From Impatiens glandulifera (lineage: Eukaryota; Streptophyta; Magnoliopsida; Ericales; Balsaminaceae): 64,000 bases of DNA. Both the position numbers and the translations under genes were made by a program. The notes beneath the pieces are model-generated. The model was not told the origin of the DNA. It did no database searches and saw nothing but the letters and a program-made list of their open reading frames with translations. This document shows positions 1 through 64,000 of this stretch, piece after piece; within the stretch, counting starts at the first letter, position 1; each line of letters begins with the position of its first letter. Location of the stretch: assembly GCF_907164915.1 (NCBI RefSeq), contig NC_061862.1:75035718-75099717 (forward strand), written 5' to 3'.

Positions 1-59
1 GATAAACACATAACAATAGTGCGTATCATTTTCTTGTGTTTACATAGAACATTCCGGAT

Positions 60-1820
60 ATTCATAAGAATATGATAATGGAATCGAGAAATACATCGTT
101 CTTTGAACATGTACTTCCATATAAGTCTAATGAAGAACAACGTTCTCCAAAAAGATTTCTTAAATTAGATGAAAAAGAAAAGGAGAATGAAGTTAAGGTT
201 GAACTTAGACGAAACAAACGAGCTAGAACGGAAAAATCATTTGGTATAGATTTTATTACTTTCATGATGACAAGTATTTCTCAAACGTATAATGAGGCAA
301 TTACCTCGTCTGAAGGGCCTCAATGAAAAGAAGCAATTAATAGTGAGATATAATCTATCTTACAAAACTATACAAGGGAACTAGTGGATCTTCCTCCAAG
401 AAATAAAGCACTAGGTTGCCGATAGATTTTCAAAAAGAAAATGAAAGGTGATTAATCAATTGATAAATATAAGGCAAGACTGGTGGTAAAAGGATATTGA
501 CAACGAGAAGGTCTTGATTATTTTGATACATATTCTCCGGTTACGAGAATAACTTCTATTCGATTGATTCTTGTGATTGTTTCTTTGCGCAATCTAGAAG
601 TTCATCAAATGGACAAAAAACAACTTTCTTAAATGGAGACTTGAAAGAAGAAATTTACATAGATCAACCTCAATGGTTTTCTGCTCAAGGGCAAAAAAAA
701 CAAAGTTTGTAAATTGGTTAAGTCTTTGTATGGCTTAAAACAAGCTCCAAAACAATGGCATGAGAAATTTGATCATGCTATGATCTCAAGTGGATTTAAG
801 ATCAATAAATGTGACAAAAGTATTTATATTAAATACACAAAAAATAGTTACGTCATTCTATATATTTATGTATATTACATACTTATCATTGGAAATAATG
901 ATAAAATGGTTAAATCCACTAAAGATATGTTACATTCAAAATTTGACATGAAAGATATGAGATCGACTGATGTGATTCTTGGAATCAAAGTGATTAAAAC
1001 ATCAGAAGGGATAGTTCTAAGTCAATCACATTATGTAGATAAGATCCTTGAAAAATTTAACAAGGATGATTCTGCATTGGCTAAGACTCCGATAGATACG
1101 AGTCAACATCTATCTAAAAATTGCGGAGAGAGTGTTTCTCAATTAGAATATTCTTGAATAATTGGGAGTCTAATGTACTTAATGAGTTGTACAAGACCAT
1201 ACATAGCATATATAGTAAGCCAACTAAGTAGATACACAAGTAATCTGAGTCATAAACATTGGAAAGCCTTTGTATGATTACTTAGGTATTTGAGAAATAC
1301 TCGTGATTATAGTCTGCACTACATGAGACATCCTGTTGTTATCGAAGGGTACACTGATGCTAATTGAATTTCAGATATGAAAGACTCTAAGTCAACAAGT
1401 GAATATGTATTTACACTTGTAGGTGCAACTATATATTATAAATCTTCTAAGGAAATTAATATTGCTAGATCCACGATGGAATCTGAATTTATAGCTCTTG
1501 ACAAGTGTGGTGAAGAAGTTGAATGGCTACATCTATTCTTAGAATATATTCCAATGTGGTCTAAGCATATATCAGCAATTTCTATTCATTGTGATAGTCA
1601 ATCTACGATCGGACGAGCTAAGAGTCATATGTATAATGATAAGTATAAACATATACGTCGTAGACATAATACTATTAGACAATTACTCTCTACTGGAATT
1701 ATCTCAATTGATTACGTAAAATCTAAAGATAATATTGTGGATCCATTAATCAAAGGGTTAAATAGAGAGTTGGTGTTAAAGTCCTCACAAAGAATGGGAC
1801 TTAAGCCTACAATAAGATAG
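60..1820 (+). pseudogene. Degenerate Ty1/copia pol remnant (RT and RNase H)
   Basis: This is the 3' half of a copia polyprotein running off the left edge. The integrase-RT linker reads from about 72. The reverse transcriptase follows (KARLV-like segment near 470, SLYGLKQAP near 723), then RNase H from 1377 with the [11 protein letters not shown] segment and a late [12 protein letters not shown] motif. Several in-frame stops and frameshifts break it near 320, 450, 500, 1157 and 1365. The RT active-site box reads YVYY near 865-885 where the family has YVDD, so both catalytic aspartates are lost and the copy cannot be active. Its RNase H is followed by a polypurine tract and an LTR at 2322, as expected for a 3' end. 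Confidence 0.88.
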
Positions 1821-2321
1821 TATGAAGGAAAACTCAACCTATGATGACTGAAGATACCAAGAACTAGGTTCAATGGAACAACCTAATTGTACTAGACTTG
1901 GTAGATTGCTATGGATGAAAAATCATATGACAAAATAGTATTTTGGGAAAGGATAAGCACATGAGATTTTAATGATTCTTTGTGAACAAAGAGACCACCT
2001 ATGTGAAAGAGAAGTAGGACCGCTTTGAAAGAATTGCCAACTCAATTGTAGACCCTCTCACTGAACCAGGCGAGTGTTCATGGCCAAAACGAACACAATC
2101 ATGAGACATGACATGTATCAAGAAAAAATCTATGTGAAAGTGTATAATCGTTTACACAAAAGATAGAATAGTTCAAGGACATCGAGTCTACTAATCAGCT
2201 AGTAAAGTTATATACTTCAATAAAGGAAGGTTTAAATGGTTATACATACATATCCTATGTAGAATTTAACTGTTGAACCTTTCACCGGGTTAATAATTCA
2301 ATTTTCATCAATGTGGGGGAT

Positions 2322-3060
2322 TGTTGGAATTAAACTAATTCCATTATTTAAATGGAAATGATATTTGGGCAAATGGAATTTACACCAAATTCAAATGTGA
2401 ATTAATGGTGAAATTTAATCCAAATGAAATTAACACCAAATTCAAATGTGAATTAATTGTGAAATTTAATCCAAATTCAAATGTGAATTAAAGTGAAATT
2501 TAATCCAAATGAAATTCATATCAAATCCATTCTGAATTAAATTTGTTAATTATTACAACTAACATTAATGCCTTAAATAAGGCAATTAACAAATGATGTT
2601 AATTGTTAGTGTAACTACAAAATACTTATTGTTGGATGTAACTTGAAAAGATGATGAAAAGGAAAACAATGATAACTGTTGGATGAATGGTTGATGGATT
2701 AGAAGCCGTTGGATTAAAAAATTGATTATGAGTTTAATTTTCAACTATAAATATCCATTCACCTTGTATCCCTCTCCACACATTATCTTTTCACTTCTCA
2801 CTCTAGAATTCTAAAAATATTTCCTTATTCTTGTGAGTGTTCTTCAAGTTTTTTGACTCGACCATTTCTTTGCGAAACCCGGTAATTGTGATTCATATAC
2901 TTTTGTCTAGTTCGTTGTTATAGTGATTTTTCTGTGTTAAATCATTACAGGTTTCGTTGTACCCTGGGAAGCAGCCACCGAAGAAACTCTCCAGCACAAA
3001 TGGAGAGACAATGAAACTGTTTTAAGGGAACTGTGATTTCACAAGACTTAGAACAAACCA
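2322..3060 (+). mobile_element. 3' LTR of the copia remnant (right end approximate)
   Basis: A purine-rich tract (ATGTGGGGGAT, 2311-2321) is followed by TGTTGGAATTAAAC, the usual copia PPT-LTR junction. The LTR contains about three tandem copies of a 45-50 bp unit built on CAAATGTGAATTAA (2370-2540) and a TATA box. The right end is not certain because the matching 5' LTR lies outside the window; the character of the sequence changes by about 3060. Confidence 0.7.
2746..2753 (+). promoter_or_regulatory. TATA box in copia LTR
   Basis: TATAAATA in a less AT-rich stretch, about 425 bp into the LTR, followed by pyrimidine-rich sequence typical of an LTR transcription start region. Confidence 0.5.
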
Positions 3061-3109
3061 TAAGACTTTTCTTCATCTCATTAAATAATCTATTGTATCT
3101 GTTCTATTA

Positions 3110-3440
3110 TCATTGTATTTCCTCGGCCTAACACATATTTCTCGGTCATAACACATATATACTCGGCCCTGACACATATTTCTCGGCCCTGACACATATT
3201 TCTCAGCCCTGACACATATTCCTCGGCCTTGACACATATTTCTCGATTCTGACACATATTTCCTCGGCCCTGGCACATATTTCCTCGGCCCAAACACATA
3301 TTTCTTGGTCCTAACACATATTTCATGGGTCCTAACATATATTTTCTCGGTTCTAAATCTCAGATTTGCCTCGGTCCTAATTTCAAATCACATGGGTGCT
3401 TGGTCTTGGTCAGGACCGAAGGCATTCAGTCAAATACACA
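3110..3440 (-). repeat. 20-21 bp minisatellite from an inverted gypsy LTR fragment
   Basis: About 11-13 tandem units of roughly ACACATATTTCTCGGCCCTG lie at 3115-3360. Read on the minus strand the unit is GGGCCGAGAAATATGTGTCA, and the flanking sequence (CTTCGGTCCTGACCAAGACC) matches the start of the gypsy LTRs at 23071 and 29298, where only 2-3 such units occur. This is therefore a truncated relative of that LTR on the minus strand with an expanded internal repeat. Long ORFs across it are repeat artefacts. Confidence 0.8.
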
Positions 3441-3865
3441 GCATTTTATGGTGTAACAATTTCGGTCTTAAAGTTATAAAGTCTAGGTTTCAATTCAAGT
3501 GGGATTTTTTTTCTCCAATGGTTTTGAGTTATGTTGTAGCCTTTAGAAGAAAAAAAAAAGCACTTCATTTTCGGTTTAACAAAATGCACATGTTCTCAAA
3601 CACATTTTTGCTTCTTTTCCAGGAAAAATATTCATTTTTCAATTTAATAATTTATATTAAGAAATTGAACAAAGTTTTGTGACACGTATGATATATTTAT
3701 GTAAGATTATTACTCATTTACAAATAAGAGATTTTAATGGAGACTAAACACAACCATTATTATTTAATTTCATTATAATTGTTTATTTTTTGGTTACACA
3801 AATGATCCTACATCACCTCATCAAATGCAAGATTAATCTTTTTTTAAGTAATTTTATACTATTTT

Positions 3866-3896
<31 letters not shown>

Positions 3897-4688
3897 GTGG
3901 GTGTGTGTTTGGGGAACTATTTTATACTATTTTCTTATAGTGTTTTGAACTGTAATTTTGATTTTTTTTACTGTTATTGTCATCTTTTTTTTATTGTTTT
4001 TAAAAAAATTATACAATTTGAATTAGTTTGCTAACTTTTCATTATTATTTATACATGACATGAGTTTTTGCATATTTGTTTATTACATGTTAAAACTGTA
4101 TAACATATTTATATATTTTGATATAATTAATGAATAAATAAACTAATCAAAGGTAAAATACATTTCTCAAGTAAAATAATCAACTAATATGATTATCTTA
4201 GGTATATTTTTTTTTTTTTTTTTTTGCATAATTAACAAATCTGTGAAAACAAAAGTTTCAAGAAAGATAAAATTCATTGAAATAACTAATTAGGTGGAAA
4301 GAGTTGTTTAAGACTATGTTTGACTTGCACACAAAAAATCTAGATAAAAGTGGAAATTATGATCGTAAAAAGTTATGTTACTTATTTTAGGCAAAATAAA
4401 CCTTGGTTTAAAAAATTATTTAGTAGAGTCAAATATAGTAACAAAGTTAATTCACTAAGGTATTTCTATTATGACTTAAATATAAGATATCAAATGTCAC
4501 GAGTTCAAATGTCTTAAATTTAAAGCACGAGTTCGATTTCTTCTTATAATGACTTAAATATAAGTAAAGGTCATGGGTGTGTAGGTTATGTTAACTTTCA
4601 ATATTAAAAAAATATACATGAAAATGTTTTATGTTACAAATTATATAGAAAAAAAATTATTTATTACCGGTACAACTAGCTCAATTAT
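3441..4688. other. AT-rich non-coding DNA, no gene seen
   Basis: No coding family is recognisable. The stretch contains a T14/G22 homopolymer junction at 3862-3897. A segment near 4340-4450 (AAAAAGTTATGTTACTTATTTTAGG) resembles one near 36390-36430, suggesting a shared old dispersed repeat. Confidence 0.6.
3862..3897. repeat. T14-G22 homopolymer tract
   Basis: Fourteen T followed by 22 G and then GT-rich sequence to about 3914. A run this long could form a G-quadruplex but could also be an assembly or base-calling artefact. Confidence 0.7.
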
Positions 4689-5046
4689 ACGTATGAACTA
4701 ATAAAAGTTTATTTAAATATATATATATATATATATTATTAAAAATTGGCTCATTTAATTTCTGTTAACTATGGTTATTTTTTAAAATTTTTTTAATATT
4801 TATTAATTTAATATTCATTTTTTCTCTCTTTTTTTTATTAATTAATTAATCTATTTATCTTTTATTTATATATTTTTTATTAATTAATTCATTCATTTAT
4901 CTCATTTTATTATTTTTTCTTTTGTCTATATATTCTTTTATTTATTAATCAATTTATCTCAATTTATTATTTTTTCTTTTATCTATATATTCTTTTTTTT
5001 TATTAATTAATCAATTCATTTATCTTATTTTACTATTTTTTCTTTA

Positions 5047-5113
<67 letters not shown>

Positions 5114-5796
5114 ATATTAATTAATAATTCATTTATCTCCTTAAATTATTTCTCCTTTTGTTATTTGATTATTTTTTTATTTTTTATTTTTTTTTACTAG
5201 TTTGTTTCTTACTATATTATCATAGATTATTATAAAATTATTTGGTCTCTTTTAGGGACTAATACTTGAATATTATAATGTATAAAATATTTTAATATTT
5301 AATTAGCTAGTTTATAAAATAATATATTCATTTGTCCTCCCCTCTATTTAACTTGTGGAAGAAAAATTTGCACCATCGCAAATAAAATTCCTTTAAAAAA
5401 GATTATATAAGTAATTATTTAATAAAAATACTTGAGCAAAATATGAAAATATTAGAGTATCAAAACATTAAATTATTTTATACATTATAATATTCAAGTA
5501 TTAGTGTTTCAAAGAGACCAACTAATAATAGAAAAGAAAAATCAAATGATAAAAGAAGAAATAATATAAAAAAATAAATAGATTAATTAATTAATAAAAA
5601 AAATAGACAAAAGGAACGAAAAAAGAATAGACAAAATAAAATAAAAAATAAATAGTAAAAAAATGAACATGAGAGAAAAAAATGAATATTTAATTAATAA
5701 ATATTAAATTTTAAAAAAAATTAACCATGGTTACTAACCGGGTTAGATGAGTCAATTTTTAATAATACATTTAAATGAACTCTTATTAGTTATACA
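4689..5796. repeat. 1.1-kb fold-back (long imperfect inverted repeat)
   Basis: The left arm starts near 4689 (ACTAATAAAAGTTTATTTAAAT) and the right arm ends near 5796 with its reverse complement (ATTTAAATGAACTCTTATTAGT). Matching blocks continue inward: ATTAAAAATTG at the outer end, TTAATATTTATTAATT, and CTAATACTTGAATATTATAATGTATAAAAT near 5260 against its complement near 5480. The arms are about 450-600 bp with a loop of roughly 130 bp near 5310-5445. The form suits a fold-back or MITE-like element. A long (AT)n tract at 5050-5110 lies in the left arm only. No coding sequence. Confidence 0.72.
5050..5110. repeat. (AT)n microsatellite
   Basis: About 30 uninterrupted AT dinucleotides. Similar shorter tracts occur at 6450-6491, 21989-22009 and 30898-30927. 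Confidence 0.9.
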
Positions 5797-6445
5797 GAAA
5801 GTGTTTTATTAAAACATTTGTTAATATGTTGAAGTTGATGAAACTGTCGTCAAATTTAAAATTTTATAATAAATAAAGTTGTCTAATAAAATAAACTTTA
5901 ATCGAAATTTTATTTAATACTATTCCTCTAGTAAATTATATAAATTTTGTTATTTTTGTTTACACTTTGTCAAATATACACTTTATGGTATGAGTTTTGT
6001 TAGATAACTTCATAAAATTAATTTTTTTTATTTCCATCATATTTCTTCCTGTGTATTTATACAATTGTACAATTTACAAAATTCCTATATTTTAGACATT
6101 TATATTTTTTGTTTCATTTTATTGTTTATATAATTTTATACAATCATTTGAGTTGTACAGTTGTATAAGTATAAATAAATACAATATAATAAAAAAGTAT
6201 CATATATGAAATTGTATAAAAAATTAGTAATATAAAAATTGTATAAATTTTATCAAATTCCACTGTATACTATGAATGCTAATAAACTAAATTTCATCTT
6301 ATTGTTTTTGTGTATCACATCTTAATTACTTTTAATAAATAAAAGTAATAAATCAAATAATAAACTCTTATTATTTTAAGTAAAATTCTATTTTAATTAA
6401 AAAAATATATTTTTTTACAGTTTACTTGGTTGATTAACTTAAATT

Positions 6446-6496
<51 letters not shown>

Positions 6497-8419
6497 TTAA
6501 TGATGTTTAATTTTCAAAGTTTTTGGATTGTCGGGTCGAGAGCTGTTGTTAATTCGGATATATATGTGACAGGAATTGAATACTTTGGTTGAATTATGAG
6601 TTGACCTGCCATAAATTTAAAACGATTAAAAATAAAATAAAAAATGTTATAGGTATGTTTCGAATATGCGACCCTAATTCATAATTATTAAAAATAACAA
6701 TAAGGAATGAGCTTGAATTGGCCAGCCCAATTCAGTTTTGAATTGTTTTGAAATATTAATAAAAACATTGTTTTGGGTCTCCCTTTTACAAACAAAAATA
6801 AATAAAAGAGAAAATATGGGTTTGAACTTGATTACTTAGTCTAATCCATTCATTCTTTTAATAACTTAGTCTATTTATTTAAGAAATAAAACGTTAGTTT
6901 AACATTTCCAAATAAAATATTTTATACATAAAATTCTTTAGTTATAAAAAAATTATTAATTAAAATTTCTTTGAAATAAATAAATATAATACTATTTATA
7001 AATAAATAAAATAATGTACCTTTTTCCATATCCAAAATAAAATATAAAAACTATATTTTAAAAATTAACTAAAAAGTTTAAGTTAGCCTTTATATTGGCA
7101 CGACACAGATACAACCTGTGTAACCCAACACATTGTACCAAAATAATTGAGTTTATAAATTATTATTTTTAAAAATTATTAAAAGCAAGAATAACATCTT
7201 ACAACACTAATATATACTTTAACTGATTATATAATATTATTATAATAATTTTTAATTTTTAATTTTTATTGTTTGAATTTTATACTATAAAATTAATTAA
7301 ATTAATTGAATTTATAATAAAAAAAACAATTAAAAATGATATAATTAAAATATTTTAATTTATGATTTTGATAAATTATAAGTTTAAAACATTGTTCTCT
7401 CTTTCTCTTTATATAAGAAATTATGAAAACAGTGGACAGTCTCATATATAAAAATTATTTTTTCTTTATACAGTAAATGGACTATTTATGTGCTGGAAAA
7501 CATGCAGATGTGGGGAGAAGGTTTCGACAAACTTGCATTTATGATTCAGATACAAGACAATTTTGTTTGAAAAATGCCAAGTAATTGAAAACTACCTAGC
7601 TGGCACACACATCAGAAACTCTATATACATGTTTCAGATAAAAAGAGGAAATTTTAAAAATACCGATTAATTGAAAAAGGGATAACTACAAGTAATATAG
7701 GTGTAAATAACAATTATTAAAAGATATAAGATTTGAAAAAGAACAGTTAATTTAAAAAAGGATAACCACGAGTAATATGTGTCATCCAGATGGATCTATA
7801 ATATTAATGTTTTTTAAACAATACTTCTAAATAGATTAAAAATACTTTTATTTACAAATTAGGATATGTTATTTAAAATAAATTATTAAGTTGTTTATAA
7901 TTATAATATATATATATTATTATTATTATTATTATTTTTAGTGATTTATAAGGTTTATATGGCTTACCACCACATTTATTAAATATATATAAATTTAATA
8001 TTATTTTTTATTTTTAAAATTTTCTATTATTCATTAATTACTGTGCCATTTCAAATTATTTTTGAGTTGACACGAAATTCTTTAAATATAATTTAGTTTA
8101 TTAATAAATTATAACAAAAATTATGCATTTTTAATTTTTATTTAATATAATAGAATTTTACACATATTAATTATTATTTTATTAATTAAATATTAATATT
8201 ATTATATTTGTTAAAAAATGGAATTAAATAATTGTATAATATTATTATATTAATTATTATTAATATTTGATTTGTTTTTATTACTAACTTATTGTTTCAA
8301 TTTCATATTATAAAATTAATTAAAAAATTATAATTTATCTACTGTAAATTATGATAGTATTTTCGTTGTTTAATATTTATATATACAGTATTATTTAGGG
8401 ATACTAAGATAACAAAGTA
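5797..8419. other. AT-rich non-coding DNA with a Helitron-related fragment
   Basis: No gene is seen. Apart from the Helitron-related block at 6440-6672 the stretch holds only AT-rich sequence, a (TTA)n run near 7915-7936, and a pair of short direct repeats near 7670 and 7748 (GGATAACYACRAGTAATATRGGTG-type). Confidence 0.6.
6440..6672 (+). mobile_element. Helitron 5'-end fragment (same family as 45947)
   Basis: An (AT)n tract followed by AATGATGTTTAATTTTCAAAG, then GGATTGTCGGGTCGAGAG and later AAAATGTTATAGGT. This matches, block for block, the repeat unit of the Helitron at 45947-47581. No 3' terminal hairpin is found downstream, so it is a fragment. Confidence 0.6.
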
Positions 8420-10629
8420 ATGACTCTTCAATGATTTTCATGATATCGAACATGCTTGCATTTGTTTCCTCATTCATACCGTCATAGAAAGTCATACTTT
8501 TAATCTAATTAATGCTAAGACTTATAACACTAGAAAAGATTGTTAATGCCTTTTGACATCAACATACGCCAAGATGAATAAATCGTCTGCAAAATAGATA
8601 TGAGTGATGCTTTCTTCCCTATAATATGGATGGTAATAATTGGGCAGTACTTTAGAAGCATTTTAACAATTCATTCAAAGATCTCCATGATGAGGCCAAA
8701 ATGTAAGAAGAGAGAGGTTCCCTTGTCTAACTTTGTTTTCCCCTTTGAAAAACTCATCACGGATAACATTCATGCTAACAATAAAGTGATGAGTCAAAAC
8801 ATACTGCATAATTCACTCAATAAAATGCAAGATAAACCAAAAAGAGTTAAGAACTCTAGAATCAAAAGCTTTTTAAATATCCACCTTAAAAGTCACTCAA
8901 GGTGAAATTGACTTCTTATCATAGCCCTTTAATAATTCTTGCATAACTAAGATCTTATGGAAATAAATCTATCAAGGATGAATGTAAATTGCCAGGACTA
9001 ATCAGGTTTGAAATAATAGTTTAAAGCGTTTGACTATGATTTTAGAAATAATTTTTGTAGATTACATTGCAACATGATATGGGACGGAAGTCTTGAATCA
9101 TTTCGGGTGTGAAATTCTTTGGAATAAAGTTAAGAACAATGTCATTCCATTGCTTAAGAATCCTACAGTTCCAAAAGAACTCTAAAACTCGATCACTAAC
9201 AATTTATCTAACGATCCTCTAGTTAGCCTTGAAGAATGTAGCGTTAAAGTCATCCAACCATGATCTCATCCACATTAACCATCTTAATGAGCTTACTAAT
9301 ATCCTCCCATATAACCTTCATAATGACAATCTGATGCAGGAAACACAAGTAGCTTTAGGGCTCCTTTCTAGTTCCAATAAGCTCCCGATAGAAATTAATA
9401 GCCTCCTGATGCATATGTATTTTTTCCAATGTTCTAAATTTTGCTAGGCGTTAGTCGAACGCCCGACTGGGGCTAACGCTTAGGCGTTTAGGCGGGCGCC
9501 TAAGCGGGGCCTAGGCGGTGTACTTCAATTTAACAATAAATCTGTAATCAGTTATAAAAATCAAGTAAAGAGCAATTTAAATATGCAATTACAACCGTTA
9601 ATGATCCATTTCAAAATTCCAAATATGAGAATAACAAGATTCCAATCATTCCAATCATCACAAACTTCCAAACAAAACTACAAGTTTACAATACACCAAA
9701 ATTATAAAATTTCAAATTCTAATGTCCAATAGGCATAATATAAAATAACATAATAATAATAGACATGAGGTAGACTTAGAAAGTGATGAGTTAGACAACT
9801 CACTAGAAGTTCAGGTTGTAAATGATGATGATGGTAGTGGTTAAAGTGGGTAATGTCAGGGTAGAGTCTAGGTAGAGATTCAAATGTTATTTTAATTAAA
9901 AAATAAATAAAAAATAAAAAAATGGTTGGGCGCCCTAATTGATTGCCTAGGAACCATGTGTGCCGAAAAGGCGGCCGAGCGATTTTTTCAAACAAATAGA
10001 GGCTTTTCAGTGCGTTAGGCTAGCGCCGAGCGATTAGGCGACGCCTAGACCAAAATTTAGAACATTGATTTTTTCCCTTGGGTCATACTCCCATCATTTC
10101 GTTTGAGTCGAGACACACAATTTCGAAAATTTCTAGTAGAACACTTCCAATAGAAGAAATTTGTATTATTATCACCAAGCGACAACCAAATATGTCTTAA
10201 TTTCTAGCGGGAAAAACTCTCCTCACATGAGCTGAGTTCACGAAATTCAGTTAAGACTTCTTTATCATCGTTATGCCCGTGGCTCGTACCGCGACAATGT
10301 AGATGTTTGTTCTAGATTGCTTCCAACTTGGATTTAACTTTTAAGACTTTTAAGGAAATATTGTTATATATTTTCCTATCAAGCTTTTGAAACTTGATTC
10401 TAAGAAGCTTCAACTTTTGACTCACTTGGTACATCTTAGATTCAGAATTAGCTTAGCCCACACCTTATCCACAGTGTCACTGAAATCTACGCTCTTCATC
10501 TAGAAATTAAAGAACTTAAATGGTCTTTTAACTATTTTTCCTTATCTCAAGTCATCTTGATTGGGAAATGATCAAATATCTCAAGACTTAGAATTTGGAT
10601 GTGAGTTTTCGAGAATTGAATGACCCATG
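8420..10629 (-). pseudogene. LINE (L1-type) ORF2 remnant: endonuclease end and reverse transcriptase
   Basis: Read on the minus strand, from right to left: endonuclease tail with an IFDHFPI motif near 10570; a PFKFFNFW-type linker near 10500; WLSLGDNNTNFF near 10180; then the hAT insertion; EAINFYRELIG near 9400; FRPISCCNVIYKIISKIIV near 9040-9110; a KVDI..AFDS region near 8870; and the active-site box YFADDLF near 8590. Stops and frameshifts are frequent. The 3' end is missing beyond 8420. The rest of the endonuclease lies at 20662-21840, separated by the copia insertion, so both parts were once one LINE. Confidence 0.85.
9427..10067. mobile_element. Non-autonomous hAT-type element, 641 bp
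   Basis: The ends are perfect 17-bp inverted repeats (CAATGTTCTAAATTTTG and complement) flanked by an 8-bp direct repeat ATTTTTTC (9419-9426 and 10068-10075), the hAT signature. Both subterminal regions are GC-rich with many TAGGCG/CGCCTA motifs, unlike the AT-rich core. There is no transposase, so mobility would need a partner element. It interrupts the LINE reverse transcriptase. Confidence 0.88.
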
Positions 10630-10634
10630 TTTAG

Positions 10635-11750
10635 TGATAGAAAAATTAAGTAAGTTAATTTTCAAACCGGCCAGAAAACTAAACTACTATTAACTCTTAT
10701 GTGCAGGAATAGATCGACTCGTATAAACTGGCTAAAGATTGCATAAACCGGCTGAAGAACATATCAAAGTAATCCGGCTCCAGATGATCAAGCCATGATT
10801 AAAAGGAACCGGCCTCAACATTCCCAAAAGACCGGCTAGCAAAGAAAAGCTTACATCCCAGCCGGATCATACTATGAAAGAGAAAAAACGAAAACCTAAG
10901 AATTACAAAGATGACGCAATGTGACGAAATAGACGTGTCTCGGGAAATAAAAGAAGATAAGATCCGGATCAGAAGCATGCGATAAAGACAATGATGATTT
11001 GTTGATCCGACTTAGACAGCCGGAAGGTGCATGCCTGACACGTCTCCAAATCTGCAAGCCAATTACGTCATCCATTCCTAAGAGGTATATGCATGCTTGC
11101 CAAGTGTCAGGATGTTGAAACGTGCAAGCAACCTCTCTGAACCGGCGTGACCCTGAACTGACAAATCCCACGATGAAAGAAGAAAGTGACCGTTGGGAAC
11201 CTCTTCACTATAAAAGGAAGATGAAGCGACCTCATTTATTACAGTTCTGAAATAGTTAAGAGAGAGAAAGAAATCTCACGCGCGATCCAAAAATTGTTGT
11301 TTCATTTACCGAAAGCTTTATTGTGTTGTATTGTTGTATTACATCAAAGAGTGAGTTGGTGTAACCGGCGAGTAGCGAGTTAGGCTCGACCGGCAGTGTA
11401 ATTGTTGTAACTCTGAAAGTTAGTGGAGATCCTTCTCATAACCTGAGAAGAGGGGTGACGTAGGAGGGTTTGCTCCGAACATCCATAAAAAATCCTGTCT
11501 CGAGTCTTTTTACTTATTTCTTACTTATTCACACTAAAACCTAAACACTTTAACTGAAACATAATCCCACTCCTATAATCAAAACCGGTCTATTCATACT
11601 CCTTAAATCGACCTTTCATAAATCTCATTCAAGTCGCGTGTGTTGCTTCAAACTGAAATAGACATTTCTGCCCTTGAACCCGGTTCAAGAGTCTGTGACA
11701 GTTTGCGTAGTGCTGAGAAAGGTTGTAGTCTTTAATCGGACTATCACCAA
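10635..11750 (+). mobile_element. 5' LTR of the SIRE-like copia, truncated at its 3' end
   Basis: Collinear with the 3' LTR from TGATAG to CTATCACCAA. It then stops about 82 bp short of the LTR end and joins RT coding sequence directly, so the primer-binding site and the first part of the element are lost. It contains TATAAAAGG near 11211. Confidence 0.88.
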
Positions 11751-13142
11751 TGAAATAAACTCAATGAAGACGGTTTAGTTACGAGGAACAAGGCCCGGTT
11801 AGTGGCTCAAGGCTACAAACAGGAAGAAGGCGTTGATTTTGAAGAATCATTTGCCCCTATAGCTAGACTTGAGGCAATTAGAATATTTATAGCATATGCA
11901 GCTTTCAAAAATTTCAAAGTTTTTCAAATGGATGTTAAAAGCGCTTTTCTAAACGGTAAGGTAAACGAAGAGGTGTATGTTAATCAACCTCCAGGTTTCA
12001 AAAATCCAGAATACGAAAATCATGTTTACCAGTTAAACAAAGCTCTTTACGGTTTGAAACAGGCTCCAAGAGCCTGGTATGACACATTAACGCAATTCTT
12101 ATTTAATCACAAGTTTACAATAGGTTCAGTCGATAAAACACTTTTCAAATTTGAGAAAAAGGAACACATATTACTTGTTCAAATATATGTTGATGATATT
12201 ATTTTTGGATCAACCGATCCAAAGCTATGTGATAAATTCTCGAAAATGATGACTGACAAATTTCAAATGAGTATGATGGGAGAACTGAGCTTTTTTCTAG
12301 GACTTCAGGTTAAGCAGATCGAGACCGGAACATTCATAACCCAGTCAAAGTACACAGTCGAACTGCTAAAGAAATTTGGAATGAATACATGTGCTGAGGC
12401 GGCTACACCAATGAGCTCCTCCGTAAAGTTAGACAACGATGAGGATGGTCAAGCCGTTGACATCACAGCATATCGAGGAATGATTGGATCCTTGCTCTAC
12501 TTAACAGCCAGCCGACCAGACATCCTTTTTGCGGTCGGAGTATGCGGGAGATTTCAAGCCAATCCAAAACAATCACATTACACCGCGGCTAAAAGAATAT
12601 TGAAATATCTGAAGGGAACTCAAGATGTGGGACTCTAGTACCCAAAAGACTCAAGCTTCAATCTCATAAGTTACTCAGACGCGGATTACGCAGGATGCAA
12701 AATTGATAGAAAGAGTACAAGTGGAACTTGCCAATTCCTGGGTGACCGGCTCGTTACATGGAACAGCAAGAAACAAACCTCAATTGCAACATCAACCGCA
12801 GAGGCAAAGTACCTAGCAGCCGGAAGCTGTTGTGCACAACTCCTCTGGATCCAATAACAACTAAGGGATTTCGGAGTAATAACTGAAGAATCACCAATAT
12901 TTTGTGACAACACCAGTGCGATAGCGATCACATACAATCCAGTGCTGCACTCAAGAACGAAACACATTGACATAAGACATCATTTCATCCGGGAGCATGT
13001 TCAATAGAAGTACATCCGGCTGGAATATGTCTCAACTGAGAAACAAGTAGCTGACATCTTCACCAAACCGCTACAGGAAGCTAAGTTTTCTCATTTCAAA
13101 AACATTCTAGGACTTATTGATATCAAGCAACTTATACCATGA
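11751..13142 (+). pseudogene. Copia reverse transcriptase-RNase H (5'-truncated pol)
   Basis: One reading frame enters at the deletion junction and ends at TGA 13140-13142. The RT shows [34 protein letters not shown] and an intact YVDD box at 12186-12197. RNase H follows with YSDADYAGC, STAEAKYLAAGSC and [13 protein letters not shown]. Three in-frame stops interrupt it: TAG 12636-12638 and 13005-13007, TAA 12855-12857. Without integrase and protease it cannot act alone. Confidence 0.92.
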
Positions 13143-13770
13143 TCATACATGCATACTGTTTACATACATCATCATGAAAAATCGGGATATGCGTTCAGGG
13201 ATAAGCTCTCGCTTCTCAAACCATATTCAAATAGGCCATTACATATTCAAGGATGCTAACCGGGAGGAAGTCTCCGGTTATGCTTGATTATTTCATGATG
13301 TCAAACCACATGTATACTCACTACGCGGTTGAAATGACCTGGCAGAAGTGGATAAACTCAATCCAAAGTTGAACAAATGTTGATACAATTCGACATTTCG
13401 TCACATCGGAATAAAATATACAACTAAAACCGGTCACGGAAAACCGATTAGTACAAATGCATTTTGGTTTAGATAAACTGAACTTTTTCGGTTAACTTGG
13501 GATAATTAACCGTGTTTTCATGCATACATTGAGAAATGAAGCCTGTAATTAATAAAATAGTTTACCTTAATCGAGATGACGACATGTATCCATCATCAAG
13601 AGAGGGAGACTAACATCTTGTCAATAGATTTATTATCATCATGAATATCCTGGTAATGATTAACTTTGCATTGGAAACAAACATTATACACTTCAACAAG
13701 TTAAAGCCAATTAACTAATCGATGACATCACTAAGCATGCTTAGTCTATTGATCTAGCAGAATCCCTGGC
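13143..13770 (+). other. Non-coding spacer between pol and first accessory gene
   Basis: No ORF or recognisable domain. It probably contains the upstream promoter region of accessory gene A; several CCGGTT-type motifs recur here and elsewhere in the element. Confidence 0.5.
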
Positions 13771-13778
13771 TATATAAA
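13771..13778 (+). promoter_or_regulatory. TATA box of accessory unit A
   Basis: TATATAAA lies 85 bp before the ATG of ORF A. Between them is a CTTCACAA-rich leader without ATG, like a plant 5' UTR. Confidence 0.6.
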
Positions 13779-13855
13779 CAACCCTTTACTCTTCACAATA
13801 CTTCACAAAATTCACTATTCACAAAAAACTCTTGAGCTAAAACTATCTCAAGACC

Positions 13856-14592
13856 ATGAACTCCGATCCACTCGTAAAGAAAATTTTGTTGGATGATTTC
13901 AATTCTATTTACCAATACGAAGACCATGATATCAAAGACATGTTCTTAGCCGTTGAAAGAAGCGGGCTAAGTGGATTTTTGGAGAATAGATTCATCATCG
14001 ACTACTTGGTAGTCGATGAGTTCTTCGAAACTGCAAAAGAAGTGCACCGAGACATAATCGTGGCACGAGTATATGGTCAATCCTTTCTATTCAGCGAGAC
14101 GGATTTCGCTGAATACTGCGGTTTACCCACTGAAGGGGTAACCGACCTCACCTACTCCCCGGTGACCATTGAAGAAATGTGTCATCGTTTTCCAACTCTA
14201 ACACCCCGGTTAAACCCTGGGGTGCTAAAAGCCAACTATCTCACAAGTACCAGATTCTGTGTGAGATTCTGGGAAAGTCAGTTCTGGGTAGAGAGAAAAG
14301 CTACTACTACACCCAGAGGCTCTTTGAGATGATGATTGCCGTCACGGTTGGGACACCGGTAAACTGGTCTTGGATCATCTTCAGCAACCTGAAGAAGATG
14401 ATTCTCTCAAACAAAACCGGTTATGCTCCTCAGCTAAGCGGTTTTTGTGCTAGTCTGGATATCCACTCCGGACCCTTCGTCACTCTTCATCCGAAACACG
14501 TGCTCACGAAGGAGAGAATCCAAGAGCTGATCGACCGGTGGGAAGCAGCAAAGGCTAAGAGGAATCAAGCTACCGGTTCATCTAATGTTTAA
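13856..14592 (+). pseudogene. Accessory ORF A of copia element (paralogue 1 of 3), one frameshift
   Basis: A protein of about 245 codons of unknown function. The start ATG at 13856 gives MNSDPLV, the same MN-D/E pattern that starts paralogues B and C. Shared landmarks are DDF near residue 13, SGLSGFLEN near 40, VDEFFETA near 58, a G-x-S-F beta-like segment, FAEYCGLPTEG near 90, and a C-terminal half with EMMIAVTVGTPVNWSWIIF and GYAPQL. A frameshift between about 14185 and 14215 moves the frame; the second part ends at TAA 14590-14592. No signal peptide or membrane segment is visible, so it is not env-like in form. The domain recalls the family annotated as a putative plant transposon protein (PF20167-like), but that link needs a profile search. 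Confidence 0.8.
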
Positions 14593-14917
14593 ACCTTCTT
14601 CATCTATTTTCCTATTCACCAAATCGGTAATTTTGTTGTACTATCGGCTTGGTACGTTTTATTAATGAAAATCTTTTCTTTCTCTTTCGATCAAAAACAA
14701 ATGAATCCTAAAGAAATAACCAACATTAAATGCACCGTATCAAACCAAATCAAATCAGTCTTGAAAACTGAAATATTCGCTTCCCAAGAAGCATGCTTAA
14801 TCTGATTTAGACCATACAATCCTTTACTCCCTTGAAAACTGATAAAGAATTTATGACCATACATAAACGGTCTGATTTTTTCAAATATTCTCATTAAATG
14901 CAACCAACCGCCCACAC
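14593..14917 (+). other. 3' UTR of unit A and upstream region of unit B
   Basis: Starts with a TTTTGTTGTACTAT segment and an AATGAAAAT motif, resembling the sequence after ORF B (TTTTGTTGTAAAACC, 15820-15835). The similarity outside the ORFs suggests whole transcription units, not only coding parts, were duplicated. Confidence 0.5.
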
Positions 14918-14925
14918 TATAAAAG
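14918..14925 (+). promoter_or_regulatory. TATA box of accessory unit B
   Basis: TATAAAAG lies 112 bp before the ATG of ORF B. The intervening leader is CT-rich (CTCCTCTCTCTCTAAG) and lacks ATG. Confidence 0.65.
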
Positions 14926-15029
14926 AGGGTCTCATCCTTCTTCATCAAATCACACTTCAAATACTCCTCTCTCTCTAAGTTCGAAACTTCAAAAATCTCA
15001 TTCACTCCTTTCTCATATCCTCTTCCAAA

Positions 15030-15791
15030 ATGAATGCCGAGTTGAGAAACACAATTATTGTCGATTTCCGTGAAATGATGAACGCCCGGTTTCAAGAAAC
15101 CATATTCTCACCGATCGTAGAATCAAGGCTACAAGGATTTCTTGAAGGTTCGGACACCATCCTCGAAGAGGAGGTGTATGAATTCTTCAACAACGGGCAC
15201 ATTCTTTATGATGGCAGCATAAGAACCATCATTGACGGAAGATTTCTTCAGATCACCGAAGAACACTTTGCCCACTTTTTCGAACTCCCAACCGAAGGAT
15301 TTTCGGAATTCCCAACGCCATACTTTCCGGCTAAGGAAGACTATGCTTTCATCTTTTCCTGCTCCATTCATCCGGTCGATGACCACGGAGAAAAGGACGA
15401 TTTTGCTCCTCAATACCAAGTATTTCATGACTTGGTCCAGCGATCTATCATGGGCCGAATGCCAAATCAAAACTACAACCGGGAGGCTTTCGACATCATG
15501 ATAGCCATCGTCAGAAAATTGCCCATAAACTGGGCTACCTATCTCTTCAACAACTTGAAGAAACTTGTCTCTGCTCTAAGGGGAAGGATCGGCTTCGCTC
15601 CCTAAATCACCCGATACTTGGAGGTTCATCGTCGCAACCTCGGGCCCGGTGTTCCTGTCGGACCGGCCAACACCATGACTTTATCCATGCTGAACAGATG
15701 GATATCGAGGATTGAAGAACGAACAACCGACAACACTGTGGACAAATGGGTTGACAGAATGATCGAGGGGGAGTGGCTCGATCTTCTCTAA
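15030..15791 (+). pseudogene. Accessory ORF B of copia element (paralogue 2 of 3), one stop
   Basis: About 253 codons from ATG 15030 to TAA 15789-15791 in one frame, with a single internal TAA at 15603-15605. At that point paralogue A has a glutamine (APQ against AP-stop), so CAA to TAA is the likely lesion. Landmarks align with A: VDFREM, LQGFLEGSD, EVYEFFNNG, FFELPTEGF, DIMIAIVRKLPINWATYLF and GFAP. After the stop the frame stays open for 62 codons, ending in an acidic EGEWLDLL tail. Function unknown; no membrane segment. Confidence 0.82.
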
Positions 15792-16024
15792 GTTTATGTA
15801 TTTTCCGATTATCTGGTCATTTTGTTGTAAAACCAGACAACCATTTAATTTCTTTCCGCTTCGGCTTTATTTATAAAACTTCATATTTTTAAGTCTCCGG
15901 TTTTCACATTAGTTAATCTCCGCATTTACCGCCTAAAGTTACTGCAGTAACTTTTGGAGGGAAAATTGGCGCCAAAACACAAACCAAGTGACGGTTCAAC
16001 TTCTAATCGTTCAAAACCGCTCCC
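15792..16024 (+). other. 3' UTR of unit B and upstream region of unit C
   Basis: No ORF. Contains TTTTGTTGTAAAACC shortly after the stop and TTTATTTATAAAAC, possible polyadenylation context, then a GC-richer stretch before the TATA box of unit C. Confidence 0.5.
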
Positions 16025-16032
16025 TATATAAG
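16025..16032 (+). promoter_or_regulatory. TATA box of accessory unit C
   Basis: TATATAAG lies 115 bp before the ATG at 16140, followed by a TTTTCTCTCTCT leader like those of units A and B. Confidence 0.65.
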
Positions 16033-16139
16033 ACCAAAACAGTTCATTATTTGCAAACGTTTTCTCTCTCTAAAAACTTAAACTCTCTCTTGATTTCCGA
16101 TTATCTTTGATCTTCATCTCCTTTATTCATAATCTCGTC

Positions 16140-19036
16140 ATGAATCTAGATAAAGCACCATTTAAATACATGTTGCAGGTCGATTTCAATGACATTGATG
16201 AAAACGCTGCGGAAGAATACAAGGTTGTGCTGCAATCGTTGAGAGATTCTGGGTTAGAAACGTATCTTTCTAGCCCGTTCGTCATGCATCCGACGGAAGT
16301 TGAAGAGTTCTTGACGACGGCGACTCTAACGAATGGGACGGTCTCCGCCACTGTGAACGGCAAGGCAGTTAATGTAACGGAAGTAATTTTCTCGGAGGCG
16401 CTCGGTTTGCCGAACACCGAATTGGACTTCAAAACAAGTCTGTCGGATGCGGAATCTAACGTTGTCCGGCTAGCCATATCGAGTGATGACAAGGATCTGG
16501 TGACTCACTCCAGCCGGAAGAACAAAATCAAGTCAGAGTTCAGATGGCTGGTGGATATAATTTCCAAATCACTTCAGGGTAAAGGAGGAAACTTCGACAA
16601 CCTGACAAAGTTGAAACTGAAGATGTTGATGGCAATTGTCCGCGGTGACAAGATTGACTGGGGAACCGTTCTGTTCGAACAGTTCTGCGAAATGGTGGTA
16701 AAGAAGGATGGTCGGGTTCAGGCATACGCCATGTAGATAGGGAAGATCCTACAGTTCCTTCGAGTAGAACTCGGGGAAGGTGAACTGCTCCCATCCGGTA
16801 ATGTTCTAAACTCTGAGCAGATGAGCAAAAGAACTGCTAAAGCGGCTAGGCCGAAATCATCCAGAACCAAGTCATCAAAAGGAACCAGTTCGTCTGCACA
16901 GGCTGGTGAAAGCTCAAAACAAGTCGATCATAAGGGAAAGGCTGTTCAAACCGAAGTCCCGTAGAAAAAGGGAAGAAAGAAGAAGTCAGCGAAGAAGAGC
17001 ACCCAGAAACCGACAGATTCCGAGAAAACTCTATCCTCGGACAATTCACCAAAAAGAACCGCAGAGATTTTTTAGTCGATCGCAATCAACACAGTCCATC
17101 CCAATCCGGCCGACTCTCCCTCGTCAAGGCAAGCCGAACCCTTGGGGAGCCAAGAAACTCAGTCAAAGTCGAAGGAGAATCCGACTAAAGAGGTTAGTAT
17201 TCATTCCGAAAACTCCAAGTCCCCAATCAAAAACCTCGATGAAATAATGGCCGACGTGGGTTTAAGAACCTTAGAGGTCATAGTGGACGTAGTCCAAACT
17301 ATTGTTCATGAAACCGAAGACGATGTAACGAGTCTTCTCAAACCAACTGATTAGGTTGAAGCAACCGGTCAACCCAAAATCAATCCGGTCAAAGAAACGG
17401 CCAACACATAAAACATCACCCCTCTGGCTCAAGAGGGAAATATTGAAGAAAAAGAACCATCCGGTTCCATTGGGGACAAATCCGTCCCAACCGAATCAAC
17501 TATCCAACCGGATCAAGACGGGCAAACGAATCCACCGATCACACCTGAAGGCCCATCTCAGGTTAGCAAAGGCAAAGAAGTTTTGATTGAAGGTTCTCCT
17601 ATGAGAGGGGAAAGTACGTTGCAAACCAGTTCACAAACTGAAATTATGACCGAAGCCGAGGTGCCCATTTCAGTAGAAGAAGAGGAGGAAATGTTCCAAA
17701 AGTTCATCAAGGATATGAACAAGGAAGCTGAAGAGATGGCCACACCGTATCACCTATGGGTCAAGTTGCGTTGTGAAATGAAGCTATCAGACATGATCCC
17801 TGATTTTAGCGGCAACGAGTATTGGGAGAAACTCGTAGCCTTAGAAGAAGAAGCTCTTAAGGTAACTAGTACCGATATAATCCAAGCCGCATACGCCAAA
17901 ACTATTGTGATACAAGAATACGCCAGGCTGTAGGCAGTAGATGATGCCATGAAGAAGGCAGAAGGGGCAGAACTAACTCCAATGGAGTTAAAGGTGCTTG
18001 AGCGGTTTCATATAGTACGGAATGATCTTACACGGAATGTTGACCGGCTCGAGGCAGAATGGAGAGACGTGTGCAAACATGTTTTAATGCATGTCGATCA
18101 TTTTCGAAGCAAACCTATTTTTCATACCGGAGAGTCTTCTAAGACAGTAGAAAACCGGAGCAGTGCTCCTCCACAGACTGTTCAGGCTCCGGGACTTGAG
18201 CAAATGAAGGGAGTAGTTGTTGACACAATTATCTCTTGTCTTCACAAGTACAACATTGCTATAGATGAGAAAATTGCAACCGTTCAAACAAATCTGACCG
18301 AAACCGTCCGGGCATCTATTCACTCTAAGATTGTCGAAACGGTTCAAACATCAATCAAGTCAATGATCGACGAATCTGTTCAAACGCAACCGCTGCTCTA
18401 CTTGAAATGATGCAGGCTATGGCAGCTCAGATTGAGGAGTTGTCTAAACTGCAAGCTAATAAGACTCAAGAGCAGATTCGTGCTGATGCCGAAACAGCTA
18501 GGAGACTTCAAGACGAAGACGAGGCTAGGAAACGATTAAGAAAGGAAATCGAAGATAAGGATCATGAGTTGGCCAAGAAATGCAATGAGGAAGAAAAGGC
18601 CGCTCAAACGGAATCCACACCGGCACAAGCCTCTCACTCTATGAAAACAAGGAACAAGAATCAGCGTAAGGCAATTGTGACCTTGATGAAACAGGTGGAA
18701 CGAAGCGGTTTAGGAGAGCTTCAACCGGATGGACAATTCGAGGAACCTCTAGATGAAGAAGAAGAGGAAGATGCTTCACGACTTAACCGGCAAAAGAAGA
18801 AAGCAGTTGAAGCATCAACCACACTTCCGAGCTCTGGTCCGATCGTTGCCCAATCATCTCGCCCACCCAGACTAGTAAGCGGTGGCTTCGGGTTCAACCA
18901 GCGAACTCCCGATATATCAAGTGTATTTACCATATGGCAAATTGACGCAGAAAGAAGGGAATGGGAATGGAAGGCGAAAGAGGAGGAGGAAAGGAAGCAG
19001 AAAGAGAAAGAAAAGGGGGGATCATCCAATCCTTAG
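16140..19036 (+). pseudogene. Accessory ORF C of copia element (paralogue 3 of 3) with long C-terminal extension
   Basis: The ATG at 16140 gives MNLDKAP, matching the starts of A and B. The first 200 codons hold the shared domain: VDFNDID, SGLETYLSS, EVEEFLTTA, EALGLPN, then KMLMAIVRGDKIDWGTVLF and YAM just before the first stop. Unlike A and B it continues for about 760 codons: a Ser/Lys-rich stretch with a basic KKGRKKKSAKK cluster (about 16965-17000), an acidic low-complexity part, a helical region near 17680-18050, and a Glu/Lys/Arg-rich likely coiled coil at 18407-18620 and 18950-19020. The frame is broken by TAG 16734, 16962, 17073, 17352 and 17931, TAA 17409, and a one-base frameshift near 18395-18410; otherwise it is continuous. 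Function unknown; a nuclear or nucleic-acid-binding role is only a guess from the basic cluster. Confidence 0.8.
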
Positions 19037-19190
19037 CTCATTTTTCTTTTATGAACATTTTACTTATGCTACTTACTGGTTGTTTTGCTTCAGAACTAAG
19101 TTTATTTTCTTAACCTTTCAAAGTAATGACTTCACTACACATCTTTTCAAAAATCAACTTGTTTTGAAATTTTTCTTAGAAAAACATCAA
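19037..19190 (+). other. 3' UTR of accessory unit C
   Basis: AT-rich sequence without an ORF of note between the stop of ORF C and the tandem PPT-LTR junction repeats. Confidence 0.45.
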
Positions 19191-19456
19191 AAATGGAGAA
19201 ATCGTTAAACACATTTTTCAAACCGACCACACATTACGAGTTTTGAATATTTATTCTAAATAATCAAAAAGGGAGAAATTGATAGAAAAATTAAGTAAGT
19301 TAATTTTCAAACCGGCCACACATTACGAATTTTGAATATTTATTCTAAATAATCAAAAAGGGAGAAATTGATAGAAAAATTAAGTAAGTTAATTTTCAAA
19401 CCGGCCACACATTACGATTTTGAATATTTATTCTAAATAATCAAAAAGGGAGAAAT
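19191..19456 (+). repeat. Tandemly repeated PPT-LTR junction (88-89 bp units)
   Basis: The block from LTR start TGATAGAAAAATTAAG through CAAACCGGCC, CACACATTACG, TTGAATATTTATTC and the PPT AAAAAGGGAGAAAT repeats with LTR-like starts at 19280 and 19369 before the true LTR start at 19457 (spacing 89 and 88 bp). A more degenerate unit lies just upstream from about 19191. The first 38 bp of the LTR and the PPT are thus present three times or more. Confidence 0.88.
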
Positions 19457-20656
19457 TGATAGAAAAATTAAGTAAGTTAATTTTCAAACCGGCCAGAAAA
19501 CTAAACTACTATTAACTCTTATGTGCAGGAACAGATCGACTCGTATAAACCGGCTGGAGACTGCATAAACCGGCTGAAGAACATATCAAAGTAATCCGGC
19601 TCCAGATGATCAAGTCATGATTAAGAGGAACCGGCCTCAACATTCCCAAAAGACCGTCTAGCAAAGAAAATCTTACATCCCAGCCGGATCATACTATGAA
19701 AGAGAAAAAAACGAAAACCTAAGAATTACAAAGATGACGCAATGTGACGAAATAGACGTGTCTCGGGAAATAAAAGAAGATAAGATCCGGATCAGAAGCA
19801 TGCGATAAAGACAATGATGATTTGTTGATCCGACTCAGACAGCCGGAAGGTGCATGCCTAACACGTGTCCAAATCTGCAAGACGGTTACGTCATCCATTC
19901 CTGAGAGGTATATGCATGCTTGCCAAGTGTCAGGAAGTTGAAACGTGCAAGCAACCTCTCTGAACCGGCATGACCCTGAACTAACCAATCCCACGATGAG
20001 AGAAGAAAGTGACCGTTGGGATCCTCTTCACTATAAAAGGAAGACGAAGCGACCTCATTTATTACGGTTCTGAAATAGTTAAGAGAGAGAAAGAAATATC
20101 ACGCGCGATCCAAAAATTTTTGTTTCATTTACCGAAAGCTTTATTGTGCTGTATTGTTGTATTACATCAAAGAGTGAGTTGGTGTAATCGGCGAGTAGCG
20201 AGTTAGGCTCGACCGACAGTGTAATTGTTGTAACTCTAAAAGTTAGTGGAAATCCTTCTCATAACCTGAGAAGAAGGGGTGACGTAGGAGGGTTTGCTCC
20301 GAACATCCATAAAAAATCCTGTCTCGAGTCTTTTTACTTATTTCTTACTTATTCACACTAAAACCTAAACACTTTAACCGAAACATAATCCCACTCCTAT
20401 AATCAAAACCGGTCTATTCATACTCCTTAAATCGACCCTTCATAAATCTCATTCAAGTCGCGTGTGTTGCTTTAAACTGAAATAGACATTTCCGCCATTG
20501 AACCCGGTTCAAAAGTCTGTGACAGTTTGCATAGTGCTGAGAAAGGTTGTAATCTTTAACCGGACTATCACCAAATAGTGTTGTGTTGTGTAAGCGACTA
20601 CCCTTTCAGAAACCGGAAACAACCCCGGTCCTCCAAGGGCGTCCTCGATCCTAACA
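19457..20656 (+). mobile_element. 3' LTR of the SIRE-like copia, 1200 bp
   Basis: Starts TGATAG and ends CCTAACA, followed by target duplication TTTAG. It contains a CACTATAAAAGGAAG promoter segment near 20030 and many CCGGYT motifs. It is complete at the 3' end, unlike the 5' copy. Confidence 0.9.
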
Positions 20657-20661
20657 TTTAG

Positions 20662-21840
20662 TTAACTAATCCTATATCGATGCGACTCTTCCTCATTTGA
20701 TCAATACCCCCGCATGGAAGACCAAGTAAAGAAGTTTCCAGAGAACGTCGATTCAATACAGCCCATGTCCCTGATACAGTCATTGAAGTCTAACACCCCT
20801 TGGGTGATTTCAAAAGTTAGAGATCTTTCATTCTCATGCATAGTAATGTTGAAGTCCCCAATAACAGACCATGGTTTGCTATCGTCAATACTTGCCCTTA
20901 ATCTACTTCAAAGCTCTCTTATGTTGTTATCTGAATTATTACCATAGACAATGGCAATATTGAGAACAATGAAAGTCTTCTTGTATTTAATTTCAACCAT
21001 AATAACTTGATCACTATTATGAATTTCTTTAGCTTCATTCATCTTTGAATTCCATCCAACCCAAATTCTTTAGGACCTCTTATTCAAATTGTGAATAAAC
21101 TTTCATCCGTCAGCAAAACAAAGTGAACCAATTCTATCAACGTTGTTCAACTTAACTTTAGTCTCAAGGATTTCTATAACCGTAAATTTCTCCTTCTCAC
21201 TAATTCTTCTAATCTCCTTGCTCTTGAGGGAATTAAAATCCCTAAAGTTCCAATTCATAATAATCATAAATCTTTGTAGGATCTCGACTTCCGACTTTCT
21301 CCTCCTACTTACTTTGATTCCTTTTCTTATTCTCCATTTTCCTTGTCGGTGATGTTTTAGACTCAACATAGTTAATATCTTTGCTAGATTGTGCAGTTTA
21401 ATTTGAAGGCAACAATTCCAAATTACTACTGTCCTTGATTGGGCTAGAATCACTAGTTTCCAATGAGGTATAGTTGATAGTTGGGTCATTGGTATCGACA
21501 TTTTGCCTTGCATTCATTGCATCTTCATCCTTAGAAGGAAGTTGTGATTCGACAGTTGTTGGATTTGTTGCATCAGGATTAGTGCTTCTACCTGCACCAC
21601 TCTGCCCATTAAGATTGTCTTCTTCCACATTCATTTTCCTTGCTTTTTTATTCTCCAGGTGCCCTTGTTTTTTTATTCATCATTCGGCCCACTAAGTCTG
21701 TCAATTTCCTCGTATGTTCCAAGCAAATCACAGCATTAAACTTATGTCCTTCATTCTATTTTGTTGTCGGATCTTCCTTGCAAACCAATTTTATTATAAC
21801 CCTATATAGAATTTGGATCGGTTTGACAAATTTTTAATAT
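20662..21840 (-). pseudogene. LINE remnant: ORF1 end and endonuclease domain
   Basis: Minus strand, from right to left: an ORF1-like tail (ORF at 21398-21634, Asn/Ser/Thr-rich), then an ORF2 endonuclease starting near 21270 with MNWNFRDFNS, VIGDFNITMHEN near 20870, FFTWSSMRG near 20720, and RKSRIDIGLVN near 20690. This is the N-terminal part of the LINE whose C-terminal part is at 8420-10629; the copia insertion with TTTAG ends separates them inside the endonuclease domain. Multiple stops and frameshifts. Confidence 0.82.
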
Positions 21841-22868
21841 TTGATCCTATAAATTCAATCATTTTGTAAGTGTAAGCTAATTTGAATCAATTTTGACATT
21901 AATCGAACAAAATTAACTAAAAGATTCTAACATAATATGAATTTCAAACCAAATTTCTTATTAAACATAAATGAAAGAGTCAGGTTAATATATATATATA
22001 TATATATATTATTCATATATTATAATTTAAATTAATATATTTCAGCAAATTAAATTATTTTAATTATTTTAATAAATTTTATGTTGGACTTTAATATATC
22101 AATTTTTATCATATTAAAACCCTAAATCCCCTCCTCGGTCCGGATTAGGATGTTATATTAGTTGGATGGTTCAAATCTATTTTTTGTTTTTATTTTTATT
22201 TTTATTTTTATTTTTATTTTTAAGAGTAAATTAACCCATTACTAGTGATAAATGCTATCTAATAAACTAAATGTCTTCCCATTTGGAATCCCTTCTTAAA
22301 ACTTAATAAGTTAAGATTGATAATTATTGTGAACTTCTATAACTTTTCAAATTATATAAAAAGAAAAAAGAAAAACAGTTTAAGAGTAATTATTAAAACT
22401 TTATTACAAAATATGTATATTAAATTAGTAATTGAAAAAAGTGAAGGAGAGAGAAAGTTACCCCTGAAAATGTGTAGTCGTTTCTTTGCATAAAGGACGA
22501 GGACTAACTCTCTTATACAAATCTCTTTGTATAATTAGCTTCAGCGGTTTTCTTAAAATTGTAATAGTGTTTTTTTACCCAAAGCCCAATAGTAAAGGAT
22601 AAGCAAGTTTTTAATGACAATGATCAATCTATGTAAAATTTACAATAACTTTAATCACATTGCAATCACTTACTACATCTACTTTGATCGCGGTATTCAA
22701 TCCACACTTACGTCTCCTTCCGAATATGACCTCCATATTTAGACACCAAAAGTAGCAATTTCAAAATTACCAAGCCAAATACTAGCATCCCTTACATTAT
22801 TTTGCAAGCTCCTTCCTTTTTGAGAGTGCATATGTCATTGCTACTCTTTTTTCTTTTTCTTTTTTCTT
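21841..22868. other. AT-rich spacer with FN3K promoter-like scrap
   Basis: No coding gene. Contains an (AT)n tract near 21989-22009, a (TTTTTA)n run at 22183-22222, and at about 22380-22545 a segment (GAGAGAAAGTTACC, AAAATGTGTAGTCGTTTC) similar to the upstream regions of the FN3K copies at 42930 and 51440. Confidence 0.6.
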
Positions 22869-23070
22869 TTATGTTTTCTTACCTAAGTCAATAGCTCGGG
22901 CAATCAATCTCGTACTAAAAGATCTACTGTGTCATCAACTACTTTAAAGAGATGCACGTGATACTCTTTCAGTTTCAACCGATTGCGGATATATTATTAT
23001 ATAATATAGATCTATTTCTTATAACACCGGTTATCATGTTGGAACAACAAGCAATTTAGAAAAACAAAGT
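22869..23070. repeat. 200-bp segment duplicated upstream of both gypsy LTRs (left copy)
   Basis: From TATGTTTTCTTACCTAAG to AACAAAGT it matches 29094-29297, the sequence directly before the 3' LTR, with few changes. It therefore occurs outside the 5' LTR as well as inside the element, which a simple insertion does not explain. Confidence 0.85.
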
Positions 23071-24754
23071 TGTCACACCCAAAAATTCATTTCAGACAGA
23101 GTAACTTCGGTCCTGGCCAAAACCAAGGACACAAGATAAATCTATGTCAGGGCCGAGGAAAATTTGTGTCAGGGCCGAGAGAAATCTATGTCACGACCGA
23201 AGGGTTCGACCGAGGGGGTCCGACCAATTATATTTTTCTAACTCATTTTTACCAACCCATATTTATGTCACCTCATGCTTATATCACCTCATGCTTCACC
23301 AACCCATACTTATGTCACCTCATGCTTATGCCACCTCATGCTTCACCAACCCATACTTATGTCACCTCATGCTTATGTCACCTCATGCTTCACCAACCCA
23401 TACTTATGTCATCTCATGCTTATGCCACCTCATGCTTCCAACACATACTTATTCAACCAATGCCTAGGACATGCAGGTGATCAGCCCTTTTCATTCATAA
23501 CTTGTCCAACCCAAGCCTATGACAAGCAGGTGACCAACCATTTCTATTAAACAATCATTTAATCCAGCCGATGACAAACAGGTGACCAGCCCTCTTCATC
23601 ACCTTTTTATTAATCACATGCTATGACAAGAAGGTGAGCAACCTTTTTTGTTAAACCCATGTCTATGACAAACGGGTGACCAGCCCTTTTTATTAAACCC
23701 ATGCCTATGACAAGCTGATGACCATCCCTCTTCATCATTTACTTATCCACCCATGCCATGACTAGCTGGTGACCAGCCTTATTAAATACTATATATATTG
23801 CACTCATTCATTCATTATTCCTTTTCCTCTTCCTTTATACTAAGAAAACATAAGGCATACTTTAGAAGCAAAATCATACAACTTTAGCAAGATCGTCTAA
23901 GGAAAGATCTTTTCTCAACTCATCTTTAGAAACCCACACTAGTTTATATAATCTGTTTTCAAAGGTATGATCTGTTTTCAAAGGTATGATATGTTTTCAA
24001 AGGTATGATACGTTTTTGTGAACAATGATATATGAATTGGACGGATATGGGAAGAAGGCTAGCCAGGTTGAGCTCTAGTAGTCTGATTCCAAAATTATGT
24101 GTTGGGTTTTATTGGAACTGGACTTCGGGGATGAGCTCTGAAAGATCCTACCCACACATACAAGTGTCTAACCAAGTTGTGGACTTTAGGGATAGACTCC
24201 GAAGAGTTCCCTTCCAACTATGTGCTCAAACTAGATTCCTAACTTTCAGAATCACCTATGAATTGTAAAGGGACATTATGTGCTCAAAATGTTTCTATTC
24301 CATCACTATGATAAATTATTTTATAAGTCAGCACGTCAATACAAAGAAGCTTTTACATGTTTTTTCTATAATCTTTTAAAATGCTTATTGGGTCTTTAGA
24401 CTCACTATGCTTGTATGGTGTAGGTACACAACAATAGTTTTATGTTGACATAATGAAGGGAGGCTTGGAGAGTAGGCAAGGTGCAGGGGAGGTGTGTGTG
24501 TGGGAGGAGGGACAAATGAAGTTCAAGTACTTTTTAGGGTCTAGCACTTAAAGACTGTTGTTTTTGTAACAATGGACCATCTCTTAAATGTTTTTGATGT
24601 AAAGGACCGTGTTTGCTTTTAAAAGACCGAATTTTTGTAATGCTACTTATATATATAACTCTTTCGCATATGTTTCTGTTTTTCCGTTTATGTATGTAAC
24701 GTTTTAAAACATCCATCACTCGGTCTAAGTAATTTATGAGTCAGAGGTGTTACA
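23071..24754 (+). mobile_element. 5' LTR of Ty3/gypsy element, 1684 bp
   Basis: Ends are near-perfect inverted repeats, TGTCACACC and GGTGTTACA. The first 150 bp hold 2-3 units of the TGTCAGGGCCGAG minisatellite. At 23240-23450 is a second array built on CATGCTTCACCAACCCATAC and CTTATGTCACCT, and at 23470-23780 a series of GACAAGCAGGTGACCAGCCC repeats. A TACTATATATATTGCA promoter-like segment is near 23785. The primer-binding site follows two bases after the end. Confidence 0.9.
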
Positions 24755-24756
24755 AT

Positions 24757-24768
24757 TGGTATTAGAGT
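24757..24768 (+). promoter_or_regulatory. Primer-binding site of gypsy element
   Basis: TGGTATTAGAGT directly after the 5' LTR; two differences from the initiator-tRNA-Met-complementary TGGTATCAGAGC typical of plant LTR elements. Confidence 0.8.
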
Positions 24769-24905
24769 AATGGTTTTTAACATTTGTACTTTCACACACA
24801 TGCTCCTGCAATTGTAACTCTAAGAACTCACCTTCAGGTTATTAAGATGTTTAAATAAATTGTTAAACTAATAATAATTTGTATAGCTTTATTTCCATTA
24901 GAATC

Positions 24906-27900
24906 ATGAGAAGAGGAACAAGAGCCAATGCATCTACACCATCAGACGAGACTGACCGGGACAACTTCTTATCCGGCCTTGTTGATGCTTTGAGGGATCA
25001 AAACCGGATATAGAATGAACAGATAAGGGACCAAAACCGAATCCAAAATGAACAGATGCGCGAAATGTTCCAAGCTAATGGGACTAATCAGAATTATGCC
25101 AGCAACACCCACGATGGAGGTAGTCAACCACCATCCTACAAACAATTCATGAGCTTTAAACTAGTAGACTTTAAAGGAAGTACTGATCCAATGGTCGCTG
25201 AAGAGTGGATGTAGTCGATGGAGAAAATTTTCGAGTTTATGAAATGCAGCAACTCGGACAAGCTAAGGTGTGCATCTTTCATGTTCAAAGACAACGCGAG
25301 AATCTGGTGGCAGGGAGCCAAGTCCACCCTAGACCTTAACGCATCAACTTGGAAAGAGTTCAAGGCCGTATTCTATGGCAAATATTTCACATTAAGCACC
25401 AGGAACAAGTTGGTTAGGGAGTTCCTGGAAATTCTCCAGGGGGATGCAAGTGTTGCTGAGTATGTAAAAGGTAAATATTTTGCACCGATGATTACTGGAA
25501 ATGCTGCCTTGGAGCTTAACCATTTCTTAGAGGGGCTCAACGCAACAATTCGTTGGGATGTCAGGCTGAGTAATGCTTCAACTATGAGGGAAACCATTGA
25601 TAGGGCACTAATGGCGGAGAAAAACAGTCAGGACATTGTTAGAGAGGCTCAGGCCAAGCGGTCTAGCTATCAAGGGAGGGATTCTCTAGGGTCAGCGTCG
25701 AAACGGCCCTATCAGCAAAATTTTAATCACAATGCTAACCAACAACAATCAAGGAATATTTAGCGCCCTCAACAACAACATCAAAGGAGGACACCATATA
25801 CAAGACCAGCAAACCATGCCAACCTGTCGACTCCCTCTTATAATCTTTGTGGGGGCGTTCATATGGGGTTGTGTCTATAGAGCTCCAACGTTTGTTTTTT
25901 ATGCAAGAAAGTTAGGTATTATAAGCGTGACTGTCCTCAATTGAAGAAAGTCATTCCAGGGAGGGTCTATTCAATGAATCAAAAGGAGGTGAATTCGAAT
26001 TCAACTATTATCACAGGTAATTTATTAATCGCTGATAAATTAGCCAATAACTTGATAGATACTGGAGCAACAAATTCATTTATTTATGCATGCTTTGTGC
26101 AACAAGTTGGCTTAAAACTAGTTGAATTCATGGTTGTTTATAAAAATTCTCTACCATTAGGACCTAGTCTTAAAACTAATAAGTTTGTTAGAGCTTGTGA
26201 AACTCAGCTCCAAAATCACAAGATGTTGGTGGATCTTGTGGTGGTGGAGATGTCTGGATTTGATGTTATTTTAGGAATGGACTGGCTATTCCGTCATGAG
26301 GCTCAAATCAATTGTAAAGAGAAGTTTGTGGCACTAATTAATCATGATGGGAAGGCCTTTATATTCCAAGCTCAGCAGATGCCTCAAATAAAAGTCCTGA
26401 GTGTGTTGGCTACTGCTCATGCTATGTTGAAGATATCTTGGTGGTGAGGGAGTATCCAAGCGTGTTCCCTGTTGATATTTCTGGCTTGCGACCAGTTAGA
26501 GAAGTGGAGTTCAGCATAATGTTGAAGGTTGGTAGCCCTGTCAATCTCCAAAGCACCTTATCGTTTAGCACCCACCGAAATGAAAGAGTTGAAGGACCAG
26601 GTGGAATATTATTTGAGCAATGGCTTCATTCGCCCAAGTGTGTCACCTTGGGGAGCACCAATACTTCTCGTGAAGAAGAAGGATGGGTCCAGACGTCTAT
26701 GCATTGACTGTCGTGAGCTGAACAAGTTAACTATAAAAAACAAGTATCCTTTGCCAAGGATCGACGAACTGTTTGACCAACTCAATGGGGCCTCGGTCTT
26801 TTCCAAAATTGATCTAAGATCTAGCTATCATCAAATCCGGGTCAAGGATGAAGATATAAAGAAGACATCATTCAGAACTCGATATGGGCACTACGAATTC
26901 TTAGTGATGCCTTTCGGGTTGACAAATGCACCAGCTGTATTTATGGAACTAATGAATAGGGTCTCCCACCCCTATTTAGATCAGTTTGTGGTGGTCTTCA
27001 TTGATGATAACTTGATCTACTCAAAAACGGAGGAAGAGCACCAGCAACACTTGGCTTTAGTTTTTCAGGTTTTATCTAAACATCATCTCTTTGCAAAATT
27101 AAGCAAGTGTGAGTTCTGGCTAAGTGAAATCGCATTCTTGGGCCACATTATTTCAACCAAGGGTATTGAGGTTGATCCAGCTAAAGTAGAAGCAGTGAAG
27201 GACTGGGCAACACCAACCAATGTGACTAAAATCAGAAGTTTTCTGGGACTGGTTGGCTATTACTGAAGGTTCATCAAGGGCTTCTCCAAAATTGCTCTAC
27301 CCCTTTCAACCTTGACACGCAAAGATGAAAATTTTGTGTGATCCGATCAATGTGCCAGTAGCTTTGAAGAGTTGAAGAGAAGCTTGATATCTTCTCATGT
27401 TCTTATAATTCCAGTAGAGATTGGCAACTTTATTGTGTGCACAGATACTTCCAAGAATGGCTTAGGTGTTGTGCTCATGCAGAATGGGAAGGTAGTGGCT
27501 TATGCATCCAGGCAACTAAAGATCCATGAGAGGAATTACCCCACTCACGACCTGGAGTTAGCAGTGTTGGTGTTTGCCTTGAAGATATGGCGTCATTATC
27601 TCTATGGGGAAAGGTTCCAAATCTTCACTGATCATCAAAGTCTAGAATACTTGTTCACCCAAAAAGAGATCAACATGAGGCAAAGGAGATGGCTGGAGCT
27701 AGTAAAAGACTATGACTGTGAAATCATTTATCAACCAGGGAAGGCTAACGTTGTAGCATATGCACTTAGCCGAAAATCAAGCACCCGAAATCAACTTACT
27801 ACTCAACCAAGCCTGATTCTGGAAATCGAGAGGCTGAACCTGGTGGTGTTAGAGTAGCAGCAAGAATGCATTCTGGTGACTTTGGCAATTGTTCCAGGCC

Positions 27901-29093
27901 TGCTTGAAAGAATTTGGTTGGAACAGGCTCAAGATCCCCAGCTGACCACATGGAGGCAAAGAGACGAGAAGAAAGGTACATTATTGCACTCAACTAAAAA
28001 CAATATGGTGTATCATAAAGACAGGTTGTGGGTACCATCTGTGGACTCCTTAAGACAAGAAGTTATGGTTGAGGCGCATTCAACACCCTACTCAGTTCAT
28101 TCAGGTAGCACCAAAATGTTCAAAGATCTGCAGACTTTATATTAGTGGTCAGGAATGAAGAAGGACATCATAAAGTTCATAAGTGAATGTTTAACCTGTC
28201 AACAAGTCAAAATTGAGCACCAAAGGCCTTCTAGGTTGTTATTCCTGTTGCCAATTCCGGTTTGGAAATAGGAAGACATTGTTATGGACTTTGTAGTCGG
28301 TTTGCCCAAGACCTTGCGAAAGATGAATGGCATATGGGTCATAGTGGACCGTCGCACCAAGTCTGCTCATTTTCTACCAATTCGAACAACATTTTCAATG
28401 ACTCAATATGCGGAGCTGTAACTACAAGAGATTGTTCGACTGCATGGCATACCAGCAAGGATAGTTTTAGACCGAGACCCACGTTTTACTTCACATTTTT
28501 GGGAAAATCTTCATAGGGGTCTAAGAACGAAGTTGTCCTTCAGTACTGCATTTCATCCTCAAACCGACGGTCAATCCAAACGTGTGATCCAAACTCTTGA
28601 GGACCTGTTGTGGGCTTGTCTTATTGACTATGGAGGCAATTGGGAACCCAGACTATCGTTGATAGAATTCGCCTACAACAATAGTTTCCAATCTTCTATT
28701 GGAATGGCGCCCTTTGAAGCATTGTATGGGAAGAAGTGTAGGACACCACTACACTAGGATAAAGTTGGCGAGAGAATAGTGATTGGGCCAGAAATCGTAT
28801 CAAACACCGTGGACCTAGTGGGAAAAATCAGGAAGAGGTTGTTAGCAGCTCAAAGTAGGCAGAAAAGCTATGCTGGCAAGAAACGCCAAGATCTAGCTTT
28901 CAGCAGGAGCGACCACGTTTTTTTGGAAGTTTTTCCTTGCAAAGGTTTCATCAGATTTGGGAAAAAGGGCAAGTTGAACCCAAGGTACATCGGCCCCTTT
29001 GAAATTCTGGAAGAAATAGGGGAGGTTGCTTACAGACTTTCCATACCCCCAAATCTTGATACAATCCACAATGTTTTTCATGTTTCCAACGTT
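24906..29093 (+). pseudogene. Ty3/gypsy gag-pol, Tekay/Del-like, degenerate
   Basis: From ATG 24906: gag (IWWQGAKSTLDL near 25310, retrotransposon gag core); a decayed zinc knuckle near 25885; protease with DTGATNSF near 26060; RT from 26529 ([41 protein letters not shown]); RNase H from 27430 ([18 protein letters not shown]); integrase from 27890 with an H-H-C-C finger, MDFVVGLP, DRDPRF, HPQTDGQSKR and YNNSFQSSIGMAPFEALYG. Most of it is one frame with about ten stops (for example 25014, 25212, 25761, 27265, 28144, 28268) and a short frameshifted stretch at about 26430-26535. The frame stops resembling the family just after NVFHVS near 29085, so no chromodomain is present. Confidence 0.92.
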
Positions 29094-29297
29094 TTTTATG
29101 TTTTCTTACATAAGTCAATAGATCAGGCAATCAATCTCGTACTAAAAGATCTACTGTGTCATCAACTACTTTAAATAGATGCATGTGATACTCTTTCAGT
29201 TTCAACCGATTGCGGATATATTATTATATAATATGGATCTATTTCTTATCACACTGGTTATCATGTTGGAACAACAAGCAATTTAGAAAAGCAAAGT
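29094..29297. repeat. 200-bp segment duplicated upstream of both gypsy LTRs (right copy)
   Basis: Matches 22869-23070. It abuts pol abruptly where a C-terminal extension would be expected and ends in AAAAGCAAAGT before the 3' LTR, only weakly like a polypurine tract. Confidence 0.85.
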
Positions 29298-30896
29298 TGT
29301 CACACCCAAAAATTCATTTCAGACCGAGTAACTTCGGTCCTGGCCAAAACCAAGGACCCAAGATAAATCTGTGTCAGGGCTGAGGAAAATCTGTGTTAGG
29401 GCCGAGAGAAATCTATGTCACAACCGAAGGGTCCGACCGATTATATTTTTTAACTCATGCTTCACCAACCCATATTTATGCCACATCATGCTTATGTCAT
29501 ATCATGCTTCACCAACTCATACTTATGTCACATCATGCTTATGTCACCTCATGCTTCACCAACCCATACTTATGCCACCTCATGCTTCACCAACCCATAC
29601 TTATGCCACATCATGCTTATGCCACCTCATGCTTCTAACCCATACTTATTCAACACATACCTAGGACAAGCAGGTGACCAGCCCTTTTCATTCACAACTT
29701 GTCCAACCCATGTCTATGACAAGCATGTGACCAGCCCTTTCTATTAAACAATCATTTAATCCAGCTGATGACAAGCAGGTGACCAGCCCTCTTCATCACA
29801 TTTTTATTAATCACATGCTATGACAAGAAGGTGACCAGCCCTTTTTGTTAAACTCATGCCTATGACAATCAGGTGACCAACTCTTTTTATTAAACTCATG
29901 CCTATGACAAGCTGATGACCAGCCCTCTTCATCATTTACTTAATCACCCATGTCATGATCAGCTGGTGACCAACCTTATTAAGTACTATATATATTGCAC
30001 TCATTCATTCATTTTATCCTTTTCCTCTTCCTCTTCCTCTTTACTAAGAAAATAGAAGACATACTTTAGAAGCAAGATCATAACATCTTTAGAAAGATCA
30101 TACAACTTTAACAAGATCATCTAAGGAAAGCTCTTTTCTCAAGTCATCTTTAGAAACCCACACTAGTTTATATAATCTGTTTTTACAAAGTATAATCTAT
30201 TTTCAAAGGTATGATATGTTTTCAAAGGTATGATTTGTTTTTCAAAGGTATGATACGTTTTTATGAACAATGATATATGGACTGGACAGATATGGGAAGA
30301 AGGCTATCTAGGTTGAGCTTTGGTAGTCTGTTTCCAAAATTATGTATTTGGTTCTATTGGGACTAGACTTCGGGAATGAGCTTTAGAAGATCCTTCCCAC
30401 ACAAACACGTATCTAACTAGGTTGTGGACTTTAGGGATAGACTCTAAAGAGTGCCCTTCCAACTATGTGCTCAATCTGGATTCCTAAGTTTCAGGATCAG
30501 CTCTGAAATGTAAAGGGATATTATGTGCTCAATATGTTTCTGTTCCATCACTATGATAAATTATGTTATAAGTCAGCACATCAATACAAAGGCATTTTTA
30601 CATATTTTTTCTATACTCTTTTAAAATGTTTGCTGAGTCTTTAGACCCACTATGCTTGTGTGGTGTAGGGACACAGCAATAATTTTCTGTTCACATAATG
30701 AAGGGAGGCTTGGAGAGTAGGTAAGGTGTAGGGGAGGTGTGTGTGTGTGTGTGTGTAGGAGGATGGACAAATGAAGTTCAAGTACTTTTTAGGATCTAAC
30801 ACTTAAAGATCGTTGTTTTTGTAACAATGGACCATCTCTTAAATGTTTTTGATGTAAAGGACCGTATCTGCTTTTAAAAGACCATGCCACATGCCA

Positions 30897-30929
<33 letters not shown>

Positions 30930-31019
30930 CTCTTCCGCATATGTTTCTGTTTTTCCGTTTATGTATGTAACGTTTTAAAACATCTCTCACTCGGTCTAAG
31001 TAATTTAGGAGTCAGAGGT
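29298..31019 (+). mobile_element. 3' LTR of gypsy element, main part
   Basis: Collinear with 23071-24754 and carrying the same internal repeat arrays (29455-29640 and 29665-29960), with differing unit numbers and a longer (AT)n at 30898-30927. It is interrupted six bases before its end by the copia at 31020; the last bases GTTACA lie at 35926-35931. Confidence 0.9.
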
Positions 31020-31207
31020 TGTTGAAAGAAGAATACAGAAAGATTCTTGTATTATTGTGTTAAAGATCATATCTTGTATTTACACATAAGATATTATTAA
31101 TAGACAATTAGGATTTAGCCGTTAAGACATAAACCTTTGAGCTTCCTAACTGTTGAGCTTCTCTATAAGCTTACAACGACTAACTAATATATTACATATT
31201 TTTAACA
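31020..31207 (-). mobile_element. 3' LTR of nested copia (188 bp)
   Basis: TGTTGAAAGAAG to TTTTTAACA on the plus strand; identical to the right LTR except three single-base differences. Confidence 0.95.
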
Positions 31208-34200
31208 CTCCCCTCAAGTCAGGAGTAAAGAGATTGATTACTACTAACTTGTCAATGATGCTATCAAAGTTCCTTTTATCTAGAGCCTTCTTGAAAATAT
31301 CAGCAAGTTGATCTTTGCTAGGTACAAATGGGGTTTCAATCTCACTAGATTGAACCTTCTCACGAACAAAGTGACAATCAACTTCAATGTGCTTTGTGCG
31401 CTCATGGAATACTGGATTTGATGTAATATATCTAGCAGCATTGTTGTCGCAATACATTTTTATGGTTTTGAGCTCAACTCCCAAGTCTTTAAGAATATAT
31501 TTAATCCAAATGAGTTCTCTGGTAGTGGCTGCCATAGCACGATATTCAGCTTCGACGCTTGAATGGGCGACAATATTTTGCTTCTTACTTCTCCACGTCA
31601 CCAGATTTCCTCCAACGAATGTACAAAAACCGGTAGTCGACTTTCTGTCAAAGCTGCCTTCCCAATCAGCATCAGTATAGCCAATGACGTCCATGCGGTT
31701 GTTTCTTTTCATCCATATGCCTACTCTAGGAGTAGTTTTAAGATAACGTAGAATCCTGTAAACAGCAGAAAGGTGTGAAGTTCTTGGAGCATGCATGAAT
31801 TGACTTACATTACTAACTGCAAAAGTTATATCAGGACGAGTAACTGTTAGGTAGATAAGTTTACCTACAAGTCTTTGATACATACCAATGTCATGAAGAG
31901 GTGTACCTTCTTCAGTGTTTAATTTAACAGTTGTTTCAATGGGAGTCTTTACGGGTTTTGCAGCAAGCTTACCAGTTTCTTTTAATAAGTCCAAGACATA
32001 TTTTCTTTGAGAAAGAAACAAACCTTTCTTAGAATGAGCAATTTCTATCCCAAGGAAATACTTGAGAGTGCCAAGGTCTTTAATGTCAAATTGCTCCTGC
32101 AGATACTTTTTAACCTTAAGGATATCACTTGAGTTATTACCTGTTACTATAATATCATCCACATACACAAGTACAATAGTAGTAGTGTTGCCAATAATTT
32201 TAATAAAAAGAGAAGAATCGGCAGAAGTTTTTCGAAAGTTGTGATGAACAAGGGCGCTACTAAGTTTAGCATACCATGCCCTTGGAGATTGTTTGAGTCC
32301 ATAAATAGCTTTATTCAACCTACAAACAGATTTTGAGTTAAGATTTTTCTCATAGCCTTGTGGGATAGACATATATACTTCTTCTTGCAGATCGCCTTGA
32401 AGAAAAGTATTTTTTACATCCATTTGATGTAAATCCCAATTTTGATTCGCAGCAATAGATAATAATATCCTTACAATGCTCATTTTTGCTACAGGTGCAA
32501 AGGTTTCCTCATAGTCTAATCCATAAGTTTGGGTGTATCCTTTGGCAACAAGTCGGGCTTTGTATCTTTCAATTTTTCCTAAACTATCATACTTAATTTT
32601 GTATATCCATTTACAACCAACCACTTTCTTACCTTTAGGAAGAGGGACAAGAGTCCATGTATTATTTTTTTCTAGAGCCTCTAATTCGTTATTCATGGCA
32701 ACACACCAATTAGGGTTGGACTTGGCTTCTTGAAATGTTTTCGGCTCTATTTGTTCAAGAGATGTGATAAAAGCATTATATTAATTAGAGACATTTTCAT
32801 AAGATAAGTATTTTTCAATATGATACTTTACCGAATAAAGATGATAATCTTTAAGCTTTTTCGATGGTTGAACAACCCTTGTGGACCTTCGAACATTATC
32901 ATCCCTTGTAGTTGTTTCTGAAATATCTTCGGAGATAGATCTATTGTTATATTCTCCCCCTGAAGGTGTACATAGTGTCTCAGGAATAGTGTCTGAATTT
33001 TCATTTTGAGTTTCATTGTAACTTTCTTCTTGTGGGATATCACATGGTGTCCCTTTTTTTGCTTCTTTCTCTGGAGCAGTGTTTGAATCGCTATCAGAAG
33101 GAATATTCCTGCAAGAACAATTCATATCCAGGAGCAATACATGATCTTGCCAATCAAACTCATTGAGATCATCACTATTATCCTCCTTAGTTTTGTAGTA
33201 AAATTCATCTTCATTAAAGATGACATTACGAGAAATATAGAGTTTTTTAGAAATAGAATCATAACATTTATATCCCTTTTGGGTAGTAGAATAACCAAGA
33301 AAAATAGCTTTAACTGATTGAGGACTTAATTTATCAGTATGGTTTATATGTACATAACATACACAACCAAAGACACGAAGATGATTAAGGTTACTTTTCT
33401 TGTTTTTTAATTTTTCCAAAGGACTCAAATTATTAAGAACGCTGCTAGGAATACGATTAATGAGATGAGTAGTAGTAAGTAAAGCATCGGACCAAAATCT
33501 TTTTGGGACGTTAGATTGAAATAATAGAGAGCGAGTAACCTCAAGAAGATGACGATTTTTTCTTTCCGCTGTACCATTCTGGGCCGGGGTATGAACACAA
33601 GAGGTTTGATGCATTATACCTTTTGTTTTGAGAAAAGAGGAAAAAAAATTATTGACATATTCAGTCCCGTTGTCAGTTCTAAATAATTTTATTGAAGCTT
33701 GAAATAGGTTTTCAATAAAGGAAACGAACTCTAAAAATTTTGAAAATACTTCTGATTTATCATGGAGTAAAAAAATTCAGGTGGTTCTTGAAAAATTATC
33801 AATGAATGAAACATAATATTTAAAATTATTATATGAAGTAGTAGGTGCTGGACCCCAAACATCAGAATGAATTAATTCAAAAGGAGCTTTAGATAAACTA
33901 TTTGAATTATGAAACGGAAGTCTGGCTTGTTTAGCAAAATGACATACATCACAATCTAAAAACTCAAACTTCGATTGAAATAATTTTCTAAGCACATGCT
34001 TTGATGGATGTCCTAAACGACGATGCCATAGAAAATGAGAATTATTTTTGGAATGTAAAGCATAACTAAAAAGTTTAATAATATAAAGGTTATTTTCAAG
34101 TCTTCCTTTACCAATCGTGATCCCGGTCGACCTGTCCTGAAATACAACATCAACGTTAGAAAAAATAACTAAGCAATTAAGGTCCTTTGTGATTTTACTA

Positions 34201-35597
34201 ACCGAGATTAAATTTGGTGATAAGTCAGGAACATACAAGACATTATAATTTTGTTTTGAGAAAAGTTTAATTGATCCAATTCCATGAATGGGAATACTAG
34301 AATCATTTGCTACTTTAACATTTTGATTAAGTTTTTCTAAATTTAAATTTTCAAAATATTCTTTATTTTTAGTCATGTGATCTGTGGCGCCAGAATCAAT
34401 AATCCAATAGTTTGAAGAGGAATTAAAATTAGAAGAATGAGCCGATATACCTGGGTCCACTTGATTAGTGGACTTCTCTTGTTGAGTTTTCATGAAATCA
34501 GAGAATTGGAGAAAGAGTTTGAAGTTGTCTGGATCCACACCACACACTTCATTATGATTGAGTTTTGAAGTATTCCCTTCAGCTTGGGCATGCATGTTTG
34601 AAGGGAGAGCCCAATCTGAAGAACTATCAACCTTAAAGACGTTAGAAGCCCTAACTTCATTTGGCCCAATTGGACTCCAATATCTCACCGTACTGCCTTT
34701 TCCATCTCCATGGGTGAGAAATCCTCTCCGACCATTTCCCCCTTTGTTGCCTTTTTGTCGGCTGTCTTCTCCACGCATCTGTGGCTTGAGATGGGGGTGG
34801 AGGTGGTAGCAATAGTCTTTGATATGACCAATTTTGTCACAGTGATCACACTTGAGGTTCGGATTTGGCCCTTTGCCTCGATTCGAGAGAGTTCCCCGGC
34901 CAGAGAAGTAAGCTTGATTATCTCTGGTGTCTTCGAGACCTTTAGAGTTATACCGACGAGTATCCTCTTCCTCAAGTCTTGAAATTACATCTATGAGCGA
35001 GGGAAGCTCTGGAGCGAGAAGAATTTGGGACTTTACATTGTCCCAACTTGAATCCAATCCAGCCAAAATTTGGTAAATCTTTTCCTGTTCATTTCTTTGG
35101 CCTATGGTGACTGGGTCTGTTGTTGGTGGGAGATAAATTTCTAACTCAGCCCACCTTCTGGTAAGTTCTCCGATGAAGTCTGTGATGCTTGATCCTCTCT
35201 TTGAGATGGAAGAAATATCTTTTTTCAGTTGAAATATATGAGAGAAATTTTTGGACTTACCGTAGAGTTTTTTTGCAAAATCCCATAAGTCTTTGGAAGT
35301 TTCGGTGTTGATGAAAATGGCAGCAATTGCTGGTTCCATAGAATGAAGGAGCCAAGACATGATTTGACTATCTTGGGTTTCCCATTCTTCTACTTTTTGA
35401 ATATCTTCTTCTGTGCTTTTGCCTGATTCTGAGATTTTTGGTTTGCCGTTGTTGGTAATAAATTTGGTTTTGGCCCTTGACTTTAGAAACAAAGTTGCAG
35501 ATCTTGCCCAGTGAAGATAATTCTTTCCATTTAGGAGGACAGAAGTAATCCTCTGGGTAGGTTGTACTTCGTAAGAGTAGCCGCTTCCAGTGGCCAT
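31146..35597 (-). pseudogene. Copia gag-pol of nested element, two in-frame stops
   Basis: Minus strand, starting at ATG 35597 (MATGSGYSYEV), chosen because the upstream frame lies in LTR and leader. Order: gag with NYLHWARSATLFLK; zinc knuckle CDHCDKIGHIKDYC near 34840; protease WIIDSGATDHM near 34400; pre-integrase WHRRLGHPSKHV near 34020; integrase with FIDNFSR at 33790, RTDNGTEY near 33680 and TPAQNGTAERKNR near 33570; RT with IYGLKQSPRAWY near 32285 and intact YVDD at 32154-32165; RNase H with SVEAEYRAMA near 31555 and HERTKHIEVDCHF near 31400. TGA at 33777-33779 lies in the integrase at a position expected to be tryptophan, and TAA at 32781-32783 in the linker before RT. The frame runs into the 3' LTR and stops at 31146. 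Confidence 0.95.
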
Positions 35598-35720
35598 TGT
35601 TGTTTTCTCCAATCCGATGAAGAAATAAAAAAAATTCAGAGAGCCACTTGGGCTTGAAGAAAAAAAAAGAAGAAATAATATGAAGAGTCTCAAGAGAATA
35701 GATTGAGTCGGATTAACCGC

Positions 35721-35732
35721 GCTCTGATACCA
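35721..35732 (-). promoter_or_regulatory. Primer-binding site of nested copia
   Basis: Minus-strand TGGTATCAGAGC, a perfect match to the initiator-tRNA-Met-type site, immediately next to the 5' LTR. Confidence 0.93.
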
Positions 35733-35920
35733 TGTTGAAAGAAGAATACAGAAACATTCTTGTATTATTGTGTTAAAGATCATATCTTGTATTTACACAT
35801 AAGATATTATTAATAAACAATTAGGATTTAGCCGTTAAGACATAAACTTTTGAGCTTCCTAACTGTTGAGCTTCTCTATAAGCTTACAACGACTAACTAA
35901 TATATTACATATTTTTAACA
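35733..35920 (-). mobile_element. 5' LTR of nested copia (188 bp)
   Basis: Same ends as the left copy, TGTTGAAAG and TTTTTAACA; flanked outside by AAGGT and the last six bases of the gypsy LTR. Confidence 0.95.
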
Positions 35921-35931
35921 AAGGTGTTACA

Positions 35932-37200
35932 AAAATGCTTTGCTTCTTTGATCAAGCTAGAGATACGGTCGAATATAAGCTATGAATCTGTCCTTTCGCC
36001 ATCCATTTTTATAACTTGTGAGACCTACTTTCACTCTTTCAGTTATATTATTCTCGTTTAAGGGTATGTTTTTTCAAATATTTACTAAAGAATACCGTGT
36101 ATATTCAACCAAGGATCATCATTATTTTATATCCTATAATTTCAGTTAAATATTTTTATTTTCTTATCATTTTATTTTTGTTATATAGTTAAGAATAAAA
36201 TTTAAGAAAACTCTTATAATATTCACTCTATACTTGAGTGATAATATTTAATAGAATATTTTTAGCATAACCTAATTATTGTAGGCCATCAAATAATCAA
36301 CTAATAATGAATAAATAAATAAAATAAACAAAGGTTCTATATTTATTTCGAGAAATCAATTAATAATGATATTTTCGTAGAATTTTATGATTATAAAAAG
36401 TTATGCTACTTACTTCAGGCAAAATAAATCTTAGTTAAAATAATATGGACAATATATAACAAATATAGCAGAGTTAAAATGATGACTATAAAATTATTTA
36501 TATTTCATATTTGATGTATGTACATGTGTTTCATGGTCTATACTCTATACCTTTGATGATCATTTATTTTTTAAGAAATAATTTTGGAATTTGAATGTAT
36601 TTTCTAGTTAAACTATGTTAATTATTTTAATAACTTGGATTGTGACATATATATATATATTTAAAAAAAAAATTGTCATGTTTTGTGAACAAATAAAAAA
36701 TCTATTAGCAAAAAAAAAAATAGATTTAATTTGTTAATGTCGTGTAAAATCATTAATTTTAAAAATTTACTTGTTCGGTTATTTTATTTAATTAATTAGT
36801 ATGCCTACGATAATCATACTTAAATACTTTAATGATAAGAGGATATTAGAAGTTCGCAATATTTATTGTTATAATTTATTTAAATTAATGTGTTATTTTT
36901 TTTAAGTTTTATTTTGTGGATTAAGTTTATTCCTAAAGTTATTAGTATGACGTATTATTATCTTGATCTTTATTAAATTAGACCGATTTTAGTGAGAATT
37001 GAATTTTTTTTTATTAACTTAAATTACATAGTAAGTTAATTAATATCTTATTAGACATAATTATATTATTATTTCCATTTGAGCTAAGAAATATAAATTA
37101 TTTAGCTTTTGTTTAGTAAAAACAGATTTAAATGTTTATTGAAAATATATAATAAAAATTTGTGATTTCAATCGTGAGGAAATATAAAAACTCTTATTAC
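35932..37200. other. AT-rich spacer upstream of FN3K gene
   Basis: No gene. At about 36060-36150 the string TACTAAAGAATACCGTGT, followed by sequence ending in AATTTCAGT, resembles the 5' UTR of the FN3K gene and its copies, so this is probably a strongly decayed further copy. A segment near 36390-36430 matches one near 4355. Confidence 0.5.
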
Positions 37201-37493
37201 AAAATGTGTATTAATTGAAAGAGTTTCTTTGCATATAACCCACATCGGATGAGTACCAACTCTCCTATAGGAGATCTCTCTATATAATATAGCTACTACT
37301 GCTCAGATATATTCACGCAGCTGTGTTGTGTGCACAAAGCGAACTATTCTTTCGCCTTTTACTAAAGAATACCGTGTGCACGCAACAATTAATGGCATAC
37401 GCTTATTTTTGGAGGGTTATCATCAATTGATAGCCCTAAAATTTCAGTCTAATCATTTTTTCTTTTTTGGATTTTATCCATTCAATTGTTAAA
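37201..37493 (+). promoter_or_regulatory. FN3K promoter and 5' UTR
   Basis: TATATAA at 37281-37287 lies about 210 bp before the ATG. The leader contains GTGTGCACAAAGCG and a possible hairpin with stem ATTCTTT / AAAGAAT separated by 11 bases (about 37346-37370), then GGAGGGTTATCATC. The same segment is retained in the copies at 43020 and 51540. Confidence 0.65.
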
Positions 37494-40400
37494 ATGGCTG
37501 CGCAGACGTTATGCTTTCCCGTCGGCATCCGTCTCTACGTTTCAACTCGTAGTCGGCGACTCACAATGAACAGATCCAAAATAATTGCCGGTTAGCATTT
37601 ATCCATTGAAATGTTCTTCTTTTATCCTATCTACTTTATTTTGAGCTTATTCTGTTTCGAAAATTAGCAGCAATGAGTGATGACCCAATTCGCGAATGGA
37701 TTCTATCAGAAGGAAATGCAACAGAAATTAGAAGTATTAGCTCTGTAGGCGGTGGATGCATCAATCTTGCGAACCGCTACGATACAGATTCCGGTTCTTT
37801 CTTTGTTAAGACCAACAGGTAAACAAAACTATCTAAATCCCACAATTTCATATTATGAGATTTCTCCATTGATGATGCTATTATTAATAACAGGAGCATT
37901 GGTCCTTCTATGTTTGAAGGGGAAGCCTTAGGTCTGAATCAAATGTATGAGACCAAATCCATTAGAGTACCAAAGCCATTTAAGGTGATCAAGGCTCACA
38001 AAGTTTTCTTAATTCTGTTATTCAGAGAAATTCAAAAGTGTTCTGTTCTTTCTCAGATTGGACCGCTTCCAACTGGTGGATCATATATCATCATGGAATT
38101 CATTGAATTCGGTTCGTCTAGAGGCAATCAGGTAACCCAACACCCAAACTATCACCAAGTTTGTATAGAGATGTTTGATCACTCCTCAAGTAGCACTTTA
38201 AAGGATGAAGTCTCAAGCTCAATTAAAACTGAAAATACCATTGACATGGAGGATATGCTTTGATGCATTACATATGTTATGGCAGTGTTAGTGAAATATT
38301 TGGCCTTCAAGTAAGTAGTAAGAATTTTGAAATTAAAAGGTTGAGGTCTCAACTCTTAAGGTTGATTGAAGTGGGTCATGCTTGAGAAAACTAACACAAG
38401 TACACAATATCTCACCACTACAACTCTCACTTCAATCAAGCTGCTGAACCGCAAACTCTTCAATTCCACATTGTTATCACTTGAACTACCCTATCCTCAG
38501 TATCAGTGGGATGTTGTCATAGCCTCCACAAAAAAATATCTCAGGAAAAAAGAAGGTTTTCACTAGAAATGTTCGATCATTCCCATGTAATTGAATTAGT
38601 AAAAATCTTAGAACTTGAAAAGATAAAGTCTCAAGTTCGAATATCCCTGAAAATACCATATTGAAATGTAGCATATGCCCTTCAAATATATATTTCTCCA
38701 CATTATCCCAATATTGTCATGACGGTCACTTCATTTAATGTGTCTTTTAAGTGATAATGATTGAATTTGAGATCTCAACTTTGAGTTTAAGACTGCTATG
38801 ATTTGAGTTACCATAGGTCGTTGCAGTACTAGTGAGATATTGTGTTTTACCTTGTTCAAGAAAAAAAAGACTTTAACCAGAAATATATGGACTTCGAGTA
38901 AGTTGTAAGAATTTTGAAATTAAAAGGTTTGAGGTATCAAGTTCGATTCTTTTCAAGTCTTTGATTGAAGTGGGGTCATGTTGGTGATTATTTTCTTTCT
39001 CGAGGAAACTAACACAAGTACACAATATCTCGCCATCAGGACTCTCACTTCAATCAAGCCGCCCGAACCTCAAACTCTTCCATTCAATTCTGTTACCACT
39101 TGAACTACTCTATCTTAGTATCGGTGGGATGTTTTGCTATAAATATGTTGCCTTGGCGTAAAATTGAGATAATGAAATTGTTACATCCCTTTGAAAGAAA
39201 AAAAATGGTTAATTTACTAATTGTCTTTGCTCTTCAGTCCATTTTGGGGAGAAGACTGGCTGAAATGCACAAAGCTGGCAAATCTAGAAAAGGTTTTGGT
39301 TTTGATGTCAACAATACTATTGGCAGGTTGTTTGTGATTGCAAATTTTCAACTTTTCTTTTGATCATATCTCTCTTTTAAGTATTTTTTTCCTCTCTTTA
39401 AAAAAAACTGTATTATAGTACTCCACAGATAAATACATGGATGTTGGATTGGGTCGAGTTTTATGGAAAACAGAGATTGGGTTACCAATTGAAGTTAGCA
39501 CGAGATCAATATGGCGATTCTGTTATTTACGAAAGAGGTTAGATTTATAAATAAGTTATTTCAACAAACCTTATTGCATATGGTTGGTTGAAATGTTTTC
39601 AGTTGGATGGATTGTGGATTAGGACACAGGTTGATAAAGAAGATGGGTTGTCTCTTTGAGAACATCATGATAGAACCATGCTTGTTACATGGAGACTTAT
39701 GGAGTGGGAATATCAGCTCTGATAAAAATGGCGATCCGGTTATACTTGACCCGGCTTGTTATTGTATGTATGGTTCCATTTTCAGAAGGAAAAAAGGAAA
39801 ACCCATAAATAAGCCATGGCTATTATTCAATCTTAAAAAATAAACAAATCAGAAGATTTGACCATATGATTTTTTCATAACGGCTATTCAGACATATGAT
39901 GTTGAAATATAAGGGTTATTTCGAAACTTGATGGACCTTAATCAGAACCAAGTGTCTCAAGTTCAATTCCCAAAAAAACACTTTGATTAAAATGGAGGTT
40001 TAATAATAATTTCATCCACGAGTATACCTTGAACCTGAAAATTATCAAAGTTGTGGGTGGTTTCAAAATGTGGAAATAATTTAAGGGCTTATTTATTGGT
40101 TTTCTCTTCCATTTTTGTCATTCTTTATTACATTATTTTCTTAGGATGTTCCAAGATTTTTTCTAAAGATTATGACTTTTCTTTTTCTTCACATGTAGAT
40201 GGTCACAATGAGGCTGAATTTGAGATGTCATGGTGTGCTGGATTTGGAGGAGATTTCTACAGTGCGTACTTTGAGGTATTTGTCATTTGGCTCAAATATC
40301 TTCTCTTCATTCAAATTCCGAATATTTTAGTTTTTTGTTTTTTTACTGTGGTTTGTAGGTGATGCCCAAACAACCAGGATTTGATCAAAGGATGGATCTG

Positions 40401-40505
40401 TACATGCTATATCATTATTTGAATCATTACAACTTGTTCGGGTCTGGTTACCGTTCATCGGCCATGTCCATAATCCAAGATTACTTGGGAATGCTGGAAG
40501 CTTAG
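37494..40505 (+). CDS. FN3K: Fructosamine-3-kinase-type protein, nine exons, 327 residues
   Basis: Exons by splice logic: 37494-37590, 37671-37818, 37894-37984, 38057-38131, 39238-39326, 39419-39537, 39623-39763, 40199-40275, 40359-40505. All introns are GT-AG and phases match throughout, giving an uninterrupted frame to TAG 40503. The family phosphorylates the sugar of fructosamine or ribulosamine adducts on proteins so that the glycation falls off. Residues 1-33 are basic and hydroxylated, like a plastid transit peptide. The P-loop is SVGGGCIN with Cys62, the cysteine known as a redox switch in plant FN3Ks. ATP-binding Lys79 is in FFVKTN, the catalytic loop is HGDLWSGN with Asp231, and the metal ligand is Asp249 in DPACYY. 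Length fits the family. It looks intact and is the only host gene in the window. Confidence 0.93.
38310..39140 (+). repeat. Direct repeat in FN3K intron 4
   Basis: Segments at about 38310-38520 and 38885-39135 share TAAGAATTTTGAAATTAAAA, CACAAGTACACAATATCTC and ACTCTCACTTCAATCAAG. They look like two copies of one 210-250 bp dispersed repeat within the 1.1-kb intron. Confidence 0.75.
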
Positions 40506-40740
40506 CAAACCCAAAACCCCAAAAGAAAGAATCAACCATTTTGCCTTGTTGGATGGATTTTATTATTTTTTATGGAACAAAGAAGTTTAAGGTTGTTTTC
40601 TTGAGTAAGTTGTAATCACATTTTTAGGTTATTATTAGGTTAATAGCTATTGTGAATTCATATATAAAATAAAGTATAGAAAGGATAAAATCATTTTCAT
40701 TAATATGTGTATTTGAGAAGATACCATACCATCAGGAAAA
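40506..40740 (+). other. FN3K 3' UTR with polyadenylation signal
   Basis: AATAAA at 40668-40673, 163 bp after the stop codon, in AT-rich sequence. Confidence 0.55.
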
Positions 40741-41246
40741 CCACCTAATAAAAATCGCAAGAACTAAACTCAATAGCAAAATTTAAAATCAAGTATAAAG
40801 AGACAAATCAATTTTTAGGGTGGGCCTCTTAAAATACATTAGTGAGTTATATTTAAGTCTTATCTAACACATTAGAATACATTATTGACTTATATTTAAG
40901 TCTTATCTAGCACCTTAGAGGTTTTGTATTACAAAGTCTTCACAAAAACAATAACAAAAAAAGATCTACTGAAATGGAATACTCAAACAAATATCTGAGA
41001 AAAGTCCAAACAAAAATTTGGACTAATTAAATTGTGAAGAATTCTGCGAGGATTCACCACACCTCTAATTCGAGTTAAAACCAACACTGTTCGATCGTCT
41101 TGCATAAAACTCTAAATATCTAACTCTACTTTTGTTTATTCACTTTTTTTTTGGATAGTTTATGTATCTAACTAAACAACTTTGCTGTCTATTACATAAT
41201 ATATAATATATTATTAGTCCAAGCCCAATGGGTCGAACACCCAACA
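40741..41246 (-). mobile_element. Non-coding stretch ending in a copia 3' LTR (left end unresolved)
   Basis: On the minus strand the polypurine tract GCCGGAGGGGAGTT (41247-41260) is followed by TGTTGGGTGTTCGACC, an LTR start. The other LTR end is not identifiable. At 40833-40920 two tandem 44-bp units contain TTATATTTAAGTCTTATCTA. Confidence 0.55.
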
Positions 41247-42591
41247 AACTCCCCTCCGGCTCATATGGTGGGCTCAAATAGGCCATTTTTTGCGGACAAA
41301 TTCATGTTTCTCTTTCGAAAAAGATTTGGTCATCATATTAGATCAGTTTTCACTGATACGAACTTTATCTAAGTTCAATTGTTTCGTCTCGAGCACATCT
41401 CGAATCCAGTGATACATCACTTCAATATGTTTGGATCTCGAATGAAATGTGGAGTTTTTAGATAGATGGATAACGCTTTGGCCATCATTGTACAATGTGT
41501 ACTTTTTTGTCGCAACTCCAGTTTTTCTAAAACCTTCTCATCTTCAACGCTTCCTTACCACCCTTAGTGATTGCGATATACTCTGCCACCATAGTGGATA
41601 TAACAACTCCCAACTATAGATGTGTATGGAATATTCCTCATTCCACTTATTCTTTCTCATTTGTTGGACATTGTTTGTAGAAAGTTTGAAGTGACTCGCA
41701 AGTGGAGAGTTGATTGTTTTCTCTTTACTAATGTTAAACCGCTTAAAACCTTATCAATGTATAGCAGTTTGAGATATCTACAACTTCCCATTTTTCTTGT
41801 CACGCGAGATCTTCATTCCAAATATTTTATTCGCTAACCTTAAATCTTCCCTAGTAAATTATTTGCTCAACTTTGTTTTTAGTTTGTTAATCTTGGCAAC
41901 ATCACGACCAATGATCAGCATGTCGTTGACATACAACAAAATAATGATGAAATCTTCATTTGAATACTTTTTAATAAACACATAATAATCTGATGTAGTC
42001 TTGCTATATCCATGAAAAATTATAAACGAGTCAAATTTCTTGTACCCACTAACTCATAGTTTGTTTAAGTAAATAAAAACTCTTTTTCAACTTACAAACA
42101 AGTTGTTCATTGCTTCTAACTTTGAATCCCTCGTATTGCTTCATACAAATCTTTTCTTTCAATTCACCATGAAGAAAAATAGTTTTCACGTCAAGTTGTT
42201 TCACCTTTATGTACAGGCGTGCAACCAACCTTAATACAACTCGGATTGAACAATTCTTTACCACCGAAGATAATTTCTTCAAAGTCGATCCATTCTAGAG
42301 TGATCATCAATAAATGTTATAAAATAATATGCTCCATCGAGAGATTTTTCTTGCATAGAACAAGCATCAGTTTGAATTAAATCAATAACATTTGATTTTC
42401 TATGCAAAAAAGTGTATGAAATGCAACTCTGTGTGTTTTTCCAGCTAAGAAAACATCACAAGTTTTAGAGACGTACCTTGCAAACTAGGACTGAATTGTT
42501 TCTTATAGAGAGTTTAAAGTCCCTTCTCATTGACGTGGTCGAGCCTCTTGTACCACAAATCAATATCCACATGGATTAAGTTTATCTCTCC
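41247..42591 (-). pseudogene. Copia pol remnant: integrase, RT and RNase H
   Basis: Minus strand. Integrase debris lies at about 42290-42591. RT is at 42282-41700 with VKQLDVKTIFLHGELKEKI and a YVNDMLIIG box at about 41925-41950, where the second-position Asp of the usual YVDD is Asn. RNase H is at 41620-41270 with SFHSRSKHIEV near 41440. Many stops and frameshifts. The upstream part continues beyond the FN3K-copy insert at 43491. Confidence 0.8.
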
Positions 42592-43490
42592 CTTGTACAA
42601 TTTGATAAAACTCTTACTTTATTTGATATTTTTTATATTGTTTGTGCATATATGTACATATTTATTTGAAAAAATATTATTAAATAAATGTAAACTAATT
42701 GAGTCATTTTTTTTGTTTATTTTTAAATTTGGCCATTTTAACTGTTATATTTTATTGAATATATTTGACAGAACATTATCTAAAAATTAAAGGATTCTAA
42801 AATAAAGATTCTAAGTTAAAGTAAGAATTGTAGGTGAATTAACTTTTAAAATTATAGAAGAAAAAATAAAGTATTAAAACATGATTATAAAATCAAAATA
42901 TATAGTAATTGATCATTTATGGAGAGATTAGTGAATGAGAGAAAGAGAAAGCAACCTAAGAAAATGTGTAGTAATTTCTTTGTAAATATCCCACATTGGA
43001 GGAGTACCAACTATCCTACAGGAGATCTCTCTATATAGCAAGCTGCTATTGCTTAGATCAAATCACGCAGCTGTGTTGTGTGCACAAAGCAAACTATTCT
43101 TTCGCCTTTTACTAAAGAATACCGTGTGCACGCAACTAATAACAGCATACGCTTATTTTTGGAGGGTTATCATAAATTCGTAGCCCTAAAATTTCAGTCT
43201 AAATCATATTTTATTCTGTATTACATTTGCTGGTTTGATGCTTTCTCATTGTCATCTGTCTCTCCATTTCATCTTGCAGTCGCCCGACTCTTAATGACCA
43301 GACCCAAAATAATTGTTGTTGAGGTTTTCTTTTGTATTATCTATTTTATTTTGCGATAAGAATAATCTCCATGTTTCGAAAATTAGCAGTGATGACCCAA
43401 TTCGAAGGATTAGCGTGGTGGATGCATCAACCTTGCGAACCGCCACGATACTCATTGTTTGTTAAGACCAACAGGTAAACAAGACTATGT
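42592..43490 (+). pseudogene. FN3K pseudogene copy 2 (promoter, exon 1, part of exon 2)
   Basis: Contains the FN3K promoter and leader (CTCTCTATATAGC, GTGTGCACAAAGC, AAAGAATACCGTGTGCACG), a damaged exon 1, the intron 1 acceptor TTAGCAG near 43389, and a shortened exon 2 with VKTN-coding sequence and donor AACAG/GTAAAC near 43473. It lacks an initiator ATG and most of the P-loop. It sits inside a minus-strand copia element, between protease and integrase. It shares about 300 bp of further upstream sequence with copy 3 but not with the intact gene. Confidence 0.82.
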
Positions 43491-44484
43491 ATTATTATTA
43501 GGTTAATAATAGCCTTGTTTCTCACCGTTTTTGCATCCACATAATTTTCCATTAATTTTTTGTGGAAAGATGCTCACGAGTCCAAAACCCATGAGTCTAT
43601 TGGGCTATAAATGGTCAGAAGCAACGCATTAATGTCATTTTCTATAACTACATTGTCTGCATAATTTTTATCATCACTGTTTCTCTTCGTTGCTTTGTAG
43701 TTCATTTTCAAATGATCATGTTTACCACAATTTTAGCAATCAAATGTCCCCTCAGACTTTGACTGAATCCTCTTGTTCCTCGACATAGATCTACTCTTAC
43801 TTCGGTTGAAATTTCTATCATTACTTTTCCCTTATATTCTACATTTAGAGCAGAATTTTTGAATATTTCAATAGAATCAATTTTTACGAGCCTCTTCAAC
43901 AAGAATTTAATCTCTAACTTTAATAAATTTCAATTTAGAATTTCCAACAGAGTTACTAATTGTTGTCATCATAGGTTCTCAACTATTTGATTGTGATTCT
44001 AACAAAATCAGGGAACTATTTCATCCCCAGAATCAATCTCAATAGACAACAATTGATTTACAATTGTATTAAATTCATTTAAATGAGTAGTAATAAAATT
44101 ACCATCAATCATTCTTAAATTGAAGAGCCTTTTCATTAAATGTACCTTATTTTTAGTAGATATTTTCTCATGCATATTAGAAAGAGCTTTCATCAGACCC
44201 ATGGTGGTCTTCTCATTTTCTACGTTGTGAGCAATAGTCTTGACTAGCGTCAACTAGACAACTCCCAAAACCTACCTACCAAAGAGTTTCCATTCAGCTT
44301 CATCCATTTTCTCTGATTTCTCACTCAAATTAATATGAAGCTTCTTTCTATAGAGATAATTCTCAATCTGAATCCTCTAGAATGCATAATATATTCATCA
44401 AATCTTTCATTCCCGTGTCATATATTGTTCTCACTTGTCATCACTTTCAATGCTCCGATCTAGACTATTAGCTATAATACCAGT
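43491..44484 (-). pseudogene. Copia gag and protease remnant with primer-binding site
   Basis: Minus strand. PBS-like TGGTATTATAGC at 44471-44482; gag with KVHLMKRLFNLRMIDG (about 44110-44160) and THLNEFNTIVNQL; a decayed zinc-knuckle region near 43730; protease segment DSWVLDS followed by a stop at about 43570-43600. It continues as the pol remnant at 41247-42591. Confidence 0.8.
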
Positions 44485-44801
44485 TGTTAGGATTTGGATT
44501 CCCCAAATTTGACATGTTTGAAACGGTCTTTAAAATGAAAGAAAAAATAACAAAAGAAGACACAAATTTATAGTGGTTCACACAAATGAGTTACGTCTAC
44601 TTCAGTCGCCACCAAATTTCACTATGAAAAAGAAGGAATACAAAGGTTTTGTCTCATATTTTATCTCTCTAAAATTATGTCTTATCAATGTAAACTCTTA
44701 ACAATAACATTTTCATAGGGTAAACATTTAGATAGTAAAACCTAAATAACTCTAATTAAATTTTTAGAGTTTATTATAAGTATAGGCTTCATAACTCAAC
44801 A
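44485..44801 (-). mobile_element. 5' LTR of minus-strand copia, 317 bp
   Basis: On the minus strand TGTTGAGTTATGAAGCC to ATCCTAACA, two bases from the PBS-like site. Includes TATAGTGGTTCACAC typical of copia LTRs. It does not obviously match the LTR left of 41246, so the two ends may belong to different elements. Confidence 0.65.
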
Positions 44802-44960
44802 CGTGAAAGAAACGCTAAGGTTCATCAACAATTATCGAAAGACAAACAATGGATGAAGGTAAGTGCTCGATTCAATCACGCTTCAACTATTTGATTTAAT
44901 GTTCATAAAGTTTTTCTGAAATCATGAAACCGATTATAATTTGAAAAGATTTATAAAATT
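44802..44960 (+). mobile_element. Probable 3' part of a 5' LTR of the plus-strand copia
   Basis: Lies between the neighbouring LTR and the perfect PBS at 44961; no clear CA end is seen and the left portion is missing. Confidence 0.45.
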
Positions 44961-44972
44961 TGGTATCAGAGC
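44961..44972 (+). promoter_or_regulatory. Primer-binding site of plus-strand copia
   Basis: TGGTATCAGAGC, a perfect initiator-tRNA-Met-type site, about 770 bp before the gag start. Confidence 0.85.
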
Positions 44973-45946
44973 AGACCAAAAATCTTTTCTTGTTTAGTTA
45001 TCTTGAAATCACCGTATATTTATATATTGATATATTTTCATTTACACACGAATCGTTTGCACTTATGTCTTTGTGAAAATATTATGTTTTAGTGATAATA
45101 TTCTTGATTTATATATGTTAATCTTTGTTCAAAATCAAATAACATGAACTCTTTGCACCTTTACATTTTATGCAAACATTTTAGTAAATGTTGGGTAATA
45201 ATATAATATAATTATTAGAGAATTACTATACAATCTTTAATCAATTACATTGTATATTATGTTTTTAAAATAACATTTAAACATTATTATGATAATAACA
45301 TGTATGAATAATTATAATAAATATCGAAACATATTTCTTAATTAAAATCTACCCATAAGAATTAAAAGAATGGATATGATTTGATGATTTATTTAAAGTT
45401 GTTATATAAATCTTATTGAATAAGAACAAAATAAAATCTAATTGAATAAGACTTTAGCCCACATGCAAGTCTTTGTCACTATATTTATGTTAGAGAACAA
45501 TTTTATTAATTAAATATAATTAAATAAGACTTTATGGTCTGTGTCGTTAGATTTATGCTAAAACATAATTTATTAAAATAAATCTAATTGAATAAAACTT
45601 TAGCCCACAAGAAAGTTTTGTGTTGTTAAAATTATTATTATTATTATTATTAAACCGTTATTTATATTGGTAAATATGATATTATAATTTTGGGGTCTTA
45701 AATATTTAATGAGCATTCCTAATTTGTAGTTATTCAACCTATGAATATATTTAATATTAAGTGTGACAAACCTGAACTAAAATCTGATAATTTTAAGGTG
45801 TGGAAAGAGAGTAATTTTGTAATTGGTATGGATGGACATTGATTATTCTATAAGGAAAGACAAACCATCTCCAACTACCGAAATTAACACTAAAGGTGAT
45901 ATTGCTCCTTATGATAAATGAGAGCAATCTAATTAACTCTGCACTA

Positions 45947-47150
45947 TCTATATATATATATAATGATGCTTAATTTTTAAAACATCTGCATTGTCGGGTC
46001 GAGAGTTGTGGTTAATTTGGATATATATGTGAGAGTAAATAGATATTTGGGTCGGAACGTGGGTTGACCCGTCCATAAACTTAAAACGGTTAACAATAAA
46101 ATTAAAAATGCTATAGGTCTGGTTCAAACATGCAACATAACAAAACAAGTACAACCCTTTAACAAATTAAGCTAATAACACTTTATATTTTCAATTCAAC
46201 ACCAAATTTGATGAACGCGGGACATTTTAACAATATAAGTTCAACTTTTTAACTAAATAATCTATATATATAATGATGCTTAATTTTTAAAGTGTCTGGA
46301 TTGCCGGGTCAAAAATTGTAGTTAATTTGAATATATATGTGAGAATAAATGGATCTTTGGGTCGGATTGTGGGTTGACTCGCCCATAAACTTAAAACTGT
46401 TAATAATAAAATTAAAAATGCTATAGGTCTGGTTCGAACTTGCAACCAATCAAAATAAATACAACCCTTGAACCAAATAGGCTAATAACACTTTATATTT
46501 TGAATTCAACACCAAATTTGATGAACGCGGAACATTTTAACAATATAAGTTCAACTTTTTAACTAACTAATATATATATGTAATGATTTTTAATTTTTAA
46601 AAGTCTGGATTGCCGGGTCGAGAGTTGTGGTTAATTTGGATATATATGTGAGAGTAAATGGATACTTGGGTCGGATTGTGGATTGACCCGCCCATAAACT
46701 TAAAAAGGTTAAAAATAAAATTAAAAATGCTATAGGTCTGTTTCAAACTTGCAACCAAACAAAACAAATATAATCCTTTAACCAACTAGGTTAATAACAC
46801 TGTATAATTTGAATTCAACACCGAATTTGATAAACGCGGGACATTTTAACAATATAAGTTCAAATTTTTAAATAACTAATATATATATATATATAATTAT
46901 GCTTAAATTTTACAAGTTCGGATTGCCGGGTTTAGGGCTGTGGTTAATTTGGATATATATGTGAGAGTAAATGGATACTTGGGTCGAATTGTGGGTTGAC
47001 CGCCCATAAACTTAAAACGGTTAAAAATAAAATTAAAAATGCTATAGGTATGGTTCGATTTTCAACATAACAAAACAAGTCCTACCCTTTAACTAACTAG
47101 ACTAATAACACTTTATATTTTAAATTCAATACCAAATTTGATGAACGCGG
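45947..47150 (+). repeat. Four tandem 308-314 bp units inside the Helitron
   Basis: Each unit runs from TATATATAATGATGCTTAAT through TTGCCGGGTC, ATATATATGTGAGAGTAAAT, GACCCGCCCATAAACTTAAA and AATGCTATAGGTCTGGTT to GATGAACGCGG. Unit starts resemble the Helitron 5' end, so the array may have arisen by repeated 5'-end duplication. Confidence 0.88.
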
Positions 47151-47581
47151 TGGTTCATCAATCGTTTTTAATCGGTCATAATTCTTTTTTAATAATACGC
47201 TATAGATTATTAGTGAGCAATAATGAAAAAATTCCGTCATATTTATAGAGATATAGGACATAATTCATATGGATATAGTAAGTCTCGTCTGGGCTACTTT
47301 AATGATAGTCTTTACATTTTCCCTTTCACTTGTAATATAGGGAAAAAGTGGACTCTAGAAGTCAAACTAATTGAGTTGATGAATCAAATTGTATCAATTG
47401 TTTTAGAGATCGTTCTGCAATGTGAGAGTAAATGGATACTTGAGTCGGATTGTAGGTTGACCCGCCCATAAACTTAAAACGGTTAAAAATAAAATTAAAA
47501 ATGCTATCATATTTTTACTTTAATATTTTTATCACGGTTTTTTATATTATTAATCGTGCAAATGCACATGATATATGTTAG
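45947..47581 (+). mobile_element. Non-autonomous Helitron, 1635 bp, with internal tandem array
   Basis: The 5' end TCTATATATATA follows host A (45946). The 3' end has the small hairpin GTGC-AAAT-GCAC with flanking ATC/GAT (47553-47572) and terminates TTAG (47578-47581) before host T (47582), matching Helitron insertion between A and T with a degenerate CTAG end. Removing it leaves the surrounding gag frame continuous, which fixes the borders. Inside are four tandem units of about 310 bp starting near 45947, 46261, 46569 and 46878, a unique part (47150-47417), and a partial unit (47418-47508). There is no helicase, and the 82-codon ORF at 47223 is not recognised. Confidence 0.8.
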
Positions 47582-50500
47582 TGTTCATAAAGACTATAAT
47601 ATCATCTAGTATTCGTGCTTCTATCGAACAATATAATTATGTTAGAGACTTTTTAAGGCCATCAATGACTAGTTTGCAACTTCTAATAAGTCTCTTGCTA
47701 ACACCTTAATTATGAAATTTTGATCATCCAAGCTCATTGGAATTAGAGGCGTGCGTGATCATATCATGCACATGAGGGACATGCACATGAGGGATATTAC
47801 GGCTCAACTTGAAAGTTAGGAAGTTAAGATGTTAGAACATTTTCTGGTGCACTTTATACTGAACTCATTGCCACAATCTTACTGTCCCTTCAAAATATCT
47901 TACAACACTCATAAAGATAAATGGTCGATTAATGATCTTCTGATCTTGTGTGTTCAAGAAGAAGGGATGTTGGCTATGGAGGAAGGTGAATAGTCAAATT
48001 TTACTACTCAGGTAAGAAAAAGAAGGAATCAAGCCAAATCTAATGAAATTGGCAAAATTCCTCCCCAATCAAATATAAAAAAGGAGTCTAAGTGTTTCTT
48101 TTGTAAAAAAAGGACACGTGAAGAAAAATTACATAAAGTTTAAGAACTTGCATGACACTAAAGTACCAAAATTTTATTTGTTTTATATGAATCCAATATG
48201 ATTAATGTTAATCATAACACGTGGTGGATTGACTCTAGTTATACGATCCATGTTTATAATACCTTACAAGGTATGCAAAACCTAAGGAAGACAATGTAAA
48301 GTGAACAATTCAACTATTCAAGTAACTAGATGAGTTCGTATGTAGAAGTCATTAACACATGCAATTGGGTTAACTAGTAATTTTATTTTGAATTTGTAAA
48401 ATACTTTTTATGTTCTAAGTTTCTCTAAGAATTTGATTTTAGTTTCAAAACTTGCAGCTTTGGGTTTTTCCTTTAACTTAATGAATTCTTGATTTAGTTT
48501 ATATCATGAATCTAAATTTGTTGGTAGTGGTGTTTTGTTTGATGGTCTTTATCATATTAAATTGAAAAATAACATTTCTTTATAATTTTATACATGTTAT
48601 GTTAAAACGATGTGTTATAAATGAAGATTCCTCTATTTTGTTGCATCGAAGATTGTGACATATCTCCACTGAAAGAATTAAAAGATTGTGAATGAAGGGT
48701 AAGTCTTAGAATTTACCAATTTGAGACTTGTGTTGATTGTATTAAGGCTAAGAAAACAAACAAGTCTAAAAGAGGTACAAAGAGGAGTATAAATTTATTA
48801 GAAATCATGCATATAGATATTTGTTGTCCAAATATAAAAACAAATAGTCTTAAATACTTTATCACATTTATTTACATTTTTCACGATACATGTATCACTA
48901 CTTGCTACGTTCTAAGAATGAACAATTGGATGATTTTAAAAATTTTAAAGTTGAAGTAGAGAATGAATGTGCAAAGAAAATTAAAATCGTGATATCAAAT
49001 AGATGTGAAGACTATTATGGTAGATACACGCAGAATGGACAAACATCTGGTCCATGGGATTATTTCCCAATAGTTCTCAAGATTAGAAAGATGTATCAAA
49101 AATAAGAAACATGACATTAATTAACATGGTGAGAAGTATGTGGAGTAATTCAAAACTCCCAAAGTTTTTGGTGGACTAAAATTTAAAGACGATTGCATAA
49201 ATATTAAATCGGGTTCCATCTAAGGATGTTCCAAAGACGCCATTTAAGATATTTAAAGGATGGAAACCAAGTTTACAACTTACATGTTTGAGGTTGCCCG
49301 TCTGAAATAAGAATTTTCAATCCACAAGAAAAGAATCTAGATACAAGGACCATAAATGAGTATTTTATTGCATATGTTGAAAGGTCTAAGGGATATAAAT
49401 TTTATTGTCCATCTCATCCTACTAGAATAATGGAATTAAGAAAAGTAAAGTTTCTTGAGAATGACTTGATTAGTGGGAGTGATCAATTAAGAGAAACAAA
49501 TGTTGAAAATGGTTCTTTAGAAAATTTATCTCATAATCAATTAAGTGTCGTTCATACCCCTCAAATTGAAATGGGTTCACAAGGTGTTGGTATTGATTCT
49601 GTAGATCAAATTATTTTGGAGAAACATAAAAAAATATTGAACAGCCTAATGTACAATCGGTTGAACAACAAGTTTCTCAAAATTTCTCAAAATGATGAAA
49701 AAATATTAAAAAAATATAGAAAGATAAAATCAGTTACACCTAGTGATTATGTTGAGTGTTTACAAGAATTAGATTTTAACATTGGAGTCAAATATGACCA
49801 TAAAACGTTTTCACAAGCTATAAGTTCTAATGAATCAGACTTATGGTATAATGCAATGAAAGAAGAGTTGAATTCTATGGCATCTAATGAAGCCTGAGAT
49901 CGTTGAGTGTCTTAATGGTATAAAATTCATTGGATATAAGTGGATTTTTAAAACAAATAAATATTCACTAGAAAACATTGAGAGACATAAGGCAAGACTC
50001 GTTGCTAAAATGTTTACTCATAGAGAATGAATTGACTATACAAAGACTTTTTCTCCTATATCTAAGAAATATTCACTTCGAATAATTATGTCATTAGTAG
50101 CTCATTTTGATTTAGAGGTGCATCAAATGGAGTGAAAATGATATTTTTAAATGGTGATCTAGAGGAAGAAGTTTTCATTAAACAATCTGAATGATTCTCC
50201 TCTAGTAAATGTGAGCATTTGGTTTGCAAGCTTACAAATCCCTATACGAATTAAACGAACATATCACTAATGGTAAATTCACTATGTAGTCACTTCTTTT
50301 GGTTTTTAAGATAATTCCATGAATGAATGTATATACCTCGAAGGTTAGTGGGAACAATATTTATTTTCTCGTACTTTATGTGGATGGTATATTACTTGTA
50401 ACCAATGATAAATGGTTTTTATATGATGTGAAATAATTGCTCTCAAATAATTTTATGTAAAAGATATGGGTAAGGCATCTTATGTCATTGACATTAAGAT

Positions 50501-51103
50501 CCATAAATATATCAATAAAATTTTAGAGAAATTTAGATAAAACATCATTCACAAAGTATAACCCCATTGTAAAATATGAAAGTTCATTTTGGACCAATGT
50601 CCAAAGAATCATATTGAAGAGGAATTATAAAATATTTGTATGCTTCAATATTTGTTGGAAGCATTATGTATGTTGAGAAGATATCTTAATAATCCAGATT
50701 AAGATCATTGTAGAAGTGTAAATAATATTTTTGAGATACTTTTAAGGGACTAATGCTGAATTTATTTCATGTTGTGGGGTCACTTACATGGTGTATTAAG
50801 AAGTTTTATATTTTGGGGCTTAGAGTTGTAAACTCTATTTATAAGCCATTGAGATTTTGCTCTAACTCAATTTTGCATGTTTTATTATGATAAATTATAA
50901 TAAAGTGGAAGTTGAAGAAAGTATATCGACATAAATATTTGTCACTAAAGATTGCATTAAGGAAAAGTAAGTGTTCATTGAACACATTAATACTGAGTTG
51001 ATGGTAGTTGATCCTTTGACTAAAGGCATGCTGAATGCCAGTTAAGAATTTCATGGATCATGTAGTTCGAATGTGACTGAGTCCCACAACGTAATTGTAC
51101 GTA

Positions 51104-52560
51104 CAATTTTGGTTTAATAAAACTTACTTTATTTGATAATTTTCATGTTGTTCGTGCACATATGTACATATTTATTTGAAAAAATATTATTAAATAAATG
51201 TAAACTAATTGAGTCATTTTTGTTATAATTTTAAATTTGGCCATTTTAACTGTTATATTTTATTGAATAGATTTTATAGAACATTATCTAAAAATTAAAG
51301 GATTCTAAAATAAAAATTCTAAGTTAAAGTAAGAATTGTAGGTGAATTAACTTTTAAAATTATTGAGAAAAAAAATTAAGTATTAAAACATGATTATAAA
51401 AACAAAATATATAGTAATTGATAATTTATGGAGAGGTGAGTGAGTGAGAAAGAGAAAGTTACATAAGAAAATGTGTAGTAATTTCTTTGTAAATATCCCA
51501 CATTGGAGGAGTACTAACTATCCTACAGGAGATCTCTCTATATAGCAAGCTGCTATTGCTTACATCAAATCATGCAGCTGTGTTGTGTGCACAAAGCGAA
51601 CTATTCTTTCGCCTTTTACTAAAGAATACCGTGTGTACGCAACTAATAACAGCATACACTTGTTTTTGGAGGGTTATCATCTATTGGTAACCCTAAAATT
51701 TCAGTCTAAATCATTATAATTTGGTCGCCTTCTTTGTCACATTTGTTGGTTTTATCCATACAGCAGAAGCCCATCGGCATCGTCTCTCCATTTGAACTCG
51801 TACTAGACTCTTAATGACCAGACCCACCCAAAATAATTGCCGGTGAGCATCTGTCTTTTCTATTTTATTTTGAGCTGTGAATGGAATAACTTTGTAGGCA
51901 TCAACCTTGCGAATCTATGGTACAGATTCCGGTTCTTTCTTTGTTAAGACCAACAGGTATACAAGACTATCTAAACCCATTAGAGTACCATAGCCATTTA
52001 AGGCGATAAGGCTCAAAAACTTGTCTAAATTCTGTTATTCAGAGAAATTCAAAAGTGTTTTGTTCTTTCTCAATTGGACCGCTTCCAACAGGTGGATCCT
52101 ATATCATCATTGAATTCGGTTCGTCTAGAGGCAATCAGGTAACCCAACATCCAAAATATCACCAAGTTTGTATAGACATGTTTGATCATTCCCCAAAGTA
52201 GAACGGCTAAATACCTGATTGAAGTGGAAGATATGTCGATTGAGTATAATATATTCATTTACTTTTCTCCACATTATTCCAACATGAGCCTCACTTCATT
52301 AATTTTTCCTTTTAAGCAATCATTTGAGAACTCAACTTTCAGTTTAAGACTGTTGTTACACATGTCTGTATTATAGTACTCCACAGATAAATACATGGAT
52401 GTCGGACTGGGTCGAGTTTTATGATAAAAATGGAGATCCGGTTATACTTGACCCAGCTTGTTATTGTATGTATGGTTCCATTTTCAGAAGGAAAAAAGGA
52501 AAACCCATAAATAATCCATGGCTATGATTCTATCCTAAAAATGAAACAAATTAGCAGATT
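51104..52560 (+). pseudogene. FN3K pseudogene copy 3 (internally deleted)
   Basis: Includes about 400 bp of upstream sequence shared with copy 2, the promoter and leader, scraps of exon 1, a shortened exon 2 ending AACAGGTATAC near 51958, a piece of exon 3 fused without its intron, exon 4 (GGACCGCTTCCAACAGGTGG near 52076) to its donor, part of intron 4, the start of exon 6 (ACTCCACAGATAAATACATGG, near 52378) joined to the end of exon 7 (CTTGACCCAGCTTGTTATT, near 52448) and the following intron. Exon 5, the HGDLWSGN loop and exons 8-9 are missing. Confidence 0.85.
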
Positions 52561-52574
52561 TGACCACAATACAT

Positions 52575-53640
52575 AACATGCTCATGGAATCATGGTTCTA
52601 ACGCACTGTTTGTTTGCGTCTCCTCCCGAGCTGCTATCTTGTTCAAGACTTCCTGAATTGATTCAAAATATTGCATTCCTTTTACTAATCCAATTTTTCT
52701 CGAGAACTTTGCAACTCCGGAATTAGAGAGACTAGAGATTCTGTTTTAGTATAACATGATCTCAGTTGCTCTGAGTGCCACCATGGTGCAAACAAAAGAG
52801 GCCAAATAACTTCACAGAATATACCATTATTCCGCACACCCTTTCTCTTATGGATATCTGATCCACTTAGAAAGTCGAGAATTTGGACAGGCGTGAGAAG
52901 AGAAAAACATGTTATTCCATCTAGGAGATCTAGTTTATTTTTCCGAGGCCCTCTTGCAATTCTCGTTATATCTTTCTTCTCCCATTGCTATTGTTTCTAC
53001 CAAACTCTTAATTCCAATTATATCTATTAAGGTTGAGACGAAATCTAACAATGTTAACTTTCGATCCTTTAACAATTTTGTTTCACAATGGTTATTAGAA
53101 ACTAGAATAATTTAACAAAAACAAGATTGAGAATGTAAATATTACATAGGATATTGATTTTTCATGTTCTTCTGACACGTGTGCAGACAAATGAGACAAC
53201 GAATAATTTCAATATGAAACCATTGAAAATCCATTTTTCCCAAAACACCTTCCCCTTTTTTGCTTTCTTGCAGTCTGACCATTTACGATATCCATCCCTC
53301 TTGTAAAATTTATTTCATAGTAGAATGAAATTATGTCGCATCCTAAACTTTATCTACATAAAATATTTCTTAAATATACAGAGACTAAGGTGGAGACTCT
53401 CATTTTTATTTTTCCTGAAAAACCATTGTTAGTTGATTCTAAATCAACAAGTTTTGCACTAAATTTGTTCTTAATTTCACTAATATATTTAAATCGTAAT
53501 ATTAGTGAAGGGATTCATCTCCAACTTCTTGATCGGCAATGACAGTCATGTCTTCTTCAGAGGCATCGATCATTTCCATGATCATCTGCAGACTGAATTA
53601 TTAAAAGATCTTAAAATTCAATGAGGATGAAAAAAAGTTT
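52575..53640 (+). repeat. Left arm of long inverted repeat
   Basis: Reverse-complementary, with moderate divergence, to 62200-63240. Matching landmarks include CTAGAGATTCTG (52731), AGAAAGTCGAGAATTTGG (52869), GCAATTCTCGTTATATCTTTC (52957), TGTCGCATCCTAAACTTTA (53334) and GATCGGCAATGACAGTCATG (53532). No protein family is recognised in either arm. Confidence 0.78.
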
Positions 53641-53738
53641 CACCTCTTAAGGATATTTCATTCAATAATAAAATGTGAGAAGATGAAGCTAAGTATAAAT
53701 TTTGAAATAATATAAAAGTAGCAATTAATGTTGGATTG

Positions 53739-53914
53739 TGAAATCGCATTTAGGGTTTCAAACTTGAGAGAAAACGAAACAATACAAATTATTAATTACA
53801 AAGGTCATAAACCCCTTTATATAGGTCAAATTACAAATTTAGTCCTTCATAAACTCATTAGTACAACTAAGCCCTTTAGCTTTTAATATGTCTAATTAAT
53901 TCTACATTCTTACA
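53739..53914 (-). mobile_element. 3' LTR of copia at 53.7 kb
   Basis: Shares TTACAAAGGTCATAAACCCC and CTAAGCCCTTTA with the right LTR; about 30 bp shorter near its start. Confidence 0.9.
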
Positions 53915-54044
53915 TCCCTTCTTCAAGATGAACATCTTTAAGATTCATATTATCTCGAAGATTATAAAATAGTCCACGATCCAAATGTTTTGTAAAAATG
54001 TTAGCCTCTTGTGATTTAGAATAGACATGTCGTGGTAAAATAAA

Positions 54045-57000
54045 TCAATGTTTGAAGCTGTCGTGAACAATTTGATAGTCGATATCGAAATGCTTCATTC
54101 TTTTGTGAAAGACAAGATTTTCGGCAATATGAATTGCAGTTTGATTGTCACATCTTAAAAGAACTGGCAACTGAACAGGAATATGAAAGTCTCTTAACAA
54201 ATATGTTAGCCATTTGAGTTCACAAACTGTAGTAGCCATGCTTCGATATTCAGCTTCAACAGAAGATCTATACATAGTATTTTGTTTATTTGTTTTCCAG
54301 GAAACCAAAGCATCTTCGTATTTAACACAATATTCTGTAACGGATTGTCACTATCGGAGCAGGTTGCCCAATCGGCATCTGAAAAACTCTCAAGTAAAAC
54401 CATTAGAAGCACAAGAGTAAAACAACCTCGGTGAAGGAGTACCTTTCAAGTATCGAACAATCTGAAGTGCAACTTCCCAATGTATTAAAAGGGGTTTCTG
54501 CATGTACTGACTTAACTGTTGTACGCTAAATCCAATATCAGGACGAGAAAAATTCAAATATATTAGTCATCCAACTAATCTTCTGAATTTTTCTAGTTCC
54601 GACATAGTAGAACTATTTTGATCGTTAAGTTTAATCCCTTTTGACATACGAACACCTGCTAGTTTACAACCAGTTAAGCTTGTGTCAGCCAAAATATCGA
54701 GAACATATTTGTGTTGATTTACATATAAATCATCGCAAATTCTTTTTAATTCAAGACCCAAGAAATATTTTGCAGTTCCTAAATCTTTAATTGAAAACTT
54801 TTGATTAAGAAAATATTTAACATCTTGAATTATTTTTATACCATCTCCTGCAATTAATATGACATGAACATAAAATAATAATGTAGTAAAACTATTTTAT
54901 GTTTTTAGTATGAAAAGACAATTATCGTTAACAAACTATATAAAACCATATTCAAGTAAACGATTAGAAAATCGAAGATTCCATTGTCTTAAGGCTTATT
55001 TTAAACCATAAAGACTTTTAGTGAGACGACAAACTTGGTTGGTTGTTCCTTTAGTGAATCCTTCAGAAAGATGCATATATGCATCTTCTTCAAGATTTCC
55101 ATGTAGGAATGCGTTGTTTACGTCGAACTGGTGTAAAAACCAGTTGTTAGCTGAAGTTAAAGTAATAAATAGTCTTACCGTAACAGTTTTGGCAACGGGA
55201 GAGAAGCTTTCATGAAAATCAATTCCACTCTTTTGGTTGTAACCCTTTGCAACCCGTCTCACTTTGTATTTTTCCACTGTTCTATTCTGATTAACTTTGT
55301 TTTGTAAACCCACCTGTAACCAATAACTTTCTTTCCATTTGGAAATGGGACTAAATCCCATGTATTATTATTTTTTAAAGCAGTAAGTTCATCATTCATA
55401 GAATCTTTCCAATGTTTTATTTTAGATGCTTTTTTAAATAATTATGGTTCTTTAATAGTTGAAATATTTCTTAGAAATTCTAGGTATTCATCATTTACAC
55501 AATTTGATACATATGGAAGGTTTTTGGTGTGTATGATATGCCACTACAATTGTTTTGTGTTGCATTGACAATATAATCGTTTAAGTATGTAGGAGTTTTC
55601 TTCTCCCTAGTTCCTTTACTTGTTCGGTTTATAAATGTGATGTGTTTTGAAATGAATTTGTATGTATTTCTACAGTTTCAGTTTGTAAATGTGATGTATT
55701 TGTGTGTATTTCTGCAGTTTCAGTTTCAGAAATATGTGATGCATCAATATCATTAATAATAGGATATGAATCAGAATCGGTAGAAAAAGTTGAATCTGAA
55801 TCAAAAAAATAGTCTTCTTTACTTAGAGATTTTTTTCTTCTTTGGTATACTTTTCTGAGTGTGATATGGAAAAATGTTTTCATGAAAAATAATGTTCCTA
55901 GATACAATTATTGTTTCATTTGAAACATCAAAAACTCTATATCCCTTTTGACCTAAAGAATAACCAAGAAAGATACATTTCCTTCCTCTAGGTTCAAATT
56001 TGTTTTTGTGTGGTGTAATGTTTTTTATATAACAAAGACAAAAAATTTCAAACTAGAGTAATCTGGTTTTTGTCTATGTAGAAGAAAAACTGGACATTCC
56101 CAATTTAAAACCTTTGAAGGAGTTCTTTTTATTATATATGTAGCTACCAAAATTGAAAAGGGCAAAAAATGTAATGGCATTTGTGCTGGTAACATTGGTG
56201 ATTGTGTAACTTGAATAAGATGTTGATGATTACATTTGACCATTGTGGAGTATAGATGCAAGATTTCTGATGCAAAATACTATGTTTTTTTAAAAAAAGA
56301 TTGGCATGCATGACTTAAAAACTCACTACCATTGTGTGTTCGGACAATTTTAATGGAAGAATTAAATTGTGTTTTAATCATGCCATGAAAATCTAGGAAT
56401 GTTTGGATAGATATTGCTTTATTTTTTAACATGTATGTTCATGTGCATCTACTATAGTCATCCACTATTGTTAACATAAAATGACAGTCAATAAGTGATG
56501 CTTCTTTATAGGGACCCAAAATATCCAAATGAATAAGTGCAAAACATTGTGTAGTTTTAGATGTACTAATATTAAAAGGTAATCTTTTTAATTTAGCCAA
56601 TGGACAAATATCACAATAAAAATGTTCATCATTACTAAAATCAGAAACATGTTTAAGGGCAGTATAGTATCAGAAGGATGCCCAAGCCTTCTATGCATTA
56701 TTTGAAAATCAATAGAAACATTATGCACTTTACTCTTAGTAACATACTTGGTATCTAGATTTTTTAACAAATAGAGATTTTAAGATAGATATCCCGTACC
56801 TACTATGTTTCCATCTTTAGGGTCCTACAATAAACATGCAGAAGAGAAAAATTGGCACATAATATTGCTATATTTTGCAAGTCTCGATACAAATATCAGG
56901 TTGTATAAAAAATCAAGTACACGTAGAACATTAATTAACTTTAATTTGTTAGTAAGTATTATATTACTCATGTGCTTAACATGTTTTGTTGTTCCATTAG

Positions 57001-58425
57001 GTAAAAATAAAGGAATGTTTGCTATTTTCTTAATATTTGTTAATAACAAATTAGTACATATATGGCAGCTAGCTCCACTATCAATAATACAAATTGGGTT
57101 TTCTCTATGACTATGCACATTTAAACTATATGCACCAGTATAAAAGTAATATTGTATAGAAGACATACATGTAGAATATGTGTCTTTTCCTTTTGTTTCT
57201 GAGAGGAAACTCTTGACAAGATCTTAAAGAGCTATCATGTCCGCATTGCTTAATTTACTCAAAGATTCTAGTTGCTCCTAATAGTTTGAGAAAGGTGTAT
57301 TAACAACATTAACATTAATTGATCTTAAGTCTCTTTGTTCTTTGAACCAGTCTGGGTATCCAATTATCTTAAAACATCCATCTTGTACATGTTCGCTTGA
57401 TTTGCAATATTGGCAGAACAAATCTTTGTTGTTGAATTTGGTTCCTTTTCCATTGTTCTGTCATTTATTTTTCCCTTTTGAATAATTTTGATTCCTTTGA
57501 TGCTGATTGGTAGTGTCAAAATTTTCATTCTGCTCTATCATGTGACTTTGAACTTATTGCTGTCTTTCAATGCTTAACAACATAGAATAAACTTAGAATA
57601 AACTTTGTTGATACTTGGTTCTGGATTCATTAGAAGAATTTGTTGTTGAGCATTGTCATAGTATTCATTTAAACCCATTAGAAATTGTGTGAGTTTGTTG
57701 GAAATATCAGATTGTATGACCATCTTTGACATCTTGCTGCAACAATTTCCTCTTGGCTCACAATTACAACAGGCAAGTGGCTTTAGAATCATTAACTCAT
57801 TCCATAGCTTCTTGATCTTGCTAAAATATTTTTCTAGAGTTAATGAACCTTGTCTCAAATTGCTGATAGTTTTCTGTATCTGAAATGCTTGTGGTTCATT
57901 ATTTTCTTGATACCTTTCTTTGATATCAACCCATAGATCAATATCAGTTGTTGTAGATGAGTAATTACTCTTAATTTTATTTGTTACAGTATTCAAGATC
58001 CAATATCTTACCAGACAATCAACTTTTCTACATCTTGCTAAAGTTTTAAGATCTGTTGGCATTGCACACGAGCCATCAATAAATCCAAGTTTGGATTTCG
58101 CTTCCAAAGCAAGACAAATCCCACTACTCCATACGATATAATTTGTGCCATTAAAAACAGTTGTACAAATTATTGTACCTGGGTTGTCCGAGTTATGAAT
58201 AACCATAAGATCGTCACCATACTCATACCTTTTCTTTCCAGTCATTTCGCCTTCTAAACTCGTGGATTCGTCTTCCAAACTTGTCGATTCGTCTTTACTC
58301 GAAGTCGTCAAATCTGTCAAGTCTTTTTCTGTATTCCCAAAATCGTTCTCTTTGTTTGGTGGAGTTGTCTCTTCTTTATCATCAGATTCTTCGGAACTTG
58401 ATGAATAACCTTGCTCTAATACCAT
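54045..58425 (-). pseudogene. Copia gag-pol of the 53.7-kb element, degenerate
   Basis: Minus strand from about 58425: gag with FNGTNYIVWSSGICLALEAK (near 58130) and LTQFLMGLNEYYDNAQQQI (near 57660); protease IDSGASCHICTN near 57070; pre-integrase HRRLGHPSDT near 56680; integrase traces 56580-56040; RT at 55361-54600 with HQFDVNNAFLHGNLEEDAYM; RNase H at 54308-54045 with SSVEAEYRSMA. The RT active-site box reads YVHV at about 54853-54870, so the copy is catalytically dead. Numerous stops and frameshifts. Confidence 0.88.
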
Positions 58426-58629
58426 GAAATCGCATTTAGGGTTTCAAACTTGAGAGAAAATGAAGCAGTAGAGAAAACAAAACAGTAGAGTTAGAAAAAA
58501 TCATTATTAATTACAAAGGTCATAAACCCCTATATATAGGTCAAATTACAAATTTAGTCCTTGATAAAATTATTAGTACAACTAAGCCCTTTAACTTTTA
58601 ATATATCTAATTAATTCTACATTCTTACA
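58425..58629 (-). mobile_element. 5' LTR of copia at 53.7 kb
   Basis: TGAAATCGCATTTAGGG to TCTACATTCTTACA on the plus strand, preceded by the PBS and followed by the target duplication. Confidence 0.9.
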
Positions 58630-58634
58630 GATTG

Positions 58635-59153
58635 GAAGGACATTTAAGAGATAGAAATCATACAGCAAGAAATTGAAAGAGATGGGTTATGCAAATTTTT
58701 TATTTCTGAACTACACCTCTTCTAAGAAAAACAATTTTTTTCCAGAAAGACAACAAAACTAACTACAATCAAAGTAGAATATATATATGGAGGATTCTTA
58801 CATATAGGAATATGTAAGTAGTGTTTACTGTCCCGTAGTTCCCATTAAGAAAAGGTTGTCGACGTTCATATAGCGCCATTCTCCATCAACAAAGAATTTA
58901 TACTTTATAAAAAAATAAATTAAGTTTTGGACACAATCTGAATCTAATCTAGATGATCAAGAAGAAAGAATATGAGATGATTGTAACAAATGAGTAATAT
59001 AACAACAAATTCTGAATTCAATTTCTATGTTGGCACCAATCTGATTGACGATTGTGCTTTAGAGATTGAACTTCTTCAAGCCGACACAATTTGATTTGCA
59101 TTGCTAGATTATTTTTTTTTAATGGCGACAGGGCTGACGAACTTTTCATCTAT
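58635..59153. other. Non-coding spacer between two copia elements
   Basis: No gene or recognised repeat; AT-rich. Confidence 0.5.
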
Positions 59154-59415
59154 TGTAAGAATTATATATCTAATTTATGTAAGGTTAGGAATACCTAGTT
59201 ATTGAATTGTAATGGGTCAAATTAGAAAGTTCTAATTTTAGTATAATTTTATATGTTGTTATACAGTTACATGATATTCTATAAATTAGGCTTGTATTAA
59301 TAGGAACACTATTCAAATTGTCTATCATGAATACATTTTGAATTCACAATTCATCTCAGGTCAATATCAGAAACCCTGATAGTTTTTTGATAGTTTTTTA
59401 ATCGATTAGATTTCA
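59154..59415 (+). mobile_element. 5' LTR of plus-strand copia remnant, about 262 bp
   Basis: TGTAAGAATTATATATC to GATTAGATTTCA, followed at 59416-59427 by TAGTATCAAAGC, a PBS with two changes. The ends resemble, on the opposite strand, those of the 53739-58629 element, so the two belong to one family or sister families. Confidence 0.75.
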
Positions 59416-61660
59416 TAGTATCAAAGCAGGATCTTCTTGAAGATCAAGAAAATATTCAAACAGTAAGTAATATATCTAGTGTTTCATCTTCATCGTCGGA
59501 TTCGTCATCAACAAAATCTTATAGGTACTTTTTGTCCGATTCACCAGATAAAAAGATGGCCGGAAAGAAGAGACACGATAATGATCTATTTGCAATTCGT
59601 AACTCAAACAATATAGGAGCGATTATCTACACAACACTGTTTAACAGATTGAACTACATCGGATGAAGCATTGGTCTTCATTTAGCCCTTGAAGCCAAGT
59701 CGAAGCTAGGGTTTATTGACGGCTCACTTGTCGTGCCAAAAGAAGTAGACAACTTTGATAGATGGAGAAATGTCAATTGCTTGGTAAGATCGTGGATCTT
59801 GAATACGGTTTCAGAATAAATCAAAACAAATTATTCTTCCATAGACACACCAAAGATTTATTATGATTGATATCAAAGAAATGTATGAAGAAAGTAATGG
59901 TCCACAAGCTTTCTATTTTCAGAAAGTTATAAGAAATCTCCGGCAATGTTTACTTTCTATTGAGAAGTACTATTCGAAAATCAAAAAATTGTGGGATGAA
60001 CTTTTAGTACTAGAACATTTACCATATTGCGATTGCGATCCAAGAACACTATGTTGTTGTAGGATGACAAAATTGGTAATTCAACTATATTCTGCTAACA
60101 AGTTAACACAGTTTTTAATGGGATTGAATGAATACTATGATAATGCAAGATAACAAATCATTATAATGGATCATAATTCTAGTCTAAAGCAGACTTATGC
60201 AATGATACAAAGTATTGAAAGACAAAAAGAGGTTCAATCATTGATGTATGATCAAACATAAAGTTTTGCTATGTTAGTAAGAGATTATTCTAAACGACAG
60301 AAGTGACAAAACAGTGATAAAAATACAAAAGAAAAAGGATGGTACAACAAAGAGATAAATGTCAAATAAAAGGGGTCATCAACACTATATTGCACACACT
60401 GCATAACTGAAAGCCACATTCAAGAAGGGTGTTTTAAACTCATAGGATACCCTGATTGGTGGAGAGGAAATCGTGACTCAAAAGCTAAAGTTTTTATTAT
60501 AACCCAACCAATATTTCATTTTGTTTTAGTGAAAAATAACTAGTACTTCTAATGAATTCAGCAACTCTGAAATTGCTAGCTGCAGTCATTAAAAAGTCAG
60601 GAAAGGACTTCATACATAATATCTATAAAGATAAATCTGTTTGGATTATAGATAGTGGCGCTAGTTGCCACAATTGCACAAACTTAAACTGCATGACTGA
60701 AATTATAAAAACTATTAGCATTCATTTATTTTTACCTGATGGAACAACAAAAATATTAGATTTATAGTTAATGTTAGACGGCCAGATAAAATAAAATGGT
60801 ATGATGTTATGTTTGTAAATGATTTTACATATAATTTAATTTTAGTGTCCAAACTTGTAATAATAAATAATATTAGTTAAAATTCCACCATCATAGACAA
60901 AGTATATTTTAGACAGAACCTCTACATACTAGATACAAATTTAATCAATAACGTGTGTAATACATCTATTGATTTCATGTTATTATATAGAATACTTGAA
61001 CATATTTATGATGTTACACTTAAGCATGCTTTTGGTTTGAATAAAGAAAAAAACTTTTATTATGATATATTTCCAACTTCAAAATAGAAGCTACTACCTT
61101 TTAATTTTAGTTCATCTAAAACTGATAAATGTTTTGATTTGATTCATATGGATATTTGGGGATCTTATAAAAAAGTATCACTTATTAATTGTCCATTTAT
61201 GTTTACTATTGTTGTTGAGTTTAGTAGATTTACTTAGACATACACGATTAAATCAAAAAAATTATCAAATATTCATTGTTTTTAATACTATGATTAAAAC
61301 ACAATTTCAGTCCTCAATTAAAATGGTTAGAACTGATAATGGTAGTGAGTTTTTTAAGTCATCAATGTCAAACCATTTTTAAAAACAATGGTATTTTGCA
61401 TCAAAGGTCTTGCTCTTATACCTTACAACAAAATGGAGTTGTTGAGCTTAAACACCGATATTTATTACAGGTTGCACGTTGCACGATCTTTAATGTTTAA
61501 GCCAAAGTTCCATTATTTTTTTTTGGTCTTTTCAATTCTCATTACAACACATATAATAAATAGACCACATTCACTTGTTTTAAACTGGGAAAGTCCAATT
61601 TATAAATTGTACATAAGAGTTTTTGGTTGTCTATGTTTTGTCAAAAAATAATATTTTACA
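59416..61660 (+). pseudogene. Copia gag to integrase remnant, sister of the 53.7-kb element
   Basis: Plus strand: gag with HLALEAKSKLGFIDGSL near 59680, QAFYFQKVIRNLRQCLLSIE near 59910 and LTQFLMGLNEYYDNAR near 60110; zinc-knuckle-like region near 60390-60440; protease WIIDSGASCHNCTN near 60640; integrase with HMDIWGS near 61150, RTDNGSEFF near 61330 and RVFGCLCFVKK near 61615. It ends at about 61660; RT, RNase H and the 3' LTR are missing. Frequent stops and frameshifts. At protein level gag is clearly similar to that of the neighbour but not identical. Confidence 0.85.
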
Positions 61661-62199
61661 AAAATTGAAATTCAATTTTTTTCTAAAGCGATTTAATACA
61701 ATTTAAATATATATGTATATCTTACCTATAATGTATTCTTTCTGTAATACATAAATTCAAATATAATCCTTATATTCTCCTTCAATTGTAGGAGTCGTGT
61801 TTGATAGTAATTCTCTTATCATACCATATATAGTTTAGTTGTCTGTTTGATAAAAAAAAAGTTTTTCTATGAATAGTGATTCTACATTTTGTGCTGGATT
61901 TAGTTGTTGGGGTTTAGGACAAGGTTCTTCTTTACAAGATTTGATGGCTAGAATCAATTCTCACTTGTGAAGATCAGAAATAAAAGAATTCAATAACTCA
62001 TGCATCATGCATGTGTTCATCATCTCTTTCAATTTTATGCAGTCAGATTTCTATATCTTTTAATATTTCAAATTTTATCATCATCTCAATCATATTTGAT
62101 AGAATATAATGGAAATTGTTCATTACCTTAATTGTAACTAATCTCATTTTATCATTTAATTGAATATTAAGATATTTTCATAATCATTGCCGATGAACA
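61661..62199. other. AT-rich non-coding stretch
   Basis: Nothing recognisable apart from AT-rich sequence between the copia break and the right inverted-repeat arm. Confidence 0.5.
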
Positions 62200-63240
62200 T
62201 GACTATCATTGTTGGTCATGAAAAAAAGTCCATCAAGTTGGAGATGAGTACCAAACTGAAATCTCTTCACTAATATCATGATCCAAATATATTAGTGAAA
62301 TTAAGAACAAATTTATGCAAAAGTTGTTATTTCAAACTCAACTAGCAATGGTATTTCTGGCAAAACAGAAAGGGAAAGTCTACTCCTTAGTCTTTGTAAA
62401 TTTGGGAAAGATTTTATGCAGATAAAGAAGTTTTTAGGATGCGACATAATCTCATTCTACTATGGAAATAAATTCTACAAGAGTGATGAATGTAGTAAAT
62501 GGTCAAACTGCAAGAAATCCGAAAAGGGGAAGGTTTTTTGGGAAAATAGATTTTCAGTGGCTTCAAAATGAAAATATTGTTGTCTTGTTTGTTTGTGTTA
62601 GAAGAGCATGAAAAATCAATATCGCATGTAATATTTACATTCTCATGCTTGTTTTTGTTGGATTATTTTAGTCTCTAATAATCGTTGTGAAACAAACATC
62701 AGGCTTTTAAATTGTGTAAGGATCAAAATATGACATTGGTGTAATTAGTTACAACCTTAAAAAATATAATGGGCATAAAATTTTTGGTAGAAGAAATGGC
62801 GATGTAGGAAGGAAAGAAAGATATAACAAGAATTGCAAGAGGAGCTTGGAAAAAGAAACTAGATCTCTTTTATTGAATAACATGTTTTTCTTCTCTCACA
62901 CCTACCCAAATTCTCGACTTTCTAAGTGGATCAAATATACATAGGAGAAAAGGTGTGTCAAATAATGGTATATTCTGGGAAGCTATTTGACCTCTTTTGC
63001 TTGCACGAGGGTGGCACTTAGAGAAATTGAGATCATGTTATGCCAAAACAGAATCTCTAACCTTTCTAGTTCTAAGGGTTGCAAAGTTCACGAGGAGAAG
63101 AGGAGGAGGATTAGTAAAGTAATGCACTATTTCTATTTAGTTCTAGATGTCTCGAACAAGGATCAAAGTCTTCTAGAGACTACTCAAGAGGAGTCGCTAG
63201 AAGAGTGTAAGAACTATGATTCGATGAACATGTTTTGTAG
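62200..63240 (-). repeat. Right arm of long inverted repeat
   Basis: Reverse complement of 52575-53640, for example GGATGCGACATAATCTCATT near 62437, AACAAGAATTGCAAGAGGAG near 62825 and CCAAATTCTCGACTTTCTAAG near 62908. A 105-codon ORF at 62987-63304 spans its end but matches no family I recognise. Confidence 0.75.
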
Positions 63241-63439
63241 TGTGGTGAACACTATGAGTCATATAGATTCTAAAAATGGAATGGATCCTAGCCTTCTTCT
63301 ATAGACTGATGGGAGCGGTTTTAAGCTGATATTAGAAAAACTGCGTTGGAGTGTCATGTTAGTTCTCCTTTAATTAAAAAAACCACGTTCATTGTTTGAC
63401 CTTAATTATCCTCCTCCAGTGCCAACCAATTTTGATCCA

Positions 63440-63835
63440 TGTGACATTTTTTGAGACATGTTTCGAAGATTAGCAACAATGAGTAATACCAATTCGCGAA
63501 TGGATTCTATCATAAGAAAATGTAACATAAATTAGAAGGATTAGCTCCGTCAGTGGATGCATCAATATTACAAACCGCTACGATACAAATTCTGGTTCTT
63601 ACTTTGTTAAGACCAATATGTAAACAAAACTATCTAAATCCCATAATTTCATATTATGAGATTTCTCCATTGATGATGCTATTATTAATAACAGGAACAT
63701 TGGTCCTTCTATGTTTGAAGGGTTCTGAATCAAATGTATGAGACCAAATCCATTAGAGTACCAAAGCCATTTAAGGTGACCGAGGCTCAAAAACTTGTCT
63801 TAATTATGTTATTAAGATAAATTCAAAAGTGTTAT
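63440..63835 (+). pseudogene. FN3K pseudogene copy 4 (intron 1 end to intron 3)
   Basis: Starts at the intron 1 acceptor region (TTTCGAAGATTAGCAAC), then exon 2 with a frameshift and lost cysteine region, a mutated donor (AATATGTAAAC), intron 2, exon 3 with a small deletion after TTTGAAGGG, and intron 3 to about 63835. Closely similar to the intact gene at 37661-38040. No promoter, and nothing downstream of intron 3. Confidence 0.85.
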
Positions 63836-64000
63836 TTTTGTAATTTTCGAAAAGATTTATGTTTTATATTTATTTCTTAAAAATTGAAAAACTGTGCATC
63901 TTTCAGTGTGAACGTTTTAAACGCGTATAGTTTTTTAGTGACTTTTTTGGAGACGTTTGATGCTTAACTTTAAAATAATATTTTGGCAATCCATTTTTAG
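63836..64000. other. Unassigned sequence at right edge
   Basis: AT-rich; no feature seen. Confidence 0.4.

What the first reader, a model, noticed from the sequence alone, without database searches (positions are those of the whole stretch)
13771..19036. Three paralogous accessory genes, each with its own promoter, inside a copia retrotransposon
Seen: three ORFs between pol and the 3' LTR start with MN-D/E, share DF, SGL..(F/Y)L, V.EF(F/L), LP(T/N), (I/L)MIAI.. and NW/DW motifs in the same order, and each is preceded by a TATA box 85-115 bp upstream and a CT-rich leader. The sequences after A and B also look related. C carries an extra ~760-codon Lys/Glu-rich, partly coiled-coil tail. Known: SIRE/Maximus copia elements have an extra env-like ORF here. 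Inference: here that slot holds a small multigene family without membrane segments, expressed from its own promoters rather than from the LTR, which would be an unusual retrotransposon design. Whether other copies keep all three is the key question.
Basis: partly seen in the sequence, partly recalled or inferred. Interest (0 to 1): 0.88.

Follow-up and report, generated by a model that had tools for sequence, protein, structure and literature searches.

The report
Retrotransposon carrying three self-promoted sister genes
A plant jumping gene carries a row of three related helper genes, each behind its own conserved start signal, and related copies in the same genome keep this row under selection, so an old guess about how such elements switch on their extra genes can now be tested directly.

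Summary
The window copy is a deleted, decayed Ty1/copia element (10635-20656, TSD TTTAG) in a genome matching Impatiens glandulifera. Three paralogous genes A, B, C lie between pol and the 3' LTR, with TATAWAW 85, 112 and 115 nt before their ATGs.

In the same genome 25 of 29 other close copies carry A-B-C in order; 70 of 74 gene starts have the TATA at that distance (random places 0.09). In another subfamily (B 67-68%, C 64-69% identical, dS above 1) the three copies read keep all three genes and all nine TATAs. dN/dS is 0.14-0.18 within the window subfamily and 0.07-0.14 between the two. In 30 remote loci, 7 have accessory domains in all three positions and 17 in the last two; there TATTTAAAG is the best conserved block upstream of B.

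So this is an old accessory module under purifying selection, with a promoter-like region before each gene. Transcription starts are not shown; splicing remains a rival. The element resembles a Sirevirus, but two Sirevirus features are not met.

The parts
10630..10634 (.). target-site duplication TTTAG, left copy
   Evidence: same five bases at 20657-20661
10635..11750 (+). 5' LTR, its last ~80 bases deleted; LTR TATA at 11209
   Evidence: 40 mismatches in 1113 aligned bases with the 3' LTR; TATA
11751..13142 (+). remnant of pol: most of RT, then RNase H region, three in-frame stops
   Evidence: PF07727 E 2.5e-63; frames and stops
13771..13777 (+). TATA box of gene A
13856..14592 (+). gene A, one frameshift between about 14192 and 14217
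14918..14924 (+). TATA box of gene B
15030..15791 (+). gene B, one in-frame stop at 15603
   Evidence: PF20167 E 0.0096, below cut-off
15925..15997 (.). C upstream block: imperfect palindrome (15925-15964), TTGGCGCCAA (15966-15975), TGACGGTTC (15989-15997)
   Evidence: palindrome; TTGGCGCCAA in 21 of 27 and TGACGGTTC in 22 of 27 close copies, each in 2 of 3 of L075-L077
16025..16031 (+). TATA box of gene C
16140..19036 (+). gene C: shared domain (to about 16830) and long charged tail; six in-frame stops and one shift near 18405
   Evidence: tail regions found in L064-L067 and L075-L077
19215..19495 (+). 89-bp tandem repeat, 3.2 copies, each with polypurine tract AGGGAGAA, AT/TG junction and the first bases of the LTR
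   Evidence: PPTs at 19270, 19359, 19447
19457..20656 (+). 3' LTR, 1200 bp
20657..20661 (.). target-site duplication TTTAG, right copy

Best explanation
A, B and C are an old accessory-gene module of a Sirevirus-like Ty1/copia lineage. A and B arose by duplication of a whole cassette, upstream region plus ORF; C is a further sister with a long charged tail. Each gene has its own RNA polymerase II core promoter, so the three proteins can be made apart from the LTR transcript that carries gag-pol, while the full-length RNA carries the module to new sites. The proteins (remotely PF20167-like, no membrane segment) most likely act in trans as non-structural accessory factors. Shown: paralogy, order, purifying selection, conserved TATA position. 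Inferred: transcription from these sites and what the proteins do.
For: Order A-B-C in 25 of 29 other close copies, TATA in 70 of 74 starts. L075-L077: three of three with A, B, C and TATA at -88 to -91, -104 to -110, -113 to -123 although dS to the window subfamily is 1.0-1.9. dN/dS 0.14-0.18 within the window subfamily, 0.06-0.19 within L075-L077, 0.07-0.14 between them, against 0.25-0.40 for RT in three pairs. In 27 remote B orthologs TATTTAAAG is the best conserved upstream 9-column window, in one column in 25 of 27. Remote A and B upstream regions are alike in 143 of 189 pairs above the 95% shuffle level, A-C in 10 of 84, B-C in 36 of 324. Tree: remote middle genes group with window B (97/91), last genes with window C (99/99).
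Against: No transcript data. In the close copies the TATA is no better conserved than its surroundings for A (rank 142 of 295) and B (71 of 395); C ranks 21 of 395. In remote subfamilies TATAWAW is at background (3 of 37 against 0.05), C has no clear TATA, and an A-position domain was found in only 8 of 30 loci. Window A does not group with the remote A-position genes in the tree. The Impatiens gene model P0007 joins RT to the leader of a B ortholog, as splicing would (by eye).
Confidence: 0.78

Rival explanations
1. The genes are expressed by splicing the LTR-driven transcript onto acceptors in the pyrimidine-rich leaders, as predicted for env-like genes of Bagy2 and Athila; the TATA motifs are not the main start sites.
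For: P0007, a predicted Impatiens glandulifera protein, runs from RT into the leader and start of a B ortholog. An AG at about -43 is kept in 85% of 27 remote B orthologs. Splicing is reported for such genes (passage of PMC2829016; PMC7264820).
Against: A splicing model does not predict a TATA or TATTTAAAG element held in position across subfamilies. No AG is kept in 50% or more of the 12 remote C orthologs within the leader except one at -2. Gene models are predictions.
Confidence: 0.15
2. A, B and C are host genes or gene fragments captured by one copy.
For: Gene capture by LTR elements occurs in plants (PMC7264820).
Against: The same set recurs in 25 of 29 close copies, in 3 of 3 copies read of another subfamily and in part in remote ones. 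Not tested: whether relatives also exist outside elements.
Confidence: 0.04
3. The genes are read from the LTR transcript alone, by stop-codon suppression or re-initiation.
For: SIRE1 env is reported to use stop-codon suppression (passage of PMC2829016).
Against: Each gene has its own ATG and stop and about 350-440 nt of non-coding DNA before the next start. The homologous ATG is present in 24 of 27 (A), 29 of 29 (B) and 21 of 27 (C) copies.
Confidence: 0.03

Closest known systems
Sirevirus / SIRE (Maximus) Ty1/copia elements with a 3' envelope-like ORF
   Same: copia RT, sense extra coding region between pol and 3' LTR, several PPTs near the 3' LTR, AT/TG junction, TATA near the middle of a 1.2-kb LTR
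   Different: three paralogous genes with separate TATA boxes; PPT octamer AGGGAGAA instead of AGGGGGAG; no CGG-CCG boxes in the LTR; no membrane segment
Athila ORF1-type 3' ORF with PF20167 (sunflower Athila 14; passages of PMC11728184)
   Same: remote PF20167 similarity, sense, between pol and 3' LTR
   Different: a Ty3/gypsy element; here Ty1/copia, three genes, and PF20167 scores below the curated cut-off
Grande gene23 (own promoter, nuclear protein; cited in PMC7264820)
   Same: accessory gene between pol and 3' LTR with its own promoter
   Different: Grande is gypsy-type and gene23 is antisense and single; here three sense paralogs
Retand elements with long pol-3' LTR regions (passages of PMC11963269)
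   Same: long region behind pol with extra ORFs and tandem repeats
   Different: gypsy-type, mainly antisense ORFs with another domain (TRP28)

Membership tests
Ty1/copia LTR retrotransposon | copia-type RT between LTRs, 5-bp TSD | tested here: met
   PF07727 E 2.5e-63; LTRs and TTTAG; another copy has zinc knuckle, integrase and RT in copia order
Sirevirus / SIRE | RT placed in the SIRE clade | not testable with these tools
   no lineage-labelled reference RTs at hand; nearest rows P0007 and P0002 carry no lineage name
Sirevirus / SIRE | terminal PPT octamer AGGGGGAG 10 bp before the 3' LTR | tested here: not met
   AGGGAGAA at exactly -10; PMC2829016 reports variants in two elements
Sirevirus / SIRE | AT/TG attachment site and several PPTs near the 3' LTR | tested here: met
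   definition in PMC2829016
Sirevirus / SIRE | CGG-CCG palindromic boxes in the LTR | tested here: not met
   no CGG-N0-5-CCG in either LTR
Sirevirus / SIRE | TATA box near the middle of the LTR | tested here: met
   11209, 574 bp into a 1200-bp LTR
Sirevirus / SIRE | PBS complementary to tRNA-Met | tested here: inconclusive
   deleted here; in L061 the bases after the 5' LTR look like a decayed match to the recalled tRNA-Met complement
Sirevirus / SIRE | sense extra ORF between pol and 3' LTR | tested here: met
PF20167 (Transposase_32) | score at or above the curated cut-off of 45 bits | tested here: not met
   B 16.3 bits, C 25.1 bits, A no hit; remote homology only
envelope-like protein | transmembrane segment | tested here: not met
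   highest 19-residue Kyte-Doolittle mean is 1.27 in nine pieces covering most of A, B and C; no dedicated TM predictor was run

The most novel reading that the evidence does not exclude
The element runs a regulated programme like a complex retrovirus, but with separate promoters instead of splicing: three paralogous accessory proteins come from three differently wired internal promoters. C's upstream region holds a conserved palindrome and an E2F-like site that could tie it to S phase. The proteins would prepare the cell, for example by countering silencing or helping nuclear steps, apart from LTR transcription of gag-pol.
Probability: 0.25. Interest if true: 0.9.

Novelty: new variant of a known kind. 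Interest (0 to 1): 0.77.

Why it matters
Whether Sirevirus-type env-like genes use an internal promoter is an open suggestion: PMC2829016 says (passage) that Peterson-Burch and Voytas proposed it in 2002 without finding a promoter, and that its own authors could not conclusively identify one. Here are three genes with TATA boxes held in position across subfamilies, low dN/dS and many copies in one chromosome-scale genome, so 5'-end mapping can decide it. A large survey counted extra ORFs only from 250 codons up (passage of PMC6317226); genes of the size of A and B could fall below that, so such modules may be more common than known (inference).

Tried and rejected
Protein search for relatives: C alone gave none of 208 candidates at E <= 0.001; the A/B/C alignment none of 2184 at E <= 1. 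The RT as control gave 7992 matches, named plants among the 120 listed, so plants are in that database and the accessory proteins are probably too divergent for its word filter and E-value. One of the 120 listed, P0007, has the accessory domain behind RT, found by reading it; a BLASTP of A, B, C and its own tail against the listed proteins found no other convincing one.

Structure: two AlphaFold models of the shared domain reached mean pLDDT 54.8 and 55.3. Foldseek against PDB (both models) and BFVD (C model) gave nothing at E <= 0.001; the PDB sequence search gave three hits, best E 0.22. No fold is claimed. A link to plant mobile domain proteins was considered from memory and not tested.

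Other: no Rfam match in 10000-21500; viral contigs and prokaryote contigs gave no relative. The PPT/LTR junction does not fold better than shuffles (z -0.51). In the window itself the upstream regions of A, B and C are not significantly alike (29, 104 and 10 of 200 shuffles as good for A-B, A-C, B-C).

Decay check: 10 in-frame stops at 152 sites one transition away from a stop; from the 30 LTR transitions I estimate 4-5. C holds 6 of these stops at 78 sites (all 6 in the 51 before its shift). The parent copy may already have been damaged in C; the numbers are small.
Full report
HOST AND ELEMENT. The window lies in G000 (653.9 Mb, 1110 contigs) at C1:75035718-75099717. The host is therefore taken as I. 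glandulifera (Balsaminaceae, Ericales). The element runs from 10635 to 20656 with TSD TTTAG; the LTRs differ at 40 of 1113 aligned bases (30 transitions), and the 5' LTR is cut at 11750. The same deletion removed PBS, gag, protease, integrase and the start of RT. RT is copia-type (PF07727, E 2.5e-63). The stretch upstream of another copy (L061) has an LTR, a zinc knuckle, Pol_BBD, gag_pre-integrs, integrase core and RT, so the lack of gag-pol is a defect of the window copy.

THE THREE GENES. A (13856), B (15030) and C (16140) start 1174 and 1110 nt apart. They share a domain of about 200 residues; alignments lie 9 to 29 standard deviations above shuffles, at 23-35% identity, so the duplications are old. 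Pfam gives only sub-threshold PF20167 for B (E 0.0096) and C (E 1.9e-5), none for A. In this copy A has a frameshift, B a stop, C six stops and a shift.

CLOSE COPIES. A genome search with B scored 150 of 18,170 first-look candidates; all 150 are at 75% identity or more, so counts are lower bounds. The 30 best places, the window's included, were fetched. Of the 29 others, A was found in 27, B in 29, C in 27, all three in order in 25; 19 of these 25 have TATAWAW between -130 and -60 of all three starts. With a separate profile 70 of 74 gene starts have it, against 0.09 at random places of the same loci. Mean pairwise dN/dS (Nei-Gojobori): A first piece 0.16 (24 copies), A second piece 0.14 (21), B 0.14 (30), C 0.18 (13); codon-bootstrap ranges lie within 0.10-0.23. 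The need for gapless frames dropped 6, 9, 0 and 17 of 30 copies. Loci were chosen by B's protein match, which biases B downward, not A or C. RT in three pairs gives 0.25-0.40, so in this small comparison the accessory genes are at least as constrained as RT.

A SECOND SUBFAMILY. An RT search scored 139 of 24,490 candidates, many with a pol frame of 1089 codons. In a partial comparison of 39 RT places (the first 33 listed, the window's included, plus six that I added because I had seen a B nearby) with 57 of the 150 B places, 5 of the 33 and all 6 added ones have a B at the expected distance. Three RT places without a listed B, chosen for long pol frames, were then read downstream (L075-L077). 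All three carry A, B and C in order: A 79-90%, B 67-68%, C 64-69% identical to the window's. TATAWAW lies at -91, -89, -88 (A), -110, -110, -104 (B) and -123, -123, -113 (C), while dS to the window subfamily is 1.0-1.9 with dN/dS 0.07-0.14; within the three, dN/dS is 0.06-0.19. The three 5-kb stretches hold 3, 4 and 3 TATAWAW on the + strand in all. Neutral DNA at such distance would not be expected to keep three heptamers in place; this is the strongest evidence that the TATA boxes matter. These copies are less decayed but not free of stops, and none is singled out.

REMOTE SUBFAMILIES. A search with the P0007 tail gave 150 scored places of 16,416 candidates, down to 44% identity. In the 30 best loci (about 3.5 kb each) accessory domains were found in all three positions in 7, in the last two in 17, in the first two in 1, in the middle only in 5 (the labels there are positional, since query domains came partly from the same loci). 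A tree of 45 domains puts the middle genes with window B (97/91) and the last ones with window C (99/99). The four first-position genes in the tree sit next to B and window A falls outside that group, so the identity of A rests on position; the program also warns of meeting long branches. TATAWAW is at background here (3 of 37). Instead, in 27 B orthologs the best conserved 9-column window of about 230 upstream is TATTTAAAG (0.942), with TATTTAA in one alignment column in 25 of 27, 94 to 143 nt before the ATG in the 21 with a clear ATG. That TATTTAA serves as a TATA variant is general knowledge, not a test. Of seven first-position upstream regions, four have TATTTAA at -82 to -107 and three a near variant, by eye. 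Remote A and B upstream regions are alike in 143 of 189 pairs above the 95% shuffle level, A-C in 10 of 84, B-C in 36 of 324; A and B of one element in 4 of 6 tested pairs beat all 300 shuffles. So A and B were duplicated with their upstream regions. Window B's upstream region is like remote B's in 16 of 27 and remote C's in 1 of 12; window C's is like remote C's in 5 of 12 and remote B's in 4 of 27; window A's is like remote B's in 7 of 27.

UPSTREAM OF C. An imperfect palindrome, TTGGCGCCAA (E2F-like by recall), TGACGGTTC, TATA and a CT-rich leader follow one another. TTGGCGCCAA is kept in 21 of 27 close copies and 2 of 3 of L075-L077, TGACGGTTC in 22 of 27 and 2 of 3; GACGGTT is in 8 of 12 remote C orthologs, and AAACCCTA (telo-box-like, recall) in 11 of 12. 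Remote C orthologs have no clear TATA.

AGAINST. In close copies the TATA is no better conserved than its surroundings for A and B. There are no expression data. P0007's gene model joins RT to the leader of a B ortholog, as splicing would. An AG at -43 is common in remote B leaders. The spliced-mRNA rival stays at about 0.15.

FUNCTION. Not shown. No membrane-like segment speaks against a true envelope. Structure prediction gave no usable fold. By analogy with Grande gene23 (nuclear protein, own promoter; PMC7264820) the best guess is non-structural accessory factors.

LITERATURE. PMC7264820: parts 1 and 2 of 3. PMC2829016: passages and one section. PMC6317226, PMC11728184, PMC11963269, PMC12582370, PMC9289625, PMC3414828: passages. 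All others: listings. PMC6317226 found sense 3' extra ORFs in 74% of SIRE elements, in 19 groups with little or no similarity, counting ORFs of at least 250 codons. One passage of PMC11728184 says plant elements may have three additional 3' ORFs for env-like proteins, citing three older papers that I did not see; it may concern separate elements. PMC12582370 mentions two additional transmembrane ORFs in Retand. In the searches (listings, plus the passages named) I saw no description of three paralogous accessory genes with separate promoters in one element; that library lacks most subscription papers.

VERDICT. A real, selected, multi-gene module and a new variant of a known kind of element. 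It works like a Sirevirus with internally promoted accessory genes; membership is not claimed, because the PPT octamer and the LTR boxes fail and the RT lineage could not be tested.

Noticed in passing
19215-19495; L061 2051-3353 with L064 2359-3665: The 89-bp repeat holds a PPT, the AT/TG junction and the LTR start. In one other copy both LTRs begin one repeat unit earlier (1302 aligned bases, 68 mismatches), as if plus-strand synthesis had started at an upstream PPT; its flanks (TAATG / ATGCT, in a satellite) do not give an exact TSD.
   Followed up: partly
15966-15975 and 11188, 20011: TTGGCGCCAA (E2F-like, recall) lies upstream of C, and the cell-cycle motif YCYAACGGYY (MSA, recall) lies upstream of the LTR TATA on the - strand in both LTRs.
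   Followed up: partly
L031-L060, upstream of C orthologs: AAACCCTAA, like a telo-box (recall), is the best conserved 9-column window upstream of remote C orthologs.
   Followed up: no
22847-23735 and 29074-29932: Direct repeats about 6.2 kb apart, 91-93% identical in the best pieces, containing short tandem repeats: perhaps the LTRs of another element.
   Followed up: no
31716-32549 (-), 54438-55253 (-), 483-1316 (+): Further copia RT fragments, 31-41% identical to this one.
   Followed up: no
G000, RT places: Many RT places share one pol frame of 1089 codons, which suggests recent activity of a sister subfamily.
   Followed up: partly
L061 2000-2050: This copy sits in a (GCTTAAT)n satellite-like array.
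   Followed up: no
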